Notes under the pieces: model-generated
Told to the model about the DNA's origin: nothing
Databases searched by the model: none
The model's input: the letters and a program-made list of their open reading frames with translations, nothing else
Shown: positions 1-64,000 of the stretch, in pieces
How the letters are laid out: the number at the start of each line of letters is the position of its first letter
Numbering within the stretch: the stretch's first letter is position 1
From: Bradyrhizobium erythrophlei
Lineage (GTDB): Bacteria; Pseudomonadota; Alphaproteobacteria; Rhizobiales; Xanthobacteraceae
Length of the DNA stretch: 64,000 bases
Assembly (NCBI RefSeq): GCF_900142985.1
Contig: NZ_LT670849.1
Location: 3,720,001-3,784,000, forward strand
Reading direction: 5' to 3'
Translations under genes and position numbers: made by a program

Positions 1-81
1 GAGCTCGGCACTCGGCTGATCGCCAAGAGACTGGAGAACCATGATCGGCAAATGTAGGTTCGACTCCCGCTCTCTCCGGCA
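1..81 (+). tRNA. 3' end of a tRNA-like gene (possibly tRNA-Ser), cut by the window edge
   Basis: Positions about 53-69 form a T-arm (loop TTCGACT, stem with one mismatch). They are followed by TCTCTCC and GGCA at 71-81, which resembles the acceptor strand and tail of bacterial tRNA-Ser. The 5' acceptor strand would lie before position 1. The anticodon region (CTGGAGA near 31-37) lacks convincing stem pairing and the tail is GGCA rather than CCA-like GCCA, so this may be a degenerate copy or an integration scar. Confidence 0.35.
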
Positions 82-87
82 CGCTAC

Positions 88-255
88 GCCACTGCTCTCC
101 CCAGTATCCGATTGCTCGAATCTACCGCAAAACCACCGAAGAATTCCGCGATTTTGCATACGCAAGCTGTAGTTTTTCGCCGTGGGTTCGGGGAAGCTCC
201 TTCCGCCACTCCACTGCTCTCTGCTGTATCCCATTGTTCGGAATGACAGCAAAAA
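88..255. repeat. Imperfect direct repeat next to the tRNA-like end
   Basis: Two 44-base units, 88-131 and 211-254, share CCACTGCTCTC, GTATCC, ATTG, TCG and GCAAAA in the same order, roughly 75 percent identical by eye. They lie just downstream of the tRNA-like 3' end. They could be a duplicated intergenic element or an old attachment-site duplication; nothing here decides. Confidence 0.4.
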
Positions 256-576
256 CACGAGTAGCGCGATCAAGTCGGTTGGCCAGTTCTGCGAAGGCCC
301 CAGTAACGGTGCAAAACCGTAGCTTCTCGCCGGGTTTGGAGGATGTATTTGAGGGAGAACACATGGCGGCAAGCTCAAGCCGCTCGACGTCGAACGCAAA
401 ATTCGGCCCGGCAAATCTTGCGCTTCATGTAGCGCTCGGGCGTGAACCTATGTCCCCGACCGGACTGGGCTTCGCGGAATGAACGGTTATGGAATGGCTG
501 CTTGTGAACCCAAAGGGACATTCGCGCGCAGCCACAAAACAGGGGGTAAGAGCTGACTTGACGACGAAATATGGCG
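256..576. other. Non-coding stretch, no gene recognised
   Basis: Short open frames occur on both strands, but none has a ribosome binding site or family resemblance. The stretch lies between the repeat and the 3' end of the aldo/keto reductase. Confidence 0.5.
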
Positions 577-1635
577 TCACTTCTGCCGGACGAACGGCTC
601 TGCCGACACGCCGTTGATGACGCAGCTTCCTTGCTGGATACCGGCGCCGAGGGGCAGCACGTTCCACGGGTAATTGAGATCCGGCTTGGTGAGGGCGTTG
701 AGCTCGGCACCAACTGCATCGTCCAGATCCACATCGATCGATGCAAGGTTCGTTTCAAGCTGATCTATCGTGCGCGCCCCAATCAGAGTGGAGGTCACCC
801 TCGGTTGCTGGCGCACCCACGCCAATGCCACCTGCGCCACGCTCACGCCCAGCGTGCTGGCGACGCGTTCAAGAACATCGAGCACGGCAAAGGTCGCCTC
901 GTCGAGCTTCGCATATTTAGCCCGACTCGAGGCGGGATCGCGTGTTCGCTCGCGCGAATATTTTCCTGAGAGCGTACCGTTTGCGAGGGGGCTCCAGGGA
1001 ACGATTCCGAGGCCGAAGGCGCGCGCGGCGCCAAACTGCTCGCCTTCAACCGTGCGGGTCAGCAGAGAATACTGGACCTGCAATGCCGCAATCGGCTCCC
1101 AGCCACGCAAACGCGCGATGGCGACCGCCTCGCCGACAAACCAGGCGGGGACGTTCGACATGCCGATGTTGCGCACCTTACCGGCCCGCACCAGGTCGTT
1201 GAACGTGGAAAGCGTCTCCTCGATCGGCGTATGCCGGTCCCACATGTGCTGCCAGTAGAGATCGACATAGTCGGTCTTCAGCCGCGACAGGGACCGGTCG
1301 AGTTGTGCGATGATCGCCTTGCGGCCGGCCCCGCCTGCGTTCGGATCGTCGGGTATGAGCGACATGCAGAACTTGGTGGCCAGAACCACACGCTCGCGCT
1401 TGCCGGGATTGGCCGTGAAATAGGCGCCGAGCGTCTCCTCGGACTGGCCGCCGCCGTAGAAATTGGCGGTATCGATGAAGTTGCCTCCAAGACCGAGGTA
1501 GCAGTCGAGAATTGCAAACGAATCTGCGGGTCGAGAGCCCCAACTGCCATCGTCGAAAGTCATCGTCCCGAGGGCGAGAGAGCTGACCCTAAGGCCGCTT
1601 GATCCGAGTGTGTAGTAGTCATTCAGTGCCATCAA
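577..1635 (-). CDS. Aldo/keto reductase
   Basis: Predicted cytosolic NADP(H)-dependent oxidoreductase of 352 aa, a usual length for this family. The expected catalytic tetrad is visible: Asp and Tyr in FIDTANFYGGG, Lys in VLATKFC and His in YWQHMWD. A C-terminal cofactor-binding segment is seen at TSTLIGARTIDQLE. The start has two consecutive Met codons; either could be used. It is the second gene after an AraC-type regulator on the same strand with a 109-bp gap, suggesting regulator-controlled expression (inference). Substrate cannot be told from sequence. Confidence 0.9.
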   Translation of the reverse strand: MMALNDYYTLGSSGLRVSSLALGTMTFDDGSWGSRPADSFAILDCYLGLGGNFIDTANFYGGGQSEETLGAYFTANPGKRERVVLATKFCMSLIPDDPNAGGAGRKAIIAQLDRSLSRLKTDYVDLYWQHMWDRHTPIEETLSTFNDLVRAGKVRNIGMSNVPAWFVGEAVAIARLRGWEPIAALQVQYSLLTRTVEGEQFGAARAFGLGIVPWSPLANGTLSGKYSRERTRDPASSRAKYAKLDEATFAVLDVLERVASTLGVSVAQVALAWVRQQPRVTSTLIGARTIDQLETNLASIDVDLDDAVGAELNALTKPDLNYPWNVLPLGAGIQQGSCVINGVSAEPFVRQK

Positions 1636-1744
1636 TATCTCCAGTGCGCGACAGCTGATCTATCAGCAGACGCTAACCGGAATATTTTTGGCCGCGTTAT
1701 AGCTATCCTGCGAGATTGATGCTCGATCCTGCAGTATGGAAGAC

Positions 1745-2728
1745 CTAGCTCCGCAAAGAATGTTCTCGGGTCGGTCCGCCGGATTCCGCAAGCTGCTTCG
1801 ATTTCTGGGGCACGTTGGTTGAGGCACCCCGCGGGGCGAGGCGCAGGCCGCCGATGTCGCGAAGCGGCGACTTTCCGTAAAGCCGGGTGTATTCGCGGCT
1901 GAACTGGGACGGGCTCTGATAGCCGACGGCATAACCTGCCGACCCGACATCGAGTAATTCCACGAGCATGAGCCGGCGGGCCTCGTGCAATCGCAACTGC
2001 TTCTGATAATGCATCGGCGTCATCGCAGTCACCGCCTTGAACTGATGGTGAAGCGACGACACGCTCATGCCGACCCGATCGGCGAGTTCTTCGATGCGCA
2101 AGGGACGCATGAAGTTCTCTTTGAGCCAGGCGATGGCGGCGGCGATCCGGTTGCTCGGTGTTTCCGTGATCGCGATCTGACGCAGGCGCGGCCCGAACGG
2201 GCCGGTCAAAAGGCGGTAAAGAATCTCCCCCTCGATCAGTGGCGTCAGGACCGGGATGTCCTGCGGGGTGTCCAACAGCCTGAGCAGCCTCAGCGAGGCG
2301 TCGAGCAAATCCGGTGCGGCCTTGTTGACGGCTACGCCGCGAATATCATCGGGCGGGGTCGCGGAGCGCGCAACGTTGGCGCTGCCCATAACCTCCTTCA
2401 GGCGATCGGGATTGATTGCCATGCCAAACCCGAGAAGCGGCGTGGTCTCCGAAGCCTGGGTGACCTGCGACAACACAGGCAACTCAATCGAGATCACCAG
2501 ATAGTCTCCGACGCCATAGCGATAGACTTCATCGCCGAGCGTCAGGCTCTTTTCGCCCTGAAGCACGAGTGCGAAACAAGGCTGCGCAGATGTATGAAGG
2601 AGCTGCGTTGGCGATTTTCGCCGACCGAAGATCAGGCCATCGATCGAGGTGGTATGCTCCCCATCATCGGTAGCGTAACGAGAGACGATGTCCACCAACT
2701 CACTATAGATTGTTTTGCTGCCGTTCAT
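1745..2728 (-). CDS. AraC-family transcriptional regulator (AraC_N type)
   Basis: A 327-aa DNA-binding regulator. The N-terminal half resembles the AraC_N cupin-like domain (ELVDIVSRYA, SLTLGDEVYRYGVGDYLV). The C-terminal third has two helix-turn-helix units (RIEELADRVGMSVSSLHHQF and GYQSPSQFSREYTRLYGKSP). The open frame extends 106 codons upstream to 3046, but that extension encodes a fossil of another protein. The start MNGSKTIY at 2728 fits the family length. It probably regulates the downstream aldo/keto reductase. Confidence 0.85.
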   Translation of the reverse strand: MNGSKTIYSELVDIVSRYATDDGEHTTSIDGLIFGRRKSPTQLLHTSAQPCFALVLQGEKSLTLGDEVYRYGVGDYLVISIELPVLSQVTQASETTPLLGFGMAINPDRLKEVMGSANVARSATPPDDIRGVAVNKAAPDLLDASLRLLRLLDTPQDIPVLTPLIEGEILYRLLTGPFGPRLRQIAITETPSNRIAAAIAWLKENFMRPLRIEELADRVGMSVSSLHHQFKAVTAMTPMHYQKQLRLHEARRLMLVELLDVGSAGYAVGYQSPSQFSREYTRLYGKSPLRDIGGLRLAPRGASTNVPQKSKQLAESGGPTREHSLRS

Positions 2729-3019
2729 GACATCGTACCTGCCAACGTTATCCCGCCGCGGCGCAAAGATATCCGATCCTGCAAACAGATCCACAGCGCT
2801 CGCTGCCCTTTTGCAGGATCGTAGATGAATCTTGCAGGTCCAGATCACCGCCGGGGCCATTGCGTCCGTGCTGCTAGAGTTCCGATTCTGGCGCAAAGCG
2901 GTCAATCCAGCCAGAGATTGTTGGGTCATGGATTGCATAAGCGCCTGCCAATCGGGGGTTTTTGGAAATAGTAGGTTGTCTCCAGATACCCAATTCACCC
3001 AACTCTGAAGCGAAATCGC

Positions 3020-3265
3020 CGGCGCGCCGGCGCATTTGATCGGCATGGCCGGCTGCGTGAACAGAGCGGTGCCGCCGCGAAAGCTCTTGATCAGCTGCCA
3101 GGTGTACTCGGCGGTGTCGGGCCGATAATTGCTGCATACGCCATTGCGTCCCAGCGTTTCCGTCAGGCCCTCAATGGCGTCCCAATCGATCTTGAGGCCG
3201 GGGCAGGCGACCAGGAAGTCGTAGCGGATCTGCCGGCCGTGTTGCGCGGGGTAAAGCGGTGATAC
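3020..3265 (-). pseudogene. Fragment of an FAD-dependent sulfide:quinone oxidoreductase-like protein
   Basis: The minus-strand translation reads YDFLVACPGLKIDWDAIEG, then GRNGVCSNY, then FTQPAMPIKCAGAP. This follows the central part of SQR-family flavoproteins, including the conserved KCAGAP segment. There is no start, no FAD-binding Rossmann region and no C-terminus, so about 80 codons survive. The 3' end runs without a stop into the upstream extension of the AraC regulator's reading frame, which would mislead automatic start calling. Confidence 0.75.
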
Positions 3266-3452
3266 CTTTACACCTTGCTGTATTGATGTCGGCTATTGGC
3301 GTGAACCCGGACATGATGCGTGCACGCAGCTTGTCTCAGTTTGACCCAAAGCGTAAGTTCCACAGAGAGGTGCATCGGTTATTCCCCTGCAGGCTTGTCG
3401 TTGCAACTGTTCGAGCGCAGACTGGCATTTTTACAAACTTCATGGGGAAGCC
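3266..3452. other. Intergenic region upstream of the cyclase-hydrolase gene
   Basis: Presumed promoter region. Around 3332-3352 there is a piece (GTTTGACCCAAAGCG) resembling the tail of the dispersed repeat family seen at 5.1, 8.8, 10.0 and 15.9 kb. No clear -35/-10 pair was assigned. Confidence 0.3.
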
Positions 3453-4883
3453 ATGCAACGCCGGCTGGCGGCCATTTTAGCGGCGGATGTGGTCGGTTAC
3501 AGCCGTCTCATGGGCACAGATGAGATGGGGACCCTCACCTCGCTCAAGTCGCACCGTCGCGAACTGGTTGATTCTTGTATTGCCGAAAATCGCGGTCGCA
3601 TCGTCAAAACCACCGGTGACGGCATGTTGGTGGAATTTGCGAGCGTGATAGATGCGGTCGGTTGCGCGGTAAACGTTCAGCGCAGCATGGTCCGGCGCAA
3701 CGTCAGTATTCCCCCGGAAAAGCAAATCGTATTTCGAATCGGGATCAACATCGGCGATATCATCATCGACGGCGACGATATTTTCGGGGACGGCGTCAAT
3801 ATCGCGGCCCGGCTGGAAACGCTTTGTGAGCCCGGCGGCGTATGTATTTCAAGGGCCGCAAATGACCAAATCAGGGACAAGCTTTCGATGGCTTTCGCTG
3901 ATCTCGGCGAGCAAGCCGTGAAGAACATCTCGCACGCGGTCGGCGTGTTCGGACTTACGGCGAAGGATATTGAAGCGCTTCCGGAATCTGCCGCTTCGGT
4001 ATCTGCTGAAGACGGTCGGGCCACGACTAATCCGTATGAGCAGGAAATTCATTTCTGTCAAACCAAGGATGGCGTGCAGTTAGCCCATTCCCGGATGGGG
4101 CAAGGTCCGCCGATCGTTAAGACCGGCAACTGGATGACCCATCTCGAATTTGATTTCGAAAGCCCGATTTGGCGGCATCTTTATCGAGAACTGTCACGCG
4201 ACCACACTTTTTTCCGATACGACGCTCGCGGGAACGGACTATCGGATCGCGAAGTGCCCGACGTTAGTTTTGAAAATTTTGTAGATGATCTTGAAACGGT
4301 GGTCGATGCTGCAGGCATCGATCGTTTCGCGCTTCTCGGCATATCACAAGGCGCCGCGGTTTCGGTCGCTTACGCCGTCCGGCATCCCGAGCGCGTTTCG
4401 CATTTGGTTCTGCTCGGGGGTTATGCCGTCGGCTGGAAGAAACGCGCCAGGACCGCTGCGGAGAAGGAGGCCGGGGAAGCGATGCTCACCTTGGTGCGCC
4501 TTGGCTGGGGTCAGGAAAACTCGGCATTTCGACAGCTATTTACATCGCAGTTCATGCCGGGCGGCACCAAAGAGCAGTCCGACTGGTTCAATGAATTGCA
4601 ACGGATATCAACCTCTTCTGCCGACGCTGCGCGCAATCTGTCGGCAAACGGCGAAACAGACGTGAGTTCGCTGCTATCGCAGGTAAAGGTGCCAACACTC
4701 GTCATGCACGCTCGACATGATGCCAGAGTACCCTTTGAATCGGGACGGCGATTGGCCGCCGGAATCCCGGGAGCCCGCTTCGTTCCACTTGAGAGCCAGA
4801 ATCACTTGATCCTAGAAAGCGAGCCCGCATTTGCTCGCTTCCTCGAAGAGCTAAGATCATTTATCGATGCCGACCGGCTTTGA
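3453..4883 (+). CDS. Class III adenylate/guanylate cyclase fused to an alpha/beta hydrolase
   Basis: A 476-aa two-domain protein. Residues about 5-170 form a class III nucleotide cyclase homology domain, with metal-binding Asp residues in [13 protein letters not shown] and the [11 protein letters not shown] and [11 protein letters not shown] motifs. Residues about 195-470 form an alpha/beta hydrolase with nucleophile Ser in LGISQGAA, an acidic residue near HARHDARVP and a terminal His in SQNHL. No transmembrane segment or signal peptide is seen. Fusions of this kind occur in bradyrhizobia (general knowledge); the link may let a small hydrolase ligand tune cyclic-nucleotide synthesis (inference). 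GGGGAA precedes the start. Confidence 0.9.
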
Positions 4884-5238
4884 GGTCCGACCCGAGTTGA
4901 CCGTCTCGCGCGCGAGAATCTCTGTTGAGGCTGGCTTCACAAGCATCTCGAAACTGGCGGCAGTCCCGGAGCCTTTGACGTGGACGACGATGATCTCCGG
5001 CTTCGACGCGAGTCAAGGCCAGCATTGGTGGTCGCAGCTAACGAACATCAGGCCTGAATTGTGAAGCCGCCTTTGGGTGGGTTTGTTTAGCGATGTAGCA
5101 CCTTTGAGACATGCCGACCGCTGCTTCCGATGTCTGTTTATGGGGGAGGACCGCAAGTGTCCGGCGCACCGTCAGGGTGACGTGATTGACCCAAAGCGGT
5201 CCTCGTTGTGGTCGTCAATTGGTCCTGCCCCAAACGGC
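4884..5238. other. Intergenic stretch containing a dispersed-repeat copy
   Basis: No convincing gene. Positions about 5128-5215 contain GTCTGTTTATGGGGGAGGACC, GCAAGTGTCC and GACGTGATTGACCC, matching in order the repeat family described at 8788 and 10017. Confidence 0.45.
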
Positions 5239-5755
5239 TCATAGGTCGACGACAAGCCGCGGACCGGCGCAGCCCGAGATGCAGACCATCACCTCCCACT
5301 CTCGTTCGGCCGGCGACAGCACTCGATTGCGATAGATTGGCGGGCCTTCATGCCACCGCACACGGCACGCGCCACAGATCCCGCCTCACACGAGGCGTCG
5401 ACCTCCACGCCGAGCGCACGCAGCGCTGCGAGTGCGCTGCCGCCTGCCGGGACCTCACCGTTGATCCCGCTGCGCGCCAATACGATGGCGTAACGCGGGC
5501 CATCGTGCTCGGTCAGCAAAGGCACGAAGCGCTCGACGTGAGTCTGGTCCGGCCGCCACCCGGCGCGCATCGCAGCCTCTTCGAAAGCCGCGATCATGCC
5601 TGTCGGACCGCAGCAATAAAGTTGAGATCTCCGGATCTGGCGGCCCAATCAGCGCCGTCAGATCGGGCCGGCCCGCGCGGGTGTCGTGAACGACCGCTCG
5701 GCCAATCCTCGCCAAGGCCTCAACCGAGCCGCGCAGCGGCGGTTCACCCCGCGCG
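5239..5755 (-). pseudogene. Frameshifted ferredoxin-type oxidoreductase (vanillate demethylase/phthalate dioxygenase reductase family), C-terminal part
   Basis: Segments on the minus strand lie in different frames. RAVVHDTRAGRPDL is followed by LYCCGPTGMIAAFEEAA (NAD-binding domain end), HVERFVPLL and a 2Fe-2S start (SALAALRALGVEVDASCEAG). The cluster loop then reads GICGACRVRW only in another frame, and the tail is REWEVMVCISGCAG with a stop at 5239. At least two frameshifts and the missing FMN domain make it non-functional. Such reductases normally pair with Rieske oxygenases; no partner is in the window. Confidence 0.75.
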
Positions 5756-5830
5756 CTGAAACCCCTATCCTCTTTGCTGAACTGCAAACACGCATTAATC
5801 TCAGGGCTGCGCCCGAGGGAGGGCGTCTGT

Positions 5831-8356
5831 ATGGCCGACAAAGTCGACAGCGAGAATTACGGAGATCGGAGCGATCCCGTTGCTCGATTGCGGGGCGAGT
5901 TGGAGGAGGCTCGGCGGCAACAGAGCGCGACCGCATCTGTGCTCAAGGCAATGAGTGCATCGGCCAGCGATCTGGATGCCGTATTTCGATCCGTTGTCGA
6001 GAACTCGGTCGTACTTTGTGGTGCTGATCGAGCGATTATCTTTAGGTTCGACGGACAAGTATTGAGGGCAGCCGCGGCATTCAATACTCCTCCTGAGGTA
6101 ATCAACTGGATAGAACGAAATCCGATCCTCCCCGGCGACTACAGTGTTGCAGCGCGAGCGGCCCTGAATAAACGAACCTGCCACGTCACTGATGTGCTCG
6201 CAGATTCCCGGCACACCTATCAGGCGAAAAATATCGAGGAATTCCGCACCGTCCTCGGGGTGCCAATTCTAACAAGCGATCGCCTGTTAGGGGTCCTGCT
6301 GCTCTACCGCACCAAAGTAAAGCCTTTCGAGGACAGGCAAATCAACCTTGTCGAGATTTTCGCCGATCAAGCCGCCATCGCGATCGAGAACGCACGGCTC
6401 TTCGGCGAGGTGCAGGCGCGCACAAAGGATTTGCAGGAATCCCTTCAACAGCAGACCGCGACAGCCGACGTTCTGAAGGTGATCAGCAGATCGGCGTTTG
6501 ATCTGCAGACAATCCTCGACACGCTGGTCGAATCTGCCGCGCGGCTGTGCGAAGCTGAAATGGCGTTTATCCACCGCCGCGAGGGCGAGCAATATCGGGC
6601 AGCGGCAACTTTCGGCTTTGCGCCCGAATTTTGGGCATTTATGCAAAGCCATCCGATTACCCCTGGCCGCGGGTCCATTGCCGGCAGAGTTGCCCTGGAG
6701 CGGCACGTTATCCAGGTTGAAGACGTGGCGGCCGATCCGGAATACACGTTGAAGCAGGCCACTTTGCTCGCCCGACAACATACGACCCTCGGTGTCCCAT
6801 TGCTGCGAGAAAAAGAGCTCATCGGGGTCATCGTACTCGCGCGCCAGCGCGTCGAAATTTTTACCGAGAAGCAAATAGCGCTGGTCGCCACCTTCGCTGA
6901 CCAGGCAGTGATTGCCATCGAAAACGCGCGGCTATTCGACGAAGTGCAGGCGCGAACGCGCGACCTCACGGAATCGCTGCAGCAGCAGACCGCGACCGCC
7001 GATGTTCTGAAGGTCATCAGCCGCTCGGCTTTTGATTTGCCGACCGTCTTGCAGGCGCTGGTGGAATCGGTTGCGCGGCTCGTCGCCGCCGACGAGGCCA
7101 TCATCACCCGCCAGAGAGATGGCGCGTTCTATCGCGCCGAATCAATCGGCTTCTCGGATGAATTCCTCAAGTTCGTTCGCACCGTGCCTGTCGCGCCTGA
7201 GCGCGGCTCGGCGGTGGGCCGAGCTCTGCTCGATGGCGTCGTGGTGCACATTCCTGACGTCGAGGCGGATCCGGAGTATACCTTCGACAGCGCCCAGCGG
7301 CTTGGCGACTTCCGAAGTCTGCTGGCGGTGCCGATGCTGCGTGAAGGCGCGCCCGTCGGGGTGATCCTGTTGACACGCAAGGAGCCTCGTGCGTTCACCA
7401 CGAAGCAGATCGAACTTTCCACTACCTTCGCCGACCAGGCGGCAATCGCAATTGAAAATGTTCGGCTGTTCGACGAGGTGCAAGCGCGCACGGAGGAGTT
7501 GGCGGTATCGCTTGAAAACCTGCGCACTACGCAGGACCGGCTGGTGCAGACCGAAAAACTCGCCTCGCTCGGCCAACTCACGGCCGGCATCGCGCACGAA
7601 ATTAAGAACCCTCTAAACTTTGTCAACAATTTCGCCGCGCTTTCGGCGGAGTTGACCGATGAACTCAATGATTTGCTCAAGACCGCCGCACTGAACGACA
7701 GGCTTCAAAAGGAGGTCGATGAATTAACGCGGACGCTGAAGGACAATCTCGAAAAAGTCGTCCAGCACGGCAGGCGCGCCGACTCCATTGTTAAGAATAT
7801 GCTGCTGCATTCGCGTGAGAGCTCCGGTGAACAACGGCCTGCGGACATCAATGCACTTCTCGATGAAAGCCTCAATCTCGCCTATCATGGCGCACGAGCC
7901 GAGAAACCGGAGTTCAATATTACGCTGCAGCGCGACTTGGACCCGACCGCTGGCGCGATTGATGTGTTCCCGCAGGAAATCACCCGCGCCTTTATCAATC
8001 TGATCTCGAACGGATTTTATGCTGCGAGCAGGCGTAAAGCGGCGAATAGTAAGATGGATTTCGAGCCGATACTCCGTGCTACCACGAAGAATCTCGGAAG
8101 TACCGTGGAAATTCGCATTCGCGACAATGGCACCGGCATTCCATCCGAAGTAAAAGAAAAGATATTCAACCCGTTCTTCACGACCAAGCCGGCTGGAGAG
8201 GGTACCGGGCTTGGTCTTTCGATGAGCCACGACATCATTGTGAAACAACATGGCGGCACCATAGATGTCGATACCGCTCTTGGCGCATTCACCGAATTCA
8301 GAATTGTCCTGCCGCGTGTCGGGGCATCCCTTATCAAGTCAGGAGGACCTGCGTGA
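5831..8356 (+). CDS. Triple-GAF sensor histidine kinase
   Basis: A cytosolic 841-aa sensor kinase. Three GAF domains lie at about residues 30-185, 215-370 and 400-555, joined by near-identical linkers (QQQTATADVLKVISRSAFDL), so the array arose by internal duplication. A short coiled segment leads to a HisKA-like box (LTAGIAHEIKNPLNFVNNF, phospho-His in HEIKN) and a HATPase domain (IRDNGTGIPSEV, GEGTGLGLSMS). ATG at 5831 is preferred over 5774 because GAGGGAGGG lies 8 nt upstream. It overlaps the next gene by 4 bp. GAF ligands are unknown; the adjacent binding-protein cluster may feed the same sensory circuit (inference). Confidence 0.93.
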   Translation: MADKVDSENYGDRSDPVARLRGELEEARRQQSATASVLKAMSASASDLDAVFRSVVENSVVLCGADRAIIFRFDGQVLRAAAAFNTPPEVINWIERNPILPGDYSVAARAALNKRTCHVTDVLADSRHTYQAKNIEEFRTVLGVPILTSDRLLGVLLLYRTKVKPFEDRQINLVEIFADQAAIAIENARLFGEVQARTKDLQESLQQQTATADVLKVISRSAFDLQTILDTLVESAARLCEAEMAFIHRREGEQYRAAATFGFAPEFWAFMQSHPITPGRGSIAGRVALERHVIQVEDVAADPEYTLKQATLLARQHTTLGVPLLREKELIGVIVLARQRVEIFTEKQIALVATFADQAVIAIENARLFDEVQARTRDLTESLQQQTATADVLKVISRSAFDLPTVLQALVESVARLVAADEAIITRQRDGAFYRAESIGFSDEFLKFVRTVPVAPERGSAVGRALLDGVVVHIPDVEADPEYTFDSAQRLGDFRSLLAVPMLREGAPVGVILLTRKEPRAFTTKQIELSTTFADQAAIAIENVRLFDEVQARTEELAVSLENLRTTQDRLVQTEKLASLGQLTAGIAHEIKNPLNFVNNFAALSAELTDELNDLLKTAALNDRLQKEVDELTRTLKDNLEKVVQHGRRADSIVKNMLLHSRESSGEQRPADINALLDESLNLAYHGARAEKPEFNITLQRDLDPTAGAIDVFPQEITRAFINLISNGFYAASRRKAANSKMDFEPILRATTKNLGSTVEIRIRDNGTGIPSEVKEKIFNPFFTTKPAGEGTGLGLSMSHDIIVKQHGGTIDVDTALGAFTEFRIVLPRVGASLIKSGGPA

Positions 8357-8742
8357 CCCTGCTCATTCTCGTGGTCGATGACGAGCCGGATGTCGAGGCG
8401 CTGTTTCGCCAGCAGTTCCGGCGCGAACTTCGCGCTGGTCGCTTCGCGATGGAATTTGCGCAATCTGCCCCGATGGCTATTCAGCGTATTACCAATGCTG
8501 GTGACGAGTCTCTCATTCTGATTTTGTCCGACATCAACATGCCGGGGATGAGCGGTCTTGAGCTCCTTCCCAAGGCAAAGGCCGTTCGGCCGGATGTTCC
8601 GATTATCATGATCACTGCCTACGGCGATGCGGAGACCAAGCGTCGGGCGCTTGAGAATGGCGCGGAGGCACTTCTGACCAAGCCGATCGATTTCGGGACG
8701 CTACGCAGCGAGATCGACAGCCGCGTTGAGCGCGCGGCATAA
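8353..8742 (+). CDS. Single-domain response regulator (CheY-like)
   Basis: A 129-aa receiver domain without an output domain. The acidic pocket is VVDDEPD, the phospho-acceptor Asp is in LSDINMPGMSG, with conserved Thr in MITAYGD and Lys in LTKPID. The start is GTG overlapping the kinase stop (GTGA), so the two are translationally coupled and almost surely form a kinase-receiver pair. It must act through protein contact, for example on a further kinase or enzyme. Confidence 0.93.
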   Translation: MTLLILVVDDEPDVEALFRQQFRRELRAGRFAMEFAQSAPMAIQRITNAGDESLILILSDINMPGMSGLELLPKAKAVRPDVPIIMITAYGDAETKRRALENGAEALLTKPIDFGTLRSEIDSRVERAA

Positions 8743-8787
8743 CGGTCAAAATTCCATTGAAGTTTACTGCGGCGCATGAGTCTCTTG

Positions 8788-8897
8788 TTGGCACGAAACG
8801 GACCAGCCGGGTTGTTGCGTCGAAGTCCGTTGATTGGGGTAGACCGGAAGTGGCTGGCGCATCGTCACAGCGACGCGATTGACCCTGAAGCGACATA
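8788..8897. repeat. Dispersed intergenic repeat, copy R1
   Basis: About 110 bp sharing with R2 (10017-10125) the strings GGCACGAAACGGACCAGC, GTCCGTTGAT, GGGGTAGACCGGAAGTGGC and GACGCGATTG in the same order and spacing. It lies upstream of the first binding-protein gene. Confidence 0.7.
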
Positions 8898-8980
8898 AGC
8901 AAGCGGATCTTGGTGCAACGCACAGGCGCCCTTGCGCCCTATGATGTGCTAGACTGTGGACCTTCGTCCGAGGCCACCTT

Positions 8981-9970
8981 ATGCGACGGCGCGAATTCAT
9001 TACCCTGCTTGGCGGCGCGGCTGCATGGCCGCTTCCGGCGCGCGCGCAGCGGCCTGACCAACTACGCCGCGTCGGCGTCCTCATGGGTTTAGCCGAAGAC
9101 GATCCTGACTCGAAGGCGCGTCTGGGGGCATTCCGGCAGGGACTAGAGAAGCTCGGTTGGTCCGAGGGCCGTAATATCCACCTCGAAGTCCGCTTTGCAC
9201 TCCCTGCCGATGAGCAGCGAGCACAGATGCTGGCGAAGGAGCTACTCGCGGTCAGTCCCGATGTGGTCGTGGCGCAGACTACAGCACTTACTGCCGCTTT
9301 CCGACGAGAGAGCCGAAATGTTCCGATTGTATTCATCGCTGTTGGCGACCCGATCGGCGCGGGCTTCATCGCCAACCTGGCGCGGCCGGGCAGCAATCTT
9401 ACGGGCCTGACCCTGTATGACGGCAGTGTCGCCGGAAAGTGGCTGGAAATGCTGAAGGAGATCGACCCGCGCGTCACGCGCGCCGCTTTCATCATCAACC
9501 CAAAGACCAGCTCCTTTCCGCTTCTTGCGCGTGAAACCGAAACCATGGCCCAGTCGCTGGCGATCGAGTTGACCTTGAGCACCATCGAGAACGCTGGTGA
9601 CATTGCGCGCGTCATTGAGTCCTTCGCCAGTTTACCAAACGGCGGCCTGGCCTTTCCGCCGAATGCGACCACCACTGCTAATCGTGACCTCGTCGTCGCG
9701 CTGGCGGCGAGGTACCGTTTGCCTGCCGTGTATGCATGGCGCGAGTTCGTCACGGCTGGCGGCCTCTTGTCCTACGGAACCAACTTCGTAGAGCTATTCC
9801 GGCAAGCAGCGCCCTACGTTGATCGCATTTTGCGCGGCAGCTTGCCCGCGGAGCTTCCGGTGCAGACGCCGACCAGGTACGAAATGGTCCTGAATCTCAA
9901 GACTGCGAAGGCGCTCGACTTGAACGTGCCCGCCGGCCTATTGGCGGCCGTTGACGAGGTCATTGAGTAG
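8981..9970 (+). CDS. Substrate-binding protein, PF04392 (ABC_sub_bind) family, array member 1
   Basis: A 329-aa periplasmic binding protein with a twin-arginine-like signal (MRRREFITLLGGAAAWP, cleavage after ARAQ). The mature protein has two Rossmann-like lobes: RRVGVLMGL, a GLEKLGWSEGRNI block, PDVVVAQTT, PIVFIAVGDPIGAG, RPGSNLTGL, and the closing GGLLSYGTNFVELFRQAAPY and PTRYEMVLNLKTAKAL motifs common to all array members. It ends DEVIE. No permease or ATPase is nearby. Stand-alone members may present ligands to sensors rather than to a transporter (inference). Confidence 0.88.
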   Translation: MRRREFITLLGGAAAWPLPARAQRPDQLRRVGVLMGLAEDDPDSKARLGAFRQGLEKLGWSEGRNIHLEVRFALPADEQRAQMLAKELLAVSPDVVVAQTTALTAAFRRESRNVPIVFIAVGDPIGAGFIANLARPGSNLTGLTLYDGSVAGKWLEMLKEIDPRVTRAAFIINPKTSSFPLLARETETMAQSLAIELTLSTIENAGDIARVIESFASLPNGGLAFPPNATTTANRDLVVALAARYRLPAVYAWREFVTAGGLLSYGTNFVELFRQAAPYVDRILRGSLPAELPVQTPTRYEMVLNLKTAKALDLNVPAGLLAAVDEVIE

Positions 9971-10016
9971 GGCCGGGTTCTATAGTGCAATTGCTGCACC
10001 TGCTCGCGGCAGGAAG

Positions 10017-10125
10017 TGGCACGAAACGGACCAGCGAGGTCGGTGCGTCAATGTCCGTTGATCGGGGTAGACCGGAAGTGGCAAGCCCAAGGTCAGAACG
10101 ACGCGATTGGACCCGCTTCGGACAT
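10017..10125. repeat. Dispersed intergenic repeat, copy R2
   Basis: Second well-preserved copy of the family (see 8788). It lies between array members 1 and 2, about 100 bp before the second start. Confidence 0.7.
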
Positions 10126-10129
10126 CGGT

Positions 10130-10221
10130 GACCGCCAAAGATATTTCACCAGACCGCTCCCCACACCTACCAGATATCGAAAGTAGAGCGCACACTGCCA
10201 CATCTGATCCGAGGGGCGGTC
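10130..10221 (+). promoter_or_regulatory. Leader shared with the 16107 gene
   Basis: This 92-bp leader and the one at 16013-16106 share GATATCGAAAGTAGAGCGCA followed by CACTGCC, plus AAAGATA, GACCG, CCCCA and GAGGGGCGG before the ATG. The conservation continues into the signal-peptide codons, then is lost. A common promoter and 5' UTR for both two-gene units is likely. Confidence 0.6.
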
Positions 10222-11235
10222 ATGAAGCGGCGCCAGTTCATCACACTCATCAGCGGCGCGGCAACGGCTTGGCCGGTTGCGGCGCGGGCACAGCAGCAGC
10301 CGACGCCCCTGAAGCCGATGATCTTAAAGCCAATGCCGGTAGTCGGGTATCTATTCGCTGGTTCGCCTGAACAGAGCACCAATCTCCTGTCGGCATTTCG
10401 CAAAGGTCTGAACGAAGCAGGGTATATCGAGGGCCAAAACGTAACTATCGAATATCGCTGGGCGCACGCCGACGACAGCCGACTGCCGGAATTAGTGGCC
10501 GACCTGGTTCGCCAACGAGTGACTGTCATTGTGACCCCGGGCAGCACGCCCGCGGCACTCGCCGCCAAAACAGCGACCACGACAATACCAATCGTATTCG
10601 GGATCGGCTTAGATCCGGTCCGAGTTGGTCTTGTTGATAGTCTCAACCGACCAGGCGGCAATGTTACAGGGGTCAGCTACATCCAGACGGAACTTACGGA
10701 AAAGCGGCTTGGTCTGTTGCATGAACTGTTACCGAAGGCCGCGCGATTTGCTGTACTTGTCAACTCAAGCAATCCGAGTACTGAGCCGGTGGCCAAAGAA
10801 GCCCAGGCCGGAGCCGTTGTCATCGGAGGGCAAGTTGAAGTTTTCACGACCGCCACCAATCGCGACATTGATGCCATCTTCGCAAGGCTTGCAGAGAACC
10901 CTGCTGACGCACTTCTAGTTAACGCTGATCCCTTGTTCTTCACGCGTCGGGTACAACTCGTTGCGTTGGCGGCGCGTCATGCACTGCCCACAATGTATCC
11001 AAATCGCGAGTATGTCGAAATTGGCGGGCTTATGAGCTACGGACCGAAACTTACGGACCAGTTTGGCCAAGTTGGCGTCTACGTTGGTCGTATTCTCAAG
11101 GGCGAGAAGCCCGCCGACCTGCCAGTCATGCTACCGACCGACCTCGAGTTTGTCATCAACCTCCAAACAGCCAAGGTAATTGGCCTGACTGTGCCGCCTA
11201 ACTTGCTTGCCCGAGCCGACGAGGTGATCGAATGA
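10222..11235 (+). CDS. Substrate-binding protein, PF04392 family, array member 2
   Basis: 337 aa with a twin-arginine-like signal (MKRRQFITLISGAATAWP, ARAQQQ), then a short proline-rich linker and the two-lobed binding fold: PVVGYLFAG, GLNEAGYIEGQNVTIEYRW, VTVIVTPGSTPAALAAK, RPGGNVTGV, GGLMSYGPKLTDQF, and RADEVIE at the end. The stop overlaps the next start by 4 bp (ATGA), so members 2 and 3 form a coupled pair. The same pairing is seen for members 4 and 5. Confidence 0.88.
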   Translation: MKRRQFITLISGAATAWPVAARAQQQPTPLKPMILKPMPVVGYLFAGSPEQSTNLLSAFRKGLNEAGYIEGQNVTIEYRWAHADDSRLPELVADLVRQRVTVIVTPGSTPAALAAKTATTTIPIVFGIGLDPVRVGLVDSLNRPGGNVTGVSYIQTELTEKRLGLLHELLPKAARFAVLVNSSNPSTEPVAKEAQAGAVVIGGQVEVFTTATNRDIDAIFARLAENPADALLVNADPLFFTRRVQLVALAARHALPTMYPNREYVEIGGLMSYGPKLTDQFGQVGVYVGRILKGEKPADLPVMLPTDLEFVINLQTAKVIGLTVPPNLLARADEVIE

Positions 11236-12221
11236 GGCGGCGGGAGTTTATCACGCTTGTCGGCGGCGCGGCTGCATTGCCGCTCGCGGCGCAGGCGCAG
11301 GCGCAGCAACAGCCGATGCCGGTGATAGGGTTTCTTCACCTTACATCGCTCGAATCCTCGCGTGAAAAACTCGCCTCTTTTCGTCGAGGGCTAGGTGAAA
11401 TCGGTTACATCGAGGACAGGAATGTGGCGATCGAATACCGGTGGGCGCAAGGTGATAACGGTCGGCTGCCAACGCTGGTCGCCGAACTGGTTAGCCGCCA
11501 GGTATCCGTGATCGTTACACTGGAGAGCACAAAGGGTGCGTTAGCAGCCAAAGCGGCGACCCAAACCATCCCGATCGTTTTTTTGCAGGCCGCCGATCCG
11601 GTACAGATTGGCCTCGTCGACAGTTTCAGCCGACCTATCGGAAATGTCACTGGAATCAATCTCATGGTTGCCGAACAGGCTGGAAAGCGCCTTGAGCTGT
11701 TGCTCGAACTGGTGCCTACGGCCACATCGATCGCTTACCTCCGCGACCCGACCAACCCCGTTTTTGCCGAGAGCGAACTGAAAGTTTTGCAGGCTGCAGT
11801 GCGTGATCATGCACTTCGCCTCCTGGTCGTGAATGCAAGTCGCCCAAGCGAGTTCGAGACGGCATTTGCGGACCTTGTTCAGCAGCGGGCTGACGCTGTC
11901 GTGGTGAGTAGCGCTGTTTCTCTTCTTACCAATCCCGATCAAATCGTCGCGCTCGCATCCCGCCATGCTATGCCAGCGATTTACGCGTGGCGCCCCTCGA
12001 TGACAGTCGGTGGTCTTATCAGCTATGGAACGAATCTTCCTGATGCTTGGCGGCAAGCGGGTGTCTACACCGGCCGGATTCTCAAGGGCGAAAAGCCCAC
12101 CAATTTGCCGGTCTTGCAACCGACGAAGTTTGAACTCATTATAAATCTCAAAACCGCCAAAGCACTCGGACTTACGGTCCCACCGGCTCTACAAGTAGCT
12201 GCCGATGAGGTGATCGAATAG
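11232..12221 (+). CDS. Substrate-binding protein, PF04392 family, array member 3
   Basis: 329 aa, translationally coupled to member 2. Signal MRRREFITLVGGAAALPLAA with three QA(Q) repeats at the cleavage site. Core motifs are PVIGFLHL, GLGEIGYIEDRNVAIEYRW, VSVIVTLESTKGALAAK, GNVTGINLM, GGLISYGTNLPDAWRQAG and ADEVIE. Its first 69 bp plus the preceding 17 bp are identical to those of member 5, although the mature proteins are clearly different. This points to recombination or gene conversion at the leader. Confidence 0.88.
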   Translation: MRRREFITLVGGAAALPLAAQAQAQQQPMPVIGFLHLTSLESSREKLASFRRGLGEIGYIEDRNVAIEYRWAQGDNGRLPTLVAELVSRQVSVIVTLESTKGALAAKAATQTIPIVFLQAADPVQIGLVDSFSRPIGNVTGINLMVAEQAGKRLELLLELVPTATSIAYLRDPTNPVFAESELKVLQAAVRDHALRLLVVNASRPSEFETAFADLVQQRADAVVVSSAVSLLTNPDQIVALASRHAMPAIYAWRPSMTVGGLISYGTNLPDAWRQAGVYTGRILKGEKPTNLPVLQPTKFELIINLKTAKALGLTVPPALQVAADEVIE

Positions 12222-12255
12222 CGACGCTGTTTGTTGGGGTGCATGAGTCCCTCAT

Positions 12256-12352
12256 TGGCACAAAACCGACATGTCGTTGCAGTCGCCGCATGTCGGCTGT
12301 TGGGGGATGAACGGACGTCGATCAGACGTCGCCTGAGGTCCGAGTTTGACCC
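12256..12352. repeat. Degenerate dispersed repeat, copy R3, interrupted by the IS1182 element
   Basis: Begins TTGGCAC-AAAACCGAC and contains GGGGGATGAACGGACG and GTTTGACCC in the family order, but is more diverged than R1 and R2. The IS1182 left end begins directly after GTTTGACCC, so the element appears to have landed in the tail of the repeat. Confidence 0.45.
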
Positions 12353-13909
12353 TGGCTGTGTGAAAACGCAGCGCCGCTGTTATGATTCTCCAGTGATTCT
12401 TGGAGAAATCGATGAGGCGCTTCGTTGAGGAGGCGGATCGTGGGCAATGGACGCTGTTGCCCGGATGCCTTGATGATTTTATTGACGAGAGCAACCCGGT
12501 TCGTGTGATCGACGTGTTTGGCGACGCGCTCGACTTGGCCGAGATGAGTTTCGAAGGGGTAGAGCCGGCAGCAACTGGTCGGCCGTCGTACCATCCCTCG
12601 GTTCTCCTGAAGCTGTACATCTACGGCTATTTGAACCGGCTGCAGTCGAGCCGGCGGCTGGAACGAGAGGCCGGACGCAATGTGGAGGTCATGTGGTTGC
12701 TGGGTCGGCTCGCGCCTGATCACAAGACGATCGCGGACTTCCGCAAAGACAATGGTCTGGCGCTTCGCAAGGTATGTGCGCGCTTTGTCGAACTCTGCCG
12801 TGAAATGGGCCTTCTCGCGACGACGAGCGTTGCCATTGATGGCAGCAAGTTCAAGGCCGTGAACAACCGGGACAGGAACTTCACAAAAGCGAAGGTGGAG
12901 CGGCGACGCGCTCAGCTAGAGGAGAGCGTCGCGCGCTATCTGAGCCAACTCGACACCGCCGACAGGCAGGAGCCGACTGAAGCGCTGGCCGCGAAGGTGA
13001 CAAGGCTCACCGAGAAACTGACGAAACTGAAGGAGGAAATGGGCAAGCTTGCGGTTTACGAGAAGCGGATCCTGGCTTCGCCTGACCAGCAAATCTCTCT
13101 GACCGATCCCGACAGCCGTTCGATGGCAACGAGCGGGCGTGGGTCTGGCGTTGTCGGCTACAATGTGCAGGTCGCGGTCGATACCGATCATCACCTGATT
13201 ATCGCGCACGAGGTAACGAACGCCGGCTCGGACCGGGCACAACTCGCCAACATCGCGTCTCGTGCAAAGGATGTCCTCGGTGTCGAAAAATTAGAAGCCG
13301 TTGCTGATCGTGGCTACTACAGCAGCGAGGAAATCCTTGCCTGCGACAAGGCGGGAATTGCGGTGACGCTTCCCAAGCCGATGACATCAGGTCTTGAGGC
13401 ACGGGGTCGCTTTGGCAAACAGGACTTTGTCTATCTCAGCGACGAGGATGCGTATCGCTGTCCGGCTGGCGAAAAGCTGATCTACCACTACACCAATGAG
13501 GAACACGGGCAGCAGCTACGGCGCTATTGGACTAACGCGTGCCGCGACTGTGCACTCAAAGCTAGCTGCACAACCGGCAAGGAGCGGCGGATTACGCGCT
13601 GGGAGCATGAGCATGTGCTGGAAGAAGTGCAGAGGCGCCTCGACAACAACCCCATGGCCATGCGGCAGCGGCGCGAGACAGTCGAACATCCGTTCGGCAC
13701 GATGAAAGCCCGCATGGGGGCGACGCACTTCCTCACAAAAACGCTTCCAAAAGTAGCCGCCGAGATGGCCCTCTCGGTTCTCGCCTACAATCTGACCCGG
13801 GTAATGAACATCGTCGGGATCAAGCCGCTGATCGCCGCGATCGTGGCCTGAGACACCACTTGGGCCGACTGCCAGGGGCGACATCGCTAAGGCCGTTTTG
13901 ACACGACCA
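12353..13909 (+). mobile_element. IS1182-family insertion sequence with terminal inverted repeats
   Basis: Left end TGGCTGTGTGAAAACG (12353-12368) and right end CGTTTTGACACGACCA (13894-13909) are inverted repeats matching at 13 of 16 positions. They bracket one full transposase gene. The exact outer boundary and any target duplication could not be fixed by eye. Confidence 0.7.
12412..13851 (+). CDS. IS1182-family transposase
   Basis: 479 aa, apparently intact. The N-terminal DUF772-like region has PSYHPSVLLKLYIYGYLN and RRLEREAGRNVEVMWLLG. The DDE core has SVAIDGSKFKAVNNRDRN for the first Asp, VADRGYYS for the second Asp and TVEHPFGTMKARMG for the Glu. A charged coiled segment lies at residues about 160-225. 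A Cys-rich patch (CRDCALKASCTTG) precedes the Glu motif, as usual for the family. ATG at 12412 is chosen for its GGAG 6 nt upstream. Confidence 0.93.
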   Translation: MRRFVEEADRGQWTLLPGCLDDFIDESNPVRVIDVFGDALDLAEMSFEGVEPAATGRPSYHPSVLLKLYIYGYLNRLQSSRRLEREAGRNVEVMWLLGRLAPDHKTIADFRKDNGLALRKVCARFVELCREMGLLATTSVAIDGSKFKAVNNRDRNFTKAKVERRRAQLEESVARYLSQLDTADRQEPTEALAAKVTRLTEKLTKLKEEMGKLAVYEKRILASPDQQISLTDPDSRSMATSGRGSGVVGYNVQVAVDTDHHLIIAHEVTNAGSDRAQLANIASRAKDVLGVEKLEAVADRGYYSSEEILACDKAGIAVTLPKPMTSGLEARGRFGKQDFVYLSDEDAYRCPAGEKLIYHYTNEEHGQQLRRYWTNACRDCALKASCTTGKERRITRWEHEHVLEEVQRRLDNNPMAMRQRRETVEHPFGTMKARMGATHFLTKTLPKVAAEMALSVLAYNLTRVMNIVGIKPLIAAIVA

Positions 13910-14070
13910 AGACCCATTGCAGACCTTGTTAGGACACGCCAAGATTGGGCTTCCATCGGGCGGGCGGAGCTGAAACTGCATTTTGTAGATGACGCCGAGG
14001 TCAAGGGTGGGAAGACTGCGTTCGACCGCCTTTGCGTTTCGTTCCTAACAACAGCAGGCAAGAGGTACAA

Positions 14071-14463
14071 ATGACCGTAACGCTCGCTTCAAACAGGATC
14101 GTGAATCCGCCAGAGCTCGCTTCACACTTCATCGCGGTCAACGATATGCCTTGGTCTCAGACCGATTTTCCCGGCATTGTTATGAAAGTTCTGTATTCCG
14201 ACAAGGCTTCCGGCGCTGCAACGATTATGTTCAAGATGGACCCGGGATCCGTCGTGCCGCTGCACGAACATACGGCTTTGGAGCAGACATATATGTTGTC
14301 CGGCAGTCTGAAGGACGACGAAGGCGAAGTCGGACCCGGCGAATACGTTTGGCGTCCGGGTGGCAACAGGCACATCGCTCATGCCCCCAACGGCGCTGTC
14401 TTCATCTCGTTCTTCCTTAAGCCGAACAAGTTCGACCAAGGCTCTAAGTTTTTCACCGAGTGA
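14071..14463 (+). CDS. Small cupin-domain protein
   Basis: 130 aa, single cupin barrel. Cupin motif 1 is complete: HEH, then Glu three residues on (PLHEHTALEQTYMLSG). Motif 2 is RPGGNRHIAHAPNG with its His. The likely metal ligands are therefore present. It resembles ChrR-type or dihydroxyacetophenone-dioxygenase-type cupins. AGAGGT 5 nt before ATG 14071 decides the start. It lies 106 bp before the LivK-like gene on the same strand, possibly one transcript. Confidence 0.8.
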   Translation: MTVTLASNRIVNPPELASHFIAVNDMPWSQTDFPGIVMKVLYSDKASGAATIMFKMDPGSVVPLHEHTALEQTYMLSGSLKDDEGEVGPGEYVWRPGGNRHIAHAPNGAVFISFFLKPNKFDQGSKFFTE

Positions 14464-14569
14464 TTGCCAGTCCCCGCGGTTGAGAGTTTCCTCTGGTTGT
14501 GACGTGCGGGAAATAAGCCGACTTCGTCCAATGATGAGCCGCTGAGGACACCGATAAAAGGGACGAAAA

Positions 14570-15796
14570 ATGAAACGAAGCGCGAGTGCTATCGCCGTGG
14601 CCGCAGTCCTTGGTGCCGTTGGTGTGACAGGCGCGCTGGCGCAGTCCTCCGACCAAAGTCCCGTGCGGATTGGCGTCTTGGAAGACATGACGGGACCACT
14701 GTCCAGCATCGGAGGGCCTGGAAACGTCGTAGCGGCCCAGATGGCGGTCGAGGATTTTGGCGGCACGGTGCTCGGTCGAAAGATCGAGATCGTTTCTGGC
14801 GACGATCAGAACAAACCTGACGTCGGGCTCGGCATCGTCCGCCGTTGGTTCGACGTCGAAAACGTCAGCATGGTAACGGGCCTCGGCAATTCGGGCGTAG
14901 CCCTCGCAATCCAAAATCTGGCTCGAGAACGCAAGCGCATAGACATCGTCATCGGTGCTGCCGCTCAAGAACTTTCGACAAAACAGTGCTCGCCGACGGG
15001 TTTCCAATGGAACTGGGACGCGCATGCCGTCGCATCGACGGTCGTGAACGGTCTTATGGACGCGACGCAGGCGAAATCTTGGTATTTCCTCACAGTCGAC
15101 TACGCCTTCGGCCATTCCGTCGAACGCGAGGCTACCGCGATCATCAAGGATCGAGATGGTAAGGTAGCCGGTTCTGCTCGGCATCCACTGGGAACCGCGG
15201 ACTTCGCTTCCTTCATGCTGCAAGCGCAGGCCTCGAAGGCGGACGTCGTCGCGCTGGCCAACGTCAGCGCTGATCTCGTGAATTCGGTGAAGGCGTCCAG
15301 GGAGTTCGGGATCGTCGCTGGTGGCCAGAAGCTCGCAGCATTCATCCTGCAGCAGGCCGAGGTTTCCGGACTCGGTCTCGACGTGGCCAAGGGATTGGTT
15401 ACGACCTCAGCATTTTTCTATGGAATGAGCGACGAAACACGTGCATTCGGCGATCGCTTCGCGTCCCGCTTCAACGGACGACTGCCGGGCACGAACCAGG
15501 CCGGAGTTTATTCTGCGGTGCTGCATTACCTCAAAGCCATGCAAGCGGCGGGGACCGATTCGGGCGAGACGGTTGCGATCGCGATGCGGCGTATGCCCGT
15601 GACCGATTTCGTGAATAAAGAGGCGCACATTCGTGCCGACGGTCGTTTGCTCCGCGATCTATTTCTCGTCCAGGTAAAGTCCCCCGAAGAGTCTAAATTC
15701 CAGGGCGATTTTTATAAAGTGCTGGCGAAAGTCGGTCCCGAAAAGGCATTCGCGAAGATAAGTGATGACTGCGTTATCCCGAAGTCAGCGGAATGA
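14570..15796 (+). CDS. LivK-like periplasmic substrate-binding protein (Peripla_BP_6)
   Basis: 408 aa with a signal peptide ending GALAQ. The binding fold is of the branched-chain amino acid/amide type: PVRIGVLEDMTGPLSSIGG, GRKIEIVSGDDQNKPDVG, KSWYFLTVDYAFGHS, AGVYSAVLHYLKAM. It ends with a Cys-containing tail (SDDCVIPKSAE). AAGGGACG precedes the ATG. No LivHMGF transporter genes adjoin it. It is a different family from the PF04392 array around it, but shares the orphan arrangement. Confidence 0.88.
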   Translation: MKRSASAIAVAAVLGAVGVTGALAQSSDQSPVRIGVLEDMTGPLSSIGGPGNVVAAQMAVEDFGGTVLGRKIEIVSGDDQNKPDVGLGIVRRWFDVENVSMVTGLGNSGVALAIQNLARERKRIDIVIGAAAQELSTKQCSPTGFQWNWDAHAVASTVVNGLMDATQAKSWYFLTVDYAFGHSVEREATAIIKDRDGKVAGSARHPLGTADFASFMLQAQASKADVVALANVSADLVNSVKASREFGIVAGGQKLAAFILQQAEVSGLGLDVAKGLVTTSAFFYGMSDETRAFGDRFASRFNGRLPGTNQAGVYSAVLHYLKAMQAAGTDSGETVAIAMRRMPVTDFVNKEAHIRADGRLLRDLFLVQVKSPEESKFQGDFYKVLAKVGPEKAFAKISDDCVIPKSAE

Positions 15797-16106
15797 AGCG
15801 TCACTAGGACGCGTTCCAACGACGGCAGGTCGCAGCGTTTTGTACAACGGCTGTGTCAATGAAATCGAACAAATCGCGGACGCCTCAGTGGCGGACCTAT
15901 GGCGGCTTGTGGCACGAAGCGTTTGCCCTGATCAGGGTCCGCTGCTGGGGGGACAAACGGACGTGGACCCTTCGCTTTTCGAAGACTCACTTTGATCCGA
16001 AGGGGACATCGTCGACCACGAAAGATACTTCGCGGGACCGTCCCCAACGCCTATCGGATATCGAAAGTAGAGCGCACACTGCCGTCGTCTTGTCGGAGGG
16101 GCGGCC
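15797..16106. repeat. Intergenic region with repeat copy R4 and the shared leader
   Basis: Positions 15909-16008 carry a diverged member of the dispersed repeat family (GGCACGAAGCG, GGGGGGACAAACGGACGTGG, then TTTGATCCGAAGGGGACATCG). Positions 16013-16106 carry the leader shared with the 10222 gene. No gene is seen. Confidence 0.5.
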
Positions 16107-17093
16107 ATGAAGCGGCGCGAGTTCATAACACTCATCAGCGGCGCGGCAACGGCTTGGCCGTTCGCTGCTTACGCAGAACAATCTACCCGCATTCGGAAGG
16201 TCGCTGTCATCTTGGGGGTTGCCGACGATACGGAGGGCCATGCCCGGTTAGGTGCCCTCAAGCAAGGCATGGAGACCCTAGGGTGGTTCGAGGGCCGGAA
16301 TGCCCATTTCGATGTCCGGTACACTGCCGCCAACCCCGAAATTATACGTAGCGCAACTTCGGAAATCATGGGTCGTGCCCCTGATGTCATCGTCGCAAAT
16401 ACCAACAAGGTTGTCATAGCGCTTAAACAACAAACCCGCGCGCTTCCAATCGTATTCGTGCAGGTTATTGATCCCGTTACCGCGGGACTTGTTGAAAGCC
16501 TCTCGGCTCCTGGAGGAAATGTCACGGGGTTCATGAGTGCCGACTTCTCTCTCTCCGCCAAATCCGTCGAGACGCTCAAGGAGATTGCGCCCCAAGTGAC
16601 ACGTCTTGCCATGTTGCGCGACTCCACCGATCCCCAATCGATTGGTCAGGCAGCGTCCGTCCAAATGGCCGCGACCTCGCTTGGCATGGAACTCACCTCG
16701 ATTGAAATCGGTGATGCTGACACAATTTCACGAGGGATCGATTTGTTTGCACGGCGGCAGAATGGAGGCCTCGTTGTCACCGCGACGCCGCTTTCGACGG
16801 TTCATCTTGAAACGATTATTGCAGCGGCGGCTAGAAATAAGCTGCCCGCAATCTATCCCTATCGGTATTTTGCGAACCGAGGTGGCCTAATTTCCTACGG
16901 GGCGGATAATCTCGATCTTTGGCGGCGAGCCGCCACCTATGTGGACCGCATTCTAAAAGGTGCAAATCCTTCTGAATTGCCGGTCCAACAGCCGACGAAG
17001 TTTGCCCTCATCATCAATCTCAAAACGGCCAAGGCACTTGACCTCAAGCCGGAACCCACCCTTCTCGCCCGCGCCGACGAGGTGATCGAATGA
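16107..17093 (+). CDS. Substrate-binding protein, PF04392 family, array member 4
   Basis: 328 aa. Signal MKRREFITLISGAATAWP is almost the same as in member 2, but the mature protein is unlike it: VAVILGVADDTEGHARLG, GMETLGWFEGRNAHFDVRY, PDVIVANTNKVVIALK, APGGNVTGFM, GGLISYGADNLDLWRRAATY, RADEVIE. The stop overlaps member 5 by 4 bp (ATGA), repeating the pair architecture of members 2 and 3. Confidence 0.88.
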   Translation: MKRREFITLISGAATAWPFAAYAEQSTRIRKVAVILGVADDTEGHARLGALKQGMETLGWFEGRNAHFDVRYTAANPEIIRSATSEIMGRAPDVIVANTNKVVIALKQQTRALPIVFVQVIDPVTAGLVESLSAPGGNVTGFMSADFSLSAKSVETLKEIAPQVTRLAMLRDSTDPQSIGQAASVQMAATSLGMELTSIEIGDADTISRGIDLFARRQNGGLVVTATPLSTVHLETIIAAAARNKLPAIYPYRYFANRGGLISYGADNLDLWRRAATYVDRILKGANPSELPVQQPTKFALIINLKTAKALDLKPEPTLLARADEVIE

Positions 17094-18073
17094 GGCGGCG
17101 GGAGTTTATCACGCTTGTCGGCGGCGCGGCTGCATTGCCGCTCGCGGCGCAGGCGCAGCAACCTGAACATCCGACCCGGATCGGCTTGCTGCCGTTGGGC
17201 TTCCCGTCAAACTCATACGATCAGTCGCTCGTTGAAGCTCTGCGCCAGGGTATGCGCAAGGTCGGATTGATTGAAAATCGCAATGTGACGATAGACATCG
17301 TGTGGGTCAGCAAGGAGACCGATTTCCCTGACGCCGTTAGGGAGTTGGTGCAGCGGGGCGCGAAACTTTTGGTAACGGCGGGTTCAAGCGCGTCGGCGGC
17401 AGCGAGGCAGTACACTTCGACGATCCCGATCATTTTTGTTTCGGTCGGCAACCCTGTCGGCATCGGACTTGTTCAAGGACTGTCACGCCCAGGTGGCAAC
17501 GCAACCGGTCTTACTGATGTACTTGGAGACTTAAGCAGCAAGTATGTGGACTTCGCCTTGCAGTTGGGTAAGCCGCAAACTCCAGCCTATTATCTTTGGT
17601 ATACTGAATGGCCGGATAGGCAACGACGGCTTCAAGCGACCGAGCGAGCAACCCAATCGGTTGGCGCAAAGCTTCAATCAAGGGGGATTCGCGACCTTGA
17701 CGAAGCAAACGATGTTCTGGCTTCGATGAAGAACGACGGTGCGCGGGTGATCCTCATACAACCCAGTCCGTTCACATATCGTCATCGAAATCAAATCATC
17801 GATTCTGCAATGAACCATGGCCTTGGGACGATATTTTCGTGGTCATTTGCATCGCGAGAGGGCGCGTTGATCGCGTATGGTCCCGATTTCCCCTATATGT
17901 ATCGTCGTGTCGGCGCCTACGTCGAGCAAATCCTCGCAGGTGTAAAGCCCGCAGACCTGCCCGTCGAGGAACCAACCAAGTTTGAGTTGGTCATCAATCT
18001 CCATACCGCGAGAGCACTCGGTCTCGCGATTCCACCGACATTACTTGCCCTCGCCAACGATGTGATCGAATGA
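17090..18073 (+). CDS. Substrate-binding protein, PF04392 family, array member 5
   Basis: 327 aa. The first 23 codons are identical at DNA level to member 3 (identity block 17073-17158 versus 11215-11300). The mature protein then diverges: TRIGLLPLGFPSNSYDQS, IENRNVTIDIVWVSKE, SRPGGNATGLTDVLGDLSS, EGALIAYGPDFPYMYRRVG. It ends ANDVIE. Directly after the stop, the ATGAAGCGGCGGGAGTT of another leader begins and is cut off. Confidence 0.88.
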   Translation: MRRREFITLVGGAAALPLAAQAQQPEHPTRIGLLPLGFPSNSYDQSLVEALRQGMRKVGLIENRNVTIDIVWVSKETDFPDAVRELVQRGAKLLVTAGSSASAAARQYTSTIPIIFVSVGNPVGIGLVQGLSRPGGNATGLTDVLGDLSSKYVDFALQLGKPQTPAYYLWYTEWPDRQRRLQATERATQSVGAKLQSRGIRDLDEANDVLASMKNDGARVILIQPSPFTYRHRNQIIDSAMNHGLGTIFSWSFASREGALIAYGPDFPYMYRRVGAYVEQILAGVKPADLPVEEPTKFELVINLHTARALGLAIPPTLLALANDVIE

Positions 18074-18087
18074 AGCGGCGGGAGTTA
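18070..18087 (+). pseudogene. Truncated leader of a lost array member
   Basis: ATGAAGCGGCGGGAGTT is the invariant start of these binding-protein genes. It sits in the usual 4-bp overlap with member 5 and then runs into unrelated sequence. It marks a deleted or displaced next member. Confidence 0.6.
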
Positions 18088-18153
18088 GGGACAAGCTGCC
18101 ATGCTGGGTTCGGCATGTGATCACCGCAATCCCACTCAGAACGGGAGGATAAA

Positions 18154-18657
18154 TTGCAGAAGAAAATGTCGGTCGCAATTGTTGCGGCTGCGATTTTGGA
18201 GCTCGCTTTTTCTACCGCTAGCATTGCGAAAGGGGATGAAGTTTTGAAGTTCCGCATAGTCACTCATGCAACCTCTGTTCAAGCTCAGGATGTCGGCGAC
18301 GTTGATGGACATGCTCTGGGTTTGGCCCGTCAAAGCGGTCTCGCGTTTTTTCCCGACGGATCGGTCGGCACCACATACTTCACAGCGACAAACGACTTTA
18401 CTAAGGGTGCAGGGACGTATCTTACTTATTACAACCTCACTTTAAAGGACGGTTCGGTTCTTTGGTTCAAAGCGAACGGGACAGCCCAACCTGACGGCAC
18501 AACAACTATTTTTCCTGAGACCGCAGTCAGCGTTCTGCGCGGAACAGGTCGCTTCGAAGGAGCCAAGGGCGATGGCACCTTATCGGGCATGCGCATATCG
18601 CCGCTTGCAGTCGGCGCAGACCTGTATGTGGATGTTATCGTCAACCTGAGAAAATGA
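18154..18657 (+). CDS. Secreted allene-oxide-cyclase-barrel-like protein
   Basis: 167 aa with an N-terminal signal (AIVAAAILELAFSTASIAKG) and a beta-rich body. TYFTATNDFTKGAGTYLTYY and VLRGTGRFEGAKGDGTLSG resemble AOC-barrel/dirigent-like folds found in secreted bacterial proteins. TTG at 18154 is favoured because GGGAGG lies 5 nt upstream, whereas the in-frame ATG at 18166 would be too far from it. Function unknown. It is inserted between array members 5 and 6. Confidence 0.65.
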   Translation: MQKKMSVAIVAAAILELAFSTASIAKGDEVLKFRIVTHATSVQAQDVGDVDGHALGLARQSGLAFFPDGSVGTTYFTATNDFTKGAGTYLTYYNLTLKDGSVLWFKANGTAQPDGTTTIFPETAVSVLRGTGRFEGAKGDGTLSGMRISPLAVGADLYVDVIVNLRK

Positions 18658-18691
18658 ATCGGCACAGCCAATCGGGTTTTCGGGGGCGAGC

Positions 18692-19684
18692 ATGAAGCGG
18701 CGGGAGTTCATCACGCTTGTCGGTGGTGCTGCAACAATTTGGCCGCTTGCGACGCGAGCGCAGCAGGCCGGTCCTGTGCGGCGGATCGGCATCTTGATGG
18801 GAGGCGCTGAGAGCGACAAAGAAGGGCAGTCGTCGGTCGCGGCGTTTCGGGAGGGGCTTCGGAAGCTCGGGTGGATGGAGGGCCGCAACAGCGAGATCGA
18901 CATTCGCTGGGCGGCAGCTGATGTCGAGTTGATGAAACGATTCGCGAAGGAACTTGTCGCGCTTCAACCGGACCTCATTCTTACGAGCACTACTCCCGCT
19001 GCCGCAGCCATGCTCCAACAGACGCGTACCATCTCTGTTATTTTCGTACTCGTTGCCGATCCTGTTGGTAGCGGTTTCGTGACGAGCTTGCCGAGGCCAG
19101 GCGGTAACGCGACTGGCTTCACCCCAATCGTGAGCTCACTGGGTGGCAAATGGGTAGAGTTGCTCAAGGAGATTGCGCCGCGCGTTGCCCGGATCACGTT
19201 AGTGTTCAATCGGCCAACGGCGACGTTCGTCGACGGTTATTTGCCTACATTCAAGACCGCCGCTGCCTCCCTCGGCGCGGAAACGATAGTTGCCCCTTTT
19301 AACGACATGCCGACACTCGAATCTCTCCTTACCACGGAGGCGCGGGAGCCCAATAGTGGCCTCGTCGTAATACCGGATGCCTTCACTCAACAACATCGCG
19401 CGGAAATTACTGCGCTAGCTGCTCGCTTCCATCTCCCGGCGGTTTATTGGTCTCGTTCATTTGCTGAAGCCGGAGGCTTGATTTCCTACGGCCCTTATCT
19501 CATCGATGAGTATCAACGTGCGGCGTCGTACGCGGACCGCATTCTCAAGGGCGCGAAACCAAGCGAGCTTCCCGTCCAAGCTCCGGTCAAGTTCGAGATG
19601 GTGGTAAACCTCAAGACCGCCAAGGCACTCGGGCTTGATGTACCGCCGTCGCTGCTGGCCGCCGCCAATGAGGTGATCGAATGA
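18692..19684 (+). CDS. Substrate-binding protein, PF04392 family, array member 6
   Basis: 330 aa. Signal MKRREFITLVGGAATIWPLA, then GPVRRIGILMGGAESDKEGQ, GLRKLGWMEGRNSEIDIRW, PDLILTSTTPAAAAML, RPGGNATGFTP, GGLISYGPYLIDEYQRAASY, and AANEVIE at the C-terminus. Closest in style to member 1. The next ATG overlaps its stop but belongs to a broken copy. Confidence 0.88.
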   Translation: MKRREFITLVGGAATIWPLATRAQQAGPVRRIGILMGGAESDKEGQSSVAAFREGLRKLGWMEGRNSEIDIRWAAADVELMKRFAKELVALQPDLILTSTTPAAAAMLQQTRTISVIFVLVADPVGSGFVTSLPRPGGNATGFTPIVSSLGGKWVELLKEIAPRVARITLVFNRPTATFVDGYLPTFKTAAASLGAETIVAPFNDMPTLESLLTTEAREPNSGLVVIPDAFTQQHRAEITALAARFHLPAVYWSRSFAEAGGLISYGPYLIDEYQRAASYADRILKGAKPSELPVQAPVKFEMVVNLKTAKALGLDVPPSLLAAANEVIE

Positions 19685-19725
19685 GGCAGCCCGAGTTCAT
19701 CACGCTGGTGGGCAGAGCAGCTTGA
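19681..19725 (+). pseudogene. Second truncated leader of a lost array member
   Basis: ATGAGGCAGCCCGAGTTCAT encodes MRQPEFITLVGRAA and then a stop. This is a decayed signal peptide in the exact place where a seventh coupled gene would start. Confidence 0.65.
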
Positions 19726-19772
19726 TGCCGCTGCCATGTCGACCTTTGCATTCCCCCGCCACCCCTTTAAAT

Positions 19773-20003
19773 TCACGCGGCGTGTCCCTTGTCTGAAGGT
19801 TCCTTGACGGTGGTCACGGTTTCTTCCACGCCCTTTTCGTAATTGCCCGCGAGCCTCTCGATACCGTCCGCCCACATCCTCAGCATTGAAACTTGAAAGT
19901 GCATAATTGGCTTCAAAGCATTCATGCCGATTGCCGTCGCCGCGGTGATGCGCGTTTGTTGGTCGCGTGCGAAACCATTTGCGTTGAGGTTCTTGTCTGC
20001 CAT
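19773..20003 (-). CDS. Small phasin-like hypothetical protein
   Basis: 76 aa starting MADKNLNANG, with GGAG 8 nt upstream of the ATG at 20003. It is helical (IGMNALKPIMHFQVSMLRMW), followed by a charged tail (VEETVTTVKEPSDKG). The helical central segment is reminiscent of phasins, but it is too short for a firm call. Cytosolic. Confidence 0.55.
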   Translation of the reverse strand: MADKNLNANGFARDQQTRITAATAIGMNALKPIMHFQVSMLRMWADGIERLAGNYEKGVEETVTTVKEPSDKGHAA

Positions 20004-20032
20004 GCTGTTCGCTCCGTCTCTGATGTTACGGC

Positions 20033-20311
20033 CTAAAACTGATGGGTTATGCGTGCATCTAAGCATTCGGCCAAAGCTCGGCCTGCCGCGAGTCGCGCAC
20101 CTCGGTCGTCATGCAATTCGTCCAGTTTTTTCAAGTAAGCGACTGCCGCGATCTGCAAGTTATCGAAATCATACTCGCCGGTGTCACGAAGATCGTTGAC
20201 GTAGCGATAGAGCGCGGAACGCCGGTTATCGTTTTCGCTAATACCGTTGTGAAGCAGCAAGTAGTTCCGCCAAGCGAACGCGCACGCGCCTTTTGTAACT
20301 TGATAAGTCAT
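20033..20311 (-). CDS. Hypothetical protein of 92 aa
   Basis: Starts MTYQVTKGACAFAWRNYL at 20311, where AAGGAG lies 6 nt upstream. Mostly helical (YDFDNLQIAAVAYLKKLDEL). No domain recognised. It is followed on the same strand by the 76-aa protein with a 29-bp gap, so the two probably share a transcript. Confidence 0.6.
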   Translation of the reverse strand: MTYQVTKGACAFAWRNYLLLHNGISENDNRRSALYRYVNDLRDTGEYDFDNLQIAAVAYLKKLDELHDDRGARLAAGRALAECLDARITHQF

Positions 20312-20466
20312 GGGCATCTCCTTAAGCCAAAGAAAGACTGGCGAGCTACTTCGTTCCGTCGATTTCTGAGATGTAATGCTGTTCCCGTAGCTGCGCCGCA
20401 AATTGTGGGCGGTCGATGTCGGTGCTGTCGGCGACGTCCGCAACGCAATCGGTTAGTGCGGTTGAC

Positions 20467-20482
20467 TGTTCCCTAGGGAACA
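20467..20482. promoter_or_regulatory. Perfect 16-bp palindrome
   Basis: TGTTCCCTAGGGAACA is self-complementary over all 16 bases. It lies about 155 bp upstream of the 20311 gene, in the gap before the recombinase fossil. It could be an operator or a recombination remnant. Confidence 0.4.
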
Positions 20483-20506
20483 ACGCCTAGCTCGCGAACG
20501 GGTTTG

Positions 20507-20915
20507 TCACTTTTCGAGAGAGCGACCTTCTGCAATCCGCTTTTGAACGCGAATTGCAGTTGCTGCGTGCCATTTTCCGCCGGTTGGCGTAGCTATCTTG
20601 CGCTCATTCAGTACCGGGGCGATAGCGCGCGCGGATCGGCCCGTGAGTTCGGTGAAGATCGGACGCAACTGCTCTGCGCGTTCCTTGGCCTCGTCGCGGT
20701 TCTGGATGCCCTTGGCCTTCAGTCCGCCCAGCTTGACGCCCTGAGCCTTCTTGGCAGCGAGCGCGTCCCGGGTGCGTCGGGAGATCATCACCCGCTTTTT
20801 TCAGCCAATGCGGCGTAGAGATGCAGCATAAACGGGTCAGAGTCAGCGCCCAGTTCTGCGACGATGAACGGCGTCTTGTGGGACATCAGCCCGCTAATGA
20901 AGTGGAATTGCCCCG
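20507..20915 (-). pseudogene. Serine recombinase (resolvase) C-terminal fragment with a frameshift
   Basis: The minus strand reads [20 protein letters not shown] and [13 protein letters not shown], then needs a one-base change in a run of six A (near 20795-20800) to continue [30 protein letters not shown] and the terminal helix-turn-helix. The catalytic N-terminal domain with its Ser is missing. A fossil of a large or resolvase-type serine recombinase. Confidence 0.8.
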
Positions 20916-21081
20916 TTCGAAATCGACCCGGTCACTCTTTCGGGCACCATAGGTTATTGTGCAATGCCATCCCGGTTAGGATGGAATCGTATTCGTTGCT
21001 TCAAAGGTTGCAGCGGGTGCAACATCAAGAATACCGAGAGAGTTATTAAGAAATCGAAGCCCATCGTTGGCGGCTAATGCG

Positions 21082-21207
21082 CTAGGCCGGGACTATCGGC
21101 GTGCCGCTGTTGAGCAGGTTTGCGACGGCGGTGACAAGTTGAGCCGGGGCGAACGGCTTCTCCAGCATGACGCTGTTGGGAACGCCCTTGGAGGACCATT
21201 CTGCTGC
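21082..21207 (-). pseudogene. C-terminal fragment of a response-regulator receiver domain
   Basis: The minus strand reads WSSKGVPNSVMLEKPFAPAQ and LVTAVANLLNSG with a stop at 21082. LEKPF carries the conserved Lys-Pro of receiver domains. About 41 codons remain; the Asp-containing part is absent. Confidence 0.65.
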
Positions 21208-21208
21208 G

Positions 21209-21646
21209 TTAGCGCCGCTTTAGCCGCGGCCCTGAACTATCGGGATTCGCGAAGTACGGCTCTTCCCTACGAGTGTCGGCATTAAAGCACCCGACGCGAG
21301 CTACCCGCCAGAGAGAGGCAAGTTCGGCAAACAACCCTGCAAACTGATCGTGGGTTTCTTGCGTTAAGCCCGGCTCGACGGCCTCGCAGAGCCCGCAGGA
21401 AAACGCAGAAACGATATCGGCGAGAAGGCTGCCTAGCCTGCGTTCGATCCGATATGTATCAACGTTGCACACCGCACCCTTCAGACCGGGAAAGCCCTTG
21501 GCCACTTCGTGACTGGCGACAGCTATTGCCGCGATTTGCAGGGGAGCCTTATGGAAGTCACTTGAGGTGACGGCCAGCCATTCGCCGGCATAGTTAGACA
21601 CATTGCACACCCGACCCGCAACGGCTCGGGGACACAGGTCCGGCAC
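21209..21646 (-). CDS. Unrecognised open frame, 145 aa
   Basis: Helical and fairly rich in Ala, Leu and Glu (HKAPLQIAAIAVASHEVAKG, DQFAGLFAELASLWRV). No ribosome binding site supports its first Met and no family is recognised. It lies between fossils, so it could itself be a remnant. Confidence 0.3.
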   Translation of the reverse strand: MPDLCPRAVAGRVCNVSNYAGEWLAVTSSDFHKAPLQIAAIAVASHEVAKGFPGLKGAVCNVDTYRIERRLGSLLADIVSAFSCGLCEAVEPGLTQETHDQFAGLFAELASLWRVARVGCFNADTRREEPYFANPDSSGPRLKRR

Positions 21647-21986
21647 ACTTGTAGTGCCAGTACTTCGTGGCGCCGTGGCGCAGGGAGATGCGCATCACGG
21701 CATAGGAATGCGAGCATGATTCAGCCGTCCATTCATAAACGCGGTATAGAATCGAGCCGCATGGTTGTGTGGGGGGCGTTGTTCGACATGCGCGATTTGG
21801 CCCAAATGCTCGCGCACGTTCACGACGCGGCGATGGAGGCGGCGAAGGTCCGGAGACGCCACGCTCGGAGGGGCGCCCACGCAGCAGGCCGCCTGCGATT
21901 GATTGTACAGGCCGCTACGTTTCCCTCACCGAGGTGCGCTTTGCTGCGGTTCGCGGCGTGGACCGGCAACACCGGGGGGCACGCTT

Positions 21987-22736
21987 TCAAACCTGAGCCA
22001 TTCCGCCGTCCGCGAAAATCTCGCTTCCAGTCATGGACCTGCTGTCGTCTGAGGCCAGAAAGAGCGCTACGTCTGCGATATCGTCCGGGTCGGCGATCCG
22101 TCCGAGCGGAGACTGCTCGATCAGGCCAGCGATGATGGCGTCCTTCTGACCGGTTCTCGCCAAGCCGTCGAGCAGACCGGGCGTTGCGGTGGCGCCTGGC
22201 GACAGAACGTTCACGCGAATTCCCGTTCCCTTCAAGTCCAGCGCCCAACTGCGGGCGAGATTGCGGATTGCCGCTTTGCTCGCGCTGTAGATGCTGAAGG
22301 CCGCAGTTCCCATCGAACCCGTGGTCGATCCTGTAAGGATGATGGACCCTCCGTTCCGCATCAGCGGGAGTCCCTTCTGAACCGTAAATATCGTACCTTT
22401 GACATTCACGCCGAAGACCAGATCAAAGGCCGATACCGTGATCTTGCCGAGGGATTCCTGTGCACCCAATCCGGCGTTGGCGAATAGTATGTCAATGTGC
22501 CCATGATCCGACCGTACCTTTGCGAACAATCGGTCCAGGTCGTCGAGATTGGACACATCTCCTTGTATCGCTGTCACGCTGGCTCCGATCGCCTGGATCG
22601 CCTTGTTCAGTTCCTGCGGTCTGCGCCCGGTAATGTAGACATGAGCCCCCTCCGCGACGAACCGCTTTGCGCTTGCGAGGCCGATGCCACTATTCGCGCC
22701 GGTGATGACCGCGATCTTTCCTTCAAGTCTGCCCAT
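21987..22736 (-). CDS. SDR-family oxidoreductase
   Basis: A 249-aa classical short-chain dehydrogenase. Cofactor motif TGANSGIG, structural NAG in LFANAGLG, catalytic Ser in LTGSTTGSMG and YSASK with Tyr and Lys. TGRRP after the second strand suggests NADP preference. It ends SEIFADGGMAQV as usual. Divergent from an HxlR regulator across about 100 bp, which probably controls it. Confidence 0.92.
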   Translation of the reverse strand: MGRLEGKIAVITGANSGIGLASAKRFVAEGAHVYITGRRPQELNKAIQAIGASVTAIQGDVSNLDDLDRLFAKVRSDHGHIDILFANAGLGAQESLGKITVSAFDLVFGVNVKGTIFTVQKGLPLMRNGGSIILTGSTTGSMGTAAFSIYSASKAAIRNLARSWALDLKGTGIRVNVLSPGATATPGLLDGLARTGQKDAIIAGLIEQSPLGRIADPDDIADVALFLASDDSRSMTGSEIFADGGMAQV

Positions 22737-22839
22737 GGCGCCCTCGATGAATGAATGACGATCGCTGAATTAGAGCCTTGCATTCTTTCTTACAAGTATG
22801 CACCTTTTGGTAAGTACCATACTGAGGGAGCGGATTGAG

Positions 22840-23205
22840 ATGAAGAAGGGCGCCTTTACCTGTGGCCTGGACGCAGCCCTGTTTGTGCTCGGAGGCAAAT
22901 GGAAGCCGTTGATCTTGTTCCATCTGGCCCACGGGACTCGTCGCTATGGCGAGTTAAGACGAGCCATCGGGAGGGTCAGCGACAAAGTCCTGATTCAGCA
23001 GCTCAAGGAATTACAGGCGGACGGAATCGTCGATCGTACCGATTTCGGAGAGATACCCCCGAAGGTCGAATATTCCCTAACGGCTTTCGGGAGAACCCTG
23101 GGAAAGGCGCTGGTTCCTCTTTGCGAGTGGGGAACCAGGAATTCGAGCGGTGTTGAAGCGATCATGGTACGCCGCAAAGCTCGCGAGCATCGACACGCAG
23201 CATAG
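22840..23205 (+). CDS. HxlR-family transcriptional regulator
   Basis: A 121-aa winged helix protein: VLGGKWKPLILFHLAHGTRR, YGELRRAIGRVSDKVLIQQL, PPKVEYSLTAFGRTL. A Cys in FTCGLDAAL just before the DNA-binding domain matches the position of the redox-sensing Cys of YodB/QorR-type members. GGGAGCGG precedes ATG 22840, so the 14-codon upstream extension is not needed. It likely regulates the divergent SDR gene in response to electrophiles or quinones (inference). Confidence 0.88.
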   Translation: MKKGAFTCGLDAALFVLGGKWKPLILFHLAHGTRRYGELRRAIGRVSDKVLIQQLKELQADGIVDRTDFGEIPPKVEYSLTAFGRTLGKALVPLCEWGTRNSSGVEAIMVRRKAREHRHAA

Positions 23206-23316
23206 AAGCGGACTCATATTGCGCCTCAACCGTTTCGCGATTTGGTCTCGCTGGGCAGTGCCTCTAGCAAATTTCGGCTGACCGCATCTGGCAAAGCGGA
23301 CGTAGGCGGCCATGCG

Positions 23317-23525
23317 CTAGGTTCGCCTTGAGCGACGCCACAATCCCGGAGAGGAACCGACGGTCTGACTGAATGCGCGGGTAAGATGGCTCGGATCAAA
23401 AAAACCACAACAGCGGGCAATCTCGGCGAGAGTTTTATCGGAATTTAGTAACAAATCCTGAGCCCGTTCGATCCGCCGCTGAAGAAGCCAACGGTGTGGC
23501 GGGTAACCGGTCGACTGTCTAAAAG
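23317..23525 (-). pseudogene. AraC-family regulator, C-terminal DNA-binding fragment
   Basis: FRQSTGYPPHRWLLQRRIER and LAEIARCCGFFDPSHLTRAF are the second half of an AraC helix-turn-helix domain, ending SSPGLWRRSRRT. The sequence upstream of 23525 does not continue the family. No sensor domain is present, so this is a truncated copy. Confidence 0.7.
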
Positions 23526-23573
23526 GAATGCTTTGACTAACGCCATTTGCAGAGGTCGCCAACCGAGGCGCCC

Positions 23574-23948
23574 TTAGCGCAGATCGGCCGGTCCCTTGCA
23601 TTGGAGAGTTTCCAGATCGCGGTAGCGGCCCCTCCCACAGCCCAAGAGGGCCTCGCTATAAGCGGCTGAGGAGGGCCGCCGATCGGCGCGCTCGCCGTTA
23701 TGCTTCTGGTCGAACGGACCATAAAGAGAAAAGGGACTGGCGCTCGCCGCGCTCGGCGGAGACGATAACCATAACAGCAAAACGAGAAAGATCACGGCGC
23801 TGCGCACGAGCGCCACACCTGCGGTTATTGCGGCGACGATCGAGGACAATACGGTATTAAAAACGTAGGCTGTCGATGACCGCTTACGCCACGTGAAGCC
23901 TCCGTCATCGTGTCTCGAAGATATGTCACGAGATATTGAGAGCTGCAT
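23574..23948 (-). CDS. Hypothetical membrane-anchored protein
   Basis: 124 aa with GAGGAG 9 nt before the ATG. One hydrophobic segment (VALVRSAVIFLVLLLWLSS, about residues 45-65) anchors it. The C-terminal ALLGCGRGRYRDLETLQC motif with two Cys is probably exported. Unknown function. It is divergent from the OmpR-type regulator at 24101. Confidence 0.6.
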   Translation of the reverse strand: MQLSISRDISSRHDDGGFTWRKRSSTAYVFNTVLSSIVAAITAGVALVRSAVIFLVLLLWLSSPPSAASASPFSLYGPFDQKHNGERADRRPSSAAYSEALLGCGRGRYRDLETLQCKGPADLR

Positions 23949-24100
23949 CGATTTTCACTCCTCGTGCGCAGGCAGCCAAGAAAACCATCCGCGACCATGT
24001 TACGGTGCTTTCCTGACATGGACCTGAATTCTCTCCGACGTGGCGTTCAGGTTGGTGTCAGGTTTGCCTGCTCCTACCGCCTCATGGGAGCTTCGGGAAA

Positions 24101-24757
24101 ATGCGAGTCTTGCTGGTAGAAGACGAGCCACATCTAGGAGCGGCGTTACAGGAGCATCTCCGCGCAGCTGGACACGCGGTCGATTGGTTCGAGTTGCTGG
24201 AACCAACAGAGCACGCAGTGCTGACTGTCTCCTACGATGCACTGCTGCTTGACCTGCACCTACCGGATGGGCGGGGTCTGGAATTTCTCCGCAGACTTCG
24301 ACGCCGGGGTGATCCCCTACCGGTCATCATCCTTACGGCGCGCGACTTGGTTAGCGATCGTATCGAGGGGCTGAAAGCTGGTGCCGACGACTATATCGTT
24401 AAGCCCTTCGATCTCGACGAAGTGACCGCCCGACTCGATGCCGTTTCTCGAAGATATGTTGGTAGATTAACATCGGTCCTTCGGGTCGGCTCCGTCGAGC
24501 TGGAACACGAATCGAAAGCAGCGCGGGTGCACGGGCAGGCAGTCGAGCTGAGCGCCCGCGAATGGGCTGTTATTGACGTGCTGGCGCGTCGGCCACGTTC
24601 GATTGTCTCGAAAGAGCAAATCGAAGATGCGCTTTACGCTTTTGGTGAAGAGATCGAGAGCAACACGATAGAGGTCTATATCAGCCGCATTCGCCGCAAG
24701 CTCGGTCGTGATTTCATTCGCACGATACGCGGCCTTGGTTATCGCTTGGAGCACTAA
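24101..24757 (+). CDS. OmpR/PhoB-family response regulator
   Basis: 218 aa. Receiver domain residues 1-115: acidic pair in LLVEDEPH, phospho-Asp in LLLDLHLPDGRG, Lys in DDYIVKPFDLDE. Winged helix domain residues about 125-218: ELSAREWAVIDVLARRP, EVYISRIRRKLG, TIRGLGYRLE. It resembles the QseB/TctD group. The stop is 2 nt before the kinase GTG, so the pair is co-translated. Confidence 0.94.
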   Translation: MRVLLVEDEPHLGAALQEHLRAAGHAVDWFELLEPTEHAVLTVSYDALLLDLHLPDGRGLEFLRRLRRRGDPLPVIILTARDLVSDRIEGLKAGADDYIVKPFDLDEVTARLDAVSRRYVGRLTSVLRVGSVELEHESKAARVHGQAVELSAREWAVIDVLARRPRSIVSKEQIEDALYAFGEEIESNTIEVYISRIRRKLGRDFIRTIRGLGYRLEH

Positions 24758-24759
24758 AC

Positions 24760-26094
24760 GTGGCACGCTGGAGCCTGGTATCACGGCTGATTTGGCTTTT
24801 GACATCGCTGATGGCCGGCCTTTGGCTGCTGGGCAGCGTCGCCGCCGGCGTGCTGACGGCATTTGAGATCAACGAGAGGCTCGATGATGCGATTGAAGAA
24901 GTCGCACAGCGACTCCTGCCTGCCACTGACGACGCGTTGACGCAGCCGGTTGCCATGCAACAGAGGGCTAAGCAACTAGTCGCCACAATGAATCCCAAGG
25001 CTTTAGCCTATCAGATTGTCGGGCCATCCGGGGAGATTGTGATGCGATCCGAAAACGCGCCGCAGCAAGCATTCTCGATCCCGCGCCAGAGAGGGTTTCA
25101 TAGCACTCCGCAGTATCGCGTTTATGCTCAACCTGCTGCTGTTGATGGTTATTTCATCGAAGTTGCCGAACCTGCCATGCATCGATCCGAAGCTGTTTGG
25201 CGCGCGATCGCACTCAGCGCTGGACCTCTGTTACTGCTTCTACCGCTTTCCTGGCTTCTCATCCGATGGGCGGTGTTCCGCGGAATGCGCTCTTTGGATG
25301 AACTACGAAGCGAGATCGGCCGCCGCGGTAGCTCAAATCTGTCGCAGATCGCCGATATAGGGTTGCCCATCGAGCTATCTCAGATACTTGCCGCCGTGAA
25401 CCGGCTCTTGACGAGGCTTGAGCTTGCGCTGGCGACCGAACGCCAGTTTGCGGCCAACAGCGCGCACGAGCTGCGGACCCCGATCGCCGCAGTTCTTGCC
25501 CAGATGCAAATATTGTCAACAGAACTTATCGGCACATCGCATACCGAACGTGCCGCGCTCATCGTAAGCCAAATTAAGAGGCTTGGAAGTCTTGCTGAAA
25601 AACTGCTGCAACTGTCGCGTACCGGCACGAGGGGCGGAATGCAGCTCGAGCGTATTGACCTTATGACGGTCCTACAAGTGCTGGTAGACGAGTTTCGATC
25701 TCGCAAAGACGTTGGAGACAGGCTCCTCGTAACCACCGCTTGCTCCGATGAAGATTTTATAGTTCAGGGAGAGTTAGATGTACTTGGTATCACCCTTCGC
25801 AATTTGATTGAGAACGCAGTTCTTTATGGCGCTCAAGACGAACCGATCGAGATGATTGTCGAACACGATCGAATTCGGCTGCTCAACGGCTGCAAGATTA
25901 TTCCCGCCGAAACCTTAACAACCCTCAGAAAACCGTTCGTGCGGGCTTCATCAATAGGTGGAGGCGGCGGTCTCGGCCTCGCCATCGTAGACAACGTTAT
26001 GAAACAGATTGGCGGCAGCTTGGCTTTGTTTTCCCCGATTGCAGGCCGCAGTAACGGCTTCGAGGCGATGCTGATCTTCCCCAAATTGAGCTGA
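24760..26094 (+). CDS. Sensor histidine kinase (QseC/TctE type)
   Basis: 444 aa, inner membrane. TM1 at about residues 10-35 (LIWLLTSLMAGLWLLGSVAA), a periplasmic domain of about 110 residues, and TM2 at about 145-170 (LSAGPLLLLLPLSWLLI). HisKA has FAANSAHELRTPIAAV. HATPase has NLIENAVLYG and GGGGLGLAIVDNV. It starts with GTG right after the response regulator stop. The periplasmic stretch is of the 2CSK_N type, which in relatives senses small acids or metals; the ligand here is unknown. Confidence 0.92.
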   Translation: MARWSLVSRLIWLLTSLMAGLWLLGSVAAGVLTAFEINERLDDAIEEVAQRLLPATDDALTQPVAMQQRAKQLVATMNPKALAYQIVGPSGEIVMRSENAPQQAFSIPRQRGFHSTPQYRVYAQPAAVDGYFIEVAEPAMHRSEAVWRAIALSAGPLLLLLPLSWLLIRWAVFRGMRSLDELRSEIGRRGSSNLSQIADIGLPIELSQILAAVNRLLTRLELALATERQFAANSAHELRTPIAAVLAQMQILSTELIGTSHTERAALIVSQIKRLGSLAEKLLQLSRTGTRGGMQLERIDLMTVLQVLVDEFRSRKDVGDRLLVTTACSDEDFIVQGELDVLGITLRNLIENAVLYGAQDEPIEMIVEHDRIRLLNGCKIIPAETLTTLRKPFVRASSIGGGGGLGLAIVDNVMKQIGGSLALFSPIAGRSNGFEAMLIFPKLS

Positions 26095-26228
26095 ACGCGA
26101 TCCCCAGGTTGGCGCACGTCGATTGCTCCCACACGGCGCAGTTTGGCCATCAAAGCGACCTCATCGGCCAGCATCCTCCTGCCCCGGTTTTAAAAAAAAG
26201 TTTAGGCAGCGAGACGATCGTTCGTCCG

Positions 26229-26486
26229 TCATAGATATTTGGCAATCAGTTTGAATTCCTTAAGCGCACGGCCCGAAGAGCCGGTGGTCTTCAGTTCCAG
26301 ACAATTCCCGATGTGATCATGAATCAAGGCTTTCTTGGCGCTCTCGATCGCGCTCTCGACGGCCTGCAATTGTTGAGCGATTTCCAGACATGGCCTGTCT
26401 TCTTCGATCATTTCGATGATGGTCTGAAGGTGGCCGTCGGCACGCTTAAGCCGTCTGACAATGGCGGGGTGATTCTCGTGGGGCAT
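26229..26486 (-). CDS. CsoR/RcnR/DmeR-like metal-sensing repressor
   Basis: An 85-aa all-helical DUF156 repressor. Cys33, His58 and Cys62 have the same 25 and 4 residue spacing as the Cu(I) site of CsoR, while the N-terminal MPHENHP and VRRLKRADGHL look like the DmeR/RcnR group. The metal (Cu, Ni, Co or other) is therefore undecided. ATG 26486 has GGAG 6 nt upstream. Three C/G-tract sites of the type such proteins bind lie at 26517-26672. The gene is divergent from a promoter that faces the NRAMP/MgtC operon. Confidence 0.85.
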   Translation of the reverse strand: MPHENHPAIVRRLKRADGHLQTIIEMIEEDRPCLEIAQQLQAVESAIESAKKALIHDHIGNCLELKTTGSSGRALKEFKLIAKYL

Positions 26487-26516
26487 GTTTTCTCCTGTCC
26501 TCCCGCAAGCATAACA

Positions 26517-26672
26517 CATCCCCCACCGAGGATAAAGAAAGTGGCTTTGGTATTCAGCGTCTGCGGGCCATCGGCGCGCGTTTTAGCTGCCGATGTATTG
26601 GCCGAGGATCGTTGCATAACACGCGTTATCTTATCCCCCAGGCAGGATCGGTCGTATCCTCCATGGGGGATA
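26517..26672. promoter_or_regulatory. Candidate metal-repressor operators (three C/G-tract sites)
   Basis: ACATCCCCCACC lies at 26516-26527, TTATCCCCCAGG at 26631-26642, and the near-perfect 18-bp palindrome TATCCTCCATGGGGGATA at 26655-26672 (one mismatched pair). G-tracts flanked by AT-rich arms are the known target type of CsoR/RcnR proteins. One site sits at the repressor gene; two sit just before the divergent promoter. Confidence 0.6.
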
Positions 26673-26683
26673 TCTAAAATCGC

Positions 26684-26712
26684 TTGACACCGATTTTTGG
26701 CGGGCGTATCTG
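26684..26712 (+). promoter_or_regulatory. Sigma-70-like promoter after the operator palindrome
   Basis: TTGACA at 26684-26689 and TATCTG at 26707-26712 are separated by 17 bp. The operator palindrome ends 11 bp before the -35 box. Transcription would run into the 26967 gene and then toward the HisE-like/NRAMP/MgtC genes, leaving a long (about 250 nt) 5' UTR. Confidence 0.55.
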
Positions 26713-26966
26713 GCCGTCATTGCCTGGAGCCGATCGTTCCCGGCGAGGCGTTCGACCCGAACGTTCAACCCTAACGACGAGCGATCTCGAACAACAGATG
26801 GGCAGTGCCACCTTTGGCAGCGACGGTTCGACAGGTGTCGGTCTCGCGGTGCCGCAAGACATCAAAGATCAATCGCGCCGGCTCTCGCCGCGTGAGGGTG
26901 ACGGTCGCGCCTAGCTGACCGTCTCGCTCGCTGGCCTGCCGCGCAAAGCGGACATGGAGGTGAGCG
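26713..26966 (+). other. Predicted untranslated leader, no gene recognised
   Basis: Contains a small hairpin (GTTCG ACC CGAAC at 26750-26762). Reading frames here lack ribosome binding sites. Confidence 0.35.
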
Positions 26967-27407
26967 ATGTTCACAAAACTCGCAAAATTCCGACGTCTTG
27001 GGCCGCGGCACATGGTGCCGCATTGGCTTGAGGTTGCGCATTCCAATGACAATCCGCGGGGTCGTCGCCGCCCCGCGGGCCAGTGTCGGTCTCCACAGCC
27101 GGTGCTGGCATGTCATTGGATCTTCGCCGACGACGGCCGACTGGAATGCCGCTGGGCAGTTGAGAGCTTCGACGAGACCTCCGCCGAAGAGCCCGGTGGC
27201 CGTCAAGCAAGGTGTTCACATGCCTCATCGTTCTCAGCGAAAGCAATTGGCCTCTCGCGCACTGGCTTTGGTTCTCGTTACGTCGCTCTTCTGCATCGCA
27301 ATTTTCGCCGCGATTTATCAGGGAGCGCGGTGACGGCGAAAGAGCTGGGTACTGCCGAACGACGAGTGAGCAGCGTTGCTCGATTGCTGCCGACAGCGAC
27401 TGGATAA
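26967..27407 (+). CDS. Small hypothetical protein with a RLECRW motif
   Basis: The start is well supported by GGAGG 7 nt before the ATG. The first about 72 residues (VPHWLEVAHSNDNPRGRRRP, LACHWIFADDGRLECRWAVE, SAEEPGG) resemble a small bradyrhizobial protein type that usually ends soon after the EEPG. The C-terminal half is low-complexity Arg/Ser-rich and looks like read-through, so the real protein may have lost its stop by frameshift. Function unknown. Confidence 0.45.
   Translation: MFTKLAKFRRLGPRHMVPHWLEVAHSNDNPRGRRRPAGQCRSPQPVLACHWIFADDGRLECRWAVESFDETSAEEPGGRQARCSHASSFSAKAIGLSRTGFGSRYVALLHRNFRRDLSGSAVTAKELGTAERRVSSVARLLPTATG
27220..27333 (+). CDS. 37-aa single-pass membrane peptide
   Basis: MPHRSQRKQLASRALAL followed by a hydrophobic helix (VLVTSLFCIAIFAAIY). 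AAGG lies about 8 nt upstream. It overlaps the end of the preceding frame in another phase. A basic head plus one transmembrane helix suggests a small inner membrane protein, possibly an accessory of the transport operon. Confidence 0.4.
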   Translation: MPHRSQRKQLASRALALVLVTSLFCIAIFAAIYQGAR

Positions 27408-27420
27408 GCAAGGGATCAGC

Positions 27421-27546
27421 ATGGACGAAGGACCTAGGCGTCCCGTTGCAAGCCAATCCGGTGCAGCAACGGGAACCCCCTCGGGGGACAACATCAAATT
27501 TGCAACGGCCGTGATCCAGTCCGGTCGAGGTGGCGTAGGCATCTAG
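27421..27546 (+). CDS. Possible 41-aa peptide
   Basis: Starts MDEGPRRPVASQSG after CAAGGGATCAGC, ends SGRGGVGI. No domain. It is retained only because of the Shine-Dalgarno-like sequence and the lack of any other gene here. Confidence 0.25.
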   Translation: MDEGPRRPVASQSGAATGTPSGDNIKFATAVIQSGRGGVGI

Positions 27547-27606
27547 TTCCTCCGCTCATCTCGATGCCGTGGGTTTCCGGCATCGGGATGAACATCGGAG
27601 GCAGTC

Positions 27607-28176
27607 ATGGCCGACGCGATAGAACAATTTGATCTGGAAATTCTCAATCTACAGAAATGTGCGTCCCCGAAGACCGGGAGTTTGCGCGGAGACGATGAGC
27701 CGCGCCAAAGCAATATTACAGGCCGGCGGGTACCAGTTCGTCATCATGGCGCGGCCACTCCGGTATTGCAGGAGCCTGATCCCAGCGTCGAGAGGCAGCG
27801 CGCAGAGCCGAGTGAACTGGACCGCCTGTATCGGTCGCTTGCCGAGGTAACGTCAGAGACTTATCCGCGAACCGCGGGATTGCTTGCCTCGAGCACCCGC
27901 AAGGTCGCCCAAAAGATCATCGAGGAAGCTGGTGAAGTAGCGATCGAGGCCGTCAGGCATCGCACCCGAAACGTCGTTCGCGAGAGCGCTGATCTGCTCT
28001 ACCACCTCGTTGCGCTGTGGCATCGCGCTGGCATCGATCCGACGGATGCTTGGATCGAGATGCGCAGGCGCGCCGACATGCTTGGCATCGCCGAAAAGCC
28101 CCCCAAAGCCTGCCGCGAAGATCGGCGTCGGCCGATCCGCGACGTCAAGCAACCGCCGGAAGGGAATGGGGCATGA
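27607..28176 (+). CDS. HisE-like phosphoribosyl-ATP pyrophosphohydrolase domain protein
   Basis: 189 aa. Residues about 78-165 form a HisE/MazG-type all-alpha NTP pyrophosphatase domain: LYRSLAEVTSETYPRTAGLL, KIIEEAGEVAIEA with the EExxE metal motif, and VVRESADLLYHLVALWHRAG with the ExxD motif. HisE proper is about 100 aa; this has a long N-terminal extension of unknown role and a basic tail. It is not beside his genes but heads a unit with an NRAMP-type transporter, suggesting a function outside histidine synthesis. It overlaps the next gene by 4 bp. GGAGGCAGTC precedes the ATG. Confidence 0.8.
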   Translation: MADAIEQFDLEILNLQKCASPKTGSLRGDDEPRQSNITGRRVPVRHHGAATPVLQEPDPSVERQRAEPSELDRLYRSLAEVTSETYPRTAGLLASSTRKVAQKIIEEAGEVAIEAVRHRTRNVVRESADLLYHLVALWHRAGIDPTDAWIEMRRRADMLGIAEKPPKACREDRRRPIRDVKQPPEGNGA

Positions 28177-28472
28177 GTGTCATCGACGAACGGACGGCGT
28201 CGCGAAAGCGAGGTATCGCGCCCCAAGTCGATACCGTCTTGGACCTAGCACTTCGAGAGCCCGTCATTCGAAGCGCTGTGGGCATCGTGCGCGAGAGCGC
28301 CTGTCTTCTCTATCACGTCGCCGGACTTGGCATCGCATTGGTATCAGGCCCGGAGATATCCCGGCGACAACACGTCAGCGAGCAGACGCGATCGGCCGCG
28401 CCGAACAGCGCGAATGTAATTCTTTTCCCAACTCGAAACGTCAGGCCACCGGCCAAGACTGAACAGGAGTAA
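28173..28472 (+). CDS. Degenerate HisE-like partner protein
   Basis: 99 aa, translationally coupled (ATGA) to the HisE-like gene. Residues about 38-62 (VGIVRESACLLYHVAGLGIA) copy the second catalytic helix of its neighbour (VVRESADLLYHLVALW), with the catalytic Asp replaced by Cys, and no EExxE helix is seen. It looks like a partial paralogue that lost catalysis, perhaps a dimer partner or regulator. Four nt separate it from the transporter gene. Confidence 0.6.
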   Translation: MSVIDERTASRKRGIAPQVDTVLDLALREPVIRSAVGIVRESACLLYHVAGLGIALVSGPEISRRQHVSEQTRSAAPNSANVILFPTRNVRPPAKTEQE

Positions 28473-28475
28473 ACA

Positions 28476-30167
28476 ATGACTGTCTTGAATGAATTGAGCC
28501 CGCAGACGACCGGTAACGGCGCCGGCGCTCCACCGATCCGCACCGCCGTGCTCGACAAGGCCCATCTGGGCGATATCCACGGCGCGCTCGGCAGCATTGC
28601 GGAAGACGATTTCGCGCCAAGGTCAACTTTAGGCGCGCGGTTGAAGACCCTGCTCGCGATTCTGGGGCCAGGCCTCATCGTGATGGTCGGCGACAATGAC
28701 GCCGGCGCCTTCGGTACCTACACCCAGGCTGGCCAGAACTACGGCACGACGCTGCTGTGGACGCTGGTGCTGCTGATCCCGGTTCTTTACGTCAATCAGG
28801 AGATGGTACTTCGCCTCGGCGCGGTCACCGGCGTCGGCCATGCCCGACTCATCTTTGAGCGGTTCGGCAGATTTTGGGGCGCGTTTAGTGTCATCGATCT
28901 GTTCATCCTCAACGCTCTGACGATCGTCACTGAATTCATCGGCATTACGCTCGCGTTGGACTATCTCGGAGTGCCTAAGCTCTGGGGCGTCGTGGCAGCC
29001 GCTGCACTCGTCATGCTCGCGGCAAGCACCGGTAACTTCCGACGTTTCGAGCGTTTCGCGCTCACCCTCGTCGCAGGAAGTCTTCTGGTCTTTCCGGTCC
29101 TCCTTTTCATCCACCCACCGGTGGACCAGATGATCCAGGACATGATGGTGCCGAAGATGCCGCAAGGGGCGGCACTGAACGAAGTGATGCTGCTGATCAT
29201 CGCTATTGTCGGTACGACCGTTGCGCCCTGGCAGCTGTTTTTTCAGCAGAGCTATGTCGTCGACAAAAGGATCAGGCCGCGATTTATCAAGTATGAGCGC
29301 GTCGATCTAATGATCGGCATCGCGATCGTGATCGCGGGTGCACTGGCGATCATGTCATTCACCGCTCAGACGTTTGCTGGTCGTCCCGAATTTGGCAATT
29401 TCGTTGATGCAGGCGCGGTATCCGCCGGCATGGAAAAGTATTTCGGGAAAGCGCCAGCAATATTCTTCGCGCTTGCGCTGCTCGATGCCTGCATCATCGG
29501 GGCATCGGCTGTGTCACTGTCCACTGCCTATGCCCTCGGCGATGTATTCTCGTGGCGGCACTCCCTTCATCGCAAGCCAACTGAAGCGACGGGATTCTAT
29601 GCGATCTATTGCGGCCTCATCGTCCTCGCTGCCGTGCTCGTCCTCACGCCGGGAATCCAGCTTGGGTTACTGACCAGTGCCGTCCAGACGCTTGCTGGCG
29701 TATTGCTACCAGGCGCCACCGTGTTTCTCCTGTTGCTCTGCAACGACAAACCGGTGCTCGGTCCTTGGGTCAATTCCCGCAGGCTCAATCTCTTCACCGG
29801 CGGCGTCGTTGCCGTGCTTGTGATGCTCTCGGTTATTCTCACCGGGTCGGTTCTCTTTCCCGACATTTCCGACACGGTCATCTTGAGCATCCTCATCGGG
29901 GGCAGTGTCGTCGGGATCGTGGCGGCTCTGGGTGTCGCACTCGCGCAACGCGGCTCAAGAAAACTGGAGCGCGAAAACATCGGTTCGCTATCTGCGGCAG
30001 CAAATGTCGCCGACGACAAATGGCGCATGCCACCACTCGACCAGCTACCGCCAGCGCGCCTATCGCTTGCCTCTCGCATCTGGATGATTGTGTTGCGTGG
30101 CTATCTCATTGTCGCCGGCAGCCTGGTTCTGTTCCGCATCTTCCAGCTTGCGACGTCGGGCGCGTGA
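28476..30167 (+). CDS. NRAMP-related divalent metal transporter, possibly Mg-selective type
   Basis: 563 aa, about 11-12 transmembrane helices with a 55-residue cytosolic head. The NRAMP fold is clear, but metal-site residues differ. The TM1 DPGN motif is DAGA (VMVGDNDAGAFGTYTQAG) and the TM6 MPHN motif is APWQ (GTTVAPWQLFFQQS), so the transition-metal-selecting Met is Ala. Loss of that Met is reported for NRAMP-related magnesium transporters, which fits the adjacent mgtC. AGGAG lies 7 nt before the ATG. The gene is coupled in an operon with the HisE-like pair. Confidence 0.85.
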   Translation: MTVLNELSPQTTGNGAGAPPIRTAVLDKAHLGDIHGALGSIAEDDFAPRSTLGARLKTLLAILGPGLIVMVGDNDAGAFGTYTQAGQNYGTTLLWTLVLLIPVLYVNQEMVLRLGAVTGVGHARLIFERFGRFWGAFSVIDLFILNALTIVTEFIGITLALDYLGVPKLWGVVAAAALVMLAASTGNFRRFERFALTLVAGSLLVFPVLLFIHPPVDQMIQDMMVPKMPQGAALNEVMLLIIAIVGTTVAPWQLFFQQSYVVDKRIRPRFIKYERVDLMIGIAIVIAGALAIMSFTAQTFAGRPEFGNFVDAGAVSAGMEKYFGKAPAIFFALALLDACIIGASAVSLSTAYALGDVFSWRHSLHRKPTEATGFYAIYCGLIVLAAVLVLTPGIQLGLLTSAVQTLAGVLLPGATVFLLLLCNDKPVLGPWVNSRRLNLFTGGVVAVLVMLSVILTGSVLFPDISDTVILSILIGGSVVGIVAALGVALAQRGSRKLERENIGSLSAAANVADDKWRMPPLDQLPPARLSLASRIWMIVLRGYLIVAGSLVLFRIFQLATSGA

Positions 30168-30392
30168 TCAGGGCCTCGGTTGCAAACGCAAGACGATGGG
30201 GCGCCATCGGAGCTTTCCGGCTGGCGAGCAGCATCCTGCGCTGCGGGATGATCCAGCACCGGCAGCGCAGGATCTCACGTCGCGGTCTTCAAATCGTCTT
30301 GTCCGCGACGCGATTGCTGGAACGGCTCGGAGCATTTCTCGCTCTGGGCCGCCGCTCGCGAAAGCAGCAGGAAGTCGAAAAGGATTTTCACA
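30168..30392 (+). promoter_or_regulatory. Structured leader ahead of mgtC with alternative hairpins
   Basis: Hairpin A pairs 30232-30239 with 30243-30250 (CATCCTGC/GCGGGATG, 3-nt loop). Hairpin B pairs 30233-30244 with 30262-30273 (ATCCTGCGCTGC with its exact complement, 12 bp). A and B use the same left arm and cannot coexist. A third perfect 8-bp stem joins 30278-30285 to 30303-30310. No riboswitch class was recognised and no U-run follows, so any control would be Rho- or translation-based. Confidence 0.5.
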
Positions 30393-31094
30393 GTGAACGC
30401 ATCGATTGATCAAGCGGCGATCGGCCTGGCAGCGGCGACGCTGCTGGGCGCGAGCATTGGGTTCGAACGTCAGTGGCGTCAACGAATGGCGGGCTTGCGA
30501 ACCAACACGCTGGTCGCAATCGGCGCCGCGAGCTTTGTGATCTTTGCGGGGTTGTTTCCCGATGAAGGCAGCCCTACCCGCGTGGCGGCGCAGATTGTGT
30601 CCGGAATCGGCTTCCTAGGTGCGGGAATCATCTTTCGCGAGGGACTTCACGTCACCGGCCTCAACACCGCGGCTACTTTGTGGTGCTCGGCGGCGGTGGG
30701 AATGCTCGCAGGCGCTGGGCATTCGCTACATGCGGCGCTGGCGACCAGCTTTGTCATTCTCGTCAACCTGCTGTTGCGACCATTGGTTCGGCTCATCAAC
30801 CGGCAACCGATCACGCAGACCGAAACAGACTTTCACTATCGCGTCCGGGTCGTCTGCCGAAATCCGGAAGAGGCGCATGTACGAGCTTTGCTCTTGCAGA
30901 GCACGAGCAACGGACAACTCAGCTTGCGGCGGCTCGACAGTACCGACCTTGAGGACAGCGGGCGTGTCGAAGTCGTCGCGCAGCTGTCGGCTCATTCGAA
31001 GAGTGACGCCGTTCTCGAACAAGTGGTTGGCCGCCTCAGCTTAGAAGCAACCGTGTCAGCCGCGAGCTGGAGCGTCGGAACAATCATTGAATAG
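30393..31094 (+). CDS. mgtC: MgtC/SapB family membrane protein
   Basis: 233 aa. Four to five N-terminal transmembrane helices carry the family signatures ASIGFERQWRQRMAGLRTNT, GIGFLGAGIIFREG and GLNTAATLWCSAAVGMLAG. A cytosolic ACT-like C-terminal domain follows (FHYRVRVVCRNPEEAHVRAL, GRVEVVAQL). MgtC proteins act in adaptation to low Mg2+ and in F-ATPase or phosphate homeostasis. The start is GTG with AAGGA about 9 nt upstream. It lies 225 bp after the NRAMP-related gene, separated by the structured leader. Confidence 0.9.
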   Translation: MNASIDQAAIGLAAATLLGASIGFERQWRQRMAGLRTNTLVAIGAASFVIFAGLFPDEGSPTRVAAQIVSGIGFLGAGIIFREGLHVTGLNTAATLWCSAAVGMLAGAGHSLHAALATSFVILVNLLLRPLVRLINRQPITQTETDFHYRVRVVCRNPEEAHVRALLLQSTSNGQLSLRRLDSTDLEDSGRVEVVAQLSAHSKSDAVLEQVVGRLSLEATVSAASWSVGTIIE

Positions 31095-31130
31095 TCACTC
31101 ACAAAAGCGATCAGAGTAATGAGGAACGTG

Positions 31131-33206
31131 ATGAAGCGGATCTGTATAATTGGAAGCACGACTTGGGTTGCTCTTGCGACTTGTCCTTTCGCGGCGGCGG
31201 CCGATTTGCCGGTTTCCTATCCCGTGAAGGCGCCGCCCGCCGCAATCGACTATGACTGGACAGGCTTTTACGTCGGCGGCCATATTGGCCTTGCGACCGG
31301 AAACTCGGGCTGGACGCTCGATCCGCTCAGCGGCGGCGCTCCGGTTACAGGTTCCTTCGGACTTTACCAATCGCCCAATGCATTTAAGGAAAGCGGGAGC
31401 TGGTTCGAGGGCGTGCAAGGCGGCTACAATTGGATGCTCAAGGATCGCGTGGTGTTGGGCGTCGAGGGCGACGGCTCGTTTCCCACGTTCTCCGACCCGG
31501 TCTCCGGTCTGACCATCGGCGGTATCTCGAATTTCACCTCGCCAACTTTCGGCGCCGGAACCTTCAGCGAAAAAGTATTAGCGTCGGGCACGTTACGTGG
31601 CCGTATCGGCTATGCGCCGGGTCATTGGCTGTTCTATGCCACGGGCGGGCTGGCCTGGACCTATGATCAGCAGGAGTTGACGCAGAATGCGACCGGCAAT
31701 GTCGAAGACCGTTTCGTCTGGCGCTTCGGGTGGGCGCTAGGTGCCGGCATCGAGACGGCGATCGCGCCGAACTGGACGGTTCGCGGCGAATATCTCTGGA
31801 CCGATTTTCCATCGTTCAGCGAAAACTTCCCGCTGTCGGGCCAACACGTCAGCTCCGGGCTCTCGGAACAACAGTTCCGCCTGGGGTTCAACTACCGCTT
31901 CGACGATCCGTCGCGGCCGGCAACCTCGGCGCCATCGCATTTTGCAGCCAACGACATTTTCGCCGTGCACGGGCAGACGACCTTTACCTACCAGGGGTAC
32001 CCGTCGTTCCGCGCACCCTTTGACGGGCCAAACAGCCTCTCCGGCGGCGGCCAAACGAGAGAGACGTTCGATGCGACGCTCTCCATCGGCGTCAAGCTTT
32101 GGCAGGGTGCCGAATTCTGGGCCAATCCGGAGATCGACCAGGGCTTTGGTCTTTCCTCCACCCATGGCGTGGCCGGCTTTACGAGCGCCGAAGCCTACAA
32201 GATCGGTTCGTCCACGCCCTACGCCCGCCTGGACCGCGCTTTCCTGCGCCAGACCATCAACCTCGGCGGCGACACCGAAAAGGTCGACAACGACTTTTAT
32301 CAATTCAAGGGCACGCGCTCGACCGATCGCCTGGTCTTGACGGTCGGCCGTTTCGCCGCCGTCGATATATTCGACACCAACCGCTACGCCAACAATCCGA
32401 AATCGGACTTCCTGAACTGGTCGCTGGTCAATACGGCCAGCTTCGACTACGTCGCCGATGGCTGGGGCTACACCTACGGCGCGGCCGCCGAATGGTATAC
32501 CGGGCCCTGGACCCTGCGCGCGGGCGTGTTCGATCTCTCGGCTACGCCGACTGGCGGCAATAGCCCCGAAGGGGTGGCGCTCGACCCCACCTTCCATCAG
32601 TTCCAGTTGGTCGGCGAAATCGAGCGGCGTTACGACCTCTGGGGCCAACCGGGCAAGGTCAAGATCACCGGCTATCTGAGCCGCGGCAACGCCGGCGATT
32701 TCAATGATGCCATCGCGCTTGCGGCGGCAACGGGAGGGCCGGCCGATATCAATGCCGTGCGCGCCTACACCAGCCGCCCGGGCGTCAGCCTCAACATGGA
32801 GCAGCAGATGAATGACAATTTCGGCCTGTTTCTCCGCGCCGGCTGGGCCGATGGCAATACCGAGCCCTGGGATTTCACCGATATCGACCGCACCGTGTCG
32901 GGCGGCGTCTCGATATCAGGCAGATCATGGGGCCGGCCGGACGACACGATCGGCATTGCCGGCGTCGTCAACGGTATCGACAAGGCCCACATCGCCTTCC
33001 TGAACGCCGGCGGACTCGGCATCCTGATCGGCGACGGACAATTGACGAATTATGGTTTGGAGCAGATTTTCGAGGCCTATTACAGCTATGCGCTGAATTC
33101 GTCGACCAAGCTCACCTTCGATTATCAATTCATCGCCAATCCCGGCTACAACGCCGACCGCGGCCCGGCCAACGTCTTCGCCGGCCGTGTGCACTGGCAG
33201 TTCTAG
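31131..33206 (+). CDS. Outer membrane protein: Omp25-like barrel fused to an OprB-like porin
   Basis: 691 aa with a signal peptide (MKRICIIGSTTWVALATCPF, cut after AAAA). Residues about 35-255 form an eight-stranded Omp25/RopB-like barrel (DWTGFYVGGHIGLATGNSG, EGVQGGYNW, LRGRIGYAP, EQQFRLGFNYRF). Residues about 270-691 form a carbohydrate-selective OprB-type porin (FAVHGQTTFTYQGYPSFRAP, WANPEIDQGFGLS, GPANVFAGRVHWQF). ATG 31131 is preferred to 31119 because AGGAA lies 5 nt upstream and gives a standard signal peptide. Two barrels in one chain are unusual. Confidence 0.88.
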   Translation: MKRICIIGSTTWVALATCPFAAAADLPVSYPVKAPPAAIDYDWTGFYVGGHIGLATGNSGWTLDPLSGGAPVTGSFGLYQSPNAFKESGSWFEGVQGGYNWMLKDRVVLGVEGDGSFPTFSDPVSGLTIGGISNFTSPTFGAGTFSEKVLASGTLRGRIGYAPGHWLFYATGGLAWTYDQQELTQNATGNVEDRFVWRFGWALGAGIETAIAPNWTVRGEYLWTDFPSFSENFPLSGQHVSSGLSEQQFRLGFNYRFDDPSRPATSAPSHFAANDIFAVHGQTTFTYQGYPSFRAPFDGPNSLSGGGQTRETFDATLSIGVKLWQGAEFWANPEIDQGFGLSSTHGVAGFTSAEAYKIGSSTPYARLDRAFLRQTINLGGDTEKVDNDFYQFKGTRSTDRLVLTVGRFAAVDIFDTNRYANNPKSDFLNWSLVNTASFDYVADGWGYTYGAAAEWYTGPWTLRAGVFDLSATPTGGNSPEGVALDPTFHQFQLVGEIERRYDLWGQPGKVKITGYLSRGNAGDFNDAIALAAATGGPADINAVRAYTSRPGVSLNMEQQMNDNFGLFLRAGWADGNTEPWDFTDIDRTVSGGVSISGRSWGRPDDTIGIAGVVNGIDKAHIAFLNAGGLGILIGDGQLTNYGLEQIFEAYYSYALNSSTKLTFDYQFIANPGYNADRGPANVFAGRVHWQF

Positions 33207-33368
33207 GTATCTGCACGAACGACGCTGAATAACCCGGGTGCGTACATGGTCGCCTAAGTCGGGCATGTCTGCCTGGGTACATTTTAACGTTTGCGCATGG
33301 ATCCGCGGTTTTCGCCGCCGGGCGACGTCACTGGCGTCACCGGCGGCAGGCTCTGACGGCGTGCGTGG

Positions 33369-33800
33369 TCAAGCCTTGATGGCGATGATCACCGCGCCTG
33401 CTGTAATCAGACCGATGCCCATCCATCCCGTTGCTGAGGGACGCTCTCCCAGGAATGCGAATGCAAAGAGAGCGACAAGCACGACGCTCAATTTGTCGAT
33501 CGGTGCGACCATCGAAGCGGGGCCAAGCTTCAGTGCGCGGAAGTAGCAAAGCCAGGAAGCTCCCGTTCCGAGGCCCGAGAGAATGAGACAAGTCCAGGTT
33601 CGTGGCGAAATCGGACCCGACGTCGCGAACTGGCCTGTGGCAAATAGCAAGACGAGGAAGCTTAAGAGGACGACGACAGTCCGGATGAATGTGGCGAGGT
33701 CCGAGCCGATGTTCTCGACGCCGATCTTCGCAAAGATAGCCGTGAGGGCCGCGAACACCGCGGACAGTAGCGCCCATAGCTGCCAGGATTCGAGTGTCAT
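33369..33800 (-). CDS. Single-domain EamA/DMT family transporter
   Basis: 143 aa with five transmembrane helices: LWALLSAVFAALTAIFAKIG, TVVVLLSFLVLLFATG, LILSGLGTGASWLCYFRALK, DKLSVVLVALFAFAFLGE, GIGLITAGAVIIAIKA. This is one EamA unit; such short members work as dimers in the inner membrane. AAAGGA precedes the ATG. It follows the outer membrane transporter-like gene by 35 bp on the same strand, so the two are probably co-transcribed. Confidence 0.87.
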   Translation of the reverse strand: MTLESWQLWALLSAVFAALTAIFAKIGVENIGSDLATFIRTVVVLLSFLVLLFATGQFATSGPISPRTWTCLILSGLGTGASWLCYFRALKLGPASMVAPIDKLSVVLVALFAFAFLGERPSATGWMGIGLITAGAVIIAIKA

Positions 33801-33835
33801 CCACTTTCCTTTGCCGTCAGCGGCGTCATCAACGG

Positions 33836-34588
33836 TCAGAACGTGAAAAGCACGGAGGCGTACCAGGAAACCTGGTTGGTCTCGTTGGTATTCTCGATTC
33901 CGCGACTGACATAGCCGAGTAGATGATAGTTATCGTTTAGATCGTAGCGCCATCCGACGCCGAGGCTGGTCGTCGCGGGTGTAACGCTGGAAACTGCGGT
34001 CTGGTGGAACAGTTCGGCGCCGATCTGAAGTTTGGGTAGGAGCTGATAGGTGACGACGCCGCCCACTTCGCAGAAGTCGACGGCACGGAACTCGCTGAGC
34101 GTGCATCCACCGCCGCCGAACGCCGACCAACCGCCGTTCCAGTCCTTCTGAACCCAGATCGGCAGCAGCAGCGACGCGTGATTGTCGCCGACGAGGTTCG
34201 AACCGCTTGGAAGGAAGATGCGCGGGAAGATGCTGACGTCGAGCCCGAACCCGTCCTGATGAAGAAAACGGTACTTGGCGGCGAGCTGCACGTTGCTCCA
34301 ACCGACATCGGTGCCACCGCCGACAGGCCGGTCAAATCCTTCCGGTAGGGTTGCCGTCAACTGGAGGTCGGGCGCCGCTCCATAATTGAAGTCAATCCCG
34401 CTCTGACCTGTGGTGCCGTTTCGCGTCGCCGTACCAAGATTGAACGTGTAGATCTCGAAATGCTGGTAGTCGGTCGGCTCCGGATCGTCGGAAATATAGG
34501 GCGGCCCCGCGATAACGGGCTCCGCGAGCAGGGCCAGGAGACCGCAGCAAATCCACCATCGCATCACGCGTCCGCCGCGAACCGCCAT
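33836..34588 (-). CDS. Outer membrane transporter-like protein (MetA-pathway phenol family type)
   Basis: 250 aa with a signal peptide (MRWWICCGLLALLAEPVIAG). Beta-rich body with alternating aromatic strands: YISDDPEPTDYQHFEIYTFN, LQLTATLPEGFDRPVGGGTD, AKYRFLHQDGFGLDVSIFP, LGVGWRYDLNDNYHLLGY, ending in aromatic F as outer membrane barrels do. Start at 34588 or at Met9 (34564). Divergent from the RpiR regulator; the gap holds two operator-like palindromes. Confidence 0.72.
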   Translation of the reverse strand: MAVRGGRVMRWWICCGLLALLAEPVIAGPPYISDDPEPTDYQHFEIYTFNLGTATRNGTTGQSGIDFNYGAAPDLQLTATLPEGFDRPVGGGTDVGWSNVQLAAKYRFLHQDGFGLDVSIFPRIFLPSGSNLVGDNHASLLLPIWVQKDWNGGWSAFGGGGCTLSEFRAVDFCEVGGVVTYQLLPKLQIGAELFHQTAVSSVTPATTSLGVGWRYDLNDNYHLLGYVSRGIENTNETNQVSWYASVLFTF

Positions 34589-34617
34589 TGATGAGAAATC
34601 CCTTGAAATGCGAGGTA

Positions 34618-34662
34618 TGTAGTATATGCTACACGATGTGATGTCGAGGTAGTTTTGCTACT
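34618..34662. promoter_or_regulatory. Two operator-like inverted repeats (GTAG...CTAC)
   Basis: TGTAG TATATG CTACA at 34618-34633 and GTAG TTTTG CTAC at 34649-34661 are two similar dyads 31 bp apart in the divergent gap between the barrel gene and the RpiR-type regulator. SIS-domain RpiR regulators usually bind such dyads in pairs. Confidence 0.55.
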
Positions 34663-34667
34663 CGGCG

Positions 34668-35570
34668 ATGATTGGGAGCGCCGCCTTGGCCGTTGATGCC
34701 GCCGTCGATGCTGGCAACTCGCTCGGCTCCGTGCTGCGAAGCGCGAACCAACTCGGCGCCGCCGGCCGGCGGGTGGCGAAGTTCATCGACGAGAACCGGC
34801 AGATCGTACTGGCCAGTTCAGCCGCCGCCTTGGGCGCACGCATCGGCACCTCCGACGCCACCGTGTTGCGCACCGTTCAGACGCTGGGATTCGCCAGCCT
34901 GGCCGACCTCAAAAGAGCAATCTTAAAATCAGGTTCGATCTCGACACCGGCCGACGACATGCGCCGAACTTTAGTCGACCTGGAAAAGGCCACCGGGCAC
35001 GCCCTCGATGGAATCCTGCAGGCGCACGCCGAAGGTCTGGACGTTTTGCGGTCGGCGAGATGCCGCGCCCAGATGGCCGCAGCGGTTCGCGTGCTGGATG
35101 GCGCCGAACGCATCGCCGTCTTCGGGATTGGCCCGTCAGCGGCTCTTGCGACCTATGTTTCGACGTTGCTCGCGCGAAATGGCCGCCGCAGTCGCACGAT
35201 CGGTGCGACCGGATCCATGCTGGCCGATCAGCTTCTCGATCTCGCCAAGGGAGACGTGCTGCTCATCCTCGCGTATGGCCGTCTGTACCGGGAAGTGAAG
35301 GCCGTGTTCGCGGAGGCCAAAGCCCTGGGTCTCCCGAACGTTCTCGTTACGGAGGCGGATGACACGCCGTTGGCGAAGCTTGCTGATGTCTGCGTCGCAA
35401 TTCCTCGCGGCCGTCCGGGGCAGGTGGCGCTGCACGGAGCGACCCTCGTAGGCCTGGAGGCTCTGGTGCTCTCACTGGCCGCCGCGAGGCCGGAAGCCGC
35501 TCTGGCCTCGCTCGATAATCTCAATCGGTTGCGACGCTCAACTGAAGTTCAGACCAAGACCGCGAAGTAG
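34668..35570 (+). CDS. MurR/RpiR-family transcriptional regulator
   Basis: 300 aa. The N-terminal HTH_6 domain (residues about 20-90) has RRVAKFIDENRQIVLASSAA and GTSDATVLRTVQTLGF. The C-terminal SIS domain (about 125-265) has AERIAVFGIGPSAALATYVS, DVLLILAYGRLYREVKAVF and CVAIPRGRPG. SIS domains bind phosphosugars. The first ATG lies at the edge of an operator-like dyad; TTG at 34686 with GGGAG 7 nt upstream is an alternative start. It probably controls the divergent barrel/EamA genes and/or the following membrane pair. Confidence 0.88.
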   Translation: MIGSAALAVDAAVDAGNSLGSVLRSANQLGAAGRRVAKFIDENRQIVLASSAAALGARIGTSDATVLRTVQTLGFASLADLKRAILKSGSISTPADDMRRTLVDLEKATGHALDGILQAHAEGLDVLRSARCRAQMAAAVRVLDGAERIAVFGIGPSAALATYVSTLLARNGRRSRTIGATGSMLADQLLDLAKGDVLLILAYGRLYREVKAVFAEAKALGLPNVLVTEADDTPLAKLADVCVAIPRGRPGQVALHGATLVGLEALVLSLAAARPEAALASLDNLNRLRRSTEVQTKTAK

Positions 35571-35593
35571 TGTTCGGACACGAGAGTATCCCC

Positions 35594-36367
35594 ATGGACG
35601 ACAAAATCCAACGCAGCAAGGTCCCCGAAGTCACGTTCTTGTTCTGGATCGTCAAGGTGCTGGCCACGACCCTCGGCGAAACCGGCGGCGATGCCGTTTC
35701 GATGTCCATGAACCTCGGTTACGCCGTCAGCAGCCTGATCTTCATTGGCATCTTCGTGGTCGCGGTGATCGCGCGGATCGCCGCGAAGAAATTCCATCCG
35801 TTCCTATACTGGTTCGTCGTGATCGCGACCACGACAGCGGGCACGACTATGGCGGATTTCGCCGACCGGTCGCTCGGCGTCGGCTACCCCGGCGGCGCTA
35901 CGCTGCTGTTCGTGCTGCTGATGGCCTCACTTGCCGTCTGGTACTGGTCGGCGGGATCGGTCTCCGTCAACACGGTCTCGACGCCGAGAATCGAGACGTT
36001 CTACTGGGTGGCGATCTTGTTCTCCCAGACTCTCGGCACGGCGCTCGGCGACTGGATGGCCGACACCAATGGACTCGGTTACGAAGGCGGCGCGCTGGTG
36101 TTTGCCGCCGGTCTGGCGCTGATCGCCGCAGCGTACTTCTTCACCACGATCTCGCGGACGCTGCTGTTCTGGGCCGCTTTCATCCTGACTCGTCCGCTTG
36201 GCGCCACGCTCGGAGACCTGCTCGATAAGCCGCTTGGCAGCGGCGGTCTCGCATTCAGCAGGTTCTATGCGTCGGCGATCCTGGCCGCCCTCATCATCGG
36301 ATGCGTGGCTTTCCTGCCGCAGCGCGCGGGCGTGCACCCTGGCAAACCCCAACCGACCGGCATGTAG
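35594..36367 (+). CDS. COG4705-type multi-pass membrane protein A (four internal repeats)
   Basis: 257 aa, about eight transmembrane helices. Four spaced copies of a small-residue-Asp motif: TLGETGGD (26-33), TAGTTMAD (81-88), TLGTALGD (146-153) and PLGATLGD (201-208), each after an aromatic-rich helix such as FWIVKVLA or FYWVAILFSQ and followed by a Gly-rich turn (LGYPGG, LGYEGG). The repeated membrane Asp suggests a channel or cation carrier, but no function is established. It follows the RpiR gene by 23 bp and forms a pair with the next gene. Confidence 0.75.
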   Translation: MDDKIQRSKVPEVTFLFWIVKVLATTLGETGGDAVSMSMNLGYAVSSLIFIGIFVVAVIARIAAKKFHPFLYWFVVIATTTAGTTMADFADRSLGVGYPGGATLLFVLLMASLAVWYWSAGSVSVNTVSTPRIETFYWVAILFSQTLGTALGDWMADTNGLGYEGGALVFAAGLALIAAAYFFTTISRTLLFWAAFILTRPLGATLGDLLDKPLGSGGLAFSRFYASAILAALIIGCVAFLPQRAGVHPGKPQPTGM

Positions 36368-36387
36368 TCAACAGAGAAAGAACTCGC

Positions 36388-37131
36388 ATGCAGCCGATAC
36401 ATTTGCCGACCCTTGGCGCGCGCTACTGGAGTGCGCTGTGCCTTGCCAGCATCTTCGGCGCCAACATGGGCGATCTCTTTGCGAGAAATCTGGGCCTTGG
36501 CCATGTGGCAGGCCTGCCGTTTCTCGCGGTCGCCCTGGCCATCGTGATCGTCGTCGAACGATTCGACCGGTTTCAACATGAAATCTACTATTGGATCGCG
36601 ATCATCATCGTCCGAACCGCCGCGACCAACTTCGCCGACTTCGCCGCCGGTGATCTGAAGCTACCGAGGGTCTGGGTCATGGCGGGATTGACGGTACTGC
36701 TCGTCGCGGCGCTCTGGCTGACATGGCAGTTCGCCTGGCGGCGGCTCGCGAACAAGACGGACAACGTGCTTCGCGCCGACTTTGGATATTGGATCTGCAT
36801 GTTCATCGCCGGAACATTGGGGACGGTCATCGGCGACTTCTGCTCCCATAACTTGAGGCTCGACGATGCGGGAGCGGCCGTCGCGCTATCGCCCATCGTC
36901 GTCGTGCTGCTCCTAGTCGGATGGTGGGGTGCGCTCCGCCTGCTTCCGTTCTACTGGCTGACGGTCGTTGCAATCCGCGCAGCGGGGACCGCCGTTGGTG
37001 ACCTCTTCTCGGGTCGGAACATGCTTGGTCTGCCAATGAGCACGGCGGTGACAGGCATCCTGTTTGTTGTGCTCCTGTTGGTATGGAAAGAATCCGGAAC
37101 GTCACAACGGCCGGCGGTGGCGAATTCTTGA
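36388..37131 (+). CDS. COG4705-type multi-pass membrane protein B (paralogue)
   Basis: 247 aa, same architecture as protein A: IFGANMGD, TAATNFAD, TLGTVIGD and AAGTAVGD at similar spacing, with HEIYYWIAIIIVR and FGYWICMFIAG before two of them. Start MQPIHLPTLG at 36388, 20 bp after protein A. Tandem paralogues of this family may form a heteromer. All four Asp positions are kept in both, so neither half appears degenerate. Confidence 0.75.
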   Translation: MQPIHLPTLGARYWSALCLASIFGANMGDLFARNLGLGHVAGLPFLAVALAIVIVVERFDRFQHEIYYWIAIIIVRTAATNFADFAAGDLKLPRVWVMAGLTVLLVAALWLTWQFAWRRLANKTDNVLRADFGYWICMFIAGTLGTVIGDFCSHNLRLDDAGAAVALSPIVVVLLLVGWWGALRLLPFYWLTVVAIRAAGTAVGDLFSGRNMLGLPMSTAVTGILFVVLLLVWKESGTSQRPAVANS

Positions 37132-37509
37132 GTTTCGACAGGGATTGATCCGGGCGACGCACGAGGAAGTCCATTGGACGCCTATCTCTGAGGCGACAAC
37201 GGTGCGAGCCATGGTCCCCAGCGCGCTTGACTGGCTTCAGCAGGGCATTCGGGGCAGTGTCGCCGATGGTATCCAGCACGTCGCGAACTGCGGCGACGGC
37301 CTCGTCTGGAGTGACCGCGGCGGAGGACCTTCGCGCGCAATCTGAAGTGCGCGCTCTCGGGCGTGTGAGCCGGCCCGGTCCGTGCATCCCAGCCGTGCTG
37401 ACAACTGGGATGAGTGTGCAGGCTTGCGGTGAAACCGGAGCCGCGTCACATCCGGGGCGGATCGTTTTTCCCCGATCAAAGTTGTCGAGAAAGGAGGCGA
37501 ACCACTGAC
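37132..37509. other. Intergenic region, possible unrecognised remnant
   Basis: A minus-strand stretch near 37240-37340 reads VTPDEAVAAVRDVLDTIGDT, which looks protein-like but has no start or extended context. Otherwise nothing was recognised. AAGGAGG at 37492-37498 serves the next gene. Confidence 0.3.
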
Positions 37510-39033
37510 ATGGCGATGAATATCGAGCCCGAACTGAAATTTCGATTGTCGCGGCGCAAACTAGCGTCCCTGGCCAACGGGCGCATCGCCGGTACGAAGA
37601 CAGGCCCCCGTGCCGAGAACGATCTGGTTTCCACGTATTACGATACCAAAAAGCACAAACTGCGCCGTCACGGCCTCACGCTCCGCGTCAGGAGAGCGGG
37701 CGACGAATATGTCCAGACGATCAAAGCGGCGCGCATGGGGAGCTTTGCGCGAAGCGAGTGGGAGGAGAAGGTCGAGAGCCCAGCGCCCGATTTCCGAAAA
37801 ACGAAGAAGACCCCGGTCTCCTCGGTCACGACCAAGAAGTCGCGACGCAAAATGCAGCCTGTTTTCAAGACGTCCGTCCGTCGTATCACCAGGCCTCTTA
37901 ATATCGGATCGAGCCAGGTGGAATTGGCCGTCGATCGCGGCGATGTGTCCGCGGGCCGACGGAGCAGCCCGATCGCCGAATTCGAAGTCGAACTCAAGCG
38001 AGGCCGGACAGCCGATCTCTTCAGGCTGGCCAGAAATTGTCAGCGGAAGACCGGCGGTGAGCTCGATCTGCGATCCAAATCAGAGCGGGGGTATCGGCTG
38101 GCGGACGGCGATGACCGGACGGCAGCCCGAGCCGAACCAATCCAGCTTCGCTCGGAAATGACGGTCAGGGAAGCCTTCCATGTCATCGCCTATTCGACGC
38201 TGCGGCACCTTTCCTCGAACGCCGACGGCGTGCGGTCTCTCGATTCCGAAGCCGTCCATCAGATGCGGGTGGGGCTGCGCCGATTGAGGGCCGCTATCTC
38301 TCTTTTCAAATCCAGTCTGCCTGGACCCAGTACGGCGAAGATCAAAACCGATCTGAAATGGCTGACGAACCAACTCGCGCCCGCACGCGAGATCGACGTA
38401 CTCCTCCGGGAGAGGATTCGGCCGTTGCGCCATGTCGCGGACCCGCAACGGGGCGCACGCGCGGTCGAGAAGGAGTTCGCGGACCGGCGTGAAAAGGCGT
38501 TCCGGCACGCTCGAAAAGCGCTGCAGACGGATCGCTATCGCGACCTTCCGCTCGACGTACTGGAGTGGCTTGAGACGCGAAGAGCGAGCGAAAGAGGCGT
38601 AGCGGAGCTACCGGTCGCAGAGTTCGTCGTCGGCCTTTTCCGGGGTCGACTCCGGAAGGTGAGGAAGGAGGGCCGTGATCTCGAAAACTTGTCCGCTTCC
38701 GAACGTCACAAACTGCGCATCAAAATCAAGAAATTGCGGTATGCGGTCGGGTTCTTCGAAAGCCTCTATGCGGACGCGGAGCGGAAGGAGCTTGCGCGGT
38801 TCTCCGGACGCCTGAAGAAACTGCAGGAGGCCCTCGGCGCCTTGAACGACTTCATCGCGCACCGCAAAATAGCGACGGATGCCGCGCTGAACGCTCCTTC
38901 GGAGAATCGCCGGGCGCGCGCCTTCGCTTCCGGCGTCCTGATAGGACAGGAGCACGAGGCTGCGAAGAAGCTGATGAATACGGCTCGCCGGGAGTTCGAG
39001 CGCCTGAAGCCGCTTAGGGCAAAGCCGGACTGA
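37510..39033 (+). CDS. CYTH and CHAD domain protein
   Basis: 507 aa, cytosolic. Residues about 1-205 form a CYTH triphosphate tunnel domain: EPELKFRLS with the ExExK pattern, STYYDTK, GLTLRVRR, EFEVELKRG. Residues about 225-500 form a CHAD helical domain with paired basic motifs: VHQMRVGLRRLRAAISLF and SERHKLRIKIKKLRYAVGFF. CYTH domains hydrolyse triphosphates and CHAD domains bind polyphosphate, so a polyphosphate-associated triphosphatase is likely. The open frame extends upstream, but ATG 37510 with AAGGAGG fits. No partner gene adjoins. Confidence 0.92.
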   Translation: MAMNIEPELKFRLSRRKLASLANGRIAGTKTGPRAENDLVSTYYDTKKHKLRRHGLTLRVRRAGDEYVQTIKAARMGSFARSEWEEKVESPAPDFRKTKKTPVSSVTTKKSRRKMQPVFKTSVRRITRPLNIGSSQVELAVDRGDVSAGRRSSPIAEFEVELKRGRTADLFRLARNCQRKTGGELDLRSKSERGYRLADGDDRTAARAEPIQLRSEMTVREAFHVIAYSTLRHLSSNADGVRSLDSEAVHQMRVGLRRLRAAISLFKSSLPGPSTAKIKTDLKWLTNQLAPAREIDVLLRERIRPLRHVADPQRGARAVEKEFADRREKAFRHARKALQTDRYRDLPLDVLEWLETRRASERGVAELPVAEFVVGLFRGRLRKVRKEGRDLENLSASERHKLRIKIKKLRYAVGFFESLYADAERKELARFSGRLKKLQEALGALNDFIAHRKIATDAALNAPSENRRARAFASGVLIGQEHEAAKKLMNTARREFERLKPLRAKPD

Positions 39034-39121
39034 AGGCGGTCATCCGTCGCCGACTTCTGCAGGCCGCTACGCTCGGGCGCCTCGGCCGCCGCTCGTCGTC
39101 CCACGCTGCCCGCCGCCACGC

Positions 39122-39424
39122 TCAGGCCGCGTTTCGCTTTCTGGTTCGGGCTGCCTTCTTCGCCGACCGCGAGCGCTCGGCCGCGGGCCGCTTCGCCGCT
39201 GCGGCGCCGCCGAGCCGGCCCCCCTTGCGGGACGGCGAGTGGTTCTCCTCGGTACCCCGTCCGGATCCGCTCTTCTTACCGCCGTGTGTCTCCTTGTTCA
39301 CGGTCGCCCAGGCGCGCCGCTCGGCCTCCTTGTCGGGAACGCCACGATGTTCGTAGCTTTCCTCGATATGCTCGGCTTGGCGCTTCTGCTTGTCGGTGTA
39401 GCTGGATTTGTCGCCACGTGGCAT
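39122..39424 (-). CDS. Small basic 'plasmid stabilization'-type protein
   Basis: 100 aa beginning MPRGDKSSYTDKQKRQAEHI, then RGVPDKEAERRAWATVNKET and a Lys/Arg/Ala-rich tail (RKGGRLGG, ARTRKRNAA). Proteins of this type are often labelled plasmid stabilization proteins without proof. The KQKRQAEHI-ESYEHRG segment is the conserved part, while the basic tail suggests nucleic acid binding. GGAGG 5 nt upstream sets the start at 39424. An EcfG-type promoter lies just ahead, marking it as a general stress response gene. Confidence 0.75.
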   Translation of the reverse strand: MPRGDKSSYTDKQKRQAEHIEESYEHRGVPDKEAERRAWATVNKETHGGKKSGSGRGTEENHSPSRKGGRLGGAAAAKRPAAERSRSAKKAARTRKRNAA

Positions 39425-39455
39425 TGCGGCCTCCATCGGTTGCTCCGACGACCAG

Positions 39456-39480
39456 AACGGCCAAGGCTCGGATGAGTTCC
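39456..39480 (-). promoter_or_regulatory. EcfG-type (general stress response) promoter
   Basis: On the minus strand GGAAC (39480-39476) and CGTT (39459-39456) are separated by exactly 16 bp, the alphaproteobacterial sigma-EcfG consensus GGAAC-N16/17-CGTT. The start codon lies 32 bp downstream, leaving a short 5' UTR. Confidence 0.7.
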
Positions 39481-40123
39481 TGTGACGGCCGCGGCCGACC
39501 AATCTTGGGTCCCAAACCCATCACAGCGCCCAGCGCCCAGCGCCAAGTGCCCGAGTGGCCGTTCTATCGCAAGGGCTGCAGACAGGGTGCCACTACCCCA
39601 AAACTGGATTGCCGTTCGAGCGCGGCTGTCTCGCCCCAACGATGAGCGAGCAGGTCTATCCACAGTCCAAGGTCTTTGCCCTGATCATGCTCTGGTACGA
39701 ACCTGCGGACGATCCGGATTTCGACTAAGACGGCGAGCGCACGGCCAGGGAACGATTGAAGCATCGGGGGAAGTTATGGTTTCTTCGCGTCAACAAATTG
39801 TGCCCGTTTCGAAGGCATGACTGCGTTTTATCGATTCCTCTTTCGACGGCAGCGCATCACGCAGGAACGTAAGATTCCCCGCGCGCGGCGAAACTCCGAT
39901 CTGAGTTGAAGTTCCTGACCTCCGAAGGATTTGACGACACCTCTAACCAACTGCGATAAGCTTCGACTTTGAAGCGCACCAAGTCTGCTGCTAGGCCCGT
40001 CAGCGAAGTAGCAGCAGGTCTTATTGAGGTCAGCTTACTGGGGCATATCGGACCAGTCTTGCTACGTTAGAGTTCTTCGCATTTTGACGGGAGCCCGAAA
40101 GCATCATTGCGAGGAGTCCGCTC
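39481..40123. other. Long intergenic stretch, no gene supported
   Basis: A 28-codon frame at 39642-39728 (MSEQVYPQSKVFALIMLWYE) is the only plausible peptide; it has no clear ribosome binding site. The rest shows no features. It leads into the LysR fossil. Confidence 0.4.
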
Positions 40124-40442
40124 TCAGAGGCGAACCCGATCTTCGTCGGCAGAGAATTTCGGCCTAAGCTCCTTCGCCGCACACTCGACAAAAGCCCGGG
40201 TAGCCGGCGCCATCCCACGTCGACTCGTGAATACCATATGGACGATGCTGTCCGGCGCACGCCAAGCTGGCAAGATGTGCACCAAGCGCCGAGTGGCAAG
40301 AGCCTCCCGGACATGGATCTCCGGAAGCAACGCGATCCCCGCTCCATCTAAGGTCGCCTCCAAAAGAACTTGTAGGTCGCCAAAGGCAAGCCTCGGTGTG
40401 AAATCTATATGGGCCTCTTCGCCGTCCTCGTGCCACAGAGTC
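40124..40442 (-). pseudogene. LysR-family regulator, C-terminal fragment
   Basis: Minus strand: TLWHEDGEEAHIDFTPRLAF, LLEATLDGAGIALLPEIHV, ILPAWRAPDSIVHMVFTSRR, PATRAFVECAAKEL, then stop at 40124. This is the end of a LysR substrate-binding domain. The N-terminal DNA-binding part is missing. The fragment is abruptly joined at 40442/40443 to the inside of an IS5 transposase gene, with CATCC as shared microhomology. Confidence 0.8.
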
Positions 40443-40781
40443 CATCCGGCGAGCATCCAGGATCGCGACGGCGGCGGACCGCTTCTGCGGGCTTCGCGCC
40501 GGATCTTCCCGTTCATCCAGCGGGTCTTCGCCGACAGCGGGTATGCTGGAGAGAAGGTCGCCAAGGCTACCTTGATCGCGGTCGAGATCGTGCGCAAGAA
40601 CCCCGATCAGGTCGGCTTCGCTGTTAACCCGCGGCGCTGGGTCGTCGAGCGGTTCTTCGCATGGATTGGGCGCAATCGGCGGCTGGCAAAGGACTTCGAG
40701 GCCACCATCGACTCCGCGCGCGCCTTCCTCTATGCCGCTTCCGTCATGCTGCTCGTGCGTCGGATCGCTCTTGCTTCATGA
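40443..40781 (+). pseudogene. IS5-family transposase, C-terminal half (plus strand)
   Basis: 112 codons beginning HPASIQDRDGGGPLL and continuing RVFADSGYAGEKVA (second catalytic Asp), NPRRWVVERFFAWIGRNRRL (catalytic Glu) and a normal stop. It has no start of its own. It begins at precisely the residue where the opposite-strand N-terminal half at 41134-41607 stops. Confidence 0.85.
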
Positions 40782-40785
40782 CTTT

Positions 40786-40810
40786 CGAAACCGACTCTTA
40801 GTGCGCCTCG
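40786..40810. repeat. IS5 right-end inverted repeat
   Basis: TTTCGAAACCGACTCTTAGTGCGCC read on the plus strand is complementary in pattern to the left end at 41674-41696 (shared GGCGC, AGAG, GTTT and AAA positions). It directly follows the C-terminal transposase half. Confidence 0.6.
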
Positions 40811-41132
40811 GTTAATCTTCGATTTCGGCCAGTCCGGAACGAGATCGCGGCGAGAACTCCACCGATGATCTGCCCGGTAAGCGCGTGCCAACTTTCCTAG
40901 CACCGCTCTACCACCCATATGCTGTCCATACGTTGCCCTCGAAGGGAAGGTCGGCTTGCCAGAGCAATTCAGCCTCTTTGCCAATAGATTATCGGGGGCC
41001 TGAAAGGTCTGCGATACGCCGAGGAGTTCGTCTCGCCGACAGCGGAGAAGAGTCTGATCGGACACATAATAAATTCCGATCTACCGAACGGTCCGCTGCT
41101 CACTGGCCAGGATGAAGTGATCGACGAGCGTT
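40811..41132. other. Unidentified DNA between the two IS5 halves
   Basis: About 320 bp. A minus-strand frame reads LTGQIIGGVLAAISFRTGRN, which looks like the last helix of a membrane transporter, and another reads VSDQTLLRCRRDELLG. No complete gene. Its origin could tell whether an inversion or two separate deletions shaped the locus. Confidence 0.35.
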
Positions 41133-41133
41133 G

Positions 41134-41607
41134 CGGTTCGAGGACGAGGCCACGTCCGTCCGTGTCGACGAGCGCATGGCGCTTACGTCCGTTGATCTTC
41201 TTTCCAGCATCGTAACCGCGTGGCCCGCCGGCCTCGGTGGTCTTGACACTCCGGCTGTCGATGATCGCGGCCGAGGGGCTGGCCTCGCGCCCCACCCGTT
41301 CGCGATCTGCCATCACGAGCGCGTGGTTTATCCGTTCAAACCGCCCATCGTCGCGCCAGACGGCGAACCAGCGGTAAATGGTCCCCCAAGGCGGCAAGTC
41401 GTTCGGCAGCAGGCGCCAAGGGCAGCCCGCCCGCGTGACATAGAAGATGCCGTTGACGATCTCGCGCATCGGCCACTCGCGCGGCCTGCCTGTCGCGCTA
41501 GGCTTTGGCAAGAGCGGCGCGATCACGCGCCACTCTGCGTCCGTCAGATCGGTCTGGTATCGGGTGACAATGCGGCTATGCTGTCGTCGAGTAGCTGGCG
41601 TCCACAT
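41134..41607 (-). pseudogene. IS5-family transposase, N-terminal half (minus strand)
   Basis: 158 codons beginning MWTPATRRQHSRIVTRYQTD with an intact start. They include DLTDAEWRVIAPLLP (DUF4096-type head), GCPWRLLPNDLPPWGTIYRW and the first catalytic Asp in AAIIDSRSVKTTE. Homology ends at GLVLEP. With the 112-codon half at 40443 it would make a normal 270-aa transposase. Confidence 0.85.
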
Positions 41608-41671
41608 GGCGAATCCAAGTTGGTTCAAGCAATCCCTTGGAATCACGGCGGGCGCCAGCAACACAACCCTT

Positions 41672-41700
41672 TTTCAAAAACTGCCTCTGACGGCGCCCTA
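41672..41700. repeat. IS5 left-end inverted repeat
   Basis: On the minus strand GGCGCCGTCAGAGGCAGTTT precedes the transposase start by about 70 bp and matches the right end at 40786-40810 in pattern. The outer end touches the start of the large cyclase gene at 41706. Confidence 0.6.
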
Positions 41701-41705
41701 GGGGA

Positions 41706-44700
41706 TTGAAATTGGACATCGACGGTTTGCTCCGCGGGATCGGCTTCGCCCAGTATGCGGAGATGTTCCGCGCCCACGACATCGACATCGAACTGCTGGG
41801 CCGGCTGACCAACGAGGATCTCAAAGACATCGGCGTCGTGTCGTTGGGCCATCGCAAGAAGCTGCTGGAGGCGATCGCTGATTTGGGCAGTGCACCCGCG
41901 GCAGCCGTGCCGCCGCCCATCATGCCGGCGCCGGTCCCGGCGACTGTTGCGCCGCCACCGATCTTCGCCCCGGTCGAAGCAGCAGGCGAGCGCCGGCACC
42001 TCACAGTGATGTTTTGTGATCTGGTGGGTTCGACCGGCATTTCCGCGCAGCTCGATGCCGAGGAATGGCGCGACTTGGTCAGTGCTTATATCGACGCGGC
42101 TTCGGCGGCGGTGGTGGAAATGGGCGGTTATGTCGCCAAGAAGCTGGGCGACGGGCTGATGTCGCTGTTCGGCTATCCGGTGGCGCAGGAAAACGATTCG
42201 GAGCGCGCCGTGCGGGCAGCGCTTGCGATCCAGCGTGCGCTCGCCGAGTTGAACCGTAAGAACGCCGGCTCGGGCAGGCCGTCGCTCGAAGCTCGCATCG
42301 GCCTCGAAACCGGTCCGGTGGTAGTGGATGCGGCGGGCGAGATTTTCGGTGACGCCCCCAACATCGCAGCGCGAGTGCAGGCGCTCGCCGAGCCGGGCGA
42401 GGTCGTGGTCACGGCGCGGGTGCAGCGCCAAGTCGCCGGCCTGTTCGTCGCCGAGGAGCGCGGCAGCCACACGCTGAAAGGCGTGCCCGAGCCGGTAACG
42501 CTATTCCGGTTGGTTCGGGCGAGCGGCGGTGGACGGCGTTCCGGCAAGCGCAATCTCACGCCGCTTGTCGGCCGCAACGAGGAAGCGGCTATGCTGATGC
42601 GGCGCTGGGAGCGGGCGCGGCAGGGCGACGGACAGCTGGTACTGATCGTCGGCGAGCCGGGACTCGGTAAATCCCGCCTGATCGAGGAATTTCATAACCA
42701 GCTGCGCGACACGCCGCACACCTGGGTCGAATGGAGCTGCTCACAGCTTTTGCAAAACACTCCGCTTCATCCAGTCGCCGAATGGGGCCGCTTGCGCTTC
42801 GGCGGCGGCGACGTACCCGCCGCGCAGCGCCTCGCCGATCTGGAGAGTTCGCTGGCGCAGGTCAAACTCGATCCGGCGGAGAACCTCCCTTTGCTCGCGC
42901 CCCTTTTGGAGATTCCGCTACCGCAGGAACGCGCATCGACTTTGGCGCCCGAGGAGCTGCGGCGCCGGCAATTGGCGGCGTTGACTGGCTGGGTGATGGC
43001 GGGCGCGCGGGTTCAGCCGATAGTGCTGGCGTTCGAGGATCTGCATTGGGCCGATCCGACGACCCTCGACGTTCTGGGCGGCATGGCCGAGCGCGGCGCG
43101 CTGGCGCCTTTGTTCATTGTGGCGACGACGCGGCCCGAGTTCCGACCACCCTGGGGCGTGCGCTCCCATCATGGCACGATCTCCTTGGCGCCACTCGATC
43201 GCCTACAGGTGCGGGAGATGGTGACGGAACTCTCAGCCCAGCACGCGCTGCCGCGCGAGGTGGCGGAGGGCGTAGCTGCGCGCACCGGCGGCGTGCCGCT
43301 ATTCGTCGAGGAAGTGACGCGGCTGTTGTTGGAGCGCGGTGGGCAAGGCGGCATCCAATCCATCCCGCCGACACTGCAACAATCGCTGATGGCGCGACTC
43401 GACCGGCTCGGCCCGGCGCGCGAGGTGGCGCAGGTCGGATCGGTGATTGGACGGGGCTTCTCCTATGGCCTGCTGCGCGCGGTGACCGCCATGGAGGACG
43501 GGCCGTTGCAGATGGCGCTGGAACGGCTCGCGGAAGCCGACATCCTGCTGGTCGAGGGCCTGCCGCCCGAATCCGATTATCGTTTCAAGCACGCGCTGAT
43601 TCAGGACGCGGCTTATGAGAATTTGCTCAAAAGCCGGCGCCAGGTTTTGCACCGCCGCATCGGCGAGGCGTTGCTCGACAATCTCGCCGCCACGGCGGCC
43701 GAGCCTGAGTTGATGGCGCATCACTTCACTCAAGCGGGCCTTACCGAGGCCGCGATCGAATGGTGGGGCAAAGCGGGGCAGCGGTCTCTGGAGAGGTCGG
43801 CGCTGGTTGAAGCCGTAAAGCAACTCACGCGGGCCATTGCCCAGATTGCGACCTTGCCGGCCGCTTCCGCCCTTCGCCGCGAAGAGATCAAGTTCCAGGT
43901 CGCGCTCATTAGCCCTCTTATGCATCTCAAAGGATATGCCGCAGAACAAACCAAGGCAGCTGCGGAGCGAGCACGCCAGCTGATCGAACAAGCTGAGTCG
44001 CTTGGAGAGTCTCCCGAAGATCCGCTACTGTTGTTCTCCGTCCTCTTCGGTTTCTGGGTCGCGAGCTATGTGGCGTTTAACGGCGAGGTGATGCGTGGCC
44101 TTGCGGCCCAGTTTCTAGCGCTTGCCGAAAAACAACGGACGACAGTCCCGCTCATGGTTGGCAATCGCATGATGGGAACGTCGCTGCTGTTGACGGGGGA
44201 CATCCCGGAAGGCCGAGCGCATCTCGATCGGGCGTTCGCGCTGTATGATCCTGTCCAGCATCGGCCGCTGGCAACGCGATTGGGCCAAGACGTCCGGGTG
44301 TCAATCTTGTCTTATCGCTCGTTTGCTTTGTGGTCGCTTGGCTACCCCGCGGCCGCGCTCGCAGACGCAGACCACGCGCTCAAGGATGCGCGCGAGATCG
44401 GTCACGCCGCCAGTTTGATGTTTGCGCTGGCCGTCACATCGTGGACTCTTATCCAGTGCGCAAACTATGCGACTGCGAATATCCAATTAGATGAAGTTAT
44501 CGGTTTGGCGGGCGAAAAAGGCGCCTTGTACTGGAAGGCGCAAGGAATGTTGGAGCAAGGTTGGCTTTCTGCCCTGACCGGCAAAGCCTCGGACGCAGTC
44601 CACAAGATCACCTCCGGTCTCACCGAATGGCGCTCAACGGGATCAACTCTGCTCATGCCGTTCAACTTATCCTGTTTGGCGAGAGCCTATGCGGAACTCG

Positions 44701-45062
44701 GTAAATTCGATGACGCTTGGCGTTGCATCGGCGAGGCGATGACGACGGCAGAAACCACCCAGGAGGGATTGTGGCAGGCCGAGATCCATCGCATGGCCGG
44801 CGAAATCGCGCTACTGGCGCCGGAACCAGATGCAGCGAAAGCGGAAGCGTATTTCGAGCGCGCACTCGAGGTTGCGCGTGGGCAGCAGGCAAAATCCTGG
44901 GAGCTGCGCGCGGCGATGAGGATGGCGCGGCTGTGGCGCTATCAGGGCAAGCGAGATGAGGCCCGCGACCTTCTCACTCCGATCTACGGTTGGTTTACCG
45001 AGGGTTTCGATACGCTCGACTTGAAGGAGGCCAAGGCTCTGCTCGGTGAGCTGCACGCCTGA
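41706..45062 (+). CDS. SAM-domain/class III cyclase/AAA ATPase/TPR signalling protein
   Basis: 1118 aa. Residues about 1-60: SAM domain (GLLRGIGFAQYAEMFRAHDI, EDLKDIGV). About 95-275: cyclase domain with metal Asp residues in VMFCDLVGSTG, KKLGDGLMSLFG and NIAARVQALAEPGEVVVT. About 290-620: STAND-like ATPase with Walker A GEPGLGKSRL, Walker B-like VLAFEDLHWADPT and sensor FIVATTRPEFR. The rest is TPR-like helical repeats. The start is TTG (41706 or 41712), only 6 bp after the IS5 end, so the native promoter may be displaced. Likely a ligand-integrating cAMP-producing switch; no transmembrane segment. Confidence 0.9.
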   Translation: MKLDIDGLLRGIGFAQYAEMFRAHDIDIELLGRLTNEDLKDIGVVSLGHRKKLLEAIADLGSAPAAAVPPPIMPAPVPATVAPPPIFAPVEAAGERRHLTVMFCDLVGSTGISAQLDAEEWRDLVSAYIDAASAAVVEMGGYVAKKLGDGLMSLFGYPVAQENDSERAVRAALAIQRALAELNRKNAGSGRPSLEARIGLETGPVVVDAAGEIFGDAPNIAARVQALAEPGEVVVTARVQRQVAGLFVAEERGSHTLKGVPEPVTLFRLVRASGGGRRSGKRNLTPLVGRNEEAAMLMRRWERARQGDGQLVLIVGEPGLGKSRLIEEFHNQLRDTPHTWVEWSCSQLLQNTPLHPVAEWGRLRFGGGDVPAAQRLADLESSLAQVKLDPAENLPLLAPLLEIPLPQERASTLAPEELRRRQLAALTGWVMAGARVQPIVLAFEDLHWADPTTLDVLGGMAERGALAPLFIVATTRPEFRPPWGVRSHHGTISLAPLDRLQVREMVTELSAQHALPREVAEGVAARTGGVPLFVEEVTRLLLERGGQGGIQSIPPTLQQSLMARLDRLGPAREVAQVGSVIGRGFSYGLLRAVTAMEDGPLQMALERLAEADILLVEGLPPESDYRFKHALIQDAAYENLLKSRRQVLHRRIGEALLDNLAATAAEPELMAHHFTQAGLTEAAIEWWGKAGQRSLERSALVEAVKQLTRAIAQIATLPAASALRREEIKFQVALISPLMHLKGYAAEQTKAAAERARQLIEQAESLGESPEDPLLLFSVLFGFWVASYVAFNGEVMRGLAAQFLALAEKQRTTVPLMVGNRMMGTSLLLTGDIPEGRAHLDRAFALYDPVQHRPLATRLGQDVRVSILSYRSFALWSLGYPAAALADADHALKDAREIGHAASLMFALAVTSWTLIQCANYATANIQLDEVIGLAGEKGALYWKAQGMLEQGWLSALTGKASDAVHKITSGLTEWRSTGSTLLMPFNLSCLARAYAELGKFDDAWRCIGEAMTTAETTQEGLWQAEIHRMAGEIALLAPEPDAAKAEAYFERALEVARGQQAKSWELRAAMRMARLWRYQGKRDEARDLLTPIYGWFTEGFDTLDLKEAKALLGELHA

Positions 45063-45070
45063 CAACTAAT

Positions 45071-45093
45071 TTCGAAACGGCCTCTAAGGGCCG
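45071..45093. repeat. Solo IS5-like end
   Basis: TTTCGAAACGGCCTCTAAGG at 45071-45090 resembles the IS5 right end at 40786 (about 15 of 19 aligned positions). It lies 9 bp after the cyclase stop and just before the phosphoesterase start. No transposase accompanies it. Confidence 0.45.
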
Positions 45094-45099
45094 CCACCG

Positions 45100-45553
45100 A
45101 TGACCTTCAGGATCGGGATCATCTCCGACACGCACGGGCTGCTCAGGCCGGAGGCGGAGCGTTGCCTGGCTGGCGTCGATCACATCATTCATGGCGGCGA
45201 TATCGGACGTCCTGAAATCATAGACGCGTTGCGTCGCATCGCCCCGGTTACCGCGATCCGCGGAAACGTGGATATCGACGACTGGGCTGTTGCATACCCG
45301 GAGACCGAGGTCGTGCGACTTGCGGGAAAGCGATCTACGTTCTGCGCGATCTGACGACTCTGCAGATCGATCCGATCGCGCGCGGCATCGACGTCGTCGT
45401 GTCCGGTCATTCCCATGTGCCGAAGATCGACTCGGCCGACGGCGTGCTTTACCTGAATCCAGGAAGCGCGGGCCGGCGGCGCTTCGGGCTAAGGTCGTCT
45501 TATCTCGTGTTTCGGGTACCGATGTTGATGTCGAGACCATCAAAACTATCATC
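45100..45553 (+). pseudogene. Frameshifted YfcE/MJ0936-family metallophosphoesterase
   Basis: Frame 1 reads MTFRIGIISDTHGLLRPEAE, IIHGGDIGRP, AIRGNVDIDDWA and stops at GKRSTFCAI. Frame 2 continues from AIYVLRDLTTLQIDP to VVVSGHSHVPKI and YLNPGSAGRRRFG. All metal-binding motifs (DxH, GD, GNxD, GHSH) exist but are split by a one-base loss near 45334 (GGGAAAGCG). A second shift occurs near 45490. The start lies 7 bp after an IS5-like end. Confidence 0.8.
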
Positions 45554-45631
45554 ATGTTCTGTGCGGTCGGGCTTACAGTGTCCCTGATGTGCGCAAGTTA
45601 CGGTCTGGACCTCAGCGCGGGCTTTTTCTGA
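45554..45631 (+). CDS. 25-aa hydrophobic peptide
   Basis: MFCAVGLTVSLMCASYGL followed by DLSAGFF. A single membrane helix with a short aromatic tail, a peptide type common in bradyrhizobia. Its frame is open upstream into the broken phosphoesterase, so the start is uncertain. Confidence 0.4.
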   Translation: MFCAVGLTVSLMCASYGLDLSAGFF

Positions 45632-45718
45632 AGCATCACCTGTGGTCCTCACCGATGGGCTCAGGCGACGTCCCGACGGCGCCTAGCGACGAACAAGAGC
45701 CGCCAGCGGACCCGTCCG

Positions 45719-45895
45719 CTACTCGCAAATGAACTTCTCCGTCCGGCCGCAATGCATGCAGCGAAAGGTGATGAAGCTGGGCGAATCTCCACGCTCTTCA
45801 ACTGCGGCGACGGACATCGTCTTTCCGCACGCTAGGCAGGCTGGATCTTCGCCGGTATCCAACGGATAGAGAAGGAATTCCTCATCGTCGGGCAT
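45719..45895 (-). CDS. Small zinc-ribbon protein, 58 aa
   Basis: Begins MPDDEEFLLYPLDTGEDPAC. Two Cys pairs, CLAC (near 20-23) and CMHC (near 47-50) with a final Cys in EKFICE, are spaced as a zinc ribbon. It starts 9 bp after the stop of the 76-aa gene upstream on the same strand, so it depends on that transcript; its own ribosome binding site is weak. Function unknown; the ribbon suggests nucleic acid or protein binding. Confidence 0.65.
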   Translation of the reverse strand: MPDDEEFLLYPLDTGEDPACLACGKTMSVAAVEERGDSPSFITFRCMHCGRTEKFICE

Positions 45896-45904
45896 GGCTT
45901 TGAT

Positions 45905-46135
45905 CTAACAGTCTGACGTGGGCGCCACCAACGGAGTGTCAGGATACAAATTGAGTTCGATTTGCACGAAGTCCTCTGAGGGACTTTGAACCCGATAGAA
46001 CCTTAGTTCCTGATCTTGCAACGGACCTCGGAACGTGACTGCGGCGCCATCCGGCCAACGGCTCAATTCGGCCTTCAGTTCGCCGACGGTTATGATCGGC
46101 GGCCCATCGGCAGACTGGCTGGGTATCTCGCTCAT
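45905..46135 (-). CDS. Hypothetical protein, 76 aa
   Basis: Begins MSEIPSQSADGPPIITVGEL; a compact alpha/beta pattern (LKAELSRWPDGAAVTFRGPL, ELRFYRVQSPSEDFVQIEL). GGAG lies about 9 nt before ATG 46135. First gene of a two-gene unit with the zinc-ribbon protein. No family recognised. Confidence 0.6.
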   Translation of the reverse strand: MSEIPSQSADGPPIITVGELKAELSRWPDGAAVTFRGPLQDQELRFYRVQSPSEDFVQIELNLYPDTPLVAPTSDC

Positions 46136-46363
46136 TTCTGCACTCCGCTGATCCACTTTCAATCACTACCTCTTGAGACGGTGCTTCGTTCCATTTCTAC
46201 GAGGTTTTACTGGTCTTTAACGCTGACTCAAGAGGATGCTGTGGGCCCTTGCCGGGAACCATCCCGTCGGCCTAGGCCTTGTCTCCGCGGATAATGGGAG
46301 GCCAGCAAGAATGCGGCTCGAGCTGATCGATCGCCCGGTGCAACCGAAAATTCTATCGGGCGT

Positions 46364-46499
46364 GTGACCTGCCCAAATTGCCAGGTGACGATGCGCCAAG
46401 TCTTTTTGAAGCCGGTCGACGGCGAAGCGGACTTGCGCGAGGCAGCCTATCGCTGCCCATGATGCGATGCGGAAACCAAGCGCTGGCTGAGGCCGTAGC
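46364..46499 (+). pseudogene. Zinc-ribbon protein with an in-frame TGA
   Basis: From GTG 46364: TCPNCQVTMRQVFLKPVDG, EADLREAAYRCP, then TGA (46461-46463), then CDAETKRWLRP and TAG. The TGA falls between the two Cys of the second CPxC pair, where Arg (CGA) would be natural, so one C-to-T change explains it. A selenocysteine reading is possible but no SECIS-like element was identified. A TAA lies upstream in frame, so the start is uncertain. Confidence 0.55.
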
Positions 46500-46551
46500 C
46501 CAGATCGCTCCCGGCGAGACGCCCGAAACACTGCATGGTAAAAACATCGCT

Positions 46552-46674
46552 ATGTTGAGGCGATTTTTTTGGCGAGCACTTGATCGCGTGATTCCCGATG
46601 GTCCTCCGGTTTTTTTGATGTGGGTGATCGTGACGCTGCTAATGATCAACGCGACCATTGCGCTAAGTCGCTAG
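46552..46674 (+). CDS. 40-aa single-pass membrane peptide
   Basis: MLRRFFWRALDRVIPDGPP, then a hydrophobic helix (VFLMWVIVTLLMINATIAL). No good ribosome binding site. The basic amphipathic head and single helix look genuine, but the evidence is thin. Confidence 0.4.
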   Translation: MLRRFFWRALDRVIPDGPPVFLMWVIVTLLMINATIALSR

Positions 46675-47205
46675 TGACGCCACAGCATCAGGCGCGAGCG
46701 AATACAGACTTGGGTCCATTGAATTGAATACGGCAGCCACAGACGCCGCGACGTAGCGGCGCCGGTGCGTTATTTTCTATTCGGGGTGGTAGGGTTGCAC
46801 ACGAAAGGCAATCCTCTCCCGCAGCCCGAGTGACAAACTCACATTTGCTTGCCAGCGGCTCATCTCGGTCAGTTCGCGCGGACCTGGCCGCAATCGACGA
46901 AGGCTTTACGAGGCTGCAATAGAAACCCCCGCCGGGTTTAAACCGACGGGGGCATTCAGGTGGGTGGCGCGAGGCGACGGATGAGCGCGAGCAGATCCGC
47001 CGGTGTCGCTCCAAGGACCCGCACACTCATCACACTGTCAACATGCGATTCCCGCAAGCCCAAGAGTTGGGCAAGTCAATCGGTCTGCGATCTTGCGCGG
47101 CAAGAATCCTGTGGAAAACTCATTCTGGTTCAGTGCCACCAACTGATGTGAATTGCCGGCACTCTTCGTGTTGGCATGATTAGGACACGCAATGGGGGTG
47201 CAGCC
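46675..47205. other. Intergenic stretch with a terminator-like hairpin
   Basis: No gene supported. At 46926-46952 CCCCCGCCGG pairs with CCGACGGGGG (one mismatch, loop GTTTAAA). On the minus strand it is followed by TTTCTATT, so it could end minus-strand transcription. Confidence 0.4.
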
Positions 47206-47400
47206 ATGGATCGACAGACAGAAACCGCCGCGCCGCGCTACAGGCATCGCCTCAGCAATCTGCCGAGCTGTGTCGTCTGCTCCAAGGTGCTGATCGCTCC
47301 GGAAGCATCAGCATTCAACTTCGACGGCGACGTATCATACCTTTGGAGTTGCGACTATTGCGGTCAAACCATAGTCACAAATGCGGTGAAGGCCGCGTAA
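47206..47400 (+). CDS. Small zinc-ribbon-like protein, 64 aa
   Basis: Begins MDRQTETAAPRYRHRLSNL. Two CxxC pairs, CVVC and CDYC, are 29 residues apart in a typical zinc-ribbon arrangement (LWSCDYCGQTIVT). GGGGGTG lies upstream of ATG 47206. It overlaps the 3' end of the convergent 47335 gene by 66 bp. Confidence 0.6.
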   Translation: MDRQTETAAPRYRHRLSNLPSCVVCSKVLIAPEASAFNFDGDVSYLWSCDYCGQTIVTNAVKAA

Positions 47401-47595
47401 GCCGCATCGTTCTTCAATGGGGCGCATCTTGATGAGTCCGACGCGTCGCCCTGCGTCCCAAACCTCGACGGCGTAGCTCTCCGCGAATTGCATGGCCTGC
47501 GCGATGGCGTCGATATCCGTTTTGGCCTCGAACTCGTGCGGCTCGTCAAAGATGTGCCCAGCCTGGTCGACGGGGAACGCTCTATAGATCGGCAT
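47335..47595 (-). CDS. Hypothetical protein, 86 aa
   Basis: MPIYRAFPVDQAGHIFDEPH, then FEAKTDIDAIAQAMQFAESY and AVEVWDAGRRVGLIKM. This alpha/beta pattern ending in EVW...R.G is a recognisable small conserved bradyrhizobial protein type without known function. The C-terminal about 20 residues, overlapping the zinc-ribbon gene, may be an extension. Confidence 0.6.
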   Translation of the reverse strand: MPIYRAFPVDQAGHIFDEPHEFEAKTDIDAIAQAMQFAESYAVEVWDAGRRVGLIKMRPIEERCGLRGLHRICDYGLTAIVATPKV

Positions 47596-47829
47596 TGCTG
47601 CTTACCGATCGGTTTGAGCTGGCGGCTGCTGATGGGGCTTACGGTGGACGATATATTAACCGCCCAGGGCGACGAGAATGCTGGCCAGCACCACGACCGT
47701 CACGACGATTATCAGCTCCCTGATCGAGCCGAACATTTCAAGCGCCTTTCTGCGTCCGCCTTCTCTTCTGGATGTCCTGCTCCGGCTTGAGGTCTCCCTG
47801 CCGCGTTAGCGGATCGGTGGGATTTGGCG

Positions 47830-48086
47830 GATGGATGAACACGTTCGCCTCGTAAAGCGCGCCGAACCCTCCGGGCACGCCGAGCGGAACGGACGATGTC
47901 CTGCGGTCGCCGACGCCGCGAGCGAGGCGATCGATCCGCATCACCATCAGCACGTCGCCACGGCGCAAGAATCCCGGCACGGTGCGAAACTCATCGCGGT
48001 GAGCAGTTGTGGTGCCGCTGCGCTTCTCAGAGCGGTTCCGTGGTGCTGACGCGGGCCTAGCCGATGATGGTCATAGGGCGCTTCAT
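47830..48086 (-). pseudogene. Decayed serine recombinase (resolvase), N-terminal part
   Basis: From ATG 48086: MKRPMTIIG, TAG, ARVSTTEPL, TGA. The frame then changes to HRDEFRTVPGFLRRGDVLMV and MRIDRLARGVGD, and another shift gives QDIVRS. The Tyr codon of the universal GYARVST motif has become TAG. At least two stops and two frameshifts. Its start codon lies inside the first of the inverted repeats described next. Confidence 0.75.
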
Positions 48087-48163
48087 TGTCTCGTTTGTTC
48101 TAGACCACGAGACAATCCGTCTCAAAATACTACTGACCCTATTGAGACGTAAAAGGTGTCTCA
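48085..48163. repeat. Tandem inverted repeats upstream of the recombinase fossil (res-site-like)
   Basis: Dyad 1: ATTGTCTCG (48085-48093) with CGAGACAAT (48108-48116), span 32 bp. Dyad 2: CGTCTCAA (48118-48125) with TTGAGACG (48142-48149), span 32 bp. A further GTGTCTC half-site lies at 48157-48163. Consecutive dyads of about 30 bp at the recombinase start resemble resolvase subsites; a TetR-type operator is the alternative. Confidence 0.55.
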
Positions 48164-48189
48164 GAAGGATGTATCGGCCGGGCGGTATG

Positions 48190-48225
48190 AAAAAAGCCCG
48201 GCGACGAGGGGACTCGGGCCGGGCC
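48190..48225 (-). terminator. Rho-independent terminator (minus strand)
   Basis: On the minus strand GCCCGGC (48224-48218) pairs with GCCGGGC (48202-48196) and is followed by six T (48195-48190). Confidence 0.6.
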
Positions 48226-48284
48226 AAGGTGACTTTCGGGTCGTGTGAGCGACGCCTATGCCTCCAAGTCGTCGCCGGCGCACT

Positions 48285-48470
48285 AACAGTCGCGATAGGC
48301 TGGCGTTCCAACGAAACGCAAACGGCCCGCGCACCCATCCATACGTCGCACTCTTCGTCCGTCGTTAGGATCAAGGCGGCGGCTTCTGTCACTTTGATCC
48401 TGCTCGTAGCCAGATCCTGCAACACGCTCATCCGGTCGATCTCCGCCCGGCTCATCGCAATCACCGTCAT
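48285..48470 (-). pseudogene. ISNCY-type transposase, N-terminal fragment
   Basis: Minus strand from 48470: MTVIAMSRAEIDRMSVLQDL, ATSRIKVTEAAAL. The frame then shifts to RRVRRMDGCAGRL where the family reads RRQV.R....G..GL. The helix-turn-helix head remains; the DDE core is absent. Confidence 0.65.
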
Positions 48471-48710
48471 CATCAGCCCCAAACTCCCCAACCAAAACCG
48501 TGGAGAGTGAGATGTCTATCTGGGCCAAGACTTCTCTACCTGGCGTCTACAGTGTTCCTTCGCAGAATGCGTTGTTGTGGAACGACCGGTCATGGCGCGC
48601 CGAGCGGGCATTCGGTCGACGACGTCGGGAAAGTGCTATGGGTGTGGATAAGCGATCTGTAGCGGTGATACTCGCTGGATTGAAGTCTCTCGGACAGCTG
48701 CCCCTGCTTT

Positions 48711-49388
48711 TTAAGCAGCCTTCAGGACCGAGACGTCGGCCAGAGCGGTTTCGAGTGCGAGCTTGCGCTGTTCAGGGCCGAGGCCGACGCCTTCAGCACG
48801 TACGAACGCGGCGTCGCTGATGCCGATGAACCCGAAGAAACTCGTCAGGAATGTTTCCTGATGATCCATAAACGCCATCGGAGACGAGGCGGTGTAGAAT
48901 CCACCGCGGGACGAGGCGATGATCAGCTTCTTGTCGCCCGCGAGACCCTGCACGCCGGTCGCGGTGTACTTGAACGTCTTGCCGGGCGAGGCAAGGCAAT
49001 CAATCCAGGCCTTTAACTGGCTGGGAATCCCGAAATTGTACATCGGAGCCCCGAGCACGACGATGTCGGCCGCGAGGAACTCGTCGAGCACGACGTTGGT
49101 TTCGGCGAATTCAGCCTGCGTCGATGCATCGACCGTGGCACCACCCTGCACGGTGGCAGCCACCATTTCGACGATGTGGTCGGCGAGCGCTCCGGCCTCG
49201 TACAGCGCCTTCATCTTGGCGAATAGGATGGTGGGCGACTGGTGCGGGACGGGTGCTATTGCCAGATCGCGATAGGTGATTTCGAGACCCGGTGTGGTCT
49301 GCTTCAGGCGGGCGACAATACTCGCCGTAAGTTGCCGGCTCACCGACTGACCACCGGATATGCTGGAGTCGATGTGTAAGAGCTTCAT
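48711..49388 (-). CDS. azoR: FMN-dependent NADH-azoreductase
   Basis: 225 aa flavodoxin-like fold. FMN-binding SSISGGQSVSRQL near the N-terminus, PMYNFGIPSQLKAWIDC as the central family signature, then FKYTATGVQGL and ASSRGGFYT. AzoR enzymes reduce quinones and azo compounds by two electrons, protecting against quinone stress. It is divergent from an HxlR regulator across 115 bp, the same arrangement as the quinone-responsive YodB/AzoR1 pair of Bacillus. Confidence 0.93.
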   Translation of the reverse strand: MKLLHIDSSISGGQSVSRQLTASIVARLKQTTPGLEITYRDLAIAPVPHQSPTILFAKMKALYEAGALADHIVEMVAATVQGGATVDASTQAEFAETNVVLDEFLAADIVVLGAPMYNFGIPSQLKAWIDCLASPGKTFKYTATGVQGLAGDKKLIIASSRGGFYTASSPMAFMDHQETFLTSFFGFIGISDAAFVRAEGVGLGPEQRKLALETALADVSVLKAA

Positions 49389-49503
49389 ATTTGATCTCCT
49401 TAGCGCTACATCGGTCAGAGCCGCTTACGGAATAACCGCTAGAAACATTTTGTTCGTTGCCCTAAGATGCATCCCGGCAAAAACTTCACAAGGAGGCACT
49501 ATT

Positions 49504-49908
49504 TTGAGCGATACGCACATCGATGTGTGCGAAGGGGGCCACTCCCCTGAGGAGCGCCGCGCGTTCGCGGAAATATTGTCGCGCATCGGCGACAAGTGGA
49601 CTGTGCTGGTGGTCGGCGTGCTCGCGCATGGACCGATGCGTTACAGTCAGATCTTCAAGCTGGTCGGGGGTGTCTCGCAACGCATGCTGACGCTGACGCT
49701 GAAGAGCCTGGAGCGCGATGGCATTATCAGGCGAACGGTTTACCCGACCAATCCGCCACGGGTGGATTATGAGCTGACCGAGCGCGGAAAAACGCTGATT
49801 GTGCCCTTACACTTGCTCTGGACGTGGGCTCAGACCAACCGCGCTGCAATCGAGGGTACCCGCCGCGACTTCGATCACCAGCGCAGCAAGGATGGGGCAG
49901 CAGCCTGA
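49504..49908 (+). CDS. HxlR-family transcriptional regulator
   Basis: 134 aa winged helix: EILSRIGDKWTVLVVGVLAH, GPMRYSQIFKLVGGVSQRML, PPRVDYELTERGKTL. The start is TTG at 49504, fixed by AAGGAGG 6 nt upstream, although the frame is open for 48 codons before it. A Cys near residue 9 (HIDVCEGG) sits ahead of the DNA-binding domain, as in thiol-based quinone sensors. It very likely represses the divergent azoR. Confidence 0.9.
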   Translation: MSDTHIDVCEGGHSPEERRAFAEILSRIGDKWTVLVVGVLAHGPMRYSQIFKLVGGVSQRMLTLTLKSLERDGIIRRTVYPTNPPRVDYELTERGKTLIVPLHLLWTWAQTNRAAIEGTRRDFDHQRSKDGAAA

Positions 49909-50555
49909 TTGGCGTGACGCATCCTTCACCCAGATCGGAAGATTTCGATCGTGTGAATAGGAAGGTGTCGGGCCCCATTGGCGCTGCCGACGCGGTGATT
50001 TGCCACAACTAGGGATTCAGCCCAGAACCTACGCAAGCTCGCAAAACTGATCCCGCTGCCTGCGCTGCAGCCCGCTTAAGCACGCTCGAGTCGACGTCGC
50101 CCATACGCGCCGTGCGACCCGCCAACCGCTAGTTCGCGGACTTCTTCAACAGTATCTGCCATGAAGATACATGGCACCCAGACGGCCAGCCTGCGATTCC
50201 ACGGGTCTTGCGTCAAACTACAGAAGCCGGAACTTATTCAGCTGCCGCCCGGTGCTTCAGCACGTGCGCCGGCGAAATTTGGACCGCGCCTTTGCCCGCC
50301 TTGCTGCGATTGGCGCGGTCTTCGTCGATTCTCTGTGGCATCACGCCCTCGTCGCGATGCCTCGATCTCGCGGCAATTCGCGTGCGACGACCTCCAGCGG
50401 GTTCATCTGAGGTTGCGGGCGAACGCGCGCTTCAAAGGATCGTGACGGTCGAAGCTTCAACTTAAGGTGAGAGTGGCAGCCTCCGCGTCTTGATGGTCAT
50501 CGCGACCGTCACGACGTCCCGAGCTGAGGCACACAGCAGCGAGTGAGATCAAACC
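49909..50555. other. Intergenic stretch, no gene recognised
   Basis: About 650 bp. Overlapping short frames near 50160-50465 lack ribosome binding sites and family features. Confidence 0.4.
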
Positions 50556-51530
50556 ATGGCCGGCCCCGCCGAAACGACCTTGAAGCGATTTGCTGACCTT
50601 TTGCCCCCTCCCATGCGTCCGGTCGCCGAGCCTGCGGCATGCCCGGATCGGATTCTTGAACCTCGCGCGCTTGTCGACATTTCGCCGCCTGAGATCGTCA
50701 GACGCCATTCTGCCACGTGGTCGGGCTTACACGCGGAGACGGTCCAGATCATGCGGCTCGCGCCGTTTGAATACGGATTCCGGGCTCCATGGCATCTGCT
50801 CATTGCCGCTGAAGTCGCCGAGCGCGACGACGGCGAGACCTTTGTTGAAGGTCTACCCCGGTCTACGCTTCGCAATTTCACGCACAAGCTCACCTTTGTT
50901 CCTGCCGGGCATGACTTCCGCGGATGGCAGATACCGCGCGCATTGACGCGTACCACCTATTTCTACATCGATCCGTGCTGGCCACTTGCCGATCCGGCGT
51001 TGCGGTTCGAGGAGATCGAATTCAAGCCGCGACTGTTCTTCTTCGATAGCGATCTCTGGCAGACCGCTCTCAAGCTGAAGTCGCTGATTGAGAACTCGGA
51101 CTCGATGCCCCGGCAATACGGCGAAGTGCTTGGCATCGCGTTGACGCATGAAGTCGTTCGCATCAATAGTGACGCTGCACCCCGGGGGCCCGCCAGTCGC
51201 GGCGGCCTTGCGTGCTGGCAGCAAAAGCGGGTGGCCGCCTATATTGAGGAGCACGTCGCCGACGACATTCCACTCGCGACCCTCGCCGAACTGGCGCGAC
51301 TGAGCCCGTTCCATTTCTGCCGGTCGTTCAAGGAGTCCTTCGGAATGCCGCCGCGCAGATATCATGCGAGCCGCCGAATCGAACGGGCCAAGCAGCTATT
51401 GGCGAATCGCGAACTGTCCGTCACGACCATCGCATTTGATGTCGGCTTCTGCGATACGAGCACATTCACTGCTGCATTTCACAGGCTGACCGGCCAAACC
51501 CCGAGCCGTTACCGTCGCAATCTCGATTAA
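50556..51530 (+). CDS. AraC-family transcriptional regulator
   Basis: 324 aa. C-terminal AraC domain with both helix-turn-helix units: IPLATLAELARLSPFHFCRS and VTTIAFDVGFCDTSTFTAAF, ending TGQTPSRYRRN. The N-terminal half (residues about 40-210) includes TYFYIDPCWPLADPALRFEE and is an unrecognised sensor. No neighbouring operon points to a target. Confidence 0.87.
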   Translation: MAGPAETTLKRFADLLPPPMRPVAEPAACPDRILEPRALVDISPPEIVRRHSATWSGLHAETVQIMRLAPFEYGFRAPWHLLIAAEVAERDDGETFVEGLPRSTLRNFTHKLTFVPAGHDFRGWQIPRALTRTTYFYIDPCWPLADPALRFEEIEFKPRLFFFDSDLWQTALKLKSLIENSDSMPRQYGEVLGIALTHEVVRINSDAAPRGPASRGGLACWQQKRVAAYIEEHVADDIPLATLAELARLSPFHFCRSFKESFGMPPRRYHASRRIERAKQLLANRELSVTTIAFDVGFCDTSTFTAAFHRLTGQTPSRYRRNLD

Positions 51531-51674
51531 AGCGATCCCGGATAACCGCTGGTTTTCCCACCCGACGCTATGCCGACCTGGCTTCAGAATTGAGATCAGT
51601 GATGCAGGGCGTCCGCTCGGGCGTATCCGTCGAAGCGGCTCCCGAATGACGTGGCAGTCCGCCTGCTACCGATC

Positions 51675-52409
51675 TCATTCGGCTGGCGTCCGGGCTGCGG
51701 CCGTCGCAATCCGCTCCTGGACCAGCCGGGCGAGCCCTGTGTGCAGAATGGCAGCCACGATGGCGCCAACGATCGGGGCAACCAGGTACAGCCAGGCGTC
51801 GTTGAAATTGCCGGTCGCGACCATCGGGCCAAGCGCCCGCGCCGGGTTGAAGGCAGCGCCCGTGAGCGCCCCACCCATAATGATGTTGAGGGTCAGGGTC
51901 ATACCGATCGCCAACGGCGCGAGGATGCCGGCGCGGCCCGCCACCGCGGTGCTGAGCACGACAGTGACCAGGAAAAAGGCGAGGACGGCCTCGATCACGA
52001 AGCCAGCCCAAGCGGTGACTGTGAGGGTCGTGGCACCCAAAACGACGTTGTGCGCGAGCGCGGGCGTACCGAGGCCGGTCTCCGCACCGCCCAATACGGC
52101 CCGCAACAACAGCGCACCGACGATACCGCCAATGAGCTGACTGACGATATAAGCGGCCGCTTCGCCCACACGCATGGCGCCGGCGGCGAGCACACCCACA
52201 GTGACGGAGGGGTTGAAATGGCCGCCCGACACGGAGCCGTAGGCGAAGGCGAAGACCATGACAGTTAGACCGTGAGCGAAGGCAATCGCGGCGACACCGG
52301 GTAGGCCGACACCATCGCCGACCACGGCCCCGGCGCCGGCGCCGATGAATATTAACGCGAAGGTGCCGATGAACTCCGCCAGGAGTTTTGGTGCAATCCG
52401 GTTGGACAT
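51675..52409 (-). CDS. MIP-family aquaporin
   Basis: 244 aa with six transmembrane helices and the two pore loops GGHFNPSVT (NPS rather than NPA) and GAAFNPARALGPM (NPA). The Arg after the second NPA, part of the selectivity filter, is present. Likely AqpZ-like water channel. It follows catalase on the same strand by about 120 bp; peroxide-permeable aquaporins make a shared oxidative role possible (inference). Confidence 0.93.
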   Translation of the reverse strand: MSNRIAPKLLAEFIGTFALIFIGAGAGAVVGDGVGLPGVAAIAFAHGLTVMVFAFAYGSVSGGHFNPSVTVGVLAAGAMRVGEAAAYIVSQLIGGIVGALLLRAVLGGAETGLGTPALAHNVVLGATTLTVTAWAGFVIEAVLAFFLVTVVLSTAVAGRAGILAPLAIGMTLTLNIIMGGALTGAAFNPARALGPMVATGNFNDAWLYLVAPIVGAIVAAILHTGLARLVQERIATAAARTPAE

Positions 52410-52529
52410 CGTTCTCTCCAGAGTGGGGTTGACCGCTCGGCGCGATCAGGTCTGCGCCGGGAACGATCCGTTGGCTTTTGGGGATGGCCGACGGCACGGG
52501 GAGCGCCGTCGGCAGGCGAAGCGAGCGAC

Positions 52530-53993
52530 CTACTCCGCGGCGATGGTCTGCGGTTTGAAATCGATGCCCATCGCCTTCCCGACGCCCGCGCCGTATTCGG
52601 GGTCGGCCCTGTAGCAATGAGCGATCTGCCTCGTGACGATCTCGGCCGGAACGCCTTGCATCGCCGCCCGGTAATTTTGGAAGAGTTGCTCCTTCTGAGC
52701 GGCCGTCATGAGCCGGAACAGGTCGCCGGGCTGACGATAGTCGTCGTTGCCGTCGCGGTGATTGTAGCGGTCGGCATCTCCGGAAATTTTCAGCGGCGGC
52801 TCGCGGAAACGCTCGTCCTGCACCGGGCCGTTGAACGAATTCGGCTCGTAATAGGCATCAGGATTCGGATTGCCTGCGAGCCGCATGGTGCCATCGACGT
52901 TGTAGGTGTGGACGGGACAGCGGGGCCTGTTGACGGGAAGCTGATCCGCATTGACACCGACGCGATAGCGGTGCGCATCGGCATAGGAGAAGATGCGCGC
53001 TTGCAGCATCTTGTCCGGCGAGTGGCCGATGCCGGGCACGATATTGGCGGGCGAGAGCGCGGCCTGCTCGACTTCGGCGAAATAATTCTGCGGATTGCGG
53101 TTAAGTTCGAGGATGCCGACCTCGATCAGCGGGTAATCGTTGTGCGGCCAGACTTTGGTAAGGTCGAACGGGTTGTACCAGTGCTTGCCGACATCGCTCT
53201 CCGGCATGATCTGGATGGAGAATTTCCACTTCGGGAAGTCGCCCTTTTCGATCGATTCGAATAGGTCGCGCTGATGGGTCTCGCGATCGTAGGCGACCTT
53301 CTCGGCGGCTTCGGCGTTCGTCCAATTCTTGATGCCCTGCATGGTCTTGAAGTGGAATTTCACCCAGTAGCGCTCATTCTTGGTGTTGATGAACGAGTAG
53401 GTGTGCGAGCCGAAGCCGTCGATATTGCGATAGCTCTGGGGCAGGCCGCGGTCCGACATCAGGATGGTTACCTGGTGCAGGCTCTCCGGCGACAGCGACC
53501 AGAAATCCCACATCGCGGTCGGCGAGCGCATGTTTGTTCTCGGGTGGCGCTTCTGGGTGTGGATGAAGTCAGGGAACTTCAGCGCGTCGCGCACGAAGAA
53601 CACCGGCGTATTGTTGCCGACCATGTCCCAATTGCCGTCCTCGGTGTAAAAGCGCAGCGCAAAGCCGCGGACGTCGCGCTCGGCGTCGGCGGCGCCGCGC
53701 TCACCGGCCACCGTCGAGAAGCGCAGGAAAGCCTCGGTCTCTTTGCCCTTCTGTAACACCTTGGCCTTCGTGTATTTCGCAATGTCATGAGTGATGGTGA
53801 GCTTGCCATAGGCGCCTGAGCCCTTGGCGTGCTGGCCGCGCTCGGGAATGCGCTCGCGGTTCTGGTGGGCAAGCTTTTCCAACAGAACGAAGTCTTGCAT
53901 CAGCACCGGACCGAGCGGGCCCGCCGTGATGCTGTTCTGGTTGTCGGAGACCGGCATGCCGCTGTCGGTGGTGAGTGTAGGGCGTTTGGCCAC
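52530..53993 (-). CDS. katA: Monofunctional heme catalase
   Basis: 487 aa, small-subunit length. The active-site segment [18 protein letters not shown] carries the essential His. Distal Asn lies in the [11 protein letters not shown] region, and the proximal heme Tyr in [14 protein letters not shown]. It splits H2O2 to water and oxygen in the cytosol. It is on the same strand as the aquaporin; the OxyR gene lies 1.7 kb away. KatA versus KatE naming is not settled by sequence reading. Confidence 0.93.
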
Positions 53994-54431
53994 GGATTGC
54001 TCCTGTGTTGCGAGACGTTAAGATCCCGGCAGCGCTGCTCATGCTTTCGCAACGTCGTCTCACAGGATTGCGGTTGCGAGAACCGGGCGTGAACTCAAAC
54101 GTATGCATCCGCTTCGCAATGACTTTGGCTCAATTGCTGCCATTGCCGCGGTTTTGCGCCAATCTCCGGAAGCGGAAAGTTATTCAGCTGGCGCGGCCCA
54201 GGGATGGAGCGCAAGCCACGAGCCGTGGTCACACGTATTTGTGGTCACACGTAGTTTCGTTTTACAAACTTGTGATGCTCGAGATGGTGGTTCAGCTCAA
54301 GTGAGCGCTTGTGGCGTGCGGATAGGTCGACCACGTCACCGTCGAAAGAAAATACTCAAGCAGATGAATTTGTCAGGCAGCGGCTATGCATCGGGCGCGC
54401 GTGATGGATCAACCGGCCGGTGCAGGTGCGC
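53994..54431. other. Catalase upstream region, no gene recognised
   Basis: About 440 bp between the catalase start and the 3' end of the next small gene. It should contain the catalase promoter; no OxyR box could be assigned with confidence. Confidence 0.4.
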
Positions 54432-54668
54432 TCAATCCGCTGGCTGCTTCCCGTCCTCAATAGCAACTGCAGTCAGGTGTCTCGGGTCGGTCACGCCATT
54501 AGATGCTGCCCTGAGTATTCTTTCAGCCATCTTCGCTTTTGTTGCGGGTGTCCGGTTGGCGACATCAATCTGGTCGACAGCCGCATCTAAGACCGACTTC
54601 AGCGTAGACACCAATTCCGGTTCGAAATCCATCGGCGATAGCTTCGGCGATGATGGCGACTTCCGCAT
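54432..54668 (-). CDS. Hypothetical protein, 78 aa
   Basis: MRKSPSSPKLSPMDFEPELV, then STLKSVLDAAVDQI and AKMAERILRAASNGVTDPRH. The helix pattern with K.AE.IL.AA..G..DP.. is a small conserved rhizobial protein type of unknown role. GGAG lies 8 nt before the ATG. Confidence 0.65.
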   Translation of the reverse strand: MRKSPSSPKLSPMDFEPELVSTLKSVLDAAVDQIDVANRTPATKAKMAERILRAASNGVTDPRHLTAVAIEDGKQPAD

Positions 54669-54764
54669 TAGGGCACTCCTGTTCGCGAGCCTCGTTTAAT
54701 TTGCGTATGAGTCGATGATGTGACAGGCCGCCCACTTTGTTTTGATTCTAACGATGGCGTCAGC

Positions 54765-54866
54765 ATGAGTGCTTTACGCCAGCCCGTCTACACACGCGCG
54801 TCGTTCGGTGGAAACCCCGCCGGAGTGGGTGAGCTGGATGTTTGGTCATCCGCACGAATGATCTAA
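54765..54866 (+). pseudogene. N-terminal remnant of a PhzF-family protein
   Basis: 33 codons: MSALRQPVYTRASFGGNPAG, then VGELDVWSSARMI and a stop. VYTR..FGGNPAGV is the hallmark N-terminus of PhzF isomerases. Nothing of the rest is found; the sequence runs into the DedA 3' end. Confidence 0.55.
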
Positions 54867-55508
54867 CAGAGCGACCTCCGCTCGACGGCGTAGCGTGACT
54901 TCATTTCGTCGAATAAAAATTGGGACTGCATGCCCCGCCGCAATAAATAAGCCCAATGAGATCACACTCAGTATTCCGGAAATCCTGTGATTTTCGGTGC
55001 CCGCTGCATAGGCACAGAAGCCAAAGAGACACGCCCAGCAGACTCCACCAGTGATATTGAAGAAGAAAAACCGACCTGCTGGCATGCAGTTGGCGCCCGC
55101 AAGCAAAGCCGCGACATTCGCAGCACTGCGATGAAACGCCAAAAGAACACGACGGCGTTCCCATACCGGAAAAAAATATCGACCGATCAGCAATCGATCC
55201 TCATCGGGGCGGATCCACCGACGGTATCTGCGAAGAAAGGGCAAACCGAGCTTACGCCCGACCATGTATCCCATTCCATCCCCGACAATCGCGCCGGCTG
55301 CAGCCGCGAATACAACGAAGACGATGTCGATCTGACCAGTGGTGGAGGCAAGGAGTGCCGCGGCAACAAGGATTGTCTCCCCTGGGAGAGGCAGGCCGGC
55401 ACTCTCCAACGCAACAATACCAAAGATGGTCCATGGGCCGTAGATTGGGATCAACTTAATCAGAGCATCGGACAAAGAAATAAACTCGATATGTTGACGG
55501 TGTTTCAC
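54846..55508 (-). CDS. DedA-family membrane protein with two compensating frameshifts
   Basis: 220 aa. Normal DedA parts: IYGPWTIFGIVALESAGLPL, GETILVAAALLAST, AGAIVGDGMGYMVGRKLGLP and, later, AALLAGANCM-PAGRF. Between residues about 111 and 132 the frame reads FPVWERRRVLLAFHRSAAN, whereas the conserved sequence YGNAVVFFWRFIAVLRM is present in another frame. An extra base in a run of seven A (55170-55176, plus strand) and a loss near 55115 would explain this. The altered part is the functional re-entrant loop, so the protein is probably impaired unless the sequence is in error. Confidence 0.75.
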   Translation of the reverse strand: MKHRQHIEFISLSDALIKLIPIYGPWTIFGIVALESAGLPLPGETILVAAALLASTTGQIDIVFVVFAAAAGAIVGDGMGYMVGRKLGLPFLRRYRRWIRPDEDRLLIGRYFFPVWERRRVLLAFHRSAANVAALLAGANCMPAGRFFFFNITGGVCWACLFGFCAYAAGTENHRISGILSVISLGLFIAAGHAVPIFIRRNEVTLRRRAEVALLDHSCG

Positions 55509-55669
55509 AGTGCTTCACCGGATGGTGAGATGTTCGCAAGCGATTGATTTATAGGTACCTGACCATGGAATGGTCAGCTGCTGGCTCTTATCTTGTGTGT
55601 GTGCGGAGGTCCGCCATTCTTTGCCATTGGACCAATGGATAAAAACGCACAGCTACATTGGACATTCCG

Positions 55670-56623
55670 ATGGCCATCCTGCCCAGTCTTCAACAACTCC
55701 GCTTTCTCTGTGCTTTGGCCGAGCAATGCCATTTCGGCCGTGCTGCGGAAAGTTGTGCCGTCACGCAGTCGACGCTGAGCGGAGGGATCAAGGAGCTCGA
55801 GGCACGGCTGGGCATAACGCTGTTTGAGCGCAGCCACCGCCACGTGATACTGACGCCCTTGGGGAAAGAGATCGCGACGCGTGCCCAGCGCCTCCTGGTC
55901 GAAGCCGAGGAACTGGTCGGGTTGGCCCGCAATGCGCACGAGCCATTGTCCGGACCGCTCCGGTTCGGGGTAATCCCGACAGTCGGGCCGTATGTCCTGC
56001 CCTCGCTGCTGTCGCATCTGGGCACTGCGCGGCCGAAGCTCAAACTGTACGTGCGGGAGGCGCCGACTGCAGTGCTGCTGGATAGGCTCGCTGGAGGAGC
56101 GCTCGACATTTTGTTGGTAGCAATTCCTTATGACCTTGGCGATGTCGAGGCGATGGAAATCGCCGAAGATCCAATCGTCGTAGCGATGCCGCGCAACCAT
56201 CCTCTTGGACAACACAAAGCGGTAAGCCGCGATGACCTAGCGCGCGAGCAGCTGCTCCTGATCGAGGACGGACATTGCCTGCGCAGCCATTCACTGCAGG
56301 CATGTCGGATCGTGGATCCGGGTCGCAATGAGGTCTTCCAGGCGACCAGCCTGCGATCGCTTGTCCAGATGGTTGCCGCTGAGCTTGGCATCACGCTAAT
56401 GCCACGGATCGCGGTGGATTCGGAACTCACTTCATCTCGCAATGTTGTGACTCGGCGACTCTCTCCAGAGGAGCCGTACCGGACCTTGGTCCTAGCTTGG
56501 CGGCCGACATCCTCGCGCGGCGCCGAATTCAGGATGCTCGGAAATCTTATCCGAGAGTGTCTGACCGGTCCCAAGAAAGCATTTGTGCCTGACCGGGACA
56601 CTGCAGCACTACCGGCGCGCTGA
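55670..56623 (+). CDS. oxyR: OxyR-type LysR regulator
   Basis: 317 aa. N-terminal winged helix (LRFLCALAEQCHFGRAAESC, QSTLSGGIKELEARLG). The regulatory domain holds the redox pair in EDGHCLRSHSLQACRI: two Cys with eight residues between them, as in the Cys199-Cys208 disulfide of E. coli OxyR. It should activate peroxide defence genes, and catalase is 1.7 kb away. ATG 55670 gives the family start; TTG 55658 is possible. Confidence 0.9.
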   Translation: MAILPSLQQLRFLCALAEQCHFGRAAESCAVTQSTLSGGIKELEARLGITLFERSHRHVILTPLGKEIATRAQRLLVEAEELVGLARNAHEPLSGPLRFGVIPTVGPYVLPSLLSHLGTARPKLKLYVREAPTAVLLDRLAGGALDILLVAIPYDLGDVEAMEIAEDPIVVAMPRNHPLGQHKAVSRDDLAREQLLLIEDGHCLRSHSLQACRIVDPGRNEVFQATSLRSLVQMVAAELGITLMPRIAVDSELTSSRNVVTRRLSPEEPYRTLVLAWRPTSSRGAEFRMLGNLIRECLTGPKKAFVPDRDTAALPAR

Positions 56624-56781
56624 CTGGCATCGTCCTTTTCTGCGGTGATAACAGCGCAATCGGCTGCTCCGATTACTGTCTTCGAAATTTCCCGTTAGCG
56701 ATCCGAAGTGCGGCAACGATATGAGGTCGGGCAGGAAGTTCGATGATCATTGATGGCTCCTGCCCATCGAAAGGAAGATAC

Positions 56782-57276
56782 ATGACTGCACGAAGAACGA
56801 TGATGGTATTGGCAACCGCCCTCCTTGCCGGCTCTCTGCTCGCGACGGGTGCACAAGCGCGCGGCGGTGGAGGCGGCGGCGGTGGCGGTGGCGGTGGCGG
56901 TGGCGGTGGACATGGTGGCGGCGGCTTTGGTGGTGGCGGTGGCTTCCACGGAGGCAGCATGGGCGGCGTTGGCGACGGCGGCTTCCACAGTGGCACTTTC
57001 GCTGGAGGATTTCACGGTTTTGGCCCCGGCCCCGTCGTTCGAGGATCCAACAATGGCGGCTTCCATGGCTTTGGCCCCGGTCCCGTCGTTCGAGGATTTA
57101 ATGGCCACGACTACGGGCACCACCACTACGGCTACCGGCCGTATGGCTACTGGGACAACTACGCTTACTATCCGTACGACGATTCCTACTACGACAACGG
57201 CAGTTGCTACGTTGTTCAGCGACGGGTGCACACCGCGCATGGCTTGCGTCTGCAACCCCGCGAGGTATGCGGTTGA
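56782..57276 (+). CDS. Secreted glycine-rich protein
   Basis: 164 aa. Signal peptide MTARRTMMVLATALLAGSLL, cleaved near AQAR. A run of 16 Gly (residues about 28-43) is followed by GGGF/GGFH units and two copies of FHGFGPGPVVRG at residues about 75-105. A Tyr/His-rich segment (HHHYGYRPYGYWDNYAYYPY) and a short Cys pair at the end follow. AAGGAAG lies 5 nt before ATG 56782. The His/Tyr/Gly makeup fits an envelope or metal-associated protein; function unknown. A strong terminator follows. Confidence 0.8.
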   Translation: MTARRTMMVLATALLAGSLLATGAQARGGGGGGGGGGGGGGGGHGGGGFGGGGGFHGGSMGGVGDGGFHSGTFAGGFHGFGPGPVVRGSNNGGFHGFGPGPVVRGFNGHDYGHHHYGYRPYGYWDNYAYYPYDDSYYDNGSCYVVQRRVHTAHGLRLQPREVCG

Positions 57277-57320
57277 TCGATCGTAGCGCGTCGATGTTGA
57301 TCGCGATCTGAAACGTCAAT

Positions 57321-57357
57321 TGACCTCAGCGCGGTCCCGCGCTGAGGTCATTTTTTT
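57321..57357 (+). terminator. Rho-independent terminator
   Basis: TGACCTCAGCGCG (57321-57333) pairs perfectly with CGCGCTGAGGTCA (57338-57350), 13 bp with a 4-nt loop, followed by seven T (57351-57357). It ends the Gly-rich gene transcript. Confidence 0.92.
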
Positions 57358-58088
57358 GCGGGATGCGCCTACTTCCCCGTCGCGACCCGCTGCGTCTCCA
57401 CATTCACTAGCCGTCCTCGACATGCACCGGAAACGTCTCGACGACAACGGCGCCTGGGACCTAAGCGCCTAATGGCGTACAGCTTCGGTTGCTATGAGGA
57501 CCGGATGGAGTGCTGGTTGATTTCTGTGAATGCGATGGGTGGGGTGAAGATAGGCAGGATGGATGCGCCTTACGCGGGACACAGCTTCTTACCCTGCCTG
57601 GCTTTGCCATTACAAACGTGAATTCCAAAGCTTGGAGCGCGTGATGCATTTGCCGCAGTGAAAAAAAATGCCACCTACCATTGGCCTTGCAAACCCAGGA
57701 CGGAGCGCCTCTCGGGTCACCTCCCGTACAATTGATCCTCACATCGACGAAGTCCAGACGAAATTTCTACACGCAAGTTCAACGTTAGAGTTTTCACGTA
57801 CGTTTGCCAGGCATCCGTTCGGCCGCCGCGCGTCGCCGAACACTCAAGCGTGATGAGTATGGTGCTCGTTTCTTCCTACATCTGGAAATGAAGCGCTTGG
57901 CTTGCGTTTCACCAGACGAAAAACCGTGACCGCGAAGGCGGACCAGCACTCGCGAAATCGTACGACAGACGGGTCTTGCAGGCAGTGCACTAAGCTCTAG
58001 CGCGATAGACCAGGTGAACTCGGCTGTCGTTAAGTCTGTCGCTGCGGACTAGGTTTGGCCGTATACGGGCACAGGACAGGAGCAGCTG
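57358..58088. other. Long intergenic stretch, no gene recognised
   Basis: About 730 bp with no supported reading frame. AGGACAGGAG just before 58089 serves sorA. Confidence 0.45.
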
Positions 58089-59327
58089 ATGCGCGATCAC
58101 GACGTGCAATCATCGGTGCTGACGCGACGGCGCGTGCTCGGTGGAATGGGAATTGCCGGCCTGGCGCTAATGTCCTCGCCCGTATTAGCGCAAGAGACGG
58201 TCGATCTGCACGTGCCGGGCGGTCCGAGTACGCGCATGATCACCACATCCTATCCACAAAAGGGCCGAATGATCCTGCAGCGTTCGAGCCCGCCATGGCT
58301 CGAGACGCCCTTCGAAGTCTTCGACAAGGGCGTGTTCACCCCAAACGAGCAGCATTATGTGAGCTGGCACTGGGCGACTTTTCCAGGCGACATCAATGTG
58401 GATAGCTTTCGTCTTACGGTGCACGGACAGGTCAATCAGATCCTTTCGTTATCGCTCAAGGATATTCTACAGAGCTTGCCAAGATTCGATATCGCCGCGG
58501 TCAACCAATGCGCCGGCAATTCACGCATCTACGCCGTACCACGCGTTGCCGGCGCTCAATGGGCAGATGGTTCGATGAGCAACGCGATCTGGACCGGGGT
58601 GCGTCTTAAGGATGTGCTTGACCGTGCCGGTGTAAAAGCTGGTGCCATTCAGGTCCGCTTCGGCGGCCTGGACGAGCCGGTGATTTCGGGTGCACCGAAG
58701 TTCCTGAAGTCACTCACCATCGATCACGCTCGCGACGGCGAGGTGATGATCGCTTTCGCCATGAACGGCGAGCAGCTTCCATTGCTGAACGGATTTCCGC
58801 TGCGGCTCGTTGTGCCTGGCTGGTGCGGAGTCTATTGGATCAAGATGCTGAACGACATCGAAGTGCTGGATCAGCCCGACACCAATTACTGGACAGCGAC
58901 CGGTTACCGCGTACCCGATACGCCGCACAATTCCGTCAAGCCTGGCGATACCGGATTCAAGATGGTGCCGGTAACCCGCAACGCTCCGCGGTCGTTCATC
59001 ACCAACATCCGCGACGGCGACACGGTACCGGCGGGGACGCCAGCTTCGGCGCAGGGCATCGCTTTCGGCGGCGATTGCGGCGTTGCCCGTGTCGACCTGT
59101 CGATCGATGGCGGCAAGACTTGGCAGCCGACCCAGCTCGGGGCCGATCAGGGCACATACGGCTTTCGGCAATGGCGGACTCACTTCACGCTGTCTGCGCC
59201 CGGCGCGCACACCCTGATGGTTCGTTGCATCAACACCAAGAATGAGGCGCAGCCCGATTTCCGGATATGGAATCCGGCTGGCTACCTGTTCAATACCATT
59301 GAAGCGACCCATGTGGTTGCGGCCTGA
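58089..59327 (+). CDS. sorA: Sulfite dehydrogenase, molybdopterin subunit (SorA type)
   Basis: 412 aa, periplasmic. Twin-arginine signal (LTRRRVLGGMGIAGLALMSS). Sulfite-oxidase fold: molybdenum ligand Cys in AAVNQCAGNSRIYA, substrate-site residues around PLRLVVPGWCGVYWIKML, and a C-terminal dimerisation domain (GVARVDLSIDGGKTWQPTQ, FRQWRTHFTLSAPGAHTLMV). It oxidises sulfite to sulfate and passes electrons to the cytochrome encoded 13 bp downstream. Confidence 0.92.
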   Translation: MRDHDVQSSVLTRRRVLGGMGIAGLALMSSPVLAQETVDLHVPGGPSTRMITTSYPQKGRMILQRSSPPWLETPFEVFDKGVFTPNEQHYVSWHWATFPGDINVDSFRLTVHGQVNQILSLSLKDILQSLPRFDIAAVNQCAGNSRIYAVPRVAGAQWADGSMSNAIWTGVRLKDVLDRAGVKAGAIQVRFGGLDEPVISGAPKFLKSLTIDHARDGEVMIAFAMNGEQLPLLNGFPLRLVVPGWCGVYWIKMLNDIEVLDQPDTNYWTATGYRVPDTPHNSVKPGDTGFKMVPVTRNAPRSFITNIRDGDTVPAGTPASAQGIAFGGDCGVARVDLSIDGGKTWQPTQLGADQGTYGFRQWRTHFTLSAPGAHTLMVRCINTKNEAQPDFRIWNPAGYLFNTIEATHVVAA

Positions 59328-59340
59328 AGAGGAACAAGAA

Positions 59341-59673
59341 ATGCTACGTGCAGTCCTCCCGATGCCCGCCGTTCTGGGTCTGATTCTGTTATTGCATCCC
59401 GGCCATGCCGCAACGATCACCACATTGAAGTCGCTGAAGCTGGATGTCCCCACCAGCGACGCGATGTTCCCCGCCGGTCCAGGATCGGATGCGATCAACA
59501 ACAACTGCCTCGCCTGCCACTCTGCCGACCACGTGCTGAATCAGCCTTCGTTGTCCAGGGAAGCCTGGCAAGAAGTCGTCAACAAGATGATCACGGCCTA
59601 CAAGGCTCCTGTCAGTCCTGACGACGCCAAAGCGATCGTCGACTATCTGGTTCGCACCAAAGGCACTTCATAG
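59341..59673 (+). CDS. sorB: Sulfite dehydrogenase cytochrome c subunit (SorB type)
   Basis: 110 aa. Signal peptide (VLPMPAVLGLILLLHPGHAA) and one heme c site in NNNCLACHSADH, with the axial Met likely in VVNKMITAYKAPVSP. It accepts electrons from SorA in the periplasm. AGAGGAA precedes ATG 59341; the 33-codon upstream extension overlapping sorA is not needed. Confidence 0.9.
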   Translation: MLRAVLPMPAVLGLILLLHPGHAATITTLKSLKLDVPTSDAMFPAGPGSDAINNNCLACHSADHVLNQPSLSREAWQEVVNKMITAYKAPVSPDDAKAIVDYLVRTKGTS

Positions 59674-59743
59674 GTCCGGTAACGCAAGCGCTCAGCAACA
59701 GCACCTCGCACCGCTAGACTTTAACGAATCGAAATGGGCTCGC

Positions 59744-59786
59744 TATGAAGAACCTTGGAATCAGCATTGTAGTGCTGGCAACGGTC
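59744..59786 (+). pseudogene. Start of a secreted protein cut by the IS110 remnant
   Basis: ATG 59744 encodes MKNLGISIVVLATV, a signal-peptide-like start, then runs into the IS110 fragment and loses its frame. It follows sorB on the same strand and may be a third gene of that operon that was destroyed. Confidence 0.3.
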
Positions 59787-59951
59787 TTCAAGGCCGATCC
59801 GAACCGCACCCGGCGCTTTTGACCTCACGAACCCAGCAATTGCTTCAGGGACAGAATCGACGACGCCCTCTCGGACAACCGATCCCTTCTCGTTCACTAC
59901 GCAGATCGACGTCTGCTTCAACGACACGTCAAGTCCAACATAGCATTCCAT
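59787..59951 (-). pseudogene. IS110-family transposase, N-terminal fragment
   Basis: 55 codons from ATG 59951: MECYVGLDVSLKQTSICVV, NEKGSVVREGVVDSVPEAI, APGAVRIGLE. This is the DEDD-domain start of IS110 transposases with its first Asp. The remainder of the element is absent. Confidence 0.8.
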
Positions 59952-60139
59952 TGCACCTCTCCATCGTTGCTGGGGCCACATGAGGCTGGCCCCTCTATTC
60001 CCTGGAGAGCTGATTCCTATGTCCTTGTCTGGCTCGATCCCGGAATTACCCCATGTTGCAAAAGCCTTTTTGAGGTGACACACGGAATTTTCTAGGAGCG
60101 CTGATGCGTTTTGTGTAAACAAATGTGAGGGACCCCGTG

Positions 60140-62470
60140 ATGTTGGATCATATCAAAGACCACGAGACGGCATTCCGGCTGGAAGAAGCGACTATTAGCG
60201 AACTGCATGAAGCGATCCGGGCCGGCAAGACCACCCTTGTCGAAGTGGTTCAGCGATACATCGATCGCGCGCGTGCGTATAACGGTGTTGCCTGCCTTTT
60301 GCTAACGGAGAACGGCGCCAATGTCCCGGAGGCGAAAGGTGCGGTTCGCGCCCTTGCACCGCTGCAATTTCCGACCGAGACGGTAAAGGCATCGACGATC
60401 CTTCCCGATCTCGACAGGTACAATGGGCCGCCACTTGAGTTCGGCCGCATGGAGCCGACGGCATCGGACCCCGACGTGTACCAGCAATATGGGATGATCG
60501 TCGGCAAGCCGAATGCGGGCCAAGTAAACGCGATCGGAACTTTCAACATTCGCGGCGAGCGCTCGGTCACCTGCAAGGGAGACTACGATCTTCATCCCTC
60601 GAGAGGACCGTTGCCGAAGGGTGCTCCACCGGTCTGTGAATTCTTCCGCAAGCAACCGGACGCATTGGAGCGCGCGGCCGAGCTTGATGCGCAGTACGGA
60701 CGAAATCCCGACCTCGAGAGGATGCCTATGTACGGCGTTGTATTCTCGTTCAAGGACTCGTTCGACACGGCCGATATGCGCTCAACCGGCGCAGGTGATG
60801 CCGCCTACGATATCGATTTCCCGGCACGGGACCATCTGCTTGTCCAGCAATTGCGCAGCAAGGGCGCGATAATTTTCGCCAAGGCGATCAACACGGAGTA
60901 CAACGGCCGCGCCGGCGATCCCGGCGGGAAAAACCATCCGGAGAAAGTGCTCGCCTCGACACTCGGGTATCAGCGCGGCAGCTGGGGAGGCAATGCGGTC
61001 AATCCCTATGACACCGCGCGCGCCGCTTCCTTGGGTTCAAGTTCAGGGTCCGCGCTATCGGTCAGTACTAATCTCGTGATGGCGAGCCTCGGCGAAGAAA
61101 CCCGCGCCTCGTGTCGCGGTCCGTCAAACCACAACGCGATCGCGCTTATTCTACCGCACAAGGCGATGCTTGGTTTTAATGGTGGTGCGATCGGTGCCGA
61201 CGTGCATTGCGACCGCACCGGCATTCATGCCCGTACGATTGTCGACTGTGCCAAAATCCTCGATGCCCTGAAGGACGCGGACAACGGCTATTACGATGCG
61301 CGCGATCCGTTTACGACAGTGCCGCGGTCCTCGGTGCTCAAGGGACCTTACGCCAGTCATGCCAGGATGCCGGGCAACGCCGGCGCCCTGGCCGGCATGC
61401 GGATCGGGGTTATTCGCGAATCAATGGTCTATCCGAAGGGCTCGAAAACCGAACAGCCGATCGTGATGGCAGCGGCGCGCGAGATCAAGGAAATGCTCGG
61501 CGGGAAACTCGGCGCGACGCTCATTGAATCCAGTCATGCCTTGTGGGAACGCGACCCTGACCTGGAGGTCATGGCTGTCGACTATACCCGTGCGCTGGCG
61601 CAGCTTATTCCGCTGATCATGCCGGACATCCTGTTCCGGCTCGACAGCAGAGGCCAACCGCTCTTCGGGGAGTTTGCCGAGGCGATCGTGCCGACCGAGT
61701 TCTTGCCTGGTAAGGTCTTTGGCAGCGGCACCATGCAACCGATCGATTACTGCGTAGCCATGGCCGAAGGAAACATTCCGCCACCGTCCAACCTCGACAT
61801 CCGCACGATTCAGCAGCAGGAGCTGTCGAACACATTCAGGTACCATATCTCGCAATATCTGATGCGTCGCACGGATGATTGGAGGGAGAAGGGCTTTCAG
61901 GAAACGCTGTCGGACTGGAAGGCTCTCAATGCAAGATCAAAGTTCTGGGGTGACGATCAGCGCGCGGCATTCAAGAATTGGGAAGAGGTTGCCGATCCAC
62001 GTAACAGGCTCGACGGACGCCAGGGCGTCAACGAACGCATCATGCTGCGCGAATTGCTGCGCCGCGCTGACATGATGGTGATATTGGAGAACAAGCTTGA
62101 CGCACTGGTACGCTTGCACACGCCCTGGGCGCCGGGGTTGATCGGACATCCGCATCAATACGATATCCCGTCGAACCTGACGCCGGAATCGCTGATGGGG
62201 CCGAACGCCGGCTTGACCGAAGTTCTAGTCCCGGCCGGCTATGTGAAGGTGACCTACGATCCGGTGTTCAAGCTCAGCGACGACGGCAAGCGCTACGTAT
62301 CGGCAGCATCGGATGTACCCACAGAACTTGCGGAGCCCGGGCTGCCGTTCTCGCTCGTATTCCGCTGCGAGCCCGGCAAGGAAGATATCATTCTGAAAGT
62401 CGCGTCGGCCTATGAGGCCGCTTCAAAGCGGCGTATTCCCCCGCCAGCGTTCGGCCCAATTCCGGCCTGA
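60140..62470 (+). CDS. Amidase-signature-family enzyme
   Basis: 776 aa, long for a family of about 450-550; the extra length is spread over insertions after residue 80 and at the C-terminus. Catalytic triad positions: Lys in VVFSFKDSFDTADM, the cis-Ser region in SLGSSSGSALSVSTNL, and nucleophile Ser in GEETRASCRGPSNHNA, where the usual GGS is ASC. No signal peptide, so cytosolic. ATG 60140 is chosen with TGAGGG 8 nt upstream; GTG 60125 is possible. Substrate unknown; may also be annotated as an aryl amidase or glutamyl amidotransferase-like protein. Confidence 0.87.
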   Translation: MLDHIKDHETAFRLEEATISELHEAIRAGKTTLVEVVQRYIDRARAYNGVACLLLTENGANVPEAKGAVRALAPLQFPTETVKASTILPDLDRYNGPPLEFGRMEPTASDPDVYQQYGMIVGKPNAGQVNAIGTFNIRGERSVTCKGDYDLHPSRGPLPKGAPPVCEFFRKQPDALERAAELDAQYGRNPDLERMPMYGVVFSFKDSFDTADMRSTGAGDAAYDIDFPARDHLLVQQLRSKGAIIFAKAINTEYNGRAGDPGGKNHPEKVLASTLGYQRGSWGGNAVNPYDTARAASLGSSSGSALSVSTNLVMASLGEETRASCRGPSNHNAIALILPHKAMLGFNGGAIGADVHCDRTGIHARTIVDCAKILDALKDADNGYYDARDPFTTVPRSSVLKGPYASHARMPGNAGALAGMRIGVIRESMVYPKGSKTEQPIVMAAAREIKEMLGGKLGATLIESSHALWERDPDLEVMAVDYTRALAQLIPLIMPDILFRLDSRGQPLFGEFAEAIVPTEFLPGKVFGSGTMQPIDYCVAMAEGNIPPPSNLDIRTIQQQELSNTFRYHISQYLMRRTDDWREKGFQETLSDWKALNARSKFWGDDQRAAFKNWEEVADPRNRLDGRQGVNERIMLRELLRRADMMVILENKLDALVRLHTPWAPGLIGHPHQYDIPSNLTPESLMGPNAGLTEVLVPAGYVKVTYDPVFKLSDDGKRYVSAASDVPTELAEPGLPFSLVFRCEPGKEDIILKVASAYEAASKRRIPPPAFGPIPA

Positions 62471-62650
62471 TCATCGGGTTCGGAACCAGCCTCAGTAGTG
62501 GTTTGCGCATTCGCTCGCACAATGGCTTCACCATCACTATCCCTCGGTTTAAGTCTTCAGTACACAGCCACGAGTTCGGTGTTAGAGCTGATGAGCTTGC
62601 TGCTCAAGCTAACTGTGTTATTAAGGCGGCCCACAATCAAGGAATATTGA

Positions 62651-62836
62651 GTGCCTAAAAAAGCAAAGAAGACTGTCGTGCGTCGCGAATACACCAAAGC
62701 CGATGTGAAGGAGTTGCGTGCTCACTCAAAGGCGAAAACGCCCGTCGTTAAAATTGCGAGGCTTACAAAACGTAGTGTGGGCTCGCTGCGGCAGAAGGCG
62801 CTCAAGCTAGGGATTCGTCTAGGCCACCGACGCTAG
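62651..62836 (+). CDS. Small basic DNA-binding-like protein, 61 aa
   Basis: Starts GTG with AAGGA upstream. MPKKAKKTVVRREYTKADVK, ELRAHSKAKTPVVKIARLTK, RSVGSLRQKALKLGI. The two-helix pattern TP..KIA..T.RS.GS.RQKA..LG is a helix-turn-helix like short SANT/Myb-like proteins of rhizobia. Probably binds DNA; function unknown. Confidence 0.72.
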   Translation: MPKKAKKTVVRREYTKADVKELRAHSKAKTPVVKIARLTKRSVGSLRQKALKLGIRLGHRR

Positions 62837-62889
62837 GTCCGATTCCACCGGCTCACCGACGATATAACCTAGCAAAAGCGGAAGATCAT

Positions 62890-63024
62890 ATGACGCTGTT
62901 CAATAAGGTTTTCTCGACGAGGACGCTATTGCAGATCATCTGCGTTCTGGGCACAGTCGTCGCGATGAAAGCTTTGAGCACGCATTATGATTTCAGCTGG
63001 GCAACAGCGTTGGCGGCTGAATAA
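62890..63024 (+). CDS. 44-aa membrane peptide
   Basis: MTLFNKVFSTRTLLQIICVL, GTVVAMKALSTHYDFSWATA, ending LAAE. One transmembrane helix at about residues 13-28. GGAAG lies 6 nt before the ATG. No family recognised; it follows the basic small protein by 53 bp on the same strand. Confidence 0.5.
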   Translation: MTLFNKVFSTRTLLQIICVLGTVVAMKALSTHYDFSWATALAAE

Positions 63025-63337
63025 GAAAAGAGTTCCGACCGTCACTATGCCAGCATAGCCGTCGTGTCTTCCCGTTCGCGAGCATCCTGGCACTCTCTGA
63101 TTTCAGCGCCTTGCCGACTTTGGGCCGCGGAAGGCCGTCCCTTACTTCAATCTGCTTGGGCGTTTGACGCTCCCGACCCGCTGCTTCACGAAAGCTGATA
63201 CCGCGGCGATATCGAGTGTGCGACTGCTCTCGGCTGCACCACAGCGACAACGCGTTCGCCCCACCGCGCATATCCGAAGGTCGGATTCCTATCCCGATGG
63301 TACAAGCCGAGGCGCTCTAGAGATGGTGAACACCAAC
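63025..63337. other. Intergenic stretch, no gene recognised
   Basis: About 310 bp. Minus-strand frames contain REAAGRERQTPKQIEV and similar basic text without family resemblance. Confidence 0.4.
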
Positions 63338-63766
63338 TCAGAAGGGACTGGGGTCGTGTTCGCCGAAGATCCCGCGGGCCTTCTCGACGAACTCGATCAG
63401 ATTGCCATCGGGGTCGCGGACGAAGATCGTTCCGATACCGAAATCAAGCGGCTGGTCAGTAGAGCTTATCGGTCGGTGTTCGCTTTGCCGCACGTCGGAC
63501 TGGAAGGGAATATAGCCATGCTCGAGCAATCGAGCGACGACATTCTCCAACCGGTCGACACGCAATGCGACATGCCGCGCCGGGTCGTCAGTGTCGTCGC
63601 CAGCACGGGTACGCTGCATAAGGTGGATCAGGCATCCCTGGTCGTGTCCCAGCCAGTTGGATTTCTGCGGGTGAGGAACAAGCCCGAGTACGCCAACGTA
63701 GAAACGCTGCGCGCGATCGAAATCCGCGACGCGCATGCTGACATGCTGAATGCCGGCGAGCCTCAT
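63338..63766 (-). CDS. VOC (glyoxalase/dioxygenase) superfamily protein
   Basis: 142 aa with paired beta-alpha-beta modules: GIQHVSMRVADFDRAQRFYV (first His ligand), HDQGCLIHLMQ, ARHVALRVDRLENVVARLLE (second His), FVRDPDGNLIEFVEK (Glu ligand). The metal-binding His-His-Glu set is therefore visible. Overlaps the upstream small gene by 4 bp (ATGA), so coupled. Reaction unknown; it resembles fosfomycin-resistance or lactoylglutathione-lyase-like members only at fold level. Confidence 0.88.
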   Translation of the reverse strand: MRLAGIQHVSMRVADFDRAQRFYVGVLGLVPHPQKSNWLGHDQGCLIHLMQRTRAGDDTDDPARHVALRVDRLENVVARLLEHGYIPFQSDVRQSEHRPISSTDQPLDFGIGTIFVRDPDGNLIEFVEKARGIFGEHDPSPF

Positions 63767-63945
63767 CTTCCGTTTTCTCCGGGGAATGCCGCGAATTGGG
63801 CGGCTAGAAAGGCCGGATTCTCGTTCGGCAACCCGTGCTCGGCGGTATCGCCAATGAGGTCAATCGCGAGGCCTAGCGTCATCGCGGGTCCTACTAGAAG
63901 CGGTATGACCAGCGCGCTCAAATAGACGATCGCAAAACGTTTCAT
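63763..63945 (-). CDS. Small membrane protein, 60 aa
   Basis: MKRFAIVYLSALVIPLLVGP, then AMTLGLAIDLIGDTAEHGLP and NENPAFLAAQFAAFPGENGR. One or two hydrophobic helices, possibly a truncated member of a longer family. Its stop overlaps the VOC gene start, making a two-gene unit. Confidence 0.5.
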   Translation of the reverse strand: MKRFAIVYLSALVIPLLVGPAMTLGLAIDLIGDTAEHGLPNENPAFLAAQFAAFPGENGR

Positions 63946-64000
63946 CTAACCTCCGGTAGCGCAGATGACAACCGCAGCTGGATGAGGCCGTTCCGGGCAA

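Follow-up and report, generated by a model that had tools for sequence, protein, structure and literature searches.

PF04392/TrpX-like binding proteins of importers have a permease and an ATPase of their own, a complete set of which is present in L253. A different kind of gene collection is found in integrons, in which cassettes line up head to tail, with a conserved junction between them, and are gained or lost whole behind a shared leader. Expansions of orphan binding proteins are known for the Bug/TctC (TTT) family in Bordetella, Rhodoplanes and Bradyrhizobium icense, for which the parts of the study covered here describe large differences in copy number, tandem arrays of up to nine genes and low identity within arrays (PMC5994714). 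Finally, sensor kinases can depend on a periplasmic binding protein, as described in the parts covered of a report on LuxP-LuxQ, TorT-TorS and XylFII-LytS (PMC6321045).

Here, we analysed a 64,000-nucleotide stretch of Bradyrhizobium erythrophlei DNA (the window), which contains an array of six PF04392 genes, named S1 to S6. The array shares its protein family with the TrpX-like importers, but its cognate permease was not found in the genome, the tail of its genes forms a Shine-Dalgarno site and a start codon, and there are several genes instead of one per transporter. It resembles the Bug/TctC expansions as a tandem array of orphan binders with low identity among its members and large copy-number differences; however, the protein family is another one, and an overlap code, shared junction DNA and head/core exchange are not described in the parts of PMC5994714 covered. 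Relatives of the array are similar to LuxP-LuxQ, TorT-TorS and XylFII-LytS in combining a periplasmic binder with a membrane sensor, as their binder gene overlaps or adjoins the gene for a dCache-HAMP kinase or a cyclase, but they have many binders per receptor, and contact between the proteins is putative. As with integron cassettes, one unit of the array follows another head to tail across a conserved junction, and units come and go as wholes behind a shared leader; this junction is coding DNA, however, and homologous recombination offers the simpler route. Neither the junction code nor operons of PF04392 and dCache genes were found described in the parts seen of the open-access literature searched.

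Results

Layout of the array

The six PF04392 genes occupy positions 8981-19684 of the plus strand, and none of the six reading frames is broken or truncated (Table 1). All six proteins match PF04392 (E 8e-25 to 2e-45; 88-156 bits against a curated cut-off of 25.9), and S4 matches the solved relatives 3LKV (E 6e-30) and 3LFT (E 1e-19). The array proteins, which all have a twin arginine (RR) at residues 3-4, are predicted to be Tat-type periplasmic binding proteins. The genes are not contiguous: an IS, a cupin gene and an unrelated LivK-type gene separate S1-S3 from the rest of the array, while S5 and S6 are separated by a 167-aa ORF. The cupin is not part of the binding-protein repertoire. The first-pass annotation had listed six PF04392 proteins and one LivK-like protein on one strand with no permease or ATPase, and this inventory was borne out, as Pfam matched all seven proteins and gave no ABC permease or ATPase among the 20 window ORFs scanned. 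It had also included the LivK-like gene among those sharing head and tail, which was incorrect, as both the RREFI head and the DEVIE tail are absent from it. Behind a truncated PF04392 frame at C1:4718937 there is DNA related to the remnant 3' of S6. An Rfam scan of positions 8300-20500 returned no RNA family at the gathering threshold, and terminal inverted repeats of the IS were not found by the criterion applied.

Table 1. Features of the array and its left flank (window positions).
Feature	Position	Strand	Basis or remark
Triple-GAF histidine kinase	5828..8356	+	Pfam GAF x3, HisKA, HATPase_c
Stand-alone response-regulator receiver, overlaps kinase 5828..8356	8353..8742	+	PF00072 E 2.7e-22
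S1, PF04392 binding protein, last codons GAG TAG	8981..9970	+	Pfam
S2 leader and head block	10120..10283	+	84% identical to S4 block over ~165 bp
S2, PF04392 binding protein	10222..11235	+	Pfam
S2-S3 tail/ATGA/head junction, Shine-Dalgarno GAGGTGATC and ATG of S3	11215..11300	+	86 bases identical to 17073-17158
S3, PF04392 binding protein, last codons GAA TAG	11232..12221	+	Pfam
IS, DUF772/DDE transposase ORF 12400-13851	12255..13924	+	Pfam; 99% copy at C1:127875, same genome
Cupin PF12973	14032..14463	+	Pfam
LivK-like PF13458 binding protein	14570..15796	+	Pfam E 1.6e-96
S4 leader and head block	16004..16168	+	84% identical to S2 block
S4, PF04392 binding protein	16107..17093	+	Pfam
S4-S5 tail/ATGA/head junction	17073..17158	+	identical to S2-S3 junction over 86 bases
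S5, PF04392 binding protein	17090..18073	+	Pfam
Decayed head remnant 3' of S5 (ATGAAGCGGCGGGAGTTAGGG)	18070..18090	+	sequence
167-aa ORF, hydrophobic N-terminus	18154..18657	+	no Pfam match at E<=0.001
S6, PF04392 binding protein	18692..19684	+	Pfam; 82% nt match in genus genome G178
Decayed head remnant 3' of S6	19681..19732	+	sequence

Transporters and receptors

The linked permease and ATPase of a canonical PF04392 importer are absent from the window ORFs scanned. In a wider search, a cognate PF04392-type permease gave no match in the same genome at E<=1e-8 and was matched in two of 40 genus genomes, which are those with the two strongest PF04392 hits. S1-S6 are orphan binders: no cognate ABC permease, which had been named beforehand as counter-evidence to the cassette reading, was found in the genome.

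In relatives, PF04392 genes are linked to membrane receptors. Related arrays run by start/stop overlap (-4) into dCache-HAMP kinases or a cyclase. With receptor classes and class I+II counts assigned by hand from the match list, a PF04392 gene was present beside 20 of 20 class-II dCache-HAMP receptor loci examined, which are consecutive in rank, with 12 lower-ranked class-II hits outside the count. For class I, the 20 loci with the best scores were examined, that of the query among them; nine had a PF04392 gene and 11 had none in their 1.5 kb flanks. Of 38 random loci, 0 had one. The 40 genomes yielded 377 PF04392 and 99 receptor matches, and the copy numbers correlate (rho.59, not corrected for phylogeny). 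A binder gene beside a receptor with an extracytoplasmic domain is found in relatives and not in the window. No class I or II receptor was matched in this genome, and the 8.5 kb examined at its only related receptor match (class III, 38% identity) contains no PF04392 gene. In the neighbouring kinase neither HAMP nor Cache was matched, and the single, marginal hydrophobic segment falls within a GAF domain; this kinase is apparently soluble and therefore probably does not contact periplasmic proteins directly.

A sensing role is likely for the PF04392 family and unproven for the S1-S6 array itself. The proposal of the first-pass annotation that these proteins serve sensing and not import is thus supported at the level of the family by the overlaps and the class-II loci, whereas the adjacent triple-GAF kinase, on which it had relied, is weak evidence. 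GAF kinases were only weakly enriched around the PF04392 loci of the genus (8 hits in 934 kb versus 1 in 740 kb of random loci, p.043), and this result was set aside. Cyclase domains were hit 6 times in 934 kb (genus) and 4 times in 792 kb (named), versus once in 740 kb (random).

It is also conceivable that the cassettes are real and serve uptake and a wider diet, with a generic importer encoded elsewhere, such as a Liv-type ABC permease, being common to the orphan binders. PF04392 proteins could use such a promiscuous importer, the array encloses a LivK-like gene, the genome lacks a class I/II receptor match, and the parts covered of PMC5994714 discuss one membrane part for several binders in TctC-type expansions. 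Nevertheless, we regard shared import as rather unlikely, since PF04392 genes are linked to receptors in relatives, their copy number follows that of the receptors, and few genomes of the genus sample have the cognate type of permease.

Proposed function of the gene tail

The last codons of these genes, GAC GAG GTG ATC GAA TGA, are a Shine-Dalgarno site and the ATG of the following gene, and a 16S 3' end with GATCACCTCC is present in the same genome. The exact GACGAGGTGATCGA was found in the DEVIE tails of 42 of 53 genes with a PF04392 follower, defined as a further PF04392 gene starting between -5 and +40 nt, and in 47 of 100 others, with an expected fraction of.06. The residues EV are coded GAGGTG in 119 of 165 terminal versus 42 of 186 interior cases. 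Neighbouring PF04392 genes overlap by exactly four bases in 59 of 166 pairs (12 duplicates removed; 62 of 178 before), and chains reach 9 genes. Genes with nothing following retain the Shine-Dalgarno codons, and present-day coupling does not account for this retention.

In the array, live ATGA overlaps are confined to S2/S3 and S4/S5, where the Shine-Dalgarno site lies inside the upstream gene and translational coupling is predicted. S1 and S3 stop with TAG, and the ends of S5 and S6 lead into decayed remnants of a head and are dead junctions, so that the description of last codons leading through ATGA into the next start holds for two junctions and fails for the ends of these four genes. Based on sequence, a main reason for the constant tail, which the first-pass annotation had overlooked, is that it encodes the predicted ribosome-binding site and the start codon of the next gene.

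Conserved ends, divergent cores and turnover

Among the six array genes, mean nucleotide identity is.76 in the head (25 codons),.46 in the core and.66 in the last 27 codons, and the same codon is used at identical residues at rates of.56,.34 and.48, respectively. This pairwise comparison along the genes, a check set beforehand, rules out uniform divergence. The ends are indeed conserved and the mature proteins differ greatly, as first annotated, but 'nearly constant' overstated the likeness of the heads, which are 67-84% identical in 14 of 15 pairs. The 86 bases across the S2/S3 and S4/S5 junctions are identical, silent sites included, with flanking cores of ~30% protein identity. All 22 head codons for identical residues match between S3 and S5, the cores of which are 31% identical in protein.

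For a broader comparison, larger PF04392 gene sets were picked by an RR-like head: a first set in which 117 of 175 hit frames were full-length genes (112 after removal of five with an atypical head) and a larger one with 262 of 434 frames, 246 of them unique. In unlinked pairs of the 246 genes, the same-codon rate was.58 versus.38 expected in the tail and.38 versus.36 in the core, and the shared codons at the gene ends are therefore not due to chance. The silent-site excess is concentrated at the gene ends, and conserved interior columns have little of the codon bias found in the tail. The core of overlapped pairs had some same-codon excess over same-locus pairs (p.003), and part of the end effect may hence reflect recent common ancestry. 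The same-codon excess of heads was not greater in overlapped than in same-locus pairs (p.31) and, within overlapped pairs, not greater in the head than in the core (p.17), so that head homogenisation as a general silent-site effect is unsupported. The higher head identity of overlapped than of unlinked pairs (.601 versus.501, p 1.4e-4) was set aside because genome composition was uncontrolled. Head exchange is supported by the S3/S5 identity and by the syntenic site described below, and we confine it to these data.

In orthologue-like pairs (core nucleotide identity of at least.68, n=107), heads are less alike than cores (.684 versus.770). The S3 core is 79% identical in nucleotides to a gene in genus genome G017, the head 67%, and the best match of S5 among 97 other genus genomes is 42% identical. 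At one syntenic site, the number of PF04392 genes varies from 0 to 3 across the genus, and their core families, combinations and orders differ. Of the 23 loci examined there, seven hold 1-3 genes, 15 hold none on either strand and one ends too early. The occupation of L116, L117 and L191 and the presence of a gene in G015 were known beforehand, and most of the other loci were taken from the upper part of the match list. In G032, core beta carries a leader and head like those of gene A of G178. Heads do not follow cores at this site (Mantel rho -.03, p.57); with the 16 codons that come next to the signal peptide on its 3' side, rho is.28 (p.026). The varied gene numbers, cores and orders and the uncorrelated heads point to cassette-like turnover, in agreement with the repertoire that the first-pass annotation had envisaged. 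A search with the kinase DNA outside this genome gave partial matches of 69-78% identity among the matches listed, with no clear syntenic copy of the left flank of the array among them.

These comparisons bear on another explanation, ordinary tandem duplication of a transport binding protein, in which protein selection keeps the ends alike (Tat signal, C-terminal helix) while positive or relaxed selection has let the cores diverge. In its favour, the PF04392 family consists of ABC binding proteins, genes outside arrays also keep the protein sequence of the terminal NLKTAKALGL...DEVIE, and overlapped pairs share slightly more silent codons than same-locus pairs in the core as well. Duplication is nonetheless improbable in view of the identical junctions between such different cores, the concentration of silent-site excess at the ends, the orthologue-like pairs with less similar heads, the absent head-core correlation at the syntenic site and the absent permease match. 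That the genes were stranded by the IS insertion and are a decaying, mostly silent remnant with no current function as a set agrees with the IS in mid-array, the dead junctions 3' of S5 and S6, the TAG ends of S1 and S3 and the few DNA matches at E<=1e-30 (S1-S3 in 10 and S4-S6 in 8 of 265 genomes, own genome included, searched without the IS, which dominated whole-array matches), but is equally improbable for six full-length intact frames with good PF04392 matches.

Discussion

We propose that the array is probably a set of plug-in cassettes of orphan PF04392 binders, which exchange through their ends and most likely present ligands to membrane receptors. The tail codons would act as a Shine-Dalgarno site and, with the TGA stop, also provide the start codon of the following gene. 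A gene joined at the tail, an anatomy that is observed, would then need neither its own promoter nor its own ribosome site for translation. Heads and tails would further offer short homology for the gain, loss, reordering and swapping of whole genes or cores, presumably by ordinary recombination enzymes, the outcome of which is seen in relatives. The binders may present diverse ligands to membrane receptors, as suggested by their wiring to dCache-HAMP kinases or a cyclase in relatives. More tentatively, PF04392 genes may possibly constitute a self-propagating repertoire of ligand-presenting proteins that soil bacteria can assemble and reshuffle, in which the junction DNA serves both the start of the successor and exchange within and between genomes, and which feeds a few dCache-HAMP receptors.

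Taken together, the array offers a testable reason why soil bacteria have large sets of orphan binding proteins. It also offers a simple genetic means of enlarging these sets, in which a coding tail is both the next ribosome-binding site and recombination homology. If these genes are indeed linked to dCache-HAMP receptors, this link provides candidate partners for a large class of transporter-less binding proteins and suggests a route by which one receptor could respond to many ligands. If the repertoire is indeed self-propagating, it would be a modular front end for chemosensing, in which each receptor is served by many interchangeable binders.

Conserved ends and variable cores

The six PF04392 binding-protein genes S1-S6 (see table) lie in a 7.5 Mb, single-contig genome with 16 PF04392 matches, six of them in this array; across the genus, Bradyrhizobium as judged by named relatives, matches number 0 to 45 per genome, with at least one in 39 of 40 genomes. 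The first-pass annotation had placed a LivK-like gene in the same set. Shared ends are seen in the six PF04392 genes; the LivK-like gene has neither the common head (first 25 codons, encoding the signal peptide with RREFI) nor the common tail (last 27 codons, ending in DEVIE). Elsewhere in the window, a single ORF at 3453-4883 combines a guanylate/adenylate cyclase and an alpha/beta hydrolase domain, and a tandem pair of overlapping DUF347 repeat proteins is encoded at 35570-37131.

Features of the PF04392 array (window coordinates)
Feature	Position	Strand	Basis or remark
S1 PF04392 gene	8981-9970	+	ORF and Pfam match
S2 PF04392 gene	10222-11235	+	ORF and Pfam match
S3 PF04392 gene	11232-12221	+	ORF and Pfam match
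IS splitting array	12255-13924		99% copy at C1:127875 (C1, the genome's contig)
Cupin splitting array	14032-14463		
LivK-like gene splitting array	14570-15796		PF13458
S4 PF04392 gene	16107-17093	+	ORF and Pfam match
S5 PF04392 gene	17090-18073	+	ORF and Pfam match
167-aa ORF splitting array	18154-18657		
S6 PF04392 gene	18692-19684	+	ORF and Pfam match

For head, core and tail, mean pairwise nucleotide identity among S1-S6 is.76,.46 and.66, and the same codon is used at identical residues at rates of.56,.34 and.48, respectively. The pairs S2-S3 and S4-S5 are dyads that share a frame and differ in content: S2 and S4 have leader plus head blocks with 84% identity across about 165 bp, and between the dyads the tail/ATGA/head blocks match at 87% across 148 bp, including an 86-base exact run, with core protein identities of 31% for both S2/S4 and S3/S5. 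S3 and S5 have a head identity of 1.00, which drops to.30 directly past the signal peptide; divergence is not uniform along the genes, and the proposed pattern stands in part, with ends that are conserved rather than nearly constant. Silent-site identity flanking such distant cores is unlike the outcome of uniform descent.

A repeat starting TGGCACGAAACGGAC is found in the intergenic DNA upstream of S1 (window 8789) and of S2 (10017). In relatives, a non-coding TTTGCTGCGGTGCATGAGTCC...TGGCAC-like stretch lies downstream of the stop codon in many otherwise unlike PF04392 genes, and similar DNA is located upstream of S1 (8762-8800) and downstream of S3 (12230-12260); this stretch may be an additional conserved cassette edge.

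The tail encodes a predicted translation start signal

The final codons GCC GAC GAG GTG ATC GAA TGA include GAGGTGATC, which is complementary to the 16S rRNA 3' end (GGCTGGATCACCTCCTTTCT, a single occurrence in the genome), and the GAGGTG core is placed five bases upstream of the ATG made by GA-ATG-A. The comparison set comprised 246 unique full-length PF04392 genes, drawn from the genus and from relatives among the Alphaproteobacteria, Deltaproteobacteria and Rokubacteria. After removal of duplicates, 59 of 166 neighbouring PF04392 pairs overlap by exactly four bases, and the longest chain comprises nine genes (locus L231). The DEVIE tail is encoded exactly as GACGAGGTGATCGA in 42 of the 53 genes that have a further PF04392 gene next to them, at -5 to +40 nt, versus 47 of 100 others (codon-usage expectation.06), and EV is encoded by GAGGTG in 119/165 terminal versus 42/186 interior dipeptides. 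Same-codon use exceeds expectation 1.2-2.1-fold in the last six codons, the ratio at conserved interior columns being mostly about 0.8-1.3 with a few exceptions. GAA is also preferred ahead of the stop in genes ending in TAG or TAA (64 GAA versus 23 GAG), in which no ATGA can form, as would be expected if solitary genes descend from, or still swap ends with, array members.

Dead junctions persist downstream of S5 and S6, a truncated PF04392 frame at C1:4718937 is followed by DNA related to the post-S6 dead junction, and in relatives tail-like remnants precede a few heads. On the L113 minus strand, a tandem double tail lies before the next head, in the interval from the gene at 3354 to the one at 4364 (strand coordinates), and resembles an insertion that brought its own upstream tail. 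Judged by reading of the sequence, TctC-like binder genes begin at or just past a PF04392 tail in L228 (near 3822) and L211 (near 2056), one of them with a GTGA overlap, and the PF04392 junction may thus serve another family of binders as well.

General homogenisation of heads is counted against by the head same-codon excess of overlapped pairs, which does not surpass the excess in same-locus pairs (p.31) or in the core (p.17). The tail excess of overlapped pairs is larger than that of same-locus pairs (p 6e-4) and of the core (p 1e-8). As the core excess of overlapped pairs is also above that of same-locus pairs (p.003), some recent common ancestry likely lies behind them.

Turnover at one genus site

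The DNA left of the L116 array is present in 263 of 265 genus genomes. Of 23 loci read with this flank, seven carry PF04392 genes (3, 3, 1, 1, 1, 2 and 2), 15 have both flanks and lack such genes on both strands, and one lies on a contig that stops too soon. The 13 genes fall into core families alpha (G134b, G120a, G020a), beta (G178B, G134c, G032, G120b) and gamma (G134a, G020b) and four further cores (G178A, G178C, G053, G015). Their orders are gamma-alpha-beta, alpha-beta, alpha-gamma, A-beta-C and beta by itself. Heads do not track cores (Mantel rho -.03, p.57); for the 16 codons directly past the signal peptide, rho is.28 (p.026). The lone G032 gene joins a head resembling that of G178 gene A (.85) to core beta, with nucleotide identities to G178B of.84 in the core and.58 in the head, and its leader is related to the gene A leader (62-66% identity in local alignments). 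First-gene leaders match locally in 16 of 21 genome pairs (24 to 197 nt), although most first cores differ. Head identity is below core identity (.684 and.770) across 107 orthologue-like pairs, so heads are not simply slow. With none to three genes at one site, varied cores and orders, and heads uncoupled from cores, the idea of a cassette-style repertoire is supported.

Receptor linkage and the role of the binders

At 89 of 353 distinct PF04392 tails, an ORF of 100 aa or more begins at the -4 overlap; its product is a PF04392 protein in 77 cases and another protein in 12. Three of the latter (L205, L235, L242) are histidine kinases of dCache-HAMP-GAF type; L205 scores 41.9 bits for dCache, below the 45-bit cut-off, and L242 ends at a contig edge. 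A dCache-HAMP cyclase is encoded at L193 and a dCache-HAMP protein, incomplete at the locus end, at L231. The L194 ORF runs into a HAMP-GAF kinase frame, to which the domain match belongs. The remaining six are the TctC-like binder of L228 and five frames of 104-169 aa, which may be spurious. In L113, L210 and L214, a dCache-HAMP-GAF kinase starts 4-19 bases past the tail.

The dCache-HAMP part of the L113 kinase has matches in 39 of 40 genus genomes; the exception, G037, is likewise the one without PF04392. Receptors were assigned to classes by hand from the match list. A PF04392 gene adjoins the receptor at 20 of 20 class-II loci read, 12 with a GTGA-consistent junction, and occurs within 1.5 kb flanks at 9 of 20 class-I loci, the query's own counted; 38 random loci (740 kb) contained none. 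PF04392 numbers correlate with those of all receptors (rho.59, p 7e-5) and of hand-counted class I and II receptors (rho.56, p 2e-4), both values being uncorrected for phylogeny.

At L253 (3666-6514), a PF04392 binder gene is accompanied by genes for a permease and an ATPase, adjoining what read as histidine-degradation genes; this binder has neither the RREFI head nor the DEVIE tail. The linked permease was matched in two of 40 genus genomes, the holders of the two strongest PF04392 matches. It had no match in the window genome. S1-S6 may be served by another importer.

Expansions of orphan binders, tandem arrays included, are known for the TctC family (PMC5994714), and binder-dependent kinases are also known (PMC6321045). 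Among the literature entries searched, none described PF04392 arrays, a tail that encodes the ribosome site of the following gene, or PF04392-dCache operons.

Sensing rather than import had been proposed from the GAF kinase upstream of the array. This kinase has three GAF domains, HisKA, HATPase and a single marginal hydrophobic segment, and neither Cache nor HAMP was matched in a Pfam scan, so it is probably cytoplasmic. The only receptor match in the window genome is of class III (38% identity), with no PF04392 gene in the surrounding 8.5 kb. Sensing is therefore a family-level reading: the proposal gains from receptor linkage in relatives, the neighbour cited being weak evidence. On these gene neighbourhoods, sensing is likely the role of the PF04392 family, and S1-S6 would be candidate, though unproven, sensing proteins.
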